Part shown: in pieces, positions 1-64,000 of the stretch
Layout of the letters: every line of letters starts with the position of its first letter
Numbering within the stretch: position 1 is the stretch's first letter
From: Liolophura sinensis
Taxonomy: Eukaryota; Mollusca; Polyplacophora; Chitonida; Chitonidae
NCBI RefSeq assembly: GCF_032854445.1
Contig: NC_088300.1
Span: forward strand, 620,001 to 684,000
Reading direction: 5' to 3'
Length of the DNA: 64,000 nucleotides
Notes under the pieces: model-generated
Told to the model about the DNA's origin: nothing
The model's database searches: none
What the model saw: the letters and a program-made list of their open reading frames with translations, nothing else
Program-made: the position numbers and the translations under genes

Positions 1-711
1 AGAACCGTAGTTACAGATTAAGTTCCCTTTCGTAGGCCATTCGCACATGCAACATGTTACTGTACAAAATTTCTTAGTCTATAAGAAACACTGTGTGCAT
101 TATACACCGGTTCAACATTTCTTTAACCAACTTAATGGAAAAGACCTCTAAAAATCAAAGGAAACATCACTAAAAACATCATTTGAAACTATGAATAAAA
201 ATACTTTCATTTATTTATTTATTAATTTATTTTTTTAGTGAAAAGATTTTTGTGAAAAGAGTTAATGACGTTCAAACATCTGAATTCTAAGGTAGGCTTT
301 TGGACCATACTATCACAGTTTAAGAACTCTGGCGTTACAGGAAGTTTTTCCTGTAATCACAACACACTGAATATTGGAATAACTCTTGTTACCCATGAGT
401 AAACGGTTACTGAAACAATGTTCCCCAAACTTCCTTCCCTCTGGTGAAGGGAAAAATGCTGATGTGACGTCAGAGTTCCTAGATACCGTCAGTACAGGTC
501 ATAACACCCACCATAGTATTCAAATATTTGCGTGTCTTTCACAACACTCTTTAAAAAAAATCTGAACGCCTAGATTTCAGTCGTATCTATGATGAACCTT
601 ACTTCATATTTTAGTTTTCTTTTACCCCATGCACCTGGGTATCCTAACTGTTGTCAATCAAACAGGATTACTATAATTTATGTAAGAAAAACAATGTGTC
701 TTTATATATAC

Positions 712-3700
712 CTGATGACGTTGCCTAATGTGGACAGTGACTGATTGATGGCCGAGCCTTCCTTAAGCCTGTCCCCTGTTGCCCCGGTGGAGTCTGCCCT
801 TTCACTTCCGGCCAAGTCCACCAGGTTTATCTCACTGCTCTTTGTGGTACTCTCGCCAAACTCGTTCTCAAACACCTATACCGATTACAATATGCAAATG
901 CCATATTTATTGTATGCCATGTAACATATCGGTACGGTGTTATTATTATTTTCATAAATTTAGGCAGGTGAAACGTTACTTGACACAATATAGCTTTATT
1001 AATAAAACTGGTTACGGAAATTTGACATTGGATACTGTTTTACCATCTGACGGCCCAAACCATAATTTGACATTGGATGCTGTTTTACCATCTGACGGCC
1101 CAAACCATGATTTGACATTGGGTCCTGTTTTACCATCTGACGGCCCAAACCATGATTTGACATTGGGTACTGTTTTTTCCATTTGACGGCCCAAACCATG
1201 ATTTGACACTGGATACTGTTTTACCATCTGACGGCCCAAATCATGATTTCACATTGGGTATTGTTTTACCATCTGATGGCCCAAACCATGATTTGACACT
1301 GGATACTGTTTTACCATCTGACGGGCCAAATCATGATTTGACACTAGATACTGTTTTACCATCTGACGGCCCAAACCATGATTTGACATTGGGTACTGTT
1401 TTACCATCTGACGGCCCAAACCATGATTTGACATTGGGTACTGTTTTACCATCTGACGGCCCAAACCATGATTTGACATTGGGTACTGTTTTACCATCTG
1501 ACGGCCCAAACAATGGGGTGAATACTTCCGTGACTGTATAAAGTCGTCCTGAAGAATGAGCTTAACAATAATTGCAACGACTATGTTTGATATATCATGG
1601 ACTTCATGTCACTCTTTTATCCTCTTATCCGTTATAACATACATCTGCTGACATATATAGACGGGTACCTGGTTAAACTTGACAGTGATGACCATGTGAG
1701 AGCGACTACTCGTGGCATTCATGTTGGTAGAGGCCGTCGTTCGCTTCACCGTACCCTGTTCCATCAGTTTCTCTATCTGCTCGTAGTTCTTCACCGGAAC
1801 ATGCTGGCAGGAAGGTCAAAACAACGCAAATGTTAGAATAAGAACAGTGAAGAGTGAAGGTAAGAAAATTTGGATGTGTTCTGGGATCTGGTATATTGTG
1901 TATAAGTTCTGGGGATCTGGTTTACTGGGTATCAGTTCTGGGGATCTGGTATATCGTGTGTAAGTTCTGGGGATCTGGTATATTGTGTATAAGTTCTGGG
2001 GATCTGGTTTATTGGGTATAAGTTCTGGGGATCTGGTTTATTGGGTATCAGTTCTGGGGATCTGGTATATCGTGTGTAAGTTCTAGGGATCTGGAATATT
2101 GTGTACAAGTTCTGTGGATCTGGTATATTGTGTATAAGCTCTGGGGATGTGGTATATTGTGTGTAAGCTCTGTGGATCTGGAATATTGTGTGTAAGCTCT
2201 GGGGATGTGGTATATTGTGTGTAAGCTCTGTGGATCTGGTTTATTGGGTATCAGTTCTGGGGATCTGGTATATCGTGTGTAAGTTCTGGGGATCTGGTAT
2301 ATCGTGTGTAAGTTCTGGGGATCTGGTATATTGTGTATAAGTTCTGGGGATCTGGTTTATTGGGTATAAGTTCTGGGGATCTGGTTTATTGGGTATCAGT
2401 TCTGGGGATCTGGTATATCGTGTGTAAGGTCTGGGGATCTGGAATATTGTGTACAAGTTCTGGGGATCTGGTATATTGTGTATAAGCTCTGGGGATCTGG
2501 TATATTGTGTATACGCTCTGGGGATGTGGTATATTGTGTGTAAGCTCTGTGGATCTGGAATATTGTGTGTAAGCTCTGGGGATGTGGTATATATGTGTGT
2601 AGTATGCTGTATTCTGTTCGTAACACATATTGTGTGAGTATTCTATATTACGAGAGAATGATGGTGGATTTACGTTTATTGCAGTAATATTATGGCAATC
2701 ATTGTATTATGTAAATGGTGATTACTAACAATATGAATGTGGTTACTAACAATCTGAGTGTGGTTACTAACAATATGATTGTGATTACTAAGGTCATTAT
2801 AATGATTACTAAGGTCATGGTAAAGTGCTAAATTGAACGGGACTTTATAATCTTTGTTATGTTCGAAAAGCTTGTCTTGTACATCTGAGGGGTCTGATGG
2901 CTTAAAAAAATTAACACTTTCCCGTCAACAAACACCACCCGGGTAGGTTATCCAAATGATCCTAATATATGGCGCATGGAGCTTCAGTCCAAGCTGGCCA
3001 CGCTTACCTCCCCTAGCACGGTTGTACACAGCAGGCCATATAACAACGACATTGACTAATGATGATGTCATTCACCTGGTACACAGAGGTCGCTACTCCA
3101 ACAGTTTTAATAGCCTCTTCAGCCTTCTTGAACTTGAAAGTGTAAATAAATGTGTGAAACTTATGAACCTCAAACAAAGATAAATCAGAGGGTGTCGTGT
3201 AGTATTTCAATAGTCCTTTATATGCAGACCAAATCTGTGTGGTTTCTATATGTAAAAAACTCTATGCAGATCAGTATTTTAGAGGTTGTGTTTGTACAAA
3301 ACCTTTATGGAGACTAATACTGTGTTTGTACATAAATTTATGGAGGCTAATACTGCGCTTGTACATAACTTTATGGAGCTTAATACTGCGTTTGTACATA
3401 ACTTTATGAAGACTAATACTGCGTTTGTACATAAATTTAAGGAGGCTAATACTGTTTTTTGTACATAACTTTATCGAGACTAATACTGTATTTGCACGGA
3501 ATTTTATGGAGACTAATACTGCGGTTGTACAGAACTTTATGGAGACTCACACTGTGTTTGAATGGAACTTTATGGAGACTAATACTGTATTTGCACGGAA
3601 CTTTATGGACACTAATACTGTATTTGCACGGAACTTTATGGAGACTAATACTGTGTTTGCACAGATCTTTATGGAGACTAATACTGTGTTTGCACGGAAC

Positions 3701-6700
3701 TTTATAGAGACTAATACTGTATTTGCACGGAACTTTATGGAGACTAATACTGTGTTTGCACGGAACTTTATGGAGACTAATACTGTATTTGCAGAGAACT
3801 TTATGGACACTAACACTTTGTTTGCAGAGAACTTTATGGACACTAACACTTTGTTTGCAGAGAACTTTATGGACACTAACACTGTGTTTGCACAAAACTT
3901 CATGGAGACTAACACTGTATTTGCACAAAACTTTATGGAGACTAACACTGTATTTGCACAAAACTTTATGGAGACTAACACTGTATTTGCACAAAACTTT
4001 ATGGAGACTGATACTGTATAGGTGGATGTTTCATATTGACTTTTACGGAGACATACTGCGAGTGACGTACATTTATTTGCATAAAACTTCATGGAGACTA
4101 AAACTGTACAGGTTGTATTTATAGTGATTTTTATGAAGGTCAATGCTACGGGCTACATACGTTTAAGCAGGCAAACACTGCGTGAGTCGTATCTCAGTCC
4201 CACATATGCCTCACAAAGGACAAGTGCCTGAAACTGGTGATAATTGGCCAATCACACAAACACAATGGCCATCTCTCCGTCTGTCCACCTTTTCCGTCTG
4301 TCCGTTTTTCATTTGTACCTCTGTTAATCTGTCTGTCTTTCATCTGTCCGCCTATCACGCTTTCATTTCCGGACAGTAACTCCTCCAAATATTATCCGAC
4401 TTTTTTTTAGTTGAGCCTCAGATTACGTTTGAAAACAAGATTTGCACATTTAACGATTTCCTGAATTCTGGTTTGTCGTTGGGCGGCGTATAATAACCCC
4501 TTCAATATTTTCCGATTATGAAATTTTATATGTAGCTTCGTTTTGTGGCCGCTCACACCCAGGTCACGTGAGGGGCCACAAACGAAACCGTCGTTGATCC
4601 ATGCACAGTTACCGTGTCATGAATTATCTGACTCGCTAACGGTCGCTAACCGTCACACCGTCAGGAAATGCTAGCGGTCTGAACCAGGAGACAGAAATCC
4701 AAATATGGAATGACCAATCACAATGTTTTTCATTTGAAAATATGCTAGGCTCAGTTAACTGTGAATGTGTCTGTCCATTTCAAATCACAAGGCGAGTTTA
4801 ACCGCGTCTGCATATTCATGCAGGCGGAATGCAAAGTAATCGTTGCCCATCCAATCACTGAAAACACTGAATATATCCCGTTACAACATACACATATCTG
4901 TGTCTGAATCATCAAGGCTATTGCTAGACAGATTATAATCTAGTCTGCCTATCAGATTATCACAGCTAACAGAGCTTTTTCAGGATACCTTAACCGTTTA
5001 TTAGCGAGAAACTATCAAGTGACACCGTGTTATACATGTGGCAGCTGACTCGATGGCGATCGTGCGTGCTACAGTGCGGAGACAAGTTTGACGCTACAAA
5101 GTCAAAGTGGTATAGCTCTAACATATATCATGGACTTATCAGAAATGTGTGTGGATTCATTAGATATCCTATCTCCCCAAAGATGCCATTGACGTCCAAA
5201 TCAAACTAAATTTTTGAAACAGCGTTCTCTATACCTAAGAAAACGTCTATTAAATAATCTGAATAAATGGGTGTATAAGGTCTACAATAATCTTTTTATA
5301 TATATTCACAAAGCAACTTTCAAACACTTGTTTACAAAATTCTCTTACTAGAGAAAAAAATTTAAAAAACGTTAGTAGTTATTTTAAGTATAATGAACAT
5401 GATATGGTCATGATTTCCATGCCTGCCGGTGAAATATTATTCTCATCGCTCTACACTATGCAATCAAGTATCAGCTTCGTGGTGAATCAAATAATAAATC
5501 TTTCGGAACTTTGGACGTCTAAATCGATACAATGTGTTTTGTAACATCAATTCATTGTAGAGAATTAATATAAATATTAAGGAGATCTTGTTTTAAATTT
5601 TATTTTAAAACGCAGATTTTAGCGTTTTGTGTCTTTTGGCACTCACATACTGGGTTTTATACAATCTAATATATAATCTATATGAATTCTTTACCTGTTA
5701 AGTTTTGCATGTACAGTCTGTCAATTTTTCCTTATTCCGACATATCTGTTATCATTCATTTTGTTATCATCTCTGTAAATGGACCTTGCTGCCTGTATGA
5801 GATGAGTAAGTAAACTAATATAAACTAACATAAACTAAACTAACATAAACTAAACTAACATAAACTAAACTCTAATAAACTTTTTCTCATTATGACACAT
5901 GTGTTGTACTTTATGTGGTGCACAAAATAAAGTCATGCGAATACCTTGAGACCCTCTACGTAGAATCCCGAACTGGGGCTTTGTCGGATCTTTAAGCCTC
6001 CAGCCTGAGGACATCTGTCGGTGCTCAGTAAATCCTTGATTTGCTCATTGTAGATCTCCAGCATACTGAAGGAAACCTAAAAATAACAAAACTTCAGGAA
6101 GGAACTGTTGGATCGTGTAAAATGAGGACGTACATGTGCTTATTTCGTACCACATGGAACACCGGGATAGCCCAGTGGTACGACAGATACGGACACCAGG
6201 ATTGCCCAGCGGTACGACAGATTTGGGCACCAGGACAGCCCAGTGACACGACAGATATGTACACCAGGATAGCTCAGTGGGAGGACAGATATGGACAACA
6301 GGACAACACAGTGATACGAGAAATATGGACACCAGGATAGCCCAGTGGTACCATAGATATAGGCATCAGATAGCTCAGTTGTCCGACAGATATAGACACC
6401 AGATGGCCAAGCGGTATGAAAAATATAGAGACCAGGATGGCCCAGCAGTACGAAAGATGTGAACACCTGGATAGCCCAGCGGTACAAGAAATATGGACAC
6501 CAGGATAGCCCAGTGGTACGAGAGATAAGGACACCTGGATAACTCAGAGATACGAGAGATATGGACACCAGGATAGCCCAGCGATAGAACAGATATGGAC
6601 ACCAGGTTAGCCCAGTGATACGAGAGGTATGGACACCAGGACAGCCCAGTGATACGACAGATATGGACACCAGGATAGCCCAGCGGTACCAGAGATATGG

Positions 6701-7613
6701 ACACAAGGATAGCTCAGTAATACGACAGATATGGACACCGGGATAACTCAGGGGTACGACAGACTTGGACCACAATTGCAGCCCTGTTGCACGACAGATA
6801 AGCCAGCAATATTACAGTGATGACGTTTTTAAAATACTGTAGGAAATTTCAAAAACAAATTGAGGAACAGTGATTGATTGCAAAAGGTAAATATAATGTG
6901 TGTGAAACAATCTATAATGCTTTACGAACCAAACATTTTGACAACTGTAACCCACACTGTGATAGTAGTACCAAGCCATAGTCAGTATGGTATACAGTGG
7001 GAGATATTTTACCTGCAGTTGTTTCTTCTGGTCTTTATTGTCCTCTATAGCCTTGAACAATTCCCCGCATGTGATTGGTACAATGCCCTTGTTGGGACCA
7101 TAGCCTATCATAGAGTAGCTTTTCCCCGAGCCCGTCTGTCCATAGGCGAACAAAGCGGCATTATAGCCCTGCCATGCATTATCCAGCACGCCTTTACCAA
7201 CGTCATTAAATACTCTTTTCTGGAAAGAAAAGGAAACGTAATTTGTTGAACATAATACAACCAAGGACTTAAAATAAGGACAGTTCGGTCAGAAACGTTT
7301 TGAATGTATACTATGTTGATCCAGAAGAATCTGCATGGTACAGTGATGTTTTTGTTGCATCCCAAACATAGCTGAATTCATCTGATATTTCCAGATAACT
7401 AAAACTCTTTGATCTCAACTTTACCTGATCAGCGTAAGAGGACTGGGCTGAGCTAGGGACCAAAACCCCAGCCTCGTTCTCGTGGTAACTGTCATGTGAC
7501 CAGTAAGAATGGTCGAAGGAGAAGACCTTGGTGTCGCCATTTTGTGGGTTTTTGATCACTGTTGTTCCTTTGTTCATGGAGATGATACATTTTGAACCCG
7601 CCGTCTTCTCTCG
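712..7613 (-). CDS. KIF28: Kinesin-3 family motor protein, KIF28-like (partial, 5 exons)
   Basis: Microtubule-dependent ATPase motor. Exons in transcript order: 7425-7613, 7013-7219, 5945-6076, 1669-1803, 712-875. The first four are multiples of three in phase 0; the last ends in phase 2 at a GT, so the gene continues left of the window. Seen directly: start of the motor fold ([15 protein letters not shown]) in the first exon; the P-loop [11 protein letters not shown] in the second; [16 protein letters not shown] in the third; switch I ([10 protein letters not shown]) in the fourth; switch II (LVDLAGSE) and the loop/helix [14 protein letters not shown] in the fifth. Together they give about 276 residues, most of a motor domain. 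The SYWSH segment and the GIVPITC segment after the P-loop fit KIF28/KLP-6-like kinesin-3 better than KIF1 or KIF13. The exon carrying the first beta strand (VRVRPF) should lie upstream of 7613 and was not found; the tail and any FHA domain are outside the window. Kinesin identity is certain, the KIF28 subtype is inferred. Confidence 0.88.
1019..1512. repeat. 45-bp minisatellite (about 11 copies)
   Basis: Unit tttgacattgggtactgttt followed by taccatctgacggcccaaac and catga. It lies in the kinesin intron between the exons at 712-875 and 1669-1803. Because 45 is a multiple of three, long spurious repeat reading frames are open on both strands. Confidence 0.97.
1868..2605. repeat. 29-bp minisatellite (about 25 copies), with a higher-order duplication
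   Basis: Unit gttctggggatctggtatat plus tgtgtataa, in a kinesin intron. The order of unit variants in 1930-2230 (gggtatcag, cgtgtgtaag, tgtataag, tacaag, ctctgtgg, ctctggggatgt) recurs in 2240-2600, so a multi-unit block has been duplicated. Confidence 0.95.
2701..2820. repeat. Short diverged tandem repeat (about 25-bp unit)
   Basis: Four to five imperfect copies of ggttactaacaatatgaatg and variants in a kinesin intron. Confidence 0.7.
3283..4130. repeat. 30-bp minisatellite (about 28 copies)
   Basis: Unit actttatggagactaatact followed by gtgtttgcac, with outlying diverged copies at both ends. It lies in a kinesin intron. The 30-bp period keeps frames open on both strands (for example a [11 protein letters not shown] repeat), but there is no start context or homology, so I treat these as non-coding. 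Confidence 0.95.
4131..5944. other. Kinesin intron without recognised features
   Basis: AT-rich unique sequence between the 30-bp array and the exon at 5945. A short run of ataaactaaacta repeats lies near 5815-5880 and a TCACGTGA palindrome at 4564-4571. No exon, RNA gene or mobile element was recognised. Confidence 0.6.
6150..6775. repeat. 34-bp minisatellite (about 18 copies)
   Basis: Unit agatatggacaccaggatag plus cccagtggtacgac, in the kinesin intron between exons 5945-6076 and 7013-7219. Copies are moderately diverged. Repeat reading frames on the minus strand arise from the array and are not genes. Confidence 0.95.
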
Positions 7614-7699
7614 CTTTAAAACAAAAAAAAAATGCATTGGCTAGAGTGTTCTCTGGAAAGTACTATAATTTAAACTGCAATTTTAACTCAGATGGTCTG

Positions 7700-8560
7700 A
7701 AGGTACCCCATGATGGGTGGGGATTTAGTCAGATATTCACTGAGCAGCCGGTCAGGTAGCCGGTGGTGAGTAGGGATTTAGTCAGATATTCACTAAGCAG
7801 CCTGTCAGGGAGCCTTGCAGTGAGTGGGGATTCAGCCAGATGTTCACTAAGCAGCCCGTCAGAAACCTTGCGGTAAGTGGGGATTTAGTCAGATATTCAC
7901 TAAGCACTCTGTCAAGAACCTGGCGGTGAGTAGGGATTTAGTCAGATATTCACTAAACAGTCTGTCAGGTACCTGGAGGTGAGTGTGGATTTAGTCAGAT
8001 ATTCACTGAGCAGCCGGTCAGGTAGCCGGTGGTGAGTAGGGATTTAGTCAGATATTCACTAAGCAGCCTGTCAGGAGCCTTGCAGTGAGTGGGGATTCAG
8101 CCAGATGTTCACTAAGCAGCCTGTCAGAAACCTTGCGGTAAGTGGGGATTTAGTCAGATATTCACTAAGCACTCTGTCAAGAACCTGGCGGTGAGTAGGG
8201 ATTTAGTCAGATATTCACTAAACAGCCTGTCAGGTACCCCGCGATGGGTGGGGAGTCTGTCAGGTACCTGGAGGTGTGTGTCGATTTAGTCAGATATTCA
8301 CTAAAACAGTCTGTCAGGAACCTGGCGGTGAGTAGGAATTTAGTCAGATATTCACTAAAACAGTCTGTCAGGTACCTGGAGGTGAGTGTGGATTTAGTCA
8401 GATATTTCAATATGCAGCTTGTCAGGTAGCTGGCGGTGAGTAGGGGTTTAGTCCGATATTCACTAAGCAGCCTGTCAGGAACCTTGCGGTGTGTGGGGAT
8501 TTAGCCAGATATTCACTAAGCAGCCTGTCAGGAACCTTGCAGTAAGTGGGGATTTAGTAA
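7700..8560. repeat. 53-bp minisatellite with a five-unit higher-order repeat
   Basis: Unit contains gatttagtcagatattcact, aagcagcctgtcaggaacct and ggtgagtgggg. The distinctive start gagcagccggtcaggtagcc occurs at about 7742 and 8007, 265 bp apart (five units), and the units between follow the same variant order. It lies immediately upstream of the most 5' kinesin exon found. Confidence 0.93.
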
Positions 8561-9080
8561 GATATTGACGTGTCTGGCGGTGGGTGGGGATTTAGTAAGA
8601 TATTGACGTGTCTGGCGGTGGGTGGTGATTTAGTCAGATATTGACGTGTCTGGCGGTGGGTGGTGATTCAGTCAGATATTGACCGGTCTGGCGGTGAATG
8701 TGGTTTTAGTCAGATATTGACCGGTCTGGCAGTGGGTGGTGACTCAGTCAGATATTGACCGGTCTGGCGGTGGGTGGTGACAGTCAGATATTGACCGGTC
8801 TGGCGGTGGGTAGTGACTCAGTCAGATATTGACCGGTCTGGCGGTGGGTGGTGACAGTCAGATATTGACCGGCCTGGTGGTGGGTGGTGACTCAGTCAGA
8901 TATTGACCGGTCTGGCGGTGGGTGGTGACAGTCAGATATTGACCGGCCTGGTGGTGGGTGGTGATTCAGTCAGATATTGACCGGCCTGGCGGTGGGTGGT
9001 GACTCAGTCAGATATTGACCGGTCTGGCGGTGGGTGGTGACAGTCAGATATTGACCGGTCTGGCGGTGGGTGGTAATTAA
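8561..9080. repeat. 35-38-bp minisatellite
   Basis: Unit gtctggcggtgggtggtgac followed by (tca)gtcagatattgaccg. It follows the 53-bp array directly and shares its GTCAGATATT core, so it probably arose from that array. Confidence 0.93.
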
Positions 9081-9299
9081 GTCAAACCAATGGAACTGTT
9101 CCAGTGCTAAGGCGTACAATAACGTTTCCTAAAAACCGTAAATACCCTCTTTACGACTTTGGGCGATGGGAGAGAATCGTTCAAAACATCCAGGATCTGA
9201 TCCCAATCCCGATCACAACCAAAACGCCAAAGCCCAAGCACATCCGGGTTACCACCAACATTTAATGGATTGGTGATTTGTCCGAGCCCAAACAGTGCA

Positions 9300-9430
9300 C
9301 CAAATTTGATCCAAATGGATCTTTTTGTCCCTTTTCCGGTAGAGTTGCTGACAGACAGACAGATAACTAAAATGCAAATGGATCTTTTTGTCCCTTTTCC
9401 GGTAGAGCTGCTGTCAGACAGACAGATAAA
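9300..9430. repeat. Two tandem copies of a 66-bp sequence
   Basis: Two near-identical blocks containing caaatggatctttttgtccc, ttttccggtagag and cagacagacagataa. Likely a small duplication of a dispersed repeat. Confidence 0.8.
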
Positions 9431-9603
9431 TAAACATGGAAGTAAATGTACTGCTATTAAATATTGAAGTTCTTAGAATAAAAGCGATGGTTCTTAGAAT
9501 AAAAGCGATGGTTCTTAGAAAACTACTTCCTGAACGAAAACTATAGTTGATATTCATTGACTTCATCATATTGACAGCTTTTGAAAAGTGAAACAAGGCC
9601 TGT

Positions 9604-9872
9604 ATGTGCTTGACCCTACATGTGCCTGCTAGGATGACCCTATACGAACCTGCTAGGATGACCCTATATGTGCCTTCTCGGATGACCCTATACCTACCTG
9701 CTAGAATGACCCTATACGTACCTGCTGGGATGACCCTATACGTACCTGCTAGGATGACCCTATATGTGCCTTCTCGGATGACCCTATATCTACCTGCTAG
9801 GATGACCTTATATGTACCAGCTAGGATCCTATATGTACCTGCTAGGATGACCCTATATGTCATGTACTGGTG
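9604..9872. repeat. 24-bp minisatellite (about 11 copies)
   Basis: Unit gatgaccctatacgtacctg plus ctag. A multiple of three, so both strands show repeat frames; none looks like a gene. Confidence 0.95.
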
Positions 9873-11290
9873 AATCCAGTTGACAGCCCTGAGTTGACAG
9901 TTGTCATTACTTCACCACTTCCGTGTCTTAAATTTGATATAATTAAAAACAAATAAAACAAGTGAAAACAACCGCCAATCTATAATTTGGACAAAGTCAT
10001 TCAACCACCATTGAAAATATCTCTTCCATTTCTCAAATGTGATATTTCAACAAGTCATCACAAGGTGTACGGACACAGACTGTCAATATTTTGTTTAAGT
10101 AGTCATGCAAACAGTAAGCGAATGATTTGTATGCAAAACCACCAATCACATAAAAGCAACCTGTATGTATTCGATCAAGACACCCAAAATAACAAAAAAA
10201 AACTGTTGCTCATCTGCCAGTCCAATGAGATGTGGCGTAAAACCATAACTATTCAGCATTCCCCTGGCACCCAATCCTAAATGGTTACGTGCCCGTAATC
10301 AGCGATTTCCCAGGTGTTAGAATCCACGGAAATACCAGCTTAGTGGGGTACAGGTAGAGTGGCATACTTCACAGTTAATCAGTCGTGACGCTAATGGAAG
10401 TGTGCTGGGTTGGGGTCGGGGAGAGCATAGCCTTGATTAGAACTGTGTATAATGATACTAAGAAACAGGGGATAGGGGCGGAGCTTACCAGTACAGTATT
10501 TCGGTCTACTATGACAACAGGTGTTATGACATGCAGGCCCTGAACAAAGCAGATGGTAGGAAAATAGCAAACACTAGGCATTGACTTCACTTGGTTTTGC
10601 GCAGCGAACACTTATACATATGATAAACTTATTATTATTAAAACTGTTATCTGTATTGGACGATATAATCAAATGTCTATAGGACGATTTGTCCTGGACA
10701 GTTTCGATCTTGGACAATCTATAGGCCACTCGTTTGTGACGAATCCACTCTGAAAGAATGACTTGTTATAGGATTAAGTTCTTCCATCTGATTTTGTCTG
10801 TAACTAACTACACTCTTAAACGATTTTCCAACATCATTTGAACTGAGACAGTGTGATATATCCAACTTGAAACCTTCAAGTACTTAGGCTTCAATCCGTA
10901 AAGAATTGGTCATACTGTAGGCATACACCAACGTGAGTATATGCCAAATATTTATGAATAAAATATATGCACTTCAATTATTAAACATGCAGACACTATA
11001 GAGGCTTCACTGATGGCGATTAGAGTTCATGAAATATGGATAACTTGCTTCAACGCTTAAACCACCGGCGCTGAAATAATTAAAAATAACTTTGTATTGT
11101 AACTTTCCTCTACTCAAGGTCTAATATTAAAATTGCAGAAAATACATAACACATTATAAATTTACCTGTTTATATCGAAAATTTCGTTCGTTCTGTTAAT
11201 GATATTTGGTCAAAAGGCAGTGCTGGATTAAAATAATATAATGAATCATCTTTCCATATGTCCAAATGTCCGTTGATTTCGCTGAATTAT
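9873..11290. other. Gene-poor stretch
   Basis: AT-rich unique sequence. Short open frames here have no codon bias, splice context or recognisable motifs. The missing first kinesin exon could be in this region but was not detected. Confidence 0.5.
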
Positions 11291-11730
11291 TATGGTACAG
11301 ATGCAATGCGAAATGACTGATAGACTGGCCTGGTTAATGTGACTGATGAATTTGACTGACGATTGAGGTTGAGTATGACTGATAGACTTGCCTAACCTGG
11401 TTAAACAATTAAGGCTGATAGATTTGACTGACGGTTGAATATGACTGATAGGCTTGACTGACGGTTGAATATGACCGACAGGCTTGACTAACCTGCTTAA
11501 AAAGGTTGATAGATTTGACGGACGGCTTAATATGACTGACAAACTTGACTGACGGTTGAATATGACTGATAGACTTGACTAACCTGCTTAAATAAGGTTG
11601 ATAGATTTGACTGACGGTTGAATATGACTAATAGACTTGACTAACCTGCTTAAATAACGTTGATAAACTTGACTGACGGTTGAATATGACAGATTAACTT
11701 GACTGACCTGGTTAAGAAAGACAGTTAAAG
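11291..11730. repeat. Diverged tandem array based on a gacttgactgacggttgaat motif
   Basis: Units of about 30 bp and composites of about 60 bp (gacggttgaatatgactgat, agacttgactaacctgctta). More degenerate than the other arrays in the window, so probably older. Confidence 0.88.
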
Positions 11731-12569
11731 TTTACTGGCGGTCAAAAAAGAAGATAATAACTGACCTGGCTGAAGGGTCGCACCCTGACAGCTACCTTCA
11801 CGCTGTCGGAACTTGGCATTTTCTCTCCTGGTTAAAGGTATGTCCAGTGTACATATGACGCTCAAACTCCCAAGATTAAGTAGATGAACACTGTTAATTA
11901 CAACAGCTAACAGCCGAAATCCACATGTCCACAACACTATATTTCGACGTTCTATTCGAACCACTCCTCTCCAACCCGGTAGAACAATTTCCTGATACGA
12001 CCACGTCGTCGCAAAGACACGGCTGTACAGGAGATCACCCACGGGGTATCATATTACCACAGAACCTATCCAGGTTTCCACGGTCCCAATGTGTGTTATA
12101 CCCAGTCCGACCGATCCTAATCACAAGTGCGCTATAAACACTTCAGACCCTGTGTAAACACACCATACTGACATAAACACACAACAGTGGTTATGTCTTC
12201 GTGTGAACAAATATACTCCCAGCGACCGAAATGTACACCCCACGTGGCGGCCCGTTTGACTTTGGCTCAGGTGATATAAGGAGCTAAGGCATGTATGCAA
12301 TCAACAATGACTACACGGTTGTCAATCAGCTTCATCAGTGCTTATGAGTTTCCAAAATCCAGGATGTTTACATCACGGTTTACATTGCATGGTTACACTG
12401 AAGCCTACACCTGTCGATAGTGTCAAACCTTGGTCCGCATAACTGCGCATGTCGACATGTGACTGTTCATGAAAACTCTTTTTCCTCTTACCTGAATGTT
12501 CATCTTTAACGCTATGATTTCTTATAACCCACAAGGGAAGCCTAGGAGGAAAACTAGATACCAGCTGGA
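11731..12569. other. Stretch without recognised genes
   Basis: Unique sequence of moderate GC. A 105-codon minus-strand open frame (11725-12042) has no recognisable domain and is not called. Confidence 0.5.
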
Positions 12570-13965
12570 TTAGCAAATATCTACACGTGGTTGGTTTAAC
12601 ACATGTCTACATGTGGTTGGATTTAATAAGAACATATATGTTATTTATTTATTTATTTGATTGGTGTTTTACGCCGTACTCAAGAATATTTCACTTATAC
12701 GACGGCGGCCAGCATTATGGTGGGAGGAAACCGGGCAGAGCCTGGGGGAAACCCACGACCATCCGCAGGTTGCTGACAGACCTTCCCACTTACGGCCGGA
12801 GAGGAAGCCAGCATGAGCTGGACGAACATATATGTGGTTGGCTTAACAAACATCTACACGTAGGTGGTTTAACAATCGTCAACATGTGGTTGGTTTATCA
12901 AGCGACTACACGTGGATGGTTTAACAAACGCCTCCACATGGATGGTTTACCAAGCGTCTCCACGCGGGCGGTTTAACAAGCGTCTGATCGTGGTTGGTTT
13001 AACAACGTTTACACGTCGATGGTTTAACAAGCGTTTGACGTGGTTGGTTTAACAAGCGTCTACACGTGGATGGTTTAACAAACGCCTACATGTGGAAAAT
13101 TCAACAAACGTCTACACGTGGATGGGTTAATCGTCAACATGTGGTTGGTTTAACACATGTCTACACGTGGTTGGATTAACAAGCGTCTACACGTAGCTGG
13201 TTTAACAAGCGTCTACACGTACATGGTTTAACAAATCTTCAAACGCAGGTGTTTTAACAAGCGTCTGCACGTGGGTGGTTTAACAAACGTCTACATGTGG
13301 ATAGTTTAACAAACGTCTACACATGGATGGTTTAATAAGTGTCTGAACGTGAATGGTTTAACAGACGTCTACACCTGGATGGTTTAACATGCGTCTACAC
13401 CTGGATGGTTGAATAAGCGTTTGCACGTGGATGGTTTAACAAACGTCTACACATGGTTGGTTTAACAAACGTCTGCACGTTGATGGTTTAACAAACGCCT
13501 ACAAGTGGATGGCTTAACAAACGCCTACAAGTACTGATGGAAAAACAAGCGTCTGTACGTGGACGGTTTAACAAACGTCTGCACGTGGATGGTTTAACAA
13601 ACGCCTACAAGTGGATGATTTAACAAACGTCTACAAGTGCGTGGTTTAACAAACGTCTGCACCTGGATGGTTTAACAAACGTTTGCACCTGGATGGTTGA
13701 ATAAGCGTTTGCACGTGGATGGTTTAACAAACGTCTACACATGGATGGTTTAATAAGCGTTTGCACGTGGATGGTTTAACAAACCCCTACAAGTGCCTGG
13801 TTTAACAAACGTCTACACGTGGATGGTTTAACAAGCGTCTACACCTGAATGGTTTAACAAGCGTTTGCATGTGGATGGTTTAACAAATGTCTACACGTGG
13901 ATAGTTTAACAAACGTCTACGCGTGGAAAGTTTACCAAATTTCTTCCACTGGGTTAACAAGCGCC
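12570..13965. repeat. 26-bp minisatellite (about 45 copies) interrupted by a SINE
   Basis: Unit gtggatggtttaacaaacgt plus ctacac. Array copies lie on both sides of the SINE at 12641-12825, showing that the SINE landed in an existing array or the array expanded around it. Copies are variable. Confidence 0.95.
12641..12825 (-). mobile_element. tRNA-head SINE copy (family with gattggtgttttacgccgta core)
   Basis: Starts with (ttta)n on the plus strand, which is the AAAT-type 3' tail on the minus strand, then gattggtgttttacgccgta, ctcaagaatatttcacttat and ggcggccagcattatggtgg. The same core occurs at 14155, 16229, 25803, 50809, 54585, 55685, 62378 and 63255. Repeats with this core are, to my knowledge, common in mollusc genomes. 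This copy lacks the outer tRNA-like head. Confidence 0.85.
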
Positions 13966-14154
13966 TGCGTGTTTATGCGCTTTTTGTGTACGCGTAAGTT
14001 CACCTCCTTGTCAGGTCTTTAAGATATAAAAAATTTTAAATTCATTTCATTACAGCTACATTGTAATATTTATAACATGTAGTGTCTTTGCCTCTGACAA
14101 GATCAATGTTGACGCATGTGTGTACAAACAACCATCATCGCTATAGGGTCGGCG

Positions 14155-14187
14155 TCTTGAGTACGGCGTAAAACACCCATCAAATTT
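14155..14187 (+). mobile_element. SINE fragment
   Basis: A 33-nt remnant, tcttgagtacggcgtaaaac plus acccatcaaat, the reverse complement of the SINE core at 12641-12825. Confidence 0.7.
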
Positions 14188-14444
14188 GATACATATAGGG
14201 TCAAGGCTAACAGGCTGACAAATACCATACCTATGTTCGCCAAATATGTGACAACTTTCCAACAAGGAACACCGCTATAAATATGTATACGTCTTGTCTA
14301 CAGTTGACTGGGTACGTATCTGGCACGTCATGAAATAGATCCTCCTAAGCACGGATAAGGCATGTATGACAAGAGCATTGTACAGGTGACAGAGGCTTGC
14401 CGGCCTGTGACTATGTAAACCCTTGACAGTGCATTACAAATTGC

Positions 14445-14580
14445 TAACTCAGGTTACACACCACTTCGACAAGCGAAAGTTCCTAGTTCAAATCCGGGTA
14501 AGTTTAGTTACACTTAAGAGATCATGCACGATATGGCCGAAGTCTTGCCAATGCGGTGTTAAGCCATTCATTCATTCAAA
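14445..14580 (+). mobile_element. Probable tRNA-derived SINE of a second type (degraded)
   Basis: Has a pol III B-box-like tagttcaaatcc at about 14488-14499, then a body ending ggtgttaagccattcattca, the ttcattcattca tail seen in mollusc SINEs. No full tRNA cloverleaf can be drawn, so this is not a tRNA gene. Confidence 0.55.
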
Positions 14581-16228
14581 CCTTGACTCCCTCGATATCA
14601 CCACAGCGGTACTGCACGTGACTGGAAGGGTGTTATGTCTGATCTGTGTGACATGGCATAACATTGTGGCACTACAGTCATCCACCAGTTACAATGAGAC
14701 ACCATTCTGATATAGCCGAAATAATGGTGAAAAAGATTTTAAACACGAAGAAACCAACTATGTAGACTTTTGAGAATGGACAAATCCTTCAGCACAACGC
14801 GACCAAAAAGAAAAAGAAACAAAACACAAAAAAAGATAAGCACGAATTTTCATCACACGTATTTACATTAAATCGGTTATCTGGGAATTTCGGCAGGTAT
14901 AACTTCCATGTAAATCATCAGTGTTCTTCTTACAAGCACCCTAGCTTTAGACAGTACGTATAAACCAAGGTGCAATTGTTAATCTATTGTCTCAGGTTTA
15001 ATATGCGCGTATCCAGGGAGCCAAAACCTTCCTCGCATGCAACATCTGACCACGCGGCATTTGAACACAGAGTGAATAATCGAGGTATTTCGCTAAGCCA
15101 CGTATCAGAACACGGCATTGAATTATAAGTATAATAAGTAAAAGAATGTCATTCTCACATTCACTCCAGTAGAGGTACATATCGTGGTACCTGATCTAGT
15201 TCAAGACCATGGATTGTTAGACTACAGCTTATTGCCTGGCGGTTTACAGGCCTGTTCTGTACAGCAAGCTATGTTCTAGATTACAGACCATTCAGTCGTA
15301 TAGTTTGGTAACAGAAATAATTGTAAATTAAAAAACTGTGTAAATTCCTGAGTAACTTTTATATTTCATTGGATTTAAAAGGTTGGCCTATATGTAATAT
15401 GCAAATAATTAGAACTATGTAAGCCCACTTTAAATGGTCACAGTTCATTTTCTTGTGGCGTTCGTTCATTTGATGTTCCGAGGGACATGTCGCTGGCATT
15501 ATTGCGGTGGGTTCGATATGTACATGAATGCACGTGCTGGCGTCTATAATGGTGGATGATACAGCTTATTCATAATAAACGGCTTTACTATGAACTATTT
15601 ACTTCACAATGAGACATTATAACGAGCTGTCCAACGATGGCTTGTTTCCAACAGAGTCACGTGTGGGAATTTACCGTATTGATCGTCAAGATTCCTAGCT
15701 GTGGGGCACACTCATCGAAGGGAATACCGAATACTGGAATCGAACTCACCAGCTGTTGCTAATTAGGCATCCAATGGCGCATAAATATGCCACAATTGCC
15801 ATGGTGCTAATTTGAAGGTACACCTTAACGCTTCCAGCAGAAAAGAACAATCAGCACAATGCGGTTTATCGAACTACATTCAACTCGCTGGTTTCTGACA
15901 TAAAAGCTAACCACTGACTCGTCACTGCTCTATTTTAGCCTCACCTGACAATAGACATGGTAACCTCATAATCAGATCAAGGTCAAACACATCCCCTGCA
16001 TTGCAGGGGGAGGGGGATAACTGACATCGGCCAGAAATCGCAAAAGTACGATTTTTGCTTAAATAAAAACAGGCAATGAAATACAGTCTCATATATTCAT
16101 CAGGACTTCACGCCAGTGCAACAATGCTCTTGTGCTTGGGTGCTCACTTAATATATGCCAGTGAGAAGATCACATCGTCGTTTTGGACACATGACCCCTT
16201 ATGGGTGTGGCATTCCTGTTCAGTGGGT
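14581..16228. other. Intergenic stretch without recognised features
   Basis: No exon-like reading frame, RNA gene or tandem array was recognised on either strand. Confidence 0.5.
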
Positions 16229-16425
16229 TATTTATTGGTTTATTTGACTGGTGTTTTACGCCGTACACGAGAATATTTCACTTATACGACGGAGGCCAGC
16301 ATTATGGTGGGAAGAAATCGGACAGGGGGAAACCCACGAACATCCGCAGGTGGTCGCAGACTTCTCACGTACTGCCGGAAAGCAGCCAGCATGAATTGCA
16401 CTTGAACTCAGAACGACCGCATTGG
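16229..16425 (-). mobile_element. tRNA-head SINE copy
   Basis: Same core as 12641-12825 (ggtgttttacgccgtacacg, gccagcattatggtgggaag). It extends into the head region (gaactcagaacgaccgcatt), which on the minus strand resembles a degenerate B box. Confidence 0.85.
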
Positions 16426-16593
16426 TGAGCGGGTGAACAGAAGAAACGAAGTCCTTGCTTGTGGTATATCCAGGAGAACGACCTCCTGACTAGTGAAGTG
16501 TACGAAGAACGAAAATCCAGTTGACTAATATAACATCATACTTAAGAAATAATGGCTTCATTCACTGCGTATCCACTGTCATAACTGCAGTAG

Positions 16594-16657
16594 AAAAGGA
16601 AGTGCCCACTGTTTTAGGACTCGGCAATCAAGTCCTTAAACAATGTCACTTCCTTTT
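16594..16657. ncRNA. 64-nt hairpin, candidate miRNA-like precursor or MITE remnant
   Basis: AAAAGGAAGTG (16594) pairs perfectly with CACTTCCTTTT (16647-16657). Inside, GTTTTAGGACT pairs with AGTCCTTAAAC with one mismatch, leaving a 9-nt loop CGGCAATCA and one small internal loop. A partial second copy of the inner stem-loop follows at 16660-16715. The shape fits a miRNA precursor, but it could equally be a small inverted-repeat transposon remnant. Confidence 0.35.
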
Positions 16658-16659
16658 GT

Positions 16660-16715
16660 ACACTGTTTTAGGACTCGGCAATCAAGTCCTTAAACAACAG
16701 ACACTTCCTTTTGTA
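16660..16715. repeat. Second copy of the hairpin core
   Basis: Repeats cactgttttaggactcggca and atcaagtccttaaaca, then cacttccttttgta, about 55 bp downstream of the first copy. It reuses the right arm of the first hairpin. Confidence 0.8.
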
Positions 16716-17195
16716 CCGCAGTCATCACATCGGATACGCAGAAAATGAAGCTATTATTTCTATTCTACCCTTTCACATGTATTCTTCACAACATCTTTAC
16801 GTCAGTGAACACACTTGGGCGTGTACCCAGAATATTCTGATTAAATTCTCAATATTACCCTTTTTAAAATTATTTTCAGAAGATAATACAAGACGTGTTC
16901 ATATGGACCAGTACGTCATTCGGAAATTCAAGCACAAACTTGACAGTTAAGTTTCACTGCGAGGGTGTTACCATTGTTTCTTTTGTTTAATTAAGCTCTA
17001 TTTGTATACAGATATACTAAACTACCTAACTGTATGCATGTTATATATATACATATATATGGTCTTTGTGACTATTAACTGTACCAATTTTAAAAGTCTC
17101 AAAAGAGACGAAATACGTCAATGGTTTAAACACAGGTATTATGTTATATTAGTCAACCGAGTTTTCGTTCATGGTACACTTCACTAGCAAGTCAT

Positions 17196-17198
17196 TCT

Positions 17199-17279
<81 letters not shown>

Positions 17280-17294
17280 ATATATATATATATG
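17196..17294. repeat. (AT)n-(AC)n-(AT)n microsatellite
   Basis: About 20 AT dinucleotide units, then about 20 AC units, then a short AT run, flanked by unique AT-rich DNA. Confidence 0.98.
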
Positions 17295-17299
17295 TTCCT

Positions 17300-19115
17300 T
17301 CTTTAATATGTACCATTGCTCCAGTCTTGTGACTGTCGCACATTTAATCGGTAAACTTTGTTTTAGTCTTTGTCCCACGTTTAATCTGTCGTATATTTAA
17401 TCTGTAAAAATGTCTCAGTTTTGTTCTACATTTTATCTGTCACATATTTATTCTGTAACAATGTTGCAGCCTTGTGTCTTTCCCATGCTTACTTTGTAAC
17501 AACGTTACAGCCTTGTGGCTGTCGCATGTTGACTCTGTAACAATGTCCCAGTCCAAGTTTTCAGACATTTTCCTGTTCCATCTTCAATCTTTTATTGAAA
17601 TTCCTGCCTTCACCACTGTGTGGTACACACAAAATCTTGATTGTGAGTGTAATCAGAATTAATCTTGTATCAGTAATTGAACTGATACAGGAATGAAAAT
17701 TCAACTTCCTGGAACGGACCTCACTTTGAGTTGTGTCAATCACAAATTATAGCGCTACGCACACTTATTCGTATATCATCACTTCTGGAGTTGGGTGGAA
17801 CTACACGTAACTACATGTACTAGCTAGTTGCATGTTTGCTTTTGGGAGCCGTATTTAATGCTGACTGGTCAAATGAGACTTCGTGGCTCACTCCACCAGA
17901 TAAAACGCTTCAGTAATTTCTTTCTTAATAAACATGGTCAACAGGTGGTTGATTCCATGAGTGGAGCCACAGTTTGACCTGCATGTGGTCAAACAACTTC
18001 CGGATAAATACAACCTGGGAACCAAGCACCTTTCTGGTGTCACCAGGTATATTTGAATGTGCACTTCAAATAACCCAACTCTCTAATATGGCCCAAGGTG
18101 ACAGACACAAATACACATAGACCTATGTGTCACAAATTCATGAAAAGATCTGTATTTCTAAGACATACTTACAACATTCAGCAAGTACATTATATTCATT
18201 GTGACATAATTCAAAGAATTCAGTGTACAAAGCTATGTCCAAATCCAGATCTGGGGCATTCACATGCTTCTTAATCCTTGAGTAAGCTGTTCACCACCTG
18301 GTAAATGCAAATCACAACTTTGTCTGCATACAATGCACTAGACAGTCCAATTAAATCCAGCGGTCAACTGCAGCAGTGTCTGAGAACTGGTTCTAGAATT
18401 GTATCTGAATTGTGATCATGCCATGTACCTGTACGTCACAACAATACAGTCATTTGCAAGCTTAGCAGTTTAAGAACTGATTGATTATGAGGATGACAAA
18501 TCTACAGAAATTCAGAAAGGTGAGAGATTTGATAAAAACTTACAGGTTATCTGTATATCACATGTGGCCGTCAGAAAATTCCTCCGTCACTATATCTGAT
18601 AATGCAGCACTCCAAGATTGCGACACAAACAGATTATGGGTATGCACAATCACAGGTAACAGGAAAATACATTATTCTCAGGGTCCTGTTATCAGGAACG
18701 AGATCATGCCGCACTGGTACTTCCATACTGGCAGATTATCTTCATACCTGCATGTGCTAAATCAAGCTGTAAGGATATAAATATAATAGTATTATCATCA
18801 TTTGGGATTGCGCTTAATCCGTGTATAAACATAACCGACAAAAATGATAAAAAAAAATTCACTTTCTCAATGACATAAAACCTTAGAATAAAATACTGCA
18901 TATGCTGTGTGATTATAATTTCAGCCCTGTTGTCAATGCCTATGATGATCACCTCCACGAGCACAAATCTATAACGTCCAAAGTCACTGTTGTTTAGTGT
19001 TACTGGGCAGGATTCTGATACAGACCAAAACCTCGCACAATTCTTGTACAAAAGACAACTGCCCAACTCTTGGCACACATCATTTAGGGGCTTATTCAGG
19101 GGTTCATTCAGGGGC
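17300..19115. other. Intergenic stretch downstream of the DMAC1-like gene
   Basis: A weak repeat near 17340-17560 (ttgtaacaatgt / gtctgtcgcat-like units). Otherwise unique sequence; no gene recognised. The 3' UTR of the DMAC1-like gene is expected at the right end. Confidence 0.5.
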
Positions 19116-20490
19116 TCACTTAACGGAATTACTGGAGTGATATAAGCTGCTGAGTTTGCCCTTCAATGTCTGATACTCCTTCTTCAGTAAACTAGCCAGA
19201 TCTTTCTTCTCCCCTTCCTCCACTTCCTGGTATAAGCCCATTTTGAAGGCTATGCTCACAGACATCACCACTAACGCTGTGCAAAGAAAAAACAGATTAT
19301 AACATGTAGCTACATAGCCACAAACTCAATTTGTGATATTATTTTGGAATGCAATGTTTTACTCAGGTGACATCAACCAATCCAATAAGTGCAGAACTTT
19401 ATTGGCTCAAAAATTTATCATAAATTTCCCAGCAAAAGTGTTTGAGGCATTTCTAGTAGTAAAAGACATTACACACACAAAATGCTAGCACAGACTGCTA
19501 TGGATTACAATTTCTGTTCCATGACTCCACATTAGCCACAGTAGTCCACCATCATTCGGGAGATGACCATACCATTAGCTTACAGCAAGTTACCCGTTTT
19601 GTGATGCAAGAATACAAGTACTTCACTTATTCAACTGAGTCAAAGATTCCAGGTGGATCCAATGGAAAATGGCAAAAAATGAATACATCAGATGCCTCGT
19701 AGCCCCCCTTAAGACACTTAGAAATAAATAAAGTTATGTATATAGGTATGTATGCTTGCGCTTTATGGCCAAAGACACCAGACATGACACACCACCCAGT
19801 CACATTTTAATGGCACTGGGCCAACCAGTCCTGTGTTTATGCTCTAACCTTCAAGAAAGGCAGCAACAAATACCATTTTTGAAGTCTTTAGTTTGACCCT
19901 AGGTCTAGCAACTTTGAGGCAGACACTTTAATCATTAGGCCCCAGAAACGGTCACATAAATGTATTACGAGTTATCATCTGCAGAGGTATGTAGGAAGAC
20001 AACACTAGTCTGTGCTTCTTGCCTTCTCCTTTAAACGCATTGCCAAACTGCTGATCAAATCAGGTGTGCATAACTCACATGTTGATAGAGACAGACAACA
20101 TCCTCTGTAGCAAAACCTGTTGAATCCTGTGTACATATTTCTATTCTTCCAACCCTCGTATAACACATAGCCTGCAGCTCCCGCACCCACTGAAGAACCA
20201 ATTACTCTGCATGTAACACAGTCCGCTTTATTCTTCACAATGCTGGTCACAGTTTCTGACACACTATCCACAGGTCTTGTTAGGGACAGTTGCTTGGTCT
20301 GAGCAATGTGGTCATCTTCGCCAGAGCCAGGAGATGTCAGCGTCTTACCGGGGGAGCTACTCAGGGGTTTAATGTCTTCTTTCTGCATCACTGGCCTCTG
20401 CAACTCTGACAAATCTCCCGTTTCGGATGGCATTATCTGAAGGACACTTTCTCTTTCTTTGAGGCCCAACCAAATCTGTAAACGCTCCAT
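19116..20490 (-). CDS. Small membrane protein, DMAC1/TMEM261-like (candidate mitochondrial complex I assembly factor)
   Basis: Two exons: 20079-20490 and 19116-19276, joined by a strong donor (GTGAGT, 20073-20078) and a TTTGCACAG acceptor. The phase (1 + 2) matches and gives 190 residues. The ATG at 20490 is the first in-frame Met, two codons after an in-frame stop; an AG acceptor just upstream suggests a non-coding first exon. The N-terminal 80 residues are polar and probably disordered. Next comes CVTCRVIGSS followed by a Gly/Ala-rich hydrophobic helix ending GYVLYEG, then a second hydrophobic segment (LVVMSVSIAF) starting exon 2, and a charged C-terminal helix rich in Glu and Lys. The C-x2-C-R plus GA-GYV pattern and paired membrane segments resemble DMAC1 (DUF4536), which in vertebrates helps assemble the distal membrane arm of complex I. 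Vertebrate DMAC1 is only about 112 residues, so the extended N-terminus is unusual. The gene structure is well supported; the family assignment is tentative. Confidence 0.6.
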
Positions 20491-21107
20491 TTGTTATCAA
20501 TGAGTACTTCTCACTTTCTAATTCTAGGTAATCATCTGAAAATGAAAAGTTATAAATCATGGCTTAAATCACAAAGCAGCAAAGCCCAACTCAACGGGAC
20601 TGTGAATTGTGAATGCCAATCACCATCCAGCATACACAGGTAGTTTAAACAAAAATGATTAGTTAATGAGAAAAAAATAAATGAAGGAATTGAAAGAAAA
20701 CAAAAATGAACCATTTCAGCAGCATGCCAACAATTGGCAAAACATGAATGAATTGGTACAACAGGCAATAGTGTCTTACAGTGTGCTAATGCAAACGTTT
20801 ACAATACTTCATGATACCGTGTAAGCCGTCAATATCGGAAAATGAGCACTCCGTAATGCTTTGAAACTTTAAAAACCTTGTCATTTCTTCAGTCTGCGTT
20901 AGTGCCAAGTAATTAAAAATCCTTGCGTTGCACTATCAAACATGAGTCAACATTTCCCTTGAGGTAAGAGAAGGAGACGCTCTTGACAGACGTTGTCAGC
21001 TGAGGAAACCAAGATCGTTACGCGTAACCTTGCTCCAGTCTGCACATAGATGACACAATCCAAGGGAAGCTACTTTTGTATTCATGTTTTGACGTGACCT
21101 GTGCTGC

Positions 21108-21910
21108 ACGAAATATTCTTAGCTCCCTGTACATACTAAATGTGTACCAATATTACTTGATTTTAATGCTTTTAGCCTGCACGGCTGAGGCTCGATTGTT
21201 AAATACGGAGACGGCGTAGCGGAAGCCAGGCGAAGTCACGTGACCACTGTACTCGGGCGGAAAGGGGAGATCACCACCACACTGCACAGTTCAAGTACTT
21301 TGGTGCACCAGTGTTATCAATGGAATTTCTTAGCTTTGGCTAATGGTGTTGAATTAAGTTATGAAATCCCTTACTTTTCTGGTAATTCCGAATGACTGTT
21401 CGTCATAATGTTTTTTTTAATCAACTAAATTCTTGGAATCATATTTATTTTTTTATTGGGAATATTTTTAGTTCTTTTTAAGGGGAGGGGATGAGGGTTG
21501 TATCTTTCACTAATTCACAAACTCTGGGGACAATACGCACAAAATACAGAACCATTTGTTCAAAAGATGCATAAGACTGAGCAGCAAATTAAATATGCAA
21601 AAATAAATTTAAAAAAAAAGTAACAAATAAATAAACCCCGAGAACACATAATTAGCAAAGAAATATGCTCTGAGAACAGACACATGTAAAGGCATTTTCC
21701 TGTCGTGATGATTGGTAAATAAAACAGAGGTATCATCTGTTTATTATATGAAATATATAAAGACTATTTACATGGGATGAAATGTACCTGCAACAACATT
21801 TGAACAAGGGGTGCCACGATTCACTTTCTGATTGAAGGACAATTTCTGATAAAATTATAAATATAGCTAAAAATTGATACAGTATTTCAACTCAGAAATT
21901 GTCATATGTA
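21108..21910 (+). repeat. Left arm of a long inverted repeat
   Basis: Its reverse complement matches 22340-23112. Anchors include ttagctccctgtacatacta (21119) against tagtatgtacagggagctaa (about 23085), and catgggatgaaatgtacctg (21771) against its complement near 22455-22475. Small substitutions and indels separate the arms. Confidence 0.93.
21235..21244. promoter_or_regulatory. Palindromic GTCACGTGAC E-box (candidate CLEAR/USF site)
   Basis: A perfect 10-bp palindrome about 740 bp upstream of the DMAC1-like start codon, near the outer end of the left inverted-repeat arm. The equivalent place in the right arm reads cagtgacagg and has lost the site. Function is inferred only from the motif. 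Confidence 0.3.
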
Positions 21911-22009
21911 TATATATTTGCATCAGCTTTATTAACATAAGTAAAAGGTTTATAAATGTGAATTAAATAGCATACAATTGTAAACAATGCCCATATTTTT
22001 CTGTCTGAT

Positions 22010-22262
22010 GAAGAGTGAGTGAGTGCTTGGGGTTTAACGTCGTACTTAACAATTTTTCAGTCATATGACGACGAAGGAATCCTTAGAGTGCATGTCATGT
22101 GCCTCCTTATGGCAGGACGGATTTCCACCGCTCTTTTATCTAGTGCTGCTTCACTGAGAAGCCTTACCAAAGGCAAATAAGCCGCACTGCCCGAGCCATT
22201 ATACTGATACGGGTCAACCAGTCGTTGCACTATCACCGCACCCCACACCATCCCACGCACCA
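22010..22262. mobile_element. SINE-like element in the spacer of the inverted repeat
   Basis: Begins gagtgagtgagtgcttgggg-like (gagtgagtgcttggggttta here), then acgtcgtacttaacaatttt, catatgacgacgaaggaatc and atactgatacgggtcaacca. I recognise this as a dispersed element type found in mollusc genomes. It is a different family from the gattggtgttttacgcc SINE. Confidence 0.75.
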
Positions 22263-22339
22263 GGAGTCTGGTGAAGACATCAGCCTACTGTATAACCTGT
22301 CTTCACATATACATGCACTTGTTGTTATAAGGGGTACCA

Positions 22340-23112
22340 TGTGACACTTTCTGAGTTGATATACTGTATCAACTTTAGCTACATTTATAATTTTATCAGA
22401 AACTGTCCTTCAGTCAGAAAGTGAATGGCACCCCTTGTTCAAATGTTGTTGTAGGTACATTTCATCCCATGTAAATAGTCTGTATGTATTTCATATAATA
22501 AATAGATGATACCTCTGTTTTGTTTACCTATCATCACGACAGCAAAATGCCTTTAAATGTGTTTGTTCTCAAAGCATGCATATTTCATTGCCAGTTGTGT
22601 GTTGTCTTGATGGGTTTATTTATTTGTTATTTTTTTTTTCTTATTTATTTTTGCATATTTAATTTGCTGCTCAGTCTTATGCATCTTTTGAACAAATGGT
22701 TCTCTATTTTGTGCGTATTGTCCCCAGAGTTTGTGAATTAGTGAAAGATACAACCCTCATCCCCTCCCCTTAAAAAGGAACTAAAAATATTCCCGATAAA
22801 AAAAATGAAAATAAAAAAAATCCCAAGAATTTAGTTGATAAAAAAAAAAAATTACGAACATAGTCACTCCGAATCACTCGAAAATACGGGATTTTACTAT
22901 TTAAAACTATCTGGCAGAGAAACAAAGCTGTGATGACACTTGTGCAGAGTACTTGAATTGTGCAATATGATGGTGATCTCCCCTTTCCGTCAGAGCCCAG
23001 TGACAGGCCGTCTCTGTTTAAAGCGATCGAATCTCAGCCGTGCAGGCTAAAAGCATTAAAATCAAGTAATACTGGTACACATTTAGTATGTACAGGGAGC
23101 TAAGAATATGAT
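22340..23112 (-). repeat. Right arm of a long inverted repeat
   Basis: Mirror copy of 21108-21910, including the T-rich block, the gtgaatggcaccccttgttc segment and the outer cagggagctaagaatat end. The arms are separated by about 430 bp that carry a SINE. No target-site duplication or transposase was seen. Confidence 0.93.
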
Positions 23113-23488
23113 CTTTGTGAATCGCGGTCGAGGCAGTAGTTTTCCTGTTATCGCCGCTTATATGCACCCGGGTACCTCGTCAGCCGGATGTTCCAGCCGG
23201 GTTTTAGGCTGAAACACGAAATGTTTCTGCTTTGATGCTCGTGTCCAAACCTTAATAGGCAATATAGCAGGGAGTAATGATAAAGTTAGGAGCATTCTGA
23301 ACCCATTCAACCTCCAGCAAGAACAGGTACCTTTAGTAATTGCATTATTTCTTTTCCAACATTGCGAAATAGAAGCTTCGTAATTGTAAAGTTATGTCCC
23401 CTGAATCTGTAGGATTTTTGAAATAAGTGTGAAGGTAACATATGGGTAACTTTGGTTTTACCTTGAAGTTATTTATGACTATGCACAG

Positions 23489-26400
23489 TTGTTGTTTTGC
23501 ACACGTCTGCAGCATTACTACGACAATATGTCAATAATGTCCCTGGCCATATTTCTAGGTTGCCTTCAGCAAGTACTAGCTCGAGCGAGCACTTGTCACT
23601 TTCTTGACGTCGTCCCAGTGTCTATCAGGTTTGTCGTCTCACGTGCTTCCGGTATATGTAGCGTGGCTTCACGCCGCCACCCACAAGGCTCCCCAGAGAT
23701 GGCATCACAAGTTAGCCAGACCATGGACAAACCCGGCAAAATCACCTCACCCTACGGCAGCTGGAAGTCGCCAATATCCAGCAAAGTTGTGTCTGAAAAT
23801 GCCGTGGCACTGCAAGAAGTGCGCGTAGACTGGAACACAGCGAAAGCAGGTCAGTGGCTTGTGTAGGCCTACAGCGACTTGGAGTTATCTGTGCCGATCA
23901 GGTGCTCACAGCAGGACAACTTAAAGCATTGTGTAGTTCAGTAATTTAAAGTTTTAGAAATCATTTTACTGATTTGGAAATCATTTTTAAACTTTTAAAA
24001 TCATTTTCAAAGCTTAAAGTCATTTATGAATTCATAAATTAAAATTGTGCCTATTTATAAACTTTTAAAAATTACTTTCATTGCTTTAAAAATGTCTCAT
24101 TATCACACTGTTGTATAGTACACTGTTGTATAGTACCTACTGTGTGCGCAAAGCAATAGGCCAGTGACACCTACATAATTCCTTAATTGTTTCCTGTCAG
24201 AATATTTTGGAAAATAGATGCGGGTGGCAGAAGAATTTTGTAGTAATGTAGTGTGATTGGCCTTAACTGCACAAGGGTTTTAGGAAAATACTTATAAAGT
24301 CAGCTTTCTCTTCTCTCCTTTAGATAGACCTATACAACGTTCTTTCTTTGCATTAGGGCTTATTGACATTGTTAAGGATGTTCCATCATGTTCTGGCTTT
24401 GGCTGAGTAGGGGCAGTAGGCTTACAGCACAACTGATCTATCACCTGTTCTGGCCTTGGCTGAGTAGGGGCAGTACAACACCACTGATCTATCACCTGTT
24501 CTGGCTCTGGCTGAGTAGGGGCAGTACAGCACCACTGATCTATCACCTGTTCTGGCTTTGGCTGAGTAGGGGCAGTACAGCACAACTGATCTATCACTTG
24601 TTACGGCTTTGGCTGAGTAGGGGCAGTACAGCACAACTGATCTATCACCTGTTCTGGCTTTGGCTGAGTAGGGGCAGTGCATCACAACTGATCTATCACC
24701 TGCTCAGGCTTTGGCTGAGTAGGCACAGTACAACACCACTGATCTATCACCTGTTCTGGCTTTGGCTGAGTAGGGGCAGTACAGTACCACTGATCTGTCG
24801 CTTGTTCTGGCTTTGGCTGAGTAGGGGCAGTACAGCACCACTGATCTATCACCTGTTCTGGCAAATGGCTGAGTAGGGGCAGTACAACACCACTGATCTA
24901 TCACCTGTTCTGGCTTTGGCTGAGTAGGGGCAGTACAGCACCGCTGATATATCACCTGTTCTGGCTTTGGCTGAGTAGGGGCAGTGCAGCACCACTGATC
25001 TATCACCTGTTCTGGCTTTGGCTGAGTAGGGGCAGTACAGCACCACTGATCTATCACCTGTTCTGGCTTTGGCTGAGTAGGGGCAGTACAACACCACTGA
25101 TCTATCACCTGTTCTGGCTTTGGCTGAGTAGGGGCAGTACAGCACCACTGATCTATCACCTGTTCTGGCTTTGGCTGAGTAGGGGCAGTACAACACCACT
25201 GATCTATCACCTGTTCTGGCTTTGGCTGAGTAGGGGCAGTACAGCACCACTGATCTATCACCTGTTCTGGCTTTGGCTGAGTAGGGGCAGTACAGCACCA
25301 CTGATCTATCACCTGTTCTGGCTTTGGCTGAGTAGGGGCAGTACAACACCACTGATCTATCACCTGTTCTGGCTCTGGCTGAGTAGGGGCAGTACAACAC
25401 CACTGATCTATCACCTGTTCTGGCTCTGGCTGAGTAGGGGCAGTACAGCACCACTGATCTATCACCTGTTCTGGCTTTGGTTGAGTAGGGGCAGTACAAC
25501 ACCACTGATCTATCACCTGTTCTGGCTTTGGTTGAGTAGGGGCAGTACAACACCACTGATCTATCACCTGTTCTGGCTTTTGCAATCCTTGTTCATGCTG
25601 CTTTACACACATCACTAATCCTGCAGGTTACAAGCTGTAAGGATGATGGTGAAAGGCTAAAAACTATTTCAAAACTTTGAAAATGATTTGTAGGGCTTTA
25701 AGAATGATTTCTAAAGTCTTGAAATGACTTTCAAACATTTGAAAATATTTATGAAGCTTTAAAAATAAAGAATAAATCGTAAGCCCATAGGTTACATTAA
25801 TATTTTTTATTTATTTATTTATTTATGTGATTGGTGTTTTTCGTCATACTCGAAAATATTTGGTTTACACAATGGTGGCCAGCATTAAGGTTGGAGAAAA
25901 GAAACACACGAACATCCACAGGTTGCTAGCCAGCATAAACTAGACTTGAACTTACAGTGGCCTCATTGTTTAGAGGCTCTTAGGTCATTGGGTCAGTGGG
26001 GCCCCCGACTAATATTAAGTAGGTAATTTCATTATAGATCCTTAGGTTTTCACTGACGTGTGGTTCTAGAACTCTCTGGATCTGATTCAGTAAGATGGCC
26101 AGTATTTACAGGGTTCAGAGTTTAGTGTAAATGATTAGAGCAAGACGTGAATATGTGAAGAGCAGGTTAACAGGGTAGCTATTGCTGTCTCTTATTCTAC
26201 AGAATACTTAGTTTAACGAAAACCCACTCAAGATTGAGGATTAGACATCTAGAAAGTCACTGCACTCTGCTAACATACAGCCTTCTGCTTATTAGAAACT
26301 CACAGCTTTAGGCAGAGCGAGTTCCTCGACTAACTCAAAACGTGTTTGTAAATTTAATTTTATTTTCATCCACAAGAGTAAAACTGGCAGCTCCCTCAAG

Positions 26401-29400
26401 AATAAACTTGTGGGTGTATATCAAAGGACTGGCAAAATTGGAGTTAGATTATGTAACTTTTACAGACCACAGCTAGTTTTTTAGTAAGGGTGTAAGGAGC
26501 TTGATAGCTGCAGACATTTTGAAATGTTTAAGGTTAAGTTTTTTGCTATTTGTTGGAAGTTTCTTTTTCTAAGGAGAGGAATTTTTGCGTGAGTGTAACA
26601 GACCAGATACACTCACAAGATCCATTTGTCCTAAAAATTCGCTGACAAATAGAGGAGTGTTTTTAGAGGCAGGTAAAGGTGACTTTTGGGTCAGAACTTT
26701 ATATTGTTCAACTAGGATATCATCCTACCTTCCAAACAATCCTGAATCCAGGGAAAACATTTTAGGTCATTTTCAGTAAGCCTTTAAGACTCCTTCACTC
26801 CTTCACTATCTGGCAGTGGTGGCAAAGCAATGTTGTTGTATAAAGTTGTATTCTTAATACAGCAAAATGATACATTTTTAACTTGCTGTTACAAAGTATG
26901 GCAAGGTATTGTGAGTGTGGGAGAGAAGTAATGTTGGTGTATGTGTCGGTGTTTGGTTTTCTAGTTTGGGTCAGTTGAGTAAGGTTTTATGTTTGGATCA
27001 GTTGGGTAAGGTTTTATGTTTGGGTCATTTGAGTAAGGTTTTATATTTGAATCAGTTGAGTAAGGTTTTATGTTGGGGTCTGTTGAGTAAGATTTTATGT
27101 TGGGGTCTGCTGGGTAAGGTTTTATGTTTGAATCAGTTGAGTAAGGTTTTATGTTGGGGTCAGTTTGGTAAGGTTTTATGTTTCGGTCATTTGAGTAAGA
27201 TTTTATGTTTGAATCAGTTGAGTAAGGTTTTGTGTTTGGATCAGTTGAGTAAGGTTTTATGTTTGGGTCAGTTGAGTAAGGTTTTATGTTGGGGTCTGCT
27301 GGGTAAGGTTTTATGTTTGAATCAGTTGAGTAAGGTTTTATGTTGAGGTCAGTTGGGTAAGGTTTTATGTTTGGGTCATTTGAGTAAGGTTTTATATTTG
27401 AATCAGTTGAGTAAGGTTTTATGTTGGGATCAGGTGAGTAAGGTTTTATGTTTGGGTCAGTTGAATAAAGTTTTATGTTTGGGTCAGTTGAGTAAAATTT
27501 TATGTTGGGATCAGTTGAGTAAGGTTTTATGTTTGGATCAGTTGAGTAAGGTTTTATGTTGGGGTCTGCTGGGTAAGGTTTTATGTTGGGGTCAGTTGTG
27601 TACAGTTTTATGTTGGGGTCTGCTGGGTAAGGTTTTATATTTGAATCAGTTGAGTAAGGTTTTATGTTTGGGTCAGTTGAGTAAGGTTTTATGTTTGGAT
27701 CAGTTGAGTAAGGTTTTATGTTTGGGTCAGTTGAATAAAGTTTTATGTTTGGATCAGTTGAGTAAGGTTTTATGTTGGGATCAGTTGAGTAAGGTTTTAT
27801 GTTTCGGTCAGTTGAGTAAGGTTTTATGTTGAGGTCAGTTGAGTAAGGTTTTATGTTTCGGTCAGTTGGGTAAGGTTTTATGTTGGGGTCAGTTGAGTAA
27901 GGTTTTATGTTTGGGTCAGGTGAATAAAGTTTTATGTTGGGGTCAGTTGGGTAAGGTTTTATGTTTGGATCAGTTGAGTAAGGTTTTATGTTTGGGTCAG
28001 TTGAGTAAGGTTTTATGTTGGGATCAGCTGAGTAAGGTTTTATGTTGGGATCAGTTGAGTAAGGTTTTATGTTGAGGTCAGTTGAGTAAGGTTTTATGTT
28101 TGAATCAGGTAAGTAAGGTTTTATGTTTGGATCAGTTGAGTAAGGTTTTATGTTGAGGTCAGTTGAGTAAGGTTTTATGTTTGGATCAGTTGAGTAAGGT
28201 TTTATGTTTGGGTATGCTAGTCTCACAGTTTTCACATCGCTGCTATGAAACTTGGTGGGAATGATGAACAAGATTTGGACATTTACTCATTTTGATTATA
28301 AGTTAGGGATGTTTGAATTTTTGTTCAACAGAAGTACTGTTCAGTTTCGTTGGCCAGGGTAAGGTTTTATGTTTAGGTCAGATATTTCATCAGTTTTAAC
28401 ATCATTTTATGAATTTGATGGGAATGATGAAGAGGATTTGGGGATTTACTCATCTTGAATAATTAGGGATATTTGCATTTTAGCTCCCCATCATGAAGTA
28501 AGCTTTTTTGTTTGGGTCAGCTGTTGTCAAAGTTTTCGCTATATGTTCATGAAACTTCTTGGGCTTGATTAAGATGCTTTGAAGATGTTGATGTTTTACT
28601 TTATATTTCTGGTTTGGTAAAAACTAACATGTTTTGGACTTTCTGTGTCCACATTCACTTCAGTAGTGTATATGTAGCCTCAGAGTAAGGTTTCATGTTG
28701 GGATCAGTTGAGTAAGGTTTTATGTTGGGATCAGTTGAGTAAGGTTTTATGTTTGGATCAGTTGAGTAAGGTTTTGTGTTGGGGTCAGTTGAGTAAGGTT
28801 TTATGTTGGGATCAGCTGAGTAAGGTTTTATGTTGGGATCAGTTGAGTAAGGTTTTATGTTGAGGTCAGCTGGGTAAGGTTTTATGTTGGGATCAGTTGA
28901 GTAAGGTTTTATGTTGAGGTCAGCTGAGTAAGGTTTTATGTTGGGATCAACTGAGTAAGGTTTTATGTTTGAACCAGTTGAGTAAGGTTTTATGTTGGGG
29001 TCAGTTGAGTAAGGTTTTATGTTGGGGCCAGTTGAGTAAGGTTTTATGTTGAGGTCAGCTGAGTAAGGTTTTATGTTGGGATCAACTGAGTAAGGTTTTA
29101 TGTTTGAGTCAGCTGTTATCAGTTTTCATCAAATCTTCATGAAACTTCATGGGCTTGATAAACATGCCTTGATGATGTAGATATATGAATTTTGATATTT
29201 TTTTATCCAGGTTGCCTTGTTTAGGGACTTTCATTTTATTCACTATACATGTCTACCATGAAGACACTACCTGCTCAGTATGAATTTCAATGCCCTGTCA
29301 ATTTTGGCTGCCATTTGAACTGAAGCCACTACTGGCCAGTTGTGGGGTTTCTCATAACCCTTGTTAAAGAAAGGGATTTAGCAAAATGAGAAGCATTTTG

Positions 29401-32400
29401 AGGAATTCAGTGCAATGTAAATTGTAACTTTATTTATGTGGACATCTCTGAGTCTGAATTACCTTGGATCTTAATTGCTCTCAGTAATTATTGGGTATTA
29501 ATCATGATTGATTTATACTAGTACTTGTTCAGGGTTTAAGAGCAGACTCACCTTTAGGACAGTGGTCAGGTGTACTGATGGAGGTTCACCTGAGCGCCCC
29601 GTGTAAACCACCACCTTAACGCTAGGCATTTCTTGACGTCTTGACTTAATGTCATGGAAAAACTGATGGTGCTTGTGGTTGCTGAAGATGACTTGTCATT
29701 CACCAAAATGACATTGAAGTTTGTAATCCAGACCTGGGTAAGCACGGTTGTATGTTAATGGTAATAAGTGGATGTGTTGTGTTTACTTTTCAGACACAGT
29801 TTACTGGTCAGAGTTGCGTTACTCAGAGGGTGGTCGCTACGTAGTCTGCTCCGCGACGGTAGGCCATGAGGGCTACATCTCATGGACCCCTGAGGGGTTC
29901 AATGCCCGCACACGCGTCCATGAGTACGGGGGCGGGGCAGTGTTTGTCTATGATGGAGCCGTCTACTTTTCCAACTACGAGGACCAGAGATTATACAAAC
30001 AGACCTCCCCCACATCGGCTCCAGAAGCCCTTACCCCCAGCAAACAATGGAGATATGCAGATGGCCAGTATCATGTCAAGGTGAGACATTAGTTGCTTGT
30101 GGTGGATGGGTGGGATTTCTTTGCTGTAAGTGGCAGCACAATTCAGAAACAAATTCTAACAGACTTTTCTCAACAAGTGACCATGAATATAGTGTTTGGT
30201 TTAATGATTTATTAAATGTATTGTTATTTCAGCTGTCACCTGGAAATGTTATTTCAAATACAACATACTGGCATCTCAGCAGGATATGTCGTGACTAATT
30301 ACATTGTGAATGATTGCTCTAATGCTTTTTCGTTCACACTGGACAGTAATTTTAGGCCAGGCATATAGAGGCTTGGAATCAGAGCTGCTTAAACATATAT
30401 TCATGTTCAGACCATGTGACAAAATAAATTATTAATGGTCAATATTTAATGTTAACTTTTACAAAAGCATTAATGATGTCTTTGCTACAGAGATAGATCA
30501 TAGTGTCTTCACTGAAGCATAATGTGTTTTGCATTATAGTAAAACTATAGAGCACACTGTCTTTGCCATAGTAGAACATTACTGTTTACCATTTCTAGAG
30601 CATACTGTCTTTGTTATAGGGGTAGAACATTACTGTATGTCTCTGCTGGAGCATACTGTCTTTGTTATAGTGGTAGAACAGTACTGTATGTCTTTGCTAG
30701 AGCATACGGTCTTTGCTATAGGGGTAGAACATTAATGTATGTCTTTGCTAGAGCATACTGTCTCTGCTATAATGGTAGAACATTACTGCATGTCTTTGAT
30801 AGAGCATACTGTCTCTGCTATAATGGTAGAACATTACTGTATGTCTTTGCTAGAGCATACGGTCTTTGCTATAGGGGTAGAACATTAATGTATGTCTTTG
30901 CTAGAGCATACTGTCTCTGCTATAGTGGTAGAACATTAATGTATGTCTTTGCTAGAGCATACTGTCTTTGCTATAGTGGTAGAACATTAATGTATGTCTT
31001 TGCTAGAGCATACTGTCTTTGCTATAGTCATTTAAAGTTACTGTATGTCTTTGCTAGAGTGTACTGTCTCTGCTATAGTGGTAGAACATTACTGTATGTC
31101 CTTGCCAGAGCATACTGTCTTTGCTATAGTGGTAGAACATTAATGTATGTCTTTGCTAGAGCATACTGTCTTAACTATAGTGGTAGAACATTATATCTTT
31201 ACAAGAGTATACCGTCCTTGCTAGAGCATAAAAATGTCTTTGGTAGAGCATTACGCGTTTGTTTCGAAATGTATGTCAATGAAGGTATAAAAACTACCTT
31301 TTTCCGAAGGGAAAACTGCATTGACTACCCTTTGATATTATCATATTGACACAGTTTATTGCTGTATCGGTACAGTAACGCCAGATACATGTAGTAAAGA
31401 GGGCTGTGGATGACTGGTCCTGTCACACATAGAATGGTGAAATTAGGGCGAGTCAAATGCCTACCCATGTATAGGCATGCATTTGAATACGTTTTTATGA
31501 AAGTGTTTGAACATCACATGATTTGTGGATTATTATAGGTACTTCTGACTGTAAATTAGGGTGGAAAAATACGGCCCTGGAGTCAGTAAATCAAAGAAAC
31601 AAACAATGCATTTTCTGTCTTCTAAAGTTGACCTAGTTTTACCAAAAAATTATGGTGGTGAGCATTGTTGTACAGAGCAATTTAATTCTTATATGATGTG
31701 CTAAGGTGAAAATTTGGGTTCATTGGATGTAGCTCTAATAACTACCGTATGTATCATATTATTATTGTATATGTATGTATGTAATTATTACTGTACATGT
31801 ACGTAGGTAATTATTACTGTACATGTATGTAATTATTACTGTACATGTACGTAGGTAATTATTACTGTACATGTATGTAATTATTACTGTACATGTACAT
31901 ATGTAATTATTACTGTACATGTATGTATGTAATTATTACTGTACATGTATGTATGTAATTATTACTGTACATGTATGTATGTAATTATTACTGTACATGT
32001 ACGTATGTAATTATTACTGTACATGTACATAGGTAATTATTATGTACATGTATGTATGTAATTATTACTGTACATGTACGTATGTAATTATTACTGTATA
32101 TGTATGTATGTAATTATTACTGTACATGTACGTAGGTAATTATTACTGTACATGTATGTTACAAGTTATTTTGCATGTGAGGTATCTAGTACAATAGCAA
32201 TTTGTAACATTCAAGATGGTTGCTGCATTATAGATTATAGAATTTATTACACCTTAATAAACTGCCCAATTAAGGAATTGAATCTATTTAAAACAATGCT
32301 TGTTTGTTGTTCTAGTGTTATTGAATCAGTTGATGAGAATGCAGTGTGTTTTCTGGCTTTTCTGTTCTAGTGTCATTGAATCGATGAGAATGCCGTGTGT

Positions 32401-35400
32401 TTTCTGACTTTTCTGTTCTAGTGTCATTGAATCAGTTGATGAGAATGCAGTGTGTTTTCTGGCTTTTCTGTTCTAGTGTCATTGAATCGATGAGAATGCA
32501 GTGTGTTTTCTGGCTTTTCTGTTCTAGTGTCATTGAATCGATGAGAATGCCGTGTGTTTTCTGACTTTTCTGTTCTAGTGTCATTGAATCAGTTGATGAG
32601 AATGCAGTGTGTTTTCTGGCTTTTCTGTTCTAGTGTCATTGAATCGATGAGAATGCTGTGTGTTTTCTGGCTTTTCTGTTCTAGTGTCATTGAATCGATG
32701 AGAATGCCGTGTGTTTTCTGACTTTTCTGTTCTAGTGTCATTGAATCAGTTGATGAGAATGCAGTGTGTTTTCTGGCTTTTCTGTTCTAGTGTCATTGAA
32801 TCGATGAGAATGCAGTGTGTTTTCTGGCTTTTCTGTTCTAGTGTCATTGAATCGATGAGAATGCCGTGTGTTTTCTGACTTTTCTGTTCTAGTGTCATTG
32901 AATCAGTTGATGAGAATGCAGTGTGTTTTCTGGCTTTTCTGTTCTAGTGTCATTGAATCGATGAGAATGCTGTGTGTTTTCTGGCTTTTCTGTTCTAGTG
33001 TCATTGAATCGATGAGAATGCAGTGTGTTTTCTGACTTTTCTAGTGTCATTGAATCGATGAGAATGCAGTGTGTTTTCTGGCTTTTCTGTTCTAGTGTCA
33101 TTGAATCGATGAGAATACCGTGTGTTTTCTGGCTTTTCTAGAATGTAACAAACTGTTGTTAAGTATATGGTCCTCCAACTACTCTCTCATCAATTGTTAT
33201 ACCCTAGCCCTGTAAGTTCCTGACCCTTGACCTCTTGTTGCTCTTATCAGAATGGCCGCATCTATATCGTGAGGGAGGACCATGAGGTGATAGGTCAAAA
33301 TGGCGTCAAGGAAGCTGTCAACACTGTGGTTACTATTGACCCTAAAACACAGGAACAAATCGTGCTGGTAAGGGACATGACCTCTCATCCTAATCTCTAC
33401 AAACTGACACCCGCCGTTGTTTATGAAGGCCCATAATTGATTGATGTTGATACCCTAATACTATCCTAATGATACCCTAATACTATCCTAATGAAAATGG
33501 GAATTTTACATGCAGATACATGTCAGTTGTTTGTGAGTTGGTATAATAAAACAGATACATGTTATGGTGTACTTCTCTCTGTGGTAAAATTAGTCTGTTA
33601 AAACTTGATATATATGTACTGAGTATTAAAATGCCATCCTAAATGTTAAATCTGACTGACATTCAAGACTTGTTGTATTTCAGTGTTGAATGTAAGGAGT
33701 GATAGTTGACCATTGGCTATTACTCTATTTCACCCAAAGTTTGACCTTTAAAAATGTTCTTTCACAAATGCTGAAGACTTTAAATTAATGCAATTGATGC
33801 CAGTAGTTAAGTTTTTCTTGTAAGAAATAATTTAGACTTCATCAAAAATGCTTTAGGCAGCCTTGTATTAGAAGGTGGATGAATCAATCAGAATGTTTCT
33901 GTTGAAAAATTTGAACTTTAGGTAAATTCAGTAATTGGTTTGTGCAAGTTATTGAGCCCTCTGATGTGCTTTTTCCCCAACAGGTCAGCGGTGCCGACTT
34001 CTACAGCTGCCCGCGTGTCTCCCCTGATGGCAAGAGGTTAGCCTGGGTTCAATGGGATCACCCTAACATGGTATACTCTCACCCTGCCGTCCATTTAGTC
34101 TACATTAAACCCCAGTCAGATGAAGAAATCTGTCTACCCTTAAGGGGCCATATCTAAAGCCATTTTATTTGTGGAAATATTGTGGGCTTCCAAACTGTTG
34201 TGCCCCCAAGTTAATCATGCTGCATTTTAACTAATAAATACATTTAACAAAAGTATAATGGTTTATCAAGTATAAGTTATATATTCTTGAGTATTAGCAT
34301 AAAAACTCTGATCAAATAAATTCCAACTTAAAGTTTACCTCTCTGACAAAGTTTGATTAAAGTATGTTGATGTTACCCCCTTTGTATGTCTACTTGTCTC
34401 TCTGTATGTCTACTTGTTTTTCTGAAAATCTACTTGTTTGCCTGTATTTCTACTTGTTTTTCTGACTGTTTACTTGTTTTCTGTATGTCTACTTGTCTGT
34501 CTGTGTCTACTTGTCTGTCTGTTTGTCTGTCTGTCTGTTGGTATGTCTACTTGTCTCTCTGAATGTCTACTTGTTTGTCTGCAGGTCTACTTGTGTGTCT
34601 GTCTGTGTCTATTTATCTCTCTGTATGTCTACTTGTCTGTCTGCGTGTCTCCCTGTGTCTATTTGTCTATCTGTATGTCTTCTGTTTGTCTGTCAGTATA
34701 TGTCTCCAGTTTGTCTGTGTGTCTATTTGTCCATCTGTATGTCTGTTTGTGTGTCTATTTGTCTGTATGTCTACTTGTCTGTCAGTCTATCTGTCAGTCT
34801 GTCTGTTTGTCTATGTCTACGGTTTGTCTGTCTGTATATGTCTACAGTTTGTCTGTGTGTCTATTTGTCCATTTGTATGTCTGTTTGTGTGTCTATTTGT
34901 CTGTCTCTGTGTCTACTTGTCTGTATGTCTACTTGTCTCTCTGTATGTCTTTTTGTCTGTCTGTCTATTTGTCTGTCTGTATGTCTACTTGTCTGTCTAT
35001 TTGTCTACTGTTTGTCTGCATCATCTTGTAAACCATGCAGCTGTCACCCACATGTGAGTTTCACTGGACTTTTTTACCCCCTTGTAGCCTTGGGATTCCA
35101 CAGATGTGTGGGTGGCAGACTTGTATGTCTGTATGTTTATTTGTCTGTCTTTTTCCTCTTGTAGCCATGGGACTCCACAGAAGCCTGGTTGGAAGACTTG
35201 TCTGTCTGTATGTTTATTTGTCTCTCTTCCCCCATGCAGCCATGGGACTCCACAGAAGTGTGGGTGGCAGACTTGTATGTCTGTATGTTTGTTTGTCTGT
35301 CTTTTTCCCCTTGTAGCCATGGGACTCCTTAGAAGTGTGGGTGGCAGACTTGTATGTCTGTATGTTTATTTGTCTGTCTTTTTCCCCTTGTAGCCATGGG

Positions 35401-38400
35401 ACTCCACAGAAGTCTGGGTGGCAGACTTGACCGAAGGTGGTAGCGATGTAGTGAAAGGGTCAGCCCAAAAGGTAACCAGGAAGAAATCTCCATTCCTATC
35501 ATATAAACTTCCTAGTATATTGTATTTGTAAAGCAGTTTTAAAAATATACAAGTATCTCCTGTTCTGTTTTTCATCCTTAAAAGAAGAGACCATCTTCAT
35601 ATAATGATGCAGTGTTATTGGTGTTCATTGTTGGGTGATGAATGATGCAGTGTTATCGGTGTTCATAATTGGGTGATGAATGTTGCAGTGCTGTCGGTGT
35701 TCATCATTGAGTGATGAATGATGCAGTGTTATCGGTGTTCATCATTGGGTGATGAATGATGCAGTGTTATCGGTGTTGAGCATTGCATGATGAATGATGC
35801 AGTGTTATCGGAGTTCAGCATTGTAATGTGTGGGATATTTCAATTACCAAACTGCTGTGGTTTCCCCAGACTGTCTGGTATACAAGGGAAAAATGATATA
35901 TAAGGGAAAAATGATATATAAGTGAAGAAGTCTTGAGTCATTTTTAGTATTTTTTTTAAATATTTTGCTGTCTGTTTCAGAGCATGATGGAGGATTTTGT
36001 GCTGTCCACAAGAGTATCAGTAGATTATATCCAAATTTCTTATTGTTTTTGTTACTGTTATTTTGATACGCTGTGTTCAGGTGTCTGGTGGTGATGATGT
36101 CAGTGTGATATACCCTGGCTGGACAATGGACAATGAACTGTTATACATCGGTGACCAAACAGAGTGGTGGAATCTGTACCATGTGACCAAGTCAGGTGAC
36201 CACGTCAACCTTCATCCTAAACAGGCCGAGGTCGGTTGTCCTCATTGGATCTTTGGGTTCAACAAATACAGCATCGACCCAACTGGCAGTGGCAATATTC
36301 TAACCTTGTTTGGACGAGTAAGTGGAATGAAAGAGTGGAATAGTTTTGAGAATAGTTCTGTCTGTTACGGATCAGTTTGGTAACACAAGGTCTGAGTGAC
36401 TTCTGACAGCAACAATGTTGTGAAAATGTGATATGATGACAGATAGTGATGACATGACAACTGTTATGATGACTGATCCTGCTGACATGACAACTGTTAT
36501 GACTGATCCTGCTGACATGACAACTGTTATGACTGATCCTGATGACATGAAGACTGTTATGACTGATCCTGATGACATGACAACTGTTATGACTGATCCT
36601 GCTGACATGACAACTGTTATGATATAATTTTACCCCAGTCAGGGTTTTATTCTAACCAATGATGACTAATCATGATGACTGATCATGATGACTAATCGTT
36701 ATGACTGATCATCTTTCAGGACCTTGGTCTGTTAAACTTGAAGACAAAAGAGTACAAGGCGATGCAGACAGGGTTTGGCAGCCACACCCTCATCAACTAC
36801 TCAGGGGACGGGCAATATGCATATTGTATCGCTGACAGCCCTACACAGTTCCCTGTTGTTCTGAGAATCAACCTCAGCAACACTAAGGTAAGGGGAAAAC
36901 TAACAACATCTCCCTAGTTGGTGACTTCAGTTTGATGGACATGGTCTCAACATAGTTACTATTTTTTGGAAATTCAATATATTGGTGTGTTCACTGATGA
37001 TGATGGCAATCATGTTAAGAAACATTGCAAAGAGATTCGTGGTTAATTTTTTATCATGATTTGCCATTGACAGGTGGAGGTCCTGCGAGAGTCCAAGACC
37101 AGCACACTGGACAAGGGTTACTTCAGTATTCCCACAGAGATTAGTTGGACAACGGCTGGCAACAAAATTGCGTACGGTTATTTCTACCTTCCTCAGAACA
37201 AAGACTTCCAGGCACCAGAAGGAACCTTACCTCCCTTGCTGGTGAAAGCTCATGGCGGACCCACAGCAAAGACGTTTAATGGGCTCAACTTAAAAATCCA
37301 GTACTGGACAAGTCGAGGCTTTGCAGTGCTGGATGTCAACTATAGAGGCAGTACTGGCTATGGGAAGACATACAGACATGCGCTTAGAAGGAAGTAAGTC
37401 CGACTTTGTGGATAATTTGTAAATACAAAATATCGCCAAATATTTTGCACCTTTTGAGATCTCTATCTAGCAGCAGAATGCGATTGCCACTGTGACTTTG
37501 TGTCCACTTTACAAAGAGTGCAAAGATAATTATTTATTGGTATGGTAGGCATTCAGTTGCCATGGTAATTTCCTGAATGTACACGCACATAACGTTACTT
37601 AGGGTGATTACCATTATGTGGAAACACCCGTGTCACCAGCCTTGAATGTACACGCACATAACGTTACTTAGGGTGATTACCATTATGTGGAAACACCCGT
37701 GTCACCAGCCTTGAATGTACACGCACATAACGTTACTTAGGGTGATTACCATTATGTGGAAACACCGGTGTCACCAGCCTTGAATGTACACGCACATAAC
37801 GTTACTTAGGGTGATTACCATTATGTGGAAACACCGGTGTCACCAGCCTTGAATGTACACGCACATAACGTTACTTAGGGTGATTACCATTATGTGGAAA
37901 CACCGGTGTCACCAGCCTTGAATGTACACGCACATAACGTTACTTAGGGTGATTACCATTATGTGGAAACACCGGTGTCACCAGCCTTGACTAGCCAATC
38001 ACATGACATTATTCACCGTAATTGTTAACTTATTAGTTTTTCGGTGTTTGCAACACCGTTGTTTCAGCATAGTCATAAATGCCTCTAGCATAAACCTGAA
38101 CATAGTGGTTCCTCAGTTCAGTAAAAGGATCTCTGGAAAGGCACAAGCACAGCTTTTCCCCTTCCTCTTTATGCTTGATAGACTTAGTCTCTTCCTCTGC
38201 CATGCTCTGGGTGTATTTTTGTCCAGCTGTAGTTCCTAACAGGTAGTTGTAAAACCCACAATATATGAATTAGACACTTCCAACAGTTGAGGCTTGGACA
38301 ATTTTTGTTATCTATTTTCCATTTTTATTTTTTTTCTGTTACTTGTATGGGTGCACATCTGTGTACTACTTTCCTCCAACTGTCACCAGTAGAAAGCTGT

Positions 38401-41400
38401 CAAACTGAGGCAACTGCCAAACTGAGGCAACTGTCAAACTGAGGCAACTGTCAAACTGAGGCAACTGTCAACTGAGGCAACTGTCAAACTGAGGCAACTG
38501 TCAAACTGAGGCAACTGTCAAACTGAGAAAACTGTCAAAAGCAGAAAACTGTCAAACTGAGAAAACTGTCAAACTGAGAAAACTAGTAGATGCTTCAAAT
38601 ATGTGCACAGCACCAACACGTAGGTTCTAAACTTTCAGCTTGCACACATTTGACATTTTTTGTATATTTACCTTGTGCATGTTATATTTCCCGAGGAATC
38701 TCATTGACACCCAGAGCCCTAGATTTTAAGTCCAGTCCCTCATTTTAATAATGTAAATCTGCAATAGTTGCAACATTGTGCGAGAAGTTCTACAGCTTGT
38801 GTACACTGTTGTAGCTGGGGCATCTGTGATGTGGAAGACTGCTGCAGTGGTGCGGAGTTTCTGGCCAAGGAGGGGAAAGTGGAAGCTAAGCATTTGTGTA
38901 TTGATGGTGGATCAGCTGGAGGGTATACAACCCTGGCTAGCTTAGCATTCAAAGATGTCTTCAAGGCTGGTGAGTCATGCAGCTTATGTTTGTTAGCTTT
39001 GTTTTCGGGTTGGAAAGACAAGGGATGTCCATTTTGAGGTTGAAGACCATGGACAATATTTTACACTTGCCTTTTTTTCTAAATGTACCACAGATCGAGA
39101 GATAAATGTAGATGCCATATTGTAGTATAAAAAAGAGTGGTGGATGGTGACATCTTACGTTTGTCATTTGACCGATATAGCAGGCATTTTTGTATGTCAC
39201 ATGTGGGAAGTTTATCAGTGACTTACCAGAGGTGGCTGTTCTCCCCTGGCCAGTGCAGTTCCCTCTCCCTCAAACCTAACACCCATTCTTTAAATACTAA
39301 CACCCATTGTTTTAATCATAATACCCATTTTTAAATTCTTGAGTAAACATTCAAATAAATACATTAATATTACTCTCAGTGCTCATTTTGACTGTTAAAA
39401 TGATGAATTTGACGGAGTTTTTCCCGTATAGGTTCTACACATTTTTGAAATAATGAGAAACTTTTTATTTTGGAGGGACGTTCGAAATGTGAGATGGTTT
39501 CAGTACAAGTCTTGTTCGTCTAATATCAAGAAATGGCTCAGTATGACACCGTCTACCTCTGTATCCCATTGTTATCTACAGGAGCCAGTCATTATGGTGT
39601 GGCTGATATTGAAGCCTTAGCAACGGACACCCACAAGTTTGAGAGTCGCTACATGGACTCACTGATTGGACCATACGATGAGGAGCATAAACAGTTGTAC
39701 AAGGACCGCTCGCCGATCAACCATGTCAACAGCCTGAACTGTCCTATGGCATTTTTCCAGGGTGATGAAGACAAGGTGAGTACCCTGGGCTCCACTTCTT
39801 GTTGGGTGGAGTTATTGTGTAACAGTATTGTTACTTAGCAACCATAGCAACCAGTACTGCAGAGATTGTGTCCTGTGCATCTGTGAGGAGAGGGGAACAG
39901 AATTGGTCACCAGATGAGGGCGTGTACATGGTCTGTGACTGGGAGGGGTGTCGGGGTCGGGTGTTTTGGGTGGGGCATCATGTGTTGGACATCACATGTG
40001 GTGTCTCGGCTGGGACATCAGGCCTGGTGTGTTGGGTGGTACATCAGGCCTGGTGTGTTGGGTGGTACATCAGGCCTGGTGTATTGGGTGGGACAGCAGA
40101 TTTGGTGTCATGGATGGGGCATTGGGTCTGGTGTTTTGGGTGGGGTATAGGCCTGGTGTCTTGGGTGGGACAGCAGATTTGGTGTCATGGATGGGGCATT
40201 GGGTCTGGTGTTTTGGGTGGGGTATCAGGCCTGGTGTCTTGGGTGAGGCAGCAGGTGTGGTGTCTTGGGTGGGGCATTGAGTGGTGTTTTGGGTGGGACA
40301 TCAGGTCTGGTGTCTTGTGTAAGATATCAGGTCTGATGTCTTGGGTGGGACATTAGGCTTGGTGTCTTGGGTGGGACATTAGGCCTGGTGTGTAATGTGG
40401 GAAATTGGTTCAGGTGTCTTGGGACATGACTGAGATATGACTGAAAGAGTGTGTTAAGTGACATTAAGCCCATCAAGCAAGCATATCCATTTAAATGTAG
40501 TAACAGTGTGTAAACTGCTCTGTTTAGATTGTGCCGCCCAACCAAGCAGAGATGATGTACAATGCTGTCAAAGCCAAAAAACTACCCACAGTATATGTGC
40601 TGTTTAAAGGTAAGGCAAGATCACAAGTCTGTTAGTAGTCAGTGTGGAACACACATTTTTACAAAGTATGTGGACAATCTGTAGAGCAGTATCAAACCCA
40701 GAAAGTCATTCTGAAGGTGTGGGTGATACTCAGGAACACTTACAATAAGGAAAGGGCTTTGAGGTTGACTCCACAAATCAAAACTTCATATTTTCGTAGT
40801 GTTGACTGAAATGAATAAGAATAAATGTTATTTTTTCTTTTTGTTTCAACTGGATGATGTCCAAATATTAATTAATGAGTGTCCAGCATAACTTTGTAAC
40901 ATGGCAAACTGATCATGACTTCCTGTCAGAGACTAATTTGTCAGTACAGAAATTCCAATCTGACCAATAGATATGGACGTGCTATAAACAGTTATCAGGT
41001 TTGTGCTACATTCTGCATGCATCTGCTATAGACAGTAATCTGGTTTGTGCTACATGCTATAGACAGTAATTTGGTTTGTACTACGTGCTATAGACAGTAA
41101 TCTGGTTTATGCTATGTGCTATTGACAGTAATCTGGTTTGTGCTACGTGTTATTGACAGTAATCTGGGTTTGTACTACATGCTATAGACAGTAATCTGGT
41201 TTGTGCTACGTGCTATTGACAGTAATCTGGTTTGTACTACATGCTATAGACAGTAATCTGGTTTGTACTACGTGCTATAGACAGTAATTTGGTTTATGCT
41301 ACATGCTATAGACAGTAATCTGGTTTGTGCTTTTAATTTCCAGGTGAACAACATGGCTTCCGTAAAAGTGAAAACATTCAGAAGGCCTTGGACGGGGAGT

Positions 41401-42950
41401 TCTACTTTTTCTCTCGAATCTTTGGATTTGAACCAGCTGACAAAGGAATTGAAGTAAGTTAACATACTGACAGGAAATATGGTGTGTTCACATTTCATAT
41501 CAGATATGTACAGCTGGTACATGTGGTGTGTTGAATGGCCCTCTGTGATATATTGCCACCAAGCATACATGTGGTGTGTTGAATGGCCCTCTGTGATGTT
41601 CCCACCAGGCATACATGTACAGCTGGTAAATGTGGCATGTTGAATGGCCCTCTGTGATATATTCTCACCAAGCATACAGGTACAGCTGGTAAATGTGGCA
41701 TGTTGAATGGCCCTCTGTGATATATTACCACCAAGCATACATGTACAGCTGGTAAATGTGGCTTGTTGGAGTGGCCCTCTGTGATATATTCTCACCAAGC
41801 ATACATGTACAGCTGGTAAATGTGGCATGTTGAATGGCCCTCTGTGATATATTCTCACCAAGCATACATGTACAGCTGGTAAATGTGGCATGTTGAATGG
41901 CCCTCTGTGATATATTCTCACTAAGCATACATGTACAGCTGGTAAATGTGGCATGTTGAATGGCCCTCTGTGATATATTCTCACCAAGCCTACATGTGCA
42001 GCTGGTAAATGTGGCATGTTGAATGGCCCTCTATGATATATTCTCACTAAGCATACATGTACAGCTGGTAAATGTGGCTTGTTGGAGTGGCCCTCTGTGA
42101 TATATTCTCACCAAGCCTACATGTACAGCTGGTAAATGTGGCATGTTGAATGGCCCTCTATGATATATTCTCACTAAGCATACATGTACAGCTGGTAAAT
42201 GTGGCATGTTGAATGGCCCTCTATGATATATTCTCACTAAGCATACATGTACAGCTGGTAAATGTGGCTTGTTGGAGTGGCCCTCTGTGATATATTCTCA
42301 CCAAGCCTACATGTACAGCTGGTAAATGTGGCATGTTGAATGGCCCTCTATGATATATTCTCACTAAGCATACATGTACAGCTGGTAAATGTGGCATGTT
42401 GAATGGCCCTCTATGATATATTCTCACCAAGCCTACATGTACAGCTGGTAAATGTGGCATGTTGAATGGCCCTCTGTGATATATTCTCACTAAGCATACC
42501 GTTTGTACATGTAATAGCTTGGGTTGTTATTTTAGCCAGGGTTCTACATGTATAATTAACCTAATTCTCCAACTTCCTCACTGCCTCTACAATCAATATT
42601 TTGAAACATTCACAGAGAACTGTGGTGTGTAGTAAAAATAATTAGCAATTTTTTGAAGCTTGCATCTTTGACACAAATAAATCATTTTAGCATCAGTTTC
42701 ATGATAATTGTAAGCATAAATTCTACTGGAAAAACTGCATTAATGGTTGAAATGGTTGAAGATTTACAGTATGCATTTTAATTCAAAATTCAGAACCCTG
42801 ATTCCCATGAGCCAGACTTCTGGCAGACTTAAAATAACAACAAAATAACGGCTAACACGACTTACACTATGCTCTTGTGAGTCTGCAGGTTTCAGAGTTC
42901 TGGTAATTGTCATTTTGGTCTTTCAGCTGAAGATTGAAAACTTGGACTGA
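23489..42950 (+). CDS. S9C-type serine peptidase (dipeptidyl/acylaminoacyl peptidase family), complete, 13 exons
   Basis: Prolyl-oligopeptidase-clan enzyme expected to remove dipeptides or acylated residues from peptide N-termini. Exons: 23489-23849, 29794-30080, 33251-33367, 33984-34070, 35394-35471, 36081-36317, 36720-36887, 37074-37393, 38815-38969, 39582-39775, 40528-40609, 41344-41453, 42927-42950 (stop). All junctions are GT-AG and all phases agree. Seen: N-terminal core PYGSWKSPI; beta-propeller motifs ([32 protein letters not shown]); hydrolase motifs [10 protein letters not shown] and GSTGYGKTY; nucleophile Ser in [10 protein letters not shown] (exon 9); Asp in QGDEDK (end of exon 10); His in GEQHGFRK (exon 12). 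From the first ATG it gives 739 residues; from ATG 23699 (MASQVSQ) 669, close to bacterial S9C enzymes. The extra N-terminus contains a hydrophobic stretch ([17 protein letters not shown]) that could be a signal or mitochondrial presequence, or could be untranslated. Fold and family are certain; substrate and location are not. Confidence 0.93.
24380..25585. repeat. 51-bp minisatellite (about 23 copies)
   Basis: Unit gatctatcacctgttctggc, tttggctgagtaggggcagt, acagcaccact, in intron 1 of the S9C peptidase gene. As 51 is 17 codons, the minus strand is open for 303 codons ([17 protein letters not shown] repeat). That is a by-product of the period, since no start context, domain or splice signal supports it. 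Confidence 0.97.
25803..25985 (-). mobile_element. Degraded tRNA-head SINE copy
   Basis: A (ttta)n run, gtgattggtgtttttcgtca, ggtggccagcattaaggttg; several substitutions relative to the other copies. In intron 1 of the peptidase gene. Confidence 0.75.
26958..28215. repeat. 27-bp minisatellite (about 46 copies)
   Basis: Unit gtaaggttttatgtttgggt plus cagttga, in intron 1 of the peptidase gene. The 27-bp period leaves the minus strand open for 436 codons (DPNIKPYST repeat). Each plus-strand unit contains GTAAGG, which resembles a 5' splice site core. Confidence 0.97.
28205..29220. repeat. 27-bp array continued, interleaved with four copies of a 100-150-bp element
   Basis: The 27-bp units resume at 28685-29115. 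Around them, at 28205, 28370, 28510 and 29100, are diverged copies of a sequence following a ggtcag unit: cagttttcatca..., atgaaactt...ggg, gatgaaga. It seems the 27-bp unit expanded within or from this element. Confidence 0.8.
30530..31205. repeat. 51-bp minisatellite (about 13 copies)
   Basis: Unit agagcatactgtctttgcta, tagtggtagaacattaatgt, atgtctttgct, in intron 2 of the peptidase gene. Confidence 0.95.
31745..32160. repeat. 24-28-bp minisatellite
   Basis: Unit taattattactgtacatgta followed by cgtagg, tgtatg or tg. It is AT-rich, in intron 2 of the peptidase gene. Confidence 0.95.
32300..33145 (+). repeat. About 50-bp array carrying splice-acceptor-like motifs, with 157-bp higher-order repeat
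   Basis: Unit ttctggcttttctgttctag then tgtcattgaatcgatgagaa and tgcagtgtgt, about 16 copies just upstream of peptidase exon 3 (33251). Each unit contains a pyrimidine tract ending in TAG. A longer variant with atcagttgatg recurs at about 32431, 32588, 32745 and 32902, i.e. every 157 bp (three units). Confidence 0.95.
34370..35030 (+). repeat. TCTG/TCTA-rich degenerate tandem repeat
   Basis: Irregular runs of tgtctgtctgtatgtctact-type units in intron 4 of the peptidase gene, leading straight into the exon-5-derived array at 35088. It is pyrimidine-rich on the plus strand. Confidence 0.95.
35088..35393 (+). repeat. Four tandem copies of the 3' splice site and first 36 nt of peptidase exon 5
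   Basis: Copies begin at 35088, 35165, 35240 and 35317, and the true exon begins at 35394, giving a 75-77 bp period. Each copy has a pyrimidine-rich TCTG/TTTTTCC tract, TAG or CAG, then 36 nt matching the exon start ([12 protein letters not shown]). After ACTTG the copies revert to TCTG repeat, whereas the real exon continues ACCGAAGG. Copies decode as [36 protein letters not shown] and [12 protein letters not shown], so the frame is intact but a decoy-started exon would run into a stop. Confidence 0.93.
35600..35825. repeat. 38-bp tandem repeat (about 6 copies)
   Basis: Unit gatgaatgatgcagtgttat plus cggtgttcatcattgggt, in intron 5 of the peptidase gene. Confidence 0.93.
36430..36715 (+). 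repeat. 30-bp tandem repeat reaching the acceptor of peptidase exon 7
   Basis: Unit gactgatcctgatgacatga plus caactgttat, about seven copies to 36627. After a short break, gatgactgatcat-type units run to 36712, a few bases before the CTTTCAG acceptor (exon starts 36720). Confidence 0.9.
37575..37989. repeat. 69-bp tandem repeat, six nearly identical copies
   Basis: Copies begin at 37575, 37644, 37713, 37782, 37851 and 37920 (gaatgtacacgcacataacg...). The only difference noticed is cacccgtg in the first two and caccggtg in the last four. In intron 8 of the peptidase gene; the near-identity indicates a very recent expansion. Confidence 0.97.
38397..38585. repeat. 17-bp tandem repeat (about 11 copies)
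   Basis: Unit aactgtcaaactgaggc with a gagaa variant at the right end, about 230 bp upstream of peptidase exon 9. Confidence 0.95.
39945..40400. repeat. 26-bp minisatellite (about 17 copies)
   Basis: Unit ggtgtcttgggtggggcatc plus aggcct, in intron 10 of the peptidase gene. G-rich on the plus strand. Confidence 0.93.
41028..41335 (+). repeat. 31-bp minisatellite abutting the acceptor of peptidase exon 12
   Basis: Unit gacagtaatctggtttgtgc plus tacgtgctata, about ten copies. The last copy merges into the polypyrimidine tract gcttttaatttccag that ends at the exon start, 41344. Confidence 0.95.
41505..42500. repeat. 63-bp minisatellite (about 16 copies) with a 189-bp higher-order period
   Basis: Unit tgttgaatggccctctgtga, tatattctcaccaagcatac, atgtacagctggtaaatgtg, gca. 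It begins about 50 bp after the donor of peptidase exon 12. A gcttgttggagtggccctc variant recurs at about 41762, 42077 and 42266; the last two are three units (189 bp) apart. Confidence 0.95.
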
Positions 42951-43522
42951 AGATTCCAGTGGTTACCCCAGTGTGTCCATCATTGAGTTCATCCAATATA
43001 AGTTCTGTTTTCCGATCATGCATGATTTAGTAACACTGTTTTATTATCCTGTTTTTCATTTAAAATTTCTAGTGTTCTGGAATATGTTACAACGGTCTTG
43101 TAATGTTCTTAAAGTTGAAATTATGACTCCTTAAAAAAATAAAAAAGGCAGTTACTGATGTACATCTTGGTATTGTTGGTATGTCACCATGTTACTGCAG
43201 GTTTTAAACACCTGGTTAATACAGGAATTATAACACCAGCTATGTTTTGTGTTTGTCCTTTCTTTTTATGGTTTTTTTTCCTCATTAGTTTCAGATTTGC
43301 GCATGAATTGCAAACTGTTAAACAAAACCTGACACATCAAATGCCACTTTGACTGGCTTTGCTTGCACATCTCAGTATTTGTTTTGTGCCTCACAGAAGC
43401 ACCCTGGTCAAGACATCAGATGGGACACTTATCCCAACCCACACTATGCCTGCACTAAGTGGGTTCATTCAGACTGGCCCTCACTTGCAGTACTGTTGTC
43501 CTACACAACAAACCAACCTCAC

Positions 43523-43528
43523 AATAAA
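43523..43528 (+). promoter_or_regulatory. Candidate poly(A) signal AATAAA for the S9C peptidase gene
   Basis: AATAAA 573 bp after the peptidase stop codon. Another AATAAA lies closer, at 43138-43143, in an A-rich run. Which one is used cannot be decided from sequence. Confidence 0.35.
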
Positions 43529-43551
43529 AGTGATCATCAGTATCAGTAAAC

Positions 43552-43557
43552 TTTATT
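43552..43557 (-). promoter_or_regulatory. Candidate poly(A) signal (AATAAA on minus strand) for XPO1
   Basis: TTTATT on the plus strand, 24 bp from the plus-strand signal at 43523. It would imply a 2.4-kb XPO1 3' UTR including the 44.4-45.0 kb array. A nearer candidate is at 43864-43869. Confidence 0.3.
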
Positions 43558-44424
43558 CAATCCACTGGTTTGTACCGTGTTATAACACACAATGCAATTT
43601 GATGATTTCAAGTAGACAGTGGTGCAGAAATGCTCCTTAAAAACAAGTTTCAGCTTGCCTGTTCATATGGGCACAAAGAAGTTTTTTGGTGTGGCTTCAG
43701 AGGTAAGTCAAGACTGTTGCATTTCTGTCTATCCCACATACAGCTGTTTATACATCAGGCAATCAACCATCTACACCTACAGTCAGCATGTGCACCCATT
43801 ATTGGGAAGTCAACGACTTGGGAATAGCACAGACTTCCAAATTACTGTTCCGCCTTTTCTCATTTTATTCTGTATTTTCAGTCTGTGCTGTATATATCAT
43901 ACCATAAATATCATGTCCTCAAAGACAACCTGGACTGGGGGTGGGGGGGCTGGGGTGGAATTCCTCTACAAAAATACGAAGATGATATAGATCATGAGAC
44001 TGAAACAAAGTAACTAAATCCTAACAACTCCTGTACCAGAAAATTTGGTGAATTAGTGCCATAAATGATAGAGGACATACAAACATGAAGGTACACATAG
44101 GATATTACAACATGTAATTAACAGCCGAGTGGAGGAAGAAAACATGACAGTTCAGATCTGTCCCAATCATCTACACGATGCCTCGAGCGAACAGTTTGTG
44201 AAAAATTGAAAAATGATAGAAAAAAACATGGACTGATACAATAATACTTCTTAGGAAAATGAGTATGGTATATTCACTCCATGATGTTTTTTTCCTCTCT
44301 GAAATATTAAACTTTACTCTTTTGATTGCGTAGCATACTTTACTAATCTTTAACTGCTTACAATTTTCCAGTATTCTTACTGTAAATGGAGCGCATCAAA
44401 CAGGCAAGCTCTGGCACTCAATTA

Positions 44425-45000
44425 ACATTATGGCTGTCAACACAATCAAGTTAACGTTATGGCTGTCGGCACATTCCAGTCAACGTTATGGCTGTCGGCA
44501 CATTCCAGTTAACGTTAATGTTATGGCTGTCGGCCCATTCCAGTCAACGTTATGGCTGTCGGCCCATTCCAGTCAACGTTATGGCTGTCGGCACATTCCA
44601 GTTAACGTTATGGCTGTCAGCACATTCCAGTTAACCTTAACGTTATGGCTGTCAGCCCATTCCAGTTAACGTTATGGCCGTCAGCCCATTCCAGTCAACG
44701 TTATGGCTGTCGGCACATTCCAGTTAACCTTAACGTTATGGCTGTCAGCCCATTCCAGTTAACGTTATGGCTGTCAGCCCATTCCAGTTAACGTTATGGC
44801 TGTCAGCATATTCCAGTTAACGTTATGGCTGTCAGCCCATTCCAGTTAACGTTATGGCTGTCAGCATATTCCAGTTAACCTTAACGTTATGGCTGTCAGC
44901 CCATTCCAGTTAACGTTATGGCTGTCAGCATATTCCAGTTAACGTTATGGCTGTCAGCATATTCCAGTTAACGTTATGGCTGTCAGCACATTCCAGTCAG
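44425..45000. repeat. 28-29-bp minisatellite (about 19 copies)
   Basis: Unit gttatggctgtcagcccatt plus ccagttaac, with longer cttaacgttatgg variants. Lies between the convergent peptidase and XPO1 genes, probably in the XPO1 3' UTR or flank. Confidence 0.95.
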
Positions 45001-45977
45001 GCTATATCGACCTGGCACAATAACAATGATTCAGGACAACAGGTGGTGCACCAAACCTGGTTACCTGACACAAGACCTACATGCATACCTTTAGAGCTTT
45101 ACATTAGCCCTGTCACTCACAGACCACAGAATATATATCTATATATATATATATATGTATGTATGTATGTACAGCTATGACATCTCCACTGTCATGGTCT
45201 CACCACAGTACAACATACCCAGGTAGGGAAAAAAAAACAGTATACATTCTACACAGCTCCACCCTTCCTCACCATGACAAAAAAATAAATAGAATCCAGC
45301 CGGAGCAGCATGAAGTAATGATAGAACAAGTCAAGTGATGATCAGGGAATTAGCCATATACTACAGCGAGGGGAAACTGGGCATGAGAATTGAGATGCTC
45401 GCTCTAGCCAAGGGACTAATGAAAAGAATGGTTCATTTAAACACCTAGACAACATGCTGTTAACCAAGAAAACCTGTTCAAATTCATGTAACCAATATAC
45501 TCTATATAAAATATGGTATGTACAGTATTGCAGCCAACATTTTGTACATAGCCTCTATGTGCCACCTGATTGGTATCATGTAAGTCATCACAAGTCCACT
45601 CAGCTACTGAGGACTCAATCGTGACATGATGGGTAAGGTTTTGACTTATATTAATGCTTTGTGAGCTGAAAATGGGCCCATTGTACACCTAACACACAGC
45701 TGAAAATCTAAGAGAATAGAAAACCATGAAGTACCACAAACACACCACATGCTCCCCCAATACCGATAGCTGGTCTATATACATCATGAAGAAATGACAC
45801 AAAACTATTTCCAAAAGGTATTTACAATACAAAGACTACAAGTCTTCACTTTCACATGTTTTAGTTCGATTTCGATGTAATACGGTGGTGATATATCAGG
45901 TTGTGTCCAGTCAACCTTTACAAAATAACTCCCACTACAGCTCTCTGTCTGTTGAGTTGTCTCCCCTGGTTGGAGTC
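45001..45977. other. Downstream flank / probable 3' UTR of XPO1
   Basis: Unique sequence with a short (AT)n(GTAT)n run at 45130-45172. No further coding exon was seen. It follows the XPO1 stop codon on the minus strand. Confidence 0.5.
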
Positions 45978-48900
45978 TCAGTCCTGCATCTCCTCAGGTA
46001 TCTCATGAGGGCCGAGGATACCAGGAACAGACATTTGGATCTTCCTCTTCTCATCCTGGGCCTGTTTAATCACATTCTCTCTCTCCTCCAGGAACAAGTC
46101 ACTGTTGTCCTCGCCCGCAAACTCCTACAGCACAACATAACCACACCTCAGTTTGGACTTCAAATCACCTATCTATCACAAAGTGAATGTCTTCAATCTA
46201 CCTACCTGAAGACATATGATTTTATAAGGTTGAAAATGGACTTAATGGGTGGGCTAAAAAAGCTCTGTATCACGCACAGAGCTGATTACTAGTTTAGGTT
46301 CATGTGGGGACAAGCCAAATGCTAATATCAACAAGGCAGTTAAATCAATCAACAAAAATCAGTTAAATTTCGAAAATTACATCAAGTGTAGTGCTTATAC
46401 AATACAGGCAAAGTTTAAAATGTTTTTACAAGCAGAATGACACCTCTTATACAGGAAGGAGAAATCATGCTTAATATCAGACATTTCTCGCCAGGGTGTC
46501 TCCTTATGTAGGATTCGCAACAATAATATACAAGGACGTGCTCAAAACTCATACCCTGATTTGAACCAGGAAGTCCCTCAAATGGTCCTTGAATGCTGGG
46601 ATGTCTAGATTAAAGCTGAAGAGGCCCTCAATGAAGACCTTGATTTGGGGTCTGAAAGGAAGAATAGAAATAACGTTAATGACTGGATGACATAAATAAA
46701 CAGAACAGCCTCTGTATGAAGTATTCATCAGTAATCCTGGCAACGAAGGCTGGACCAGGCTGTATGAAGTACACAAGTAATCCTGGCAACGAGGGCTAGG
46801 CCAGACTGTATGAAGTTCATCAGTAATCCTGGCAGCGAGGGCTAGGCCAGGCTGTATGAAGTTCATCAGTAATCCTGGCAACGAGGGCTGGGCCAGGCTG
46901 TATGAAGTTCATCAGTAATCCTGGCAACGAGGGCTAGGCCAGGCTGTATGAAGTACACGAGTAATCCTGGCAACAAGGGCTGGACCAGGCTGTACAAAGT
47001 ACATGAGTAATCCTGGCAACGAGGGCAAGGCCAGGCTGTACGAAGTACATGAGTAATCCTGGCAATGAGGGCTACGCCAGGCTGTACTAGGTAAATGAGT
47101 AATCCTGGCAACGAGGGCTGGGCCAGGCTGTACGAAGTACACGAGTAATCCTGCCAATGAGGGCTGGGCCAGGCTGTATGAAGTACACAAGTAATCCTGG
47201 CAACAAGGGCTGGGCCAAGCTGTATGATGTACATGAGTAATCCTGACAATGAAGGCTAGGCCGGGCAGTTGGTCAAAAGTTCATGTGATATGGTTTAAAT
47301 TAGGTTTGCAATGACGTCTTCGCCAAACTATTCTGGCGTTTACTGCTCACCAGAAAATTGCAGCGACAACTAAATATGCACGGGCTTCAAACAGATCAAG
47401 TTTGCTGCATACACTGTGGCAGCCTATTTTGTACACTATGGCAGCCTATTTTGAAGACCCTGAAAATGATAAATGGTGTAAACATTCTTATGGCACGCCT
47501 TCACAAGGTGCTGTCCTTTCCTTTCATGAATGTCCCATACCTGAATGAAACCCCTGCAGTAAGTCTCACACAAAGGCACAAGTTTACATAGGTGGCTGAC
47601 TGGCTGTGATACGTACTCATTGAGGTGAGGGAAAGCTGCTTTGAGCAGGTTTAACAGAAACTGCTGGATGTAGGGGATGTTCTGGTTGGGTCCGATGTCC
47701 TGCCCCAGAGCGACAGTTATCTTCCCAGCCTCTAGTAAACTGAACATGTATGCCAGGATGGTGGCATGCATCGTCAAACCTAAACAAGCAAACAAACAAC
47801 CAAGTTAGTCAGGAGTCTATGATGTGGCACACTCACAATAAAATGTCATGTTTTTGTCCCTGTAGGAGATAACTGCACAATAATTAATGGTTTACATCAG
47901 AACAGTATGCGATGATTTATTTGTGCAAAGTTACAGTAATGAAAATTATAACATGTTAATAATTCAAAATTACAGTTCTTTTCCAAACATTTTGATGTAT
48001 AATTTCCCAGCATGTTTCTTATTAAACAAAAGAATAGGGTCCAACCTGCAGTGTGTGAGCTGTCCGTGACCACAGAGAAGATATGCTGTAAGATGTCCGT
48101 GAAGTAGGTGCTGTAGAAACTCTGGGCAGCCGTCTCCTCATCGGCAATGTTCTGCAGTAACTTGTACAGGATGTCCAGACCAATGTCTGCTACATTCCTC
48201 ATTGTGTGTTTGAATGCCCAAATAATAGAGTCCAACACCAGCTTAAACTTAGGCGCTGAGATACTGAGTAGAGCTGCAAACAGAATCACGCACGGGTCAA
48301 CCAGATACGCAGAAAATAAAAACCTTTACTTTCACACGGACATTTCAAAAACACCGACGACAAAAAAGTTTTCTTTTGGCCCTTGTAACAAAATTGTCTT
48401 TTTTTTTTCAATGTTAAACGCTTAATACATATTCCCTGCAGTTACAAGATGGAAGTGACAATACTCCCAGACACATCTGTGGGCAGTGTGAAAAGACAGT
48501 AAATGTTGGGTGAAATCTTACCATGAAAACAGTTTGAGTTGACCGCTTGCAGTAGCACAAAGAAGTTTGTTCTGTGTTCTGGGAACTCCTCGAAATCCTA
48601 TGAAAACATAATATCATGTAAAAACAGGATTCATGAAAAAGCAGTTTGCCCCTGGTTAGTCTCTTCTCACACAGTGCTAAGTTTTAACTTATTTGCAACT
48701 AATAACCTTTAACAGAAACCAGATAAGCAGAACCACAAACAAGACTAGGAAATGAATATTGAACAATCTGGAAATTTGGTCCTGAACCAAAAAAATTGCG
48801 GGGTTTCATTCTACATCTGGTTGACAACTACTTTATTTATCATGTCCAGAGTACATTCAAACACTGCATTGAAGACCTGTGGGAGCTACATCCGGTTGAC

Positions 48901-51900
48901 AACTTACTTTATTTATCATGTCCAGAGTACACTCAAACACTGCATCGAAGACCTGTGGGAGCTACATCCGGTTGACAACTTACTTTATTTATCATGTCCA
49001 GAGTACACTCAAACACTGCATCGAAGACCTGTGGGAGCTACATCCAGTTGACAACTTACTTTATTTATCATGTCCAGAGTACATTCAAACACTGCATCGA
49101 AGACCTGTGGGAGCTACATCCGGTTGACAACTTACTTTATTTATCATGTCCAGAGTACATTCAAACACTGCATTGAAGACCTGTGGGAGCTACATCCGGT
49201 TGACAACTTACTTTATTTATCATGTCCAGAGTACATTCAAACACTGCATTGAAGACCTGTGGGAGCTACATCCGGTTGACAACTTACTTTATTTATCATG
49301 TCCAGAGTACATTCAAACACTGCATCGAAGACCTGTGGGAGCTACATCCGGTTGACAACTTACTTTATTTATCATGTCCAGAGTACATTCAAACACTGCA
49401 TCGAAGACCTGTGGGAGCTACATCCGGTTGACAACTTACTTTATTTATCATGTCCAGAGTACATTCAAACACTGCATCGAAGACCTGTGGGAGCTACATC
49501 CGGTTGACAACTTACTTTATTTATCATGTCCAGAGTACATTCAAACACTGCATCGAAGACCTGTGGGAGCTACATCCGGTTGACAACTTACTTTATTTAT
49601 CATGTCCAGAGTACATTCAAACACTGCATCGAAGACCTGTGGGAGCTACATCCGGTTGACAACTTACTTTATTTATCATGTCCAGAGTACATTCAAACAC
49701 TGCATCGAAGACCTGTGGGAGCTACATCCGGTTGACAACTTACTTTATTTATCATGTCCAGAGTACATTCAAACACTGCATCGAAGACCTGTGGGAGCTA
49801 CATCCGGTTGACAACTTACTTTATTTATCATGTCCAGAGTACATTCAAACACTGCATCGAAGACCTGTGGGAGCTACATCCGGTTGACAACTTACTTTAT
49901 TTATCATGTCCAGAGTACATTCAAACACTGCATTGAAGACCTGTGGGAGCTACATCCGGTTGACAACTTACTTTATTTATCATGTCCAGAGTACATTCAA
50001 ACACTGCACTGAAGACCTGTGGGAGCTACATCCGGTTGACAACTTACTTTATTTATCATGTCCAGAGTACATTCAAACACTGCACTGAAGACCTGTGGGA
50101 GCTACATCCGGTTGACAACTTACTTTATTTATCATGTCCAGAGTACATTCAAACACTGCATCGAAGACCTGTGGGAGCTACATCCGGTTGACAACTTACT
50201 TTATTTATCATGTCCAGAGTACATTCAAACACTGCATTGAAGACCTGTGGGAGCTACATCTGGTTGACAACTACTTTATTTATCATGTCCAGAGTACATT
50301 CAAACACTGCATTGAAGACCTGTGGGAGCTACATCCGGTTGACAACTTACTTTATTTATCATGTCCAGAGTACATTCAAACACTGCATCGAAGACCTGTG
50401 GGAGCTACATCTGGTTGACAACTTACTTTATTTATCATGTCCAGAGTACATTCAAACACTGCATTGAAGACCTGTGGGAGCTACATCCGGTTGACAACTT
50501 ACTTTATTTATCATGTCCAGAGTACATTCAAACACTGCATTGAAGACCTGTGGGAGCTACATCTGGTTGACAACTACTTTATTTATCATGTCCAGAGTAC
50601 ATTCAAACACTGCATCGAAGACCTGTGGGAGCTACATCCGGTTGACAACTTACTTTATTTATCATGTCCAGAGTACATTCAAACACTGCATCGAAGATCT
50701 GTGGGATATCCTTCAACACATGGCTCTGAAACAGGTCAGTAAAGATTAGACTCGCATTCACAGCTTAGGCAGCAGGCAACCGAAATGAAACCGCCATGGA
50801 ATGAATAGTTTATTTATTTATTTGACTGGTGTTTTACGCCGTATTCAAGAATATTTTACTTATGGTCAGTGGCCAGCATTATGGTGTGAGAAAACCGGGC
50901 AGTGCCCAGGGGAAGCCCACGACAATTCGCAGGTTGCTGGCAGACCTGGAATAAATAATAAAATATCAAACACTGCTATTAAATCAAAAGTAACACAAGA
51001 ATACAACAAGCATGTGAAATGAGAATTACAATACTCTCCAGGAAAGACCAGATCCAGAAATTTTGCCCTGAATTTCACTATCTGACCCTCAACAATAAAT
51101 GAATGTGACAAATCTGAAGTTCCAATAACTTCATACTTTGGCTAAGCCACAAAACAAACTGCAAATTAACTAGAAGTGAATGGTTATCTCTGAAACCTGC
51201 TTCAGCTTACCTCCAGCTTGTTGACTATTGTAGCCATGGTACTGAGAACTTCTGGTTCTCTTGCTGCTGGCACATTTCTCTGGTAATCTCTCAACACTGC
51301 ATCCAGTAAAGGTGGGATGAAGTTCTCTGCCACCTGAAAGTGAAAAGTCCACATCAGTCCGGAGTGCTGTTCAGAAAGCTGAGGAGATGATCCATTCTAC
51401 CTGTTGTCTCACCATCTAACATGCAGCAAGAAGAATGACATCCCTATTTATTACGCTGTACTAGAAACAGATTTCAATATTTTGCAGCAAAAAGAATTTG
51501 AACAATTCCAATTCTTAATGTATATAGTCCGAGGTGTTACAGTTGATGGACCTTGTTAACTTACCATGACCATATCATTGGAGCGGCTCACCCAGGTTGA
51601 GATGAGTTTGAGGGTTTCCTTCTTGACAGTCCTCATGCTACGGATCAGAGGCTGTTTGGTGACGCTCTCCCCGTTAGTAGCGATGGCGCTGCTGATATTT
51701 TCACTCATCACCTTGTACACATTCAGCATGTCCAGGTACACACGACCAAGCTACAACACAGCACCGCAGCCACTTATACGGCAGGTATGACAATGCAGTA
51801 ATCTTATACAGATAGCCTTATATTTTAAATCTTCAAGAATTTCCTCACTTGATAATAAAGATTTTATGGTATATTCAAGTTTGCATTATCTTGACATTAA

Positions 51901-54900
51901 CAGAAAACGGGTGGCAAAACCACAAAAATAAATCATTCCACAGTCTGCAGAGAGAGACTGTAGCACAATGCTGGCATGTCTGACTCACCTGTACCACATA
52001 GGGATGGCCTAGAGCTTTACAAGCTCGTACATTTGTTTTCAAAATATTGCCCAACTGCTTTACAGCATCAGGGTCCTTCAGCACTTCAAAATTCTGAAAA
52101 TGGCAAGAAAATAGTATCAGCTCATTTCCCATGGTTTATAGTGCAATAGTGAATCATCACTGTAAAAGAACAAAAAAAACAACAACAAACAATGAGATAC
52201 ATCAATGTTTGTTATTAAATTCCTTCACAAGCACTCATTTGCCCAACTTCACACTTGACAGGTGTTTTGTTAAAGACACATGCAAGCGCACGGCCATTTA
52301 GTGAAGGACTTAGTGAAAAATGAGTCATAAAGCCGCCACAAGTCTCTACCAAGTACTGCCTTAAGCGCGTTTAGGATTGTACACAAAACCTGTATTTCCC
52401 ATATCTCCAAAGGCATTTTAAGTGAAAGTAAAACAGTTTCTGATAAATCTTTCAGTGGGCTCGAGACTAGTTGAGCTAAAAACATTCCAAATTTGCTGAA
52501 TGGTGTGCTTCTCTCTAAGGTTCCTTCGTAACTTTGAAAGTTTAAGCAATAAACTTACCACATATAAATATCTGGACAAATGTTAGTATTTTGCTTACGT
52601 GAGTGGCTCGGTTAATGATTCCATCCCAGACTTGGTTAGGTAACATCATATACTTCTCCACCAAATGTTCCTGAGCCATGGAATCTGTCTGAGCACTGAT
52701 CATAAAGCCCACCGCCTCATAAAATGTGTGCACCTTCAAACAAATAACAGAAGAATGTGTCAAGGACTGATGTCCAAAGCATCAAAAAATGTTCTAAATT
52801 GTCCTTTATCTCTCAAATAAGACTTACACAAATTAATAAATCATCAGCTGGTACACAAAATAATTTGTTTGTCTTCATACATATTACCTTCAAGGAAGAT
52901 ACAAGATAAGGATAAATGATAACTTTACTGAGGTAAAACGTATCTATTGCAGACTAGTTTTTTGTACCTGTTGAGGCTGGAGGTCACATATGATTGTGTT
53001 GATGCCATTGAGGATTTCCTCTATGAACGGCATGACTTCTCCCACCTGCACTTGTACAAAGTGACGTCGACATTTCTGAGCAATTTTAATAAATGTGTCA
53101 CACGCCATGTCCTGAACACCATCATGGGTTTCTGTGAATCAGACAAGTGTATACAGAGTGACAAACGCCAAGCTCTTCACAGTGCAAACCTTCGTAAATA
53201 CAGCTAAGATTACTGTACTGAAAGGTATTCTTTACATTTGTCTTTTTTTTTTCAATTTTCACATACACGAAATCAGTTTAAATTAATTATACATATAATT
53301 ACTTCACGTTTTAATAAAATATTCAGTATGGCCAACAAAACTATAAGTAACATATTTTTCATACAAAAGGATCAAAAGTAACTTACCGTGCATAAATTCA
53401 AACAGTTTGTTTACAACGGTCTTGAGGAACTTCCAGTGAGCCCGCAGAAACCTGGGATATTGTCCCACAACATACATAATGTTAGAAGCTATAATAGCCT
53501 TGTTGTCCTTGCCTCTCTTCTGTTCACACAGGCCAAGCAAGTCCTGCCAGCAGAAAATTCAAACTGAACCAATGGTGTAGGCCCATTGAGATCATCCAGT
53601 GACACAGGTTAGCGGTGTGATTGATGATCTACACACAACTGTTACCCAACAAAATATCCAAGGATTACTCAATGAAAACTAATTTCATTGGGTTTCTTGA
53701 CAGAGCACAAACGTTCTGTTCTTGCAGAGTGCATCAACAACTACTACAACAAGATATGGCAGTGTGAAAAAAAAATTAATGCTTGCTTAACTTTTTTTTC
53801 ATTCAGTGGGAATCACTTTCACAAAAGATTTTTTCAGTGTGTTTTTCATCACTTTTCAAAACTATGGTAGTCATAATAGAAACACAAACTTCAAACTTAC
53901 CTTTATGACTGTCACCAGAAATCGCTTTTCATCATCCTCATGCATTGCACCACTTATTGACCCTATAGCCCAGCATAACTGTCAGAGAGACAACATATAC
54001 TACATAGTGACAAACTTCATAGATCTTAAGGGGAGCAAATAAAACTGTGCTTCAACTAAAATCTGACTTTGGGCGCTCAAGATTTCTTCCACCCATAAAC
54101 TTAACTGCAGAAGTGATAAATTTCTGAGCAAAGCATTAAACACCAATCTAAAAAATAAATTAACACATAAACGACTTGAAATCTGTAAACTCAACTTTTA
54201 CCACACACCAGCTGGCGTGAATGTCGCCATTCTTAAGAGACAATATAGGTCTAGAAATAGGGATACCACAAATCTGAATACCAGAAACGGAGATTTTGCG
54301 TGAATGTTTGTGCAAGCAGGCTGTGGTCATACATACCGTGTTGAGATTTTTCCAGGACCACTCTGAACCGTTTACTTGGTTGTGTAACTTCTCTGTCATA
54401 ATAGCCTCCGTGTCAGCATAGTCCAAATGAGTTAAATACACTGTTAACAAATAACATGCAGCTGCATCAGCAAACCCATATATATTTAATGTTCTCTATC
54501 TGTCTTTTTGAAAGTTTCTTCTTCACACGTCTACATGCCACATCGTTAATAGACTCAAATGAGCTTAACCATCATAACAAAAATTTCACTTGTATGACAA
54601 CAGCCACCATTATGGTGGAAGGAAACCAGGAAGAGTCTTGGCAAACCCTTGACCATCCCATAAGTTGTTGGTTGACCTTCCCACATCCCGTGATTTGATG
54701 ATAAAATTAAATTCTCATTATGTGTCAGACACGACTTACCCAATGTTTCCCTCATACTCTTATACAAATTGATGGAGTCTGTGTCCTTCATGAATTCCCG
54801 CACCACTTCTCCTTGCTCATTTTCCACAACCAATACCTCCTCTGGTTTGGCCATCCGTGAGATCATTACTCGTCTTACCTGCCAGGTTAGAAAGAGATGC

Positions 54901-57900
54901 AACTTTAGCACAAAGTATTCCAGGGAAAAGTTTAAACCGTACTTCATACTTTCTTTACACTTCGCATTTAATAAGACGCCGTAGGAATCCTCTATAAATG
55001 GTACTGGTTTGCCATCTAATCAACCACATTTTGCGAAAACATGAAAAGAACTGTGCTGATTTTCTGTATTTTGCACTTCTCAACCGTAGATCCACTTACC
55101 TTGGTAAGCTGAGGATTGTAAAGCTGGCGTCGAATGGGCATCTCTCCATGCTGTTTGCCCAGTATTAATGGTGAAGGGGCCATGGGAAAAGGACTCTCTC
55201 TGTACAAATCAGCTGCCAACGTATTCCAGTACTCCAGACAAATTTTGAAAATCTCCACTTCTTCTACTTCTGAGATGAGGATGAGGTAATGTAGGGCCTG
55301 GTGAGAAGAAAACCATGTTATTTTAAGGTATACTTTTCTAAATATCTTTTAGACCATTGCCAACATATTCAGTGCAGCACAAATTACATGATCATCTTGT
55401 GCATTTATTTCCTTTGGATCCATCTTCAGTTTTATTTTCTTGTCCAAGCAAGTGATATATGGTGTCCACCTGGCCATAAAACTTCCTTTCCTGTAGGCAG
55501 AAGCCCTGTGGCAAGGTTGGTTTGCTCAAATCTTGCTTCATGAAGCAGTGGTAATTTAGGAAACACAGACAGAAGATGCATGTCACCATAGTAAATGTAC
55601 TCAGTGTAACTTTGCAAAAGCCTTGTAAAACAAATCCTAGGACTCCAACTCACTGTAGTTTGACTTGACATATCCCATGTTATTCTATTCATCCTACTGT
55701 TTTACGCTGTACTCGAAAATATTTCACCGATTTGAAAGCGAGAGGGGGTCCTGTTTATAATATCACAGGCTGTAATGTACATGTAAGTGTGACCTCACAA
55801 CATAAACATTTACTCAAATACTGGATAGCCAGACTGGGAATCTGCATCACGCCTATTCGGATTTCACAACAGTCCAAACTATGCCAGAGGACTGAAGTAT
55901 TGTTTCTAGTTTGTTTCCTTCGTCGGGAAGTGACTAATGTTGTAGGAGAGATAACTGCATGTGTCCTCACCTCCATCAGCGTAGGGTGTAAGTCCTGTTT
56001 CCTCTCTATCAGCTGAGCATGCTCTTTCAAGTAGGTGCATAAAAACAGGCTCAAATTCTGGATAAAGTTTTGTTCATCATCGCTTCCCCTCTGGTAAGCC
56101 TCTCGGATATTTGTCTCCAATGGCAACATCTGAAATGAAAGGAGAACCAATTAGAGCCTTCCACCAATGCGGACATAAAAACCTTCCAGCTGTGGGCAAA
56201 AGAACTTATGAAACAGAAGTCAACACCTCGTCTGGAATACCAATGCAGAGATATGAAACCTTCCAGATATGGGCAAAAGAACTTATGAAACAGAAGTCAA
56301 CACCTCATCTGGAATACCAATGCAGAGATATGAAACCTTCTAGATGTGGACAAAAGAACTTGTGAAACAGAAGTCAACACCTCGTCTGGAATACCAATGC
56401 AGAGATATGAAACCTTCCAGATGTGGACAAAACAACTTGTGAAACAGAAATCAACACCTCTTCTGGAATACCAATGCAGAGATATGAAACCTTCCAGATG
56501 TGGACAAAACAACTTGTGAAACAGAAGTCAACACCTCATCTGGAATACCAATGCAGAGATAGGAAACCTTCCAGATGTGAGCAAAAGAACTTATGAAATA
56601 GAGGTCAACACCTCGTCTGGAATACCAATGCAGAGATATGAAACCTTCCAAATGTGGGCATAATAACTTATGAAACAAAAGTCAACTCCTCGTCTGGAAT
56701 TTATTTATATAATTGCTGACCCAAGGATATTGAACTATCAACAAATTCAAATCGTAAACAACAAGAAAAAAAATTTAGTTATATTTAAGGATGATATGCA
56801 GACTTATCGGTTGCATCCTCACAGTTAACAGATGCAGATCCCCAAGTCATTATCAACAATGGTGGAACTGTTTACCTGTTTCAGTTGACATCTCATGCAG
56901 TCCAGGCTTACTTTCATCAAATGACATGACAGATTTTCCCTGTTTCAGTTACAATTGTCTGAGACAGCTCATGCAGTCCAGGCTTACTTTCATCAAATGA
57001 CATGACAGACTTTCCCTGTTTCAGTTACAATTGTCTGAGACAGCTCATGCAGTCCAGGCTTACTTTCATCAAATGACATGACAGACTTTCCCTGTTTCAG
57101 TTACAATTGTCTGAGACAGCTCATGCAGTCCAGGCTTACTTTCATCAAATGACATGATAGACTTTCCCTGTTTCAGTTACAATTGTCTGAGACAGCTGAT
57201 GCAGTCCAGGCTTACTTTCATCAAATGACATGACAGACTTTCCCTGTTTCAGTTACAATTGTCTGAGACAGCTCATGCAGTCCAGGCTTACTTTCATCAA
57301 ATGACATGAAAGACTTTCCCTGTTTTAGTTGCAACTGTCAGAGACATCTCATGCAGTCCAGACTTACTTTCATCAAATGACATGACAGACTTTCCCAGTT
57401 TTAGTTACAATTGTCTGAGACATCTCGTGCAGTCCAGGCTTACTTTCATCAAATGACATGACAGACTTTCCCTGTTTCAGTTACAATTGTCTGAGACAGC
57501 TCATGCAGTCCAGGCTTACTTTCATCAAATGACATGACAGACTTTACCTGTTTCAGTTACAATTGTCTGAGACAGCTCATGCAGTCCAGGCTTACTTTCA
57601 TCAAATGACATGAAAGACTTTCCCTGTTTTAGTTACATCTGTCCAGGACATCTCATGCAGTCCAGACTTACTTTCATCAAATGACATGACAGACTTTACC
57701 TGTTTTAGTTACGGCTGCCAGAGACATCTCATGCAGTCCAGGCTTACTTTCATCAAATGACATGACAGACTATAACTTTGTTCAGGTGTGTCACTGTGAG
57801 AATGAACATTTGCAGCAGACTTATTTTTATCAAATTGTGTGACTTACCTGTTTCAACTGTGTCATTGTCAGAGTGAACAGCTGGATAAACTGTTCATCAT

Positions 57901-60900
57901 ACTGTAATACTTGAACACCAGCTGTCGAAACAGAAAGTGCAAACTAATATAGGCCCATGTTACTGTAAGCAATTCCACTTGTACTAGGTAGATTCTAGTT
58001 AAAAATTACAATGTTATAATTTGGCGTCCATTGATCGTAAGATTATCCCCGATTACTTTTTCAATATTTTGAAGAAATATCAATAAAATGCTAACATTAA
58101 TTTCTAAAAATTGATACACTTCTAGAATTCTCTAGAGTCAGGTTATCTGTAAAGTGTTTCCTAAAAAAGAAATAAACACCAAACTGATCAGTTCTGGTGG
58201 AAAAGAAGCCACAATTATTCACACATGTAATTACATGTTTCTAAAACAGATACAGAGCTGCATCTATTATAAATGCTGAATATACCAAACAAATTAACAC
58301 ATTTCTTTCAAACATTCTTTAAATAGCCCACGTCAAAAGTGAAAACTTGATGCAACAACAACCTAAACAGCTGTTATTCCAAACATCAATTACTTCCGAA
58401 GTGAGAGGCCAGACAGACCAGATGTATTACAACGTAAACTATAAAGCCACATCCAACACACTACATGCTACTGAAGACTTCATGAAAACATTACTCAGGC
58501 CCGTATGCATGCTTGAAACATTGCATTACTTTTGACCAAGACACTCGGCACCGAATGCTCTACGTTCATTTCCAATATATCTATATTGTACCATACTTCA
58601 CATATCTTTCGATTACTGCTTTTACAAGCTACATTCTATTTCTTTTCATTCTATTAGACTCTATTAAAATACTCAGTATTGTGAGAGGTCATTCAGTGGA
58701 ACTGTAATAACAGAAAGCTTTTAATATGAACCTCTGTTCTTGTGACAACAACATCAGTTATCCCCCGGAATAAGCGTAAACCAGGACCGGGTGGTTTACT
58801 GATGCAGACTTGTGTACATGTATCGGTCTGCAGGAAATTTGTACAAGTAACTAACAACAGCTGTTAGCAGCACTGCGTTAAAGGAGCAGACCAACGTTAG
58901 AAAATAAAGTATGCATCACCTAAAAAGCCACAGGCACAATCCAAACAGTTTTCATGATTTTTTCTCTTACAGTGAACAAAATGCAAAATAACATTGGGAC
59001 TCTACAGTGGACTTCAGGCCACATTGTACAGGACGAACAATAGTGGCAGATTAAGGATTCTTTTTATTAAACACGCTCTAGCTGTTATATTTTCACATTA
59101 AATACAGATATATACATTTAGATGTGGTATTACAAATACTGAATCTGCACAAAGCCGCCTTCCAGATAATTCCCACATTATGTGAAAGTGGTCTGTTCCT
59201 ATAAATGACGAATTCATGACTGACTGATCTGATAAATGGTCAGTGGCAAATGTTCCCAAAATATATGTGAAATACAATGAACACTTGCCCCAAGTATAAA
59301 TCAGAAAAGGATTGACTATTACCATTTAGGCATTTCTACATGCCCCTTTGCTTCACATCCGGTTTAGTAAATTTGAACTTTCTTAATGATAGTATCATCA
59401 CAGTGGAATGTAATGTAAAAACAAGTGCTATAAAACCTCCCCCAACCACATGGAAACATCTAGCAACACACACAGCGCTTGTTCAACACTTCAGACATTT
59501 TCATACAAAATTCCCTTATATGCAGTTTTAGAAAGTCGAACGCATCCATGTAGAAGTTACAATCAGTTTAATTACAGAACTGACAACAGAAAGAACAGCA
59601 TGCTAATGTATAACATGGAGGAAAAAAAAACAGAGAAGCAAAACCTAATAATGTAACAGGCTGAGAGTTAGTAAAACAACCCACATAAAACAGAAAAGAA
59701 CAAAAGCTAGACTACAAATCCCAGCTAAGTTCCATGCAATACCAACCTATTTCTGTCAAACACTTGAGAGTAACATTTCTGAACATGGGTACATTTAAGA
59801 ACTGAAAAAAGGAAACAAAACATACTGGAGTTCAAGTCTCTTGTCTCAACAAGTAGAATACCTTACCACAAAATCCCTTCCTCATACTTACTTAGTCATG
59901 ACAAACAGTTCAAGTTGAAATCTAGTTAATTCTTTATCACAAAACAAAATTCCATGAGTAGAAACAACCATACCACAAAGGCAAAGATATTAACAAAGGA
60001 AATGAATGCTAGAACATCAAATTTGTCAGTTTTACATGTGTTTTACAAACGAAAACATGTCTTCTGTATTGTAAAATATATATTAAAAAAAAAAATTGGA
60101 GATACACTGAACATCAATCTATATGTACATGAGGAAAAGATGTGGTAATTCATTCACATACTGTAAAAATGGCACTTGATGGTTTTCAATTTGCCAATGT
60201 ATCTGTTAAGAAAAACCACCATCTTTATTAACAAGTCAAAGGCATGACAAAATAAGTACCATTCAAGGCACTTAATTGTTCTTGTTTTTTAGTAGAAGAA
60301 AGTTTAACTGCAATCAAAACTGTGCAACACATGTAAATATTGAACATAATATTAAGTGCTTTGAATGCCTACTTTAAATAAAGGAAATACAGCAGTTTTG
60401 GGGGGAGAGGTGGAGGGGCTCATGTTAATTAGTAAAACTTTACCTTTGCACAGAAGTTCACATTAATTTAGTTTAAATGGAATCATGATGGTTAAATCTT
60501 CAGCCAGTATTTTGGATACAGCTCATGTAATGCAAAATTTTGCTTCAAAATCATAGCAATGACACATACATGTAAACACGTTCATTTGGTATCATGCAAA
60601 TCTCACTCTAAAGCTATGATTTTGCCGTACATGACTTTCACCCCCAAAACTCAATATATCCTGACATGACGTCATGACAAAAAATATGAGCGTTGCTCCA
60701 AAGAATTTTTTTTTGTCTGGAACAACCTTAAGCCCATGACACACAAAGGCACTTCAGTAGTGAGCTTTTATAATTATAGAGGTTAGCTTAGTCTGTTGAA
60801 TACATGTTTATTAGTCAGTGTATTTAAACGCTAGTTGGCTGTTCCTGTAATGATACTGATAGGATTATTACGTCATGCCACAGGGACAGAGCTTATAAAC

Positions 60901-63131
60901 AGATGATCAATATATAACATTTTCAGATGCTAATCATTCAAGTCCAAAAATAAAAAAAAAATGTCAAATTCTCCTGCAATTTCAGCAAACTGCTAAGGCT
61001 CAAATGAAACACTGACGTAACCATGTACTAAGTGTATCACAGGCTGTAGAACTTGCACTTAAATCAAACATGAAGTTGTGACTATAAATTATTCCAAGAA
61101 ACAAAAAATAACAATTCACATTCAAACCTACCTTGTATATTAATGTAGTGATGAGCTTGGTTTCAAAGATATATCCCAGCGGTATCCAATTTAAGAATCG
61201 AAGCAAAGTCTCTAGCGTTGACCCCACAAGTGGTGCATTCTGCGAGTTGTCCTGAGAAGGCAAAAACAACCCAAATGGTAAAGCATGTTGACCTTCCAGC
61301 ATGCTTATAACTAAAAATAACAACACTTGAAGAACTAATACAATAGATTTAATCAAATTCCACACTTGGTACACTAAGCATAAAGCAATGGACAGCTGGC
61401 AAAGAGTTAAATTTGAAGACGGCACGCTGATGATATACTGATAAACACTTTGATCAGCCTTAAGTAATACTGAGTTCGGACGTATCAACCTGCTCCACCT
61501 CACACCCACAACTGCTAATTCCACTTTATCCCTTGACTCACCATAACAAACTGGCAGAGCTGGAATATTGATGAGAATTCACTGCACATGCTGTCCTTTA
61601 AGTGTTTGGCCTTTGCCTGTGTCATTTGTCCACTTGAAAAATCAAAAACTTCTTCACTGTGAGGGAAAATATGAATCCAAAAAATATTAACATACTGGCG
61701 CAAATTGCATACGAAAAACTGTTCACCATTTACAATGTATACAGGTTTCTTTCTAGCCACTTTCTCATTGTGGTAACCTATCAGCAATTGATGTGAACAA
61801 AACAGTACTTCTCAGGCCCTGAACCTATATTCTCAAACATGTTCCACTACAAAAATAGTCTTAAAACCTTTCCACTCTTTGAACTTTCCTGTTATTAGAA
61901 ACCAGCCTGAAGTCAATCACTTCTACTTCAACTTACATTGCTATATCCTCAACTTCTGATATTCTTCCTTTTCCCCTACACATACCATGTACTTTTAACT
62001 TGACAGCTCTGTGTATACTCTCATTACTTGAGAAACATCCATTCTGTCTATGGACATGAACAGAGTTATCTCACCTTAGGAGTTTCATAATGGTCATGTT
62101 ATTCTGGCACAGAGACTCATTTGTCTTGCTTGCCCCCACAATGTCACTGATAAATGTGGGCCAGTTTCTGGGCCACTCATACTTTAGGATCTGTCAATAT
62201 AACATAAACACCAAATCAATGCACCGTGTATTCCTTATAAAAGCTATTCAGATAAATAGACAAAAGGACTCAATAATGAATTACACAAATTCGTCAACAA
62301 GTTACGCTTATTCACATTAAAACAGAGCAAACGTGATTGTAAAAATGAAAAGAATGAATGAGTGGAGCTGAACATCATATTTATTTATTTGACTGGTGTT
62401 GCTGTGCTCAAAAATATTTCACTTATACAACGGTGGCCAGCAATATGGTGAGAGGAAACCCATAACCATCCGCAGGTTGCTGGCAGATTCTCTCACTTGC
62501 AGTCAGGGAGGAAGCCAGTATGAGCTGGACTTAAAGTCACAGAGACAGCATTTGTGAGAGGCTCCTGGAACTCTATATAAGTGTTTTCATAACAGTGTTG
62601 GCAACATTAACAGAACATAAAATAAATTTTCAGTTCACCCTTAATCCCCACAAGAACATGGAAATGCATAGGAAAGTCCTCACCTGCACCAGTATCATAT
62701 TCAGTTTACCAAGGTAAACTTTTTCTCTTTCCAAGAGATTGGGATCTGAAGATGTTTTGATTATCAGTCCCACAATATACTTCTTGATTCCTGTCCGAAA
62801 AAGACAAAACAAGAATGTCTCAAAATCAATAAAACTGAACACAAAGATTTACAAAGGCATGGGAATGGATTCTACATATTGTTATCCAAAGACACTTTCT
62901 TTATACAATGGCTGATAAAAGTTTCTTCAATTCATCTGGCAAAGAATCTTTACCTTCACACTGTGGTCTTGGTAATACTTTCCACCTGGTTTTTATGACA
63001 TTTTCTAATATCTGTAGGGCATAGTACTTTGTCTGTTGGTTACTTGAATATTCTAAGATAGTGTCCACTCGCGTCCAGGCATCAGGATGTTCCTTCAAGT
63101 TGGTGAGAACTTCCTGGGCCATCCTCTGTTG
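45978..63131 (-). CDS. XPO1: Exportin-1 (CRM1), nuclear export receptor; N-terminal exon(s) outside window
   Basis: Karyopherin that exports leucine-rich-NES cargo with RanGTP through nuclear pores. Exons in transcript order: 62954-63131, 62684-62790, 62075-62190, 61542-61656, 61132-61251, 59747-59801, 57848-57921, 55971-56129, 55100-55297, 54740-54878, 54337-54440, 53901-53978, 53387-53543, 52968-53131, 52599-52733, 51989-52093, 51565-51750, 51211-51333, 50654-50725, 48522-48597, 48046-48273, 47617-47779, 46555-46651, 45978-46124. The 24 exons sum to 3096 nt (1031 codons plus stop) with every phase consistent; vertebrate XPO1 is about 1071 residues, so roughly 40 N-terminal residues are missing. 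Landmarks: [10 protein letters not shown]-type CRIME start ([19 protein letters not shown]), HEAT9 loop ([17 protein letters not shown]), NES-groove Cys in [25 protein letters not shown], and C-terminus PHEIPEEM ending QD. No frameshift or missing block was seen. The intron after exon 50654-50725 contains an exon-derived array. Confidence 0.97.
46690..47265. repeat. 46-bp minisatellite (about 12 copies)
   Basis: Unit tgtatgaagttcatcagtaa, tcctggcaacgagggctagg, ccaggc, in the XPO1 intron between exons 46555-46651 and 47617-47779. I see no similarity to the flanking exons. Confidence 0.95.
48826..50653 (-). repeat. 76-bp tandem array built from an XPO1 exon end plus 5' splice site (about 24 copies)
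   Basis: Copies step by 76 bp with rare 75-bp units (near 48827, 50270 and 50572). Read on the minus strand, each unit has TCCCACAGGTCTTC, the exon-like segment down to ATAAATAAA, then GTAAGTTGTCAACCGG and back to CCCACAG. The array lies in the XPO1 intron between exons 50654-50725 and 48522-48597 and directly abuts the former. Between CACAG and GTAAGT there are 45 nt, i.e. 15 codons in the exon's own reading frame with no stop. Sites vary little: the codon after TTC is GAT, AAT or AGT, and 75-bp copies change GTAAGT to GTAGTT. Near-identity between copies implies recent expansion or homogenisation. Confidence 0.95.
50654..50725 (-). other. XPO1: XPO1 72-nt exon that seeded the adjacent 76-bp array
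   Basis: Phase-0, 24-codon exon ([14 protein letters not shown]... to MINK) with acceptor CTGTTTCAG and donor GTAAGT. Its last 53 nt, from TCCCACAG onward, plus the first 23 nt of the following intron form the unit repeated through 48826-50653. The genuine exon reads CACAGATC where the intronic copies read CACAGGTC, which separates the real exon from its copies. Confidence 0.93.
50809..50945 (-). mobile_element. tRNA-head SINE copy (truncated)
   Basis: (ttta)n, gactggtgttttacgccgta, ttcaagaatattttacttat, gtggccagcattatggtgtg. It sits in an XPO1 intron about 85 bp upstream (in transcript sense) of exon 50654-50725. Confidence 0.85.
54585..54700 (-). mobile_element. Degraded SINE fragment
   Basis: Matches the SINE body: cacttgtatgacaacagcca, ccattatggtggaaggaaac, then cccttgaccatcccataagt. 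In an XPO1 intron. Confidence 0.65.
55685..55745 (-). mobile_element. SINE core fragment
   Basis: tactgttttacgctgtactc followed by gaaaatatttcaccgattt, a short piece of the SINE core, in an XPO1 intron. Confidence 0.65.
56150..56700. repeat. 77-bp tandem repeat (about 7 copies)
   Basis: Unit gaaacagaagtcaacacctc, gtctggaataccaatgcaga, gatatgaaaccttccagatg, tggacaaaacaacttgt. It starts about 20 bp upstream of XPO1 exon 55971-56129, in the same intron as the 76-bp array at 56870-57780. Confidence 0.95.
56870..57780 (-). repeat. 76-bp tandem array related to the end of an XPO1 exon and its donor (about 12 copies)
   Basis: Unit tttcatcaaatgacatgaca... to ...ccaggcttac, 76 bp, in the XPO1 intron between exons 57848-57921 and 55971-56129. 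The plus-strand strings TTTCATCAAAT, GACTTTCCCTGTTTCAG, ATTGTC and CAGCT align in order with TTTTATCAAAT, GACTTACCTGTTTCAA, ATTGTC and AACAGCT across the exon/intron junction at 57826-57885. Most copies have lost the donor (CAGGGAAAG on the minus strand). Copies near 57541-57551 and 57689-57699 still read CAG|GTAAAG. 57781-57847 holds a diverged copy. Confidence 0.85.
57922..59746. other. XPO1: XPO1 intron, no further features recognised
   Basis: AT-rich unique intronic sequence between exons 57848-57921 and 59747-59801. No tandem array of the kind seen elsewhere. Confidence 0.55.
59802..61131. other. XPO1: XPO1 intron, no further features recognised
   Basis: AT-rich unique intronic sequence between exons 59747-59801 and 61132-61251. 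No array, SINE or RNA gene recognised. Confidence 0.55.
62378..62570 (-). mobile_element. tRNA-head SINE copy
   Basis: (ttta)n, gactggtgttgctgtgctca, aaaatatttcacttatacaa, ggtggccagcaatatggtga, with part of the head region. In the XPO1 intron between exons 62075-62190 and 62684-62790. Confidence 0.8.
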
Positions 63132-63254
63132 CTGTAAAGTATACAGTAGAGAGTGTGAATACATGCATCTGTAAAGGTCTGTGTCATACAAGAGGCCAAC
63201 CTATCAACATCCACAAAATCTATCACTGAAATGATCCACTAGCCTTCGTGATAA

Positions 63255-63455
63255 TACTTCACTTATACAGTATGACGGCAGCCAGCATTATGGTGGGTGG
63301 AAACTCACGACCATCTGCAGGTTGCTGGCAGACCTTCCCACGTACGACCGGAGAGGAAGCTTGCATGAACTGCACACGAGCTCACAATGACCGCATTGGT
63401 GGGAGGCTCCTGGGTCACTGCGCCGTGCTGGCGAGCTAACCCCCTCGGCTGCGGA
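63255..63455 (-). mobile_element. tRNA-head SINE copy with the most complete head
   Basis: Body cttatacagtatgacggcag, ccagcattatggtgggtgga. Its right end, read on the minus strand, starts GGGGTTAGCTCGCCAGCACG, then GGCGCAGTGACC (A-box-like) and GTGAGCTCGTGTG (degenerate B-box-like). This shows the family is transcribed from this side, so copies with (ttta)n on the left are minus-strand insertions. A short second core fragment follows at 63462-63505. Confidence 0.82.
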
Positions 63456-63684
63456 GGCTCAATTGTTTACTTATATGATTGGTGTTTAAGGCCGCCCTGA
63501 AAGTTTTATAACTGATCCTGTTTATGGAGGAAACGGGGCACTGCTTGTGCGTCATTTATAGTCAAGCACTAGGGAGCTTTCAAGGTAAGCCGTTAGTCCT
63601 CCCTAAATACAGCACTTTTGCCACTCTAAAAACCTGACTTTCTGATATATATGTCTATGTACAATATCCGGTATTATGTATTTA

Positions 63685-63972
63685 GAAATTATTTCATGTT
63701 GTTGACATGCAAAACTTGCATGTTTTCTCAGCACAAAAGACAATTCTGGCAGACTCATACATTTCAGTACCTCAAAATTTACACTGTAAATGAAATTGGC
63801 AAGGTACATAATACATACATTGCTACAGGGTTCATACAAAAATATGAAAATGAAATTCAAGGAGTATTTCATGTTGTTGACATGAAAAACTTGCATGTTT
63901 TCTCAGCACAAAAGACAATTCTGGCAGACTCATACATTTCAGTACCTCAAAATTTACACTGACTGTAAATGT
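63685..63972. repeat. 175-bp tandem duplication with a shared 105-bp block
   Basis: Blocks beginning atttcatgttgttgacatg at 63691 and 63866 are nearly identical through caaaatttacactg. Upstream of the XPO1 exon at 62954-63131, so in its 5' intron or beyond. Confidence 0.92.
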
Positions 63973-64000
63973 AACTGGCAAGGTACAAGACACATATTGC

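Follow-up and report, generated by a model that had tools for sequence, protein, structure and literature searches.

A 76-bp minisatellite across the 5' splice site of exon 19 of a predicted XPO1 gene: probably a tolerated mirage in a putative mollusc

The window, by which we mean the whole analysed stretch of 64,000 nucleotides, lies within an 82.5-Mb contig of a 609-Mb genome and carries on its minus strand a gene that, judging from homology, is XPO1 (exportin-1/CRM1) over most of its length. In particular, the C-terminal peptides of this gene match mouse XPO1 (3gjx, E 9.5e-180) and the Pfam family CRM1_C (E 2.7e-128), which bears out the proposal of the initial annotation that the repeat array described below adjoins an XPO1 exon. 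The exons e1 to e24 (Table 1), once joined, give 1031 codons that are free of stops and close at the natural C terminus; the 5' end of the gene falls outside the window, and the acceptor of e1 is uncertain. The 23 mapped introns measure from 163 to 2056 nt, with a median of 358 nt. Intron 19 accounts for the upper value, and 1843 nt of it are taken up by the array, the remaining 213 nt being of ordinary size for XPO1. Exon e19 ends in ...DMINK/GTAAGT (here and below, the slash marks a splice junction), and in the alignment with mouse 3gjx the mammalian protein passes from this K directly to DFEE, with zero insert at the join between e19 and e20.

Table 1. Features of the predicted XPO1 gene and donor-crossing arrays at other genes of the same genome
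Feature	Position in window	Strand	Description
XPO1 exons e1-e24 (predicted)	45981..63131	-	24 exons placed by homology
XPO1 exon e19	50654..50725	-	72 nt, 24 residues; last 53 nt (50706-50654) = unit 0
XPO1 exon e20	48522..48597	-	begins DFEEFPEHR; joined straight to e19 by homology
76-bp tandem array at e19	48811..50706	-	exon end plus 24 intronic copies; TRF and unit parse
Intronic portion of that array, intron 19	48811..50653	-	24 copies: AAA/GTAAGT 21, AAA/GTAGTT 3
Older array copied from exon e7 (57921-57848): its 3' end plus donor	56887..57893	-	13 copies in register
L046, donor-crossing array			period 109; GT in 6/6 copies
L054, two donor-crossing arrays (L054a, L054b)			periods 66 and ~60; GT in 7/7 (L054a) and 4/5 (L054b) copies
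L060, donor-crossing array			period 47; GT in 2/2 copies

The array at e19 was delimited by TRF with a period of 76, 25.0 copies, 98% matches and a score of 3631, and its repeat unit consists of the final 53 nt of e19 followed by the initial 23 nt of intron 19. The anatomy described earlier (the unit, its phase, the open frame and the copied donors) stands, with the end of the array moved from 48826 to 48811. GT is present in all 24 intronic copies; the full GTAAGT, at first attributed to every copy, occurs in 21, while units 1, 5 and 24 carry GTAGTT and are one base shorter. Each of the 24 copies also keeps the 45-nt stretch of 15 stop-free codons that had been ascribed to it. The peptide, however, is not that of the exon, since the exon unit reads IFDAV, with ATC in e19, and all 24 copies have GTC at this place; the copies thus encode VF[D/N/S] followed by 12 further residues, the third residue being D in 14, N in 8 and S in 2. 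Units 11 to 18 are identical and the variants are found mostly near the ends of the array, with a mean pairwise identity of 98.3% among units 1 to 23. As the copies are about 98% alike, the array is too young for constraint to be read from them.

Minisatellites astride exon-intron boundaries have been described as "mirages" in amphioxus genes, namely, Adh3, the globin genes BflGb6 and BflGb9, PGBD5 and, as cited, TnC, where they can affect 5' and 3' boundaries alike and are reported to leave splicing undisturbed (PMC3087553, PMC3902484). The likeness to the XPO1 array is threefold: in both, the unit spans the boundary, many units keep the splice signals, and the copies are homogenised with a differing unit at the edge (PMC3087553, PMC3902484). 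At e19, these features take the form of a unit that crosses the donor, of GT in 24 of 24 copies and of a G shared by the copies against the A of the exon. The run of intact donors is unusually long, with 24 intronic copies in XPO1 compared with 6 in one BflGb6 haplotype and 3 in the other (PMC3087553). Mirages are further characterised by length instability between individuals or tissues, the e19 array having been read in one assembly. Cephalochordate hosts are a common trait of the mirages found in print, and the XPO1 array lies outside this group; we treated the host as a matter of history and not as a defining feature of a mirage.

The same genome contains eight tandem Haemocyan_bet_s domains (PF14830, at C8:37880506-37891931), which we take to mark molluscan haemocyanin, and the host therefore looks like a mollusc; the haemocyanin search gave zero matches in 14 control genomes, which adds little weight, all of them being prokaryotes. 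Amphioxus, suggested as host by the density of minisatellites, was rejected because of these domains; a contig of 82 Mb is, in addition, larger than Branchiostoma chromosomes. No exon-boundary minisatellite in a mollusc was among the literature matches listed. The XPO1 array is, accordingly, a mirage known in kind and new in its host as far as the literature searched extends. Among the neighbouring cases, the 27-bp minisatellite of abalone is described as located in intron 3 (PMC6905558), and the duplicated fourth exons of earthworm metallothionein genes are described as absent from the final transcript (PMC12783039). Intron gain by tandem duplication of an AGGT-containing exon segment likewise copies splice signals (PMC4974935; Rogers model per PMC3087553). 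Different from that process, the intron of XPO1 existed before and grew, and no new intron position is seen.

In our opinion, the array is most probably a tolerated mirage, generated by tandem duplication, with splicing occurring at the first donor, defined by the exon. It is possible to hypothesize that the minisatellite arose when a segment containing the 5' splice site of exon 19 was duplicated in tandem and that replication slippage or unequal exchange then brought it to 24 intronic copies and kept them uniform. The spliceosome would most likely pick the first donor, paired with the acceptor of e19 itself by exon definition, so that the whole array would leave with the 2056-nt intron and the additional donors would be decoys, whose use would end translation prematurely. 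The exon could, in principle, end at any one of the 21 GTAAGT units; after an unequal exchange, the donor would in most cases still be intact and the protein hardly altered (I to V and, sometimes, D to N or S), and this would account for the tolerance of such an array by an essential gene.

Within XPO1 itself, the array at 56887-57771, which also has a period of 76, aligns across the 3' end of e7 and its donor with a score of 34, whereas the scores did not exceed 20 for the 22 other donors and 19 for 300 shuffles, and a BLAST match relates it to the exon at 73%. This array is a second, eroded mirage. GT is present in 3 of its 13 copies and lost in 10, and a stop in the frame of e7 occurs in 12 of the 13, the exception being the final, cut-off copy. 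Open segments that are in phase, end at a GT and follow an acceptor with a score of at least 5 were found in 0 of 11 copies, a test which requires a GT, covered 11 of the 13 copies and is hence weak on exon use. Such a loss of donors and frame is what would be expected if the copies do nothing, and, on this one old array, mirages seem to lose both with age. We also considered the array at 56163-56700 as a mirage of the e8 acceptor and discarded it: its score of 27 came from a probe reaching into the last unit, and the array stops 33 nt short of e8, so it is purely intronic.

The occurrence of similar arrays at other genes was evaluated by searching the genome for four families, which returned 189 exon matches (50 Cpn60_TCP1, 37 Adaptin_N, 21 Proteasome and 81 Myosin_head), and by sampling 56 of these (47 Cpn60, 6 Adaptin, 2 Proteasome and 1 Myosin; 127,645 bp). 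Tandem copies crossing the donor were found at 4 of the 56 matches, in three genes, a proportion that is approximate because the edges of HMM matches are not exact exon ends and the sample comes mostly from one family. A fifth flag concerned the L054 match at 8570-8983, on its 3' side; it was rejected, as this match extends past the exon into an intronic array of 27-bp units. On the 5' side, where three matches were flagged, a 41-bp array at L054 repeats the acceptor up to the true one, and at L047 and L049 the copies stay on one side of the match edge. Arrays account for 11.8% of the sampled sequence and 31% of the window. The idea that exon ends are preferred targets was dropped, since 4 of 56 (7%) does not exceed the proportion expected from random placement at the coverage of the sample. 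Searches with Rfam and ARAGORN returned no matches.

When the donor-crossing arrays were examined for in-phase open segments with an acceptor score of at least 5, these were present in 0 of 6 copies at L046, 0 of 7 at L054a, 2 of 5 at L054b and 0 of 2 at L060, compared with 24 of 24 at e19 of XPO1. Microexon phase is thus not borne out as a genome-wide rule, and the resemblance to a microexon is mostly peculiar to the XPO1 unit. Since only one of the four other arrays is partly in phase, the neat phase in XPO1 is probably a coincidence; moreover, as the e7 array and those at the other loci are mostly devoid of the microexon property, it needs no function.

As regards the copies as donors, AAA/GTAAGT is a fair, middling site: it is matched or exceeded by 13 of the 23 real XPO1 donors, its own included, and its score is reached by 6 of 881 other intron GTs. 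Given that 21 of the 24 copies share the hexamer of the true donor and that the true donor is itself middling, competition among them is physically plausible. Read-through of the first donor meets a stop after 16 codons, ahead of the first distal donor (ORF 50603-50764). As this stop lies inside the first copy, every distal-donor product would be cut short, in agreement with the earlier prediction that use of a distal donor hits a stop; all the distal donors lie beyond this one shared stop. Thus, the array might be seen as a ladder of competing donors, in which transcripts ending at distal donors would be degraded because of their premature stop and the length of the array would tune the output of XPO1, and the retention of GT in nearly all copies of the four arrays at other genes (Table 1) is in line with it. 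A human minisatellite described by Turri in 1995 reportedly supplies several splice donors, a likeness to the XPO1 array and a point in favour of the ladder; the minisatellite belongs to the human gene 6-16 (IFI6), and its unit is 12 bp, compared with 76 bp in XPO1. We nevertheless regard such tuning as improbable, because there is no sign of selection, the older e7 array having kept GT in 3 of 13 copies, and because the published mirages are said to leave splicing undisturbed (PMC3087553, PMC3902484). RNA structure concealing the decoy donors was also considered and rejected, since four units fold less stably than their shuffles (z +2.15).

Each intronic copy also has the appearance of an in-frame microexon, with 45 nt (3n), phase 0-0, an open frame and AG and GT at its bounds in 24 of 24 cases, and the A-to-G change common to all copies puts the pseudo-acceptor in an AG/G context. 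These features agree with a cassette in which some non-adjacent copies would be spliced in, each adding its 15 residues to an XPO1 helix. However, the claim that copies could be included in any number does not hold, since adjacent copies leave a GT-AG gap of 30 to 31 nt, to be compared with 163 nt for the shortest mapped XPO1 intron and with 43 to 65 nt for human ultrashort introns (PMC8363638), and the joining of adjacent copies would hardly be possible. Skipping one copy would widen the gap to about 107 nt and allow at most about 12 microexons; skipping two would give about 183 nt and at most about 8.

The initial annotation had also considered the acceptor weak, which proved to be the case in some respects and not in others. 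By a matrix built from the XPO1 acceptors themselves, and therefore from 23 sites only, the pseudo-acceptors score 5.4 to 7.3, mostly 6.2, within the range of the real sites (0.9 to 15.2, leave-one-out), and a value of 6.2 is attained by 5.8% of the 659 other AGs in introns. On the other hand, the pyrimidines number 9 of 16, as few as in the two poorest of the real sites; an AG also stands 9 nt upstream of each CACAG end, whereas a distance of at least 20 nt separates each of the 23 real acceptors from its nearest AG. The pseudo-acceptors are unremarkable, yet less poor than had been feared. With the short gap, the upstream AG and the low pyrimidine content, the lack of an insert at this place in mammalian XPO1, the variation of a conserved D to N or S among the copies and the absence of the property from most of the sister arrays, the microexon reading is unlikely, and we would give such a cassette very little credence. 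Fainter still is the prospect that some tissue splices in every second or third copy, which would yield forms of exportin-1 longer by one to about twelve helices of 15 residues, a hypervariable minisatellite making protein length differ between individuals.

That the array is spurious or its copy number inflated by the assembly, tandem arrays being error-prone, is scarcely credible in view of the ordered private variants in the copies, the 82.5-Mb contig, the similar arrays in other genes and a genome search that, scoring best candidates only, reported no second locus with the e19 unit.

Read as a tolerated mirage, the array offers 22 identical GTAAGT donors (21 copies and the true site) with near-identical flanks within a single natural intron, in a gene that is essential, and is thus a setting in which to ask which of several equal 5' splice sites the spliceosome selects; it also bears on how repeats could give rise to new exons or introns. 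The mirages at 4 of the 56 matches to other genes and at two exons of XPO1 suggest that such arrays may originate wherever intronic minisatellites are dense. Few arrays are seen in the haemocyanin gene or in the sequence that lies upstream of the window.

The exportin-1 gene (XPO1) carries a second exon-boundary array, at its seventh listed exon (e7, 57921-57848), in which the GT is retained in three of the 13 copies and a stop in the exon's frame occurs in 12 of them. Elsewhere in this genome, genes of the Cpn60_TCP1 and adaptin families also have tandem arrays across exon 3' ends and their donors; the exons there were located as profile-search matches whose edges only approximate the exon ends. 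In the units of the 41-bp array of L054, a motif resembling the acceptor TGTATTTATGTACAG is present, and this array runs up to what is likely the true acceptor of a Cpn60-family exon.

Coordinates of features in the window and elsewhere in the Liolophura sinensis genome (L046, L054 and L060, sampled regions with local coordinates; G000:C1 and G000:C8, other contigs)
Feature	Position	Strand	Remark
Second XPO1 exon-boundary array, e7	56887-57893		copies eroded
Array crossing exon 3' end/donor	L054:2058-2518		
Array crossing exon 3' end/donor	L054:3714-3929		
Array crossing exon 3' end/donor	L046:3369-3931		
Array crossing exon 3' end/donor	L060:2644-2761		
41-bp array	L054:8953-9495		TRF 13.4 copies
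Kinesin	705-875 + 6815-7288	minus	
S9-family peptidase	37071-37394 + 39524-39835	plus	
DMAC1-like protein	20008-20493	minus	match under Pfam cut-off
SINE-like repeat, copies/fragments	12644-12783, 16231-16361, 25814-25900, 50809-50947, 62378-62487, 63299-63335		
Haemocyanin beta-sandwich domains, molluscan-type	G000:C8:37880506-37891931		8 in tandem
Myosin head exon matches	G000:C1:26642195-26642299 + 26643291-26643386		adjacent pair

Tandem repeats make up 31% of the window (1-64000). The most complete copy of its SINE-like repeat terminates in TACGGCGTAAAACACCAATCAAATAAATAAATAAA, and we take the element to be of a type found in molluscs and brachiopods.

Outside the window, open frames at myosin-exon matches reach 1870 aa, perhaps because the introns are filled by stop-free arrays. 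The two myosin head matches on G000:C1 overlap on the profile (118-152 versus 121-152, the same stretch), and could possibly represent mutually exclusive exons. The open frame around each of the haemocyanin domains on G000:C8 is 429-529 aa long.
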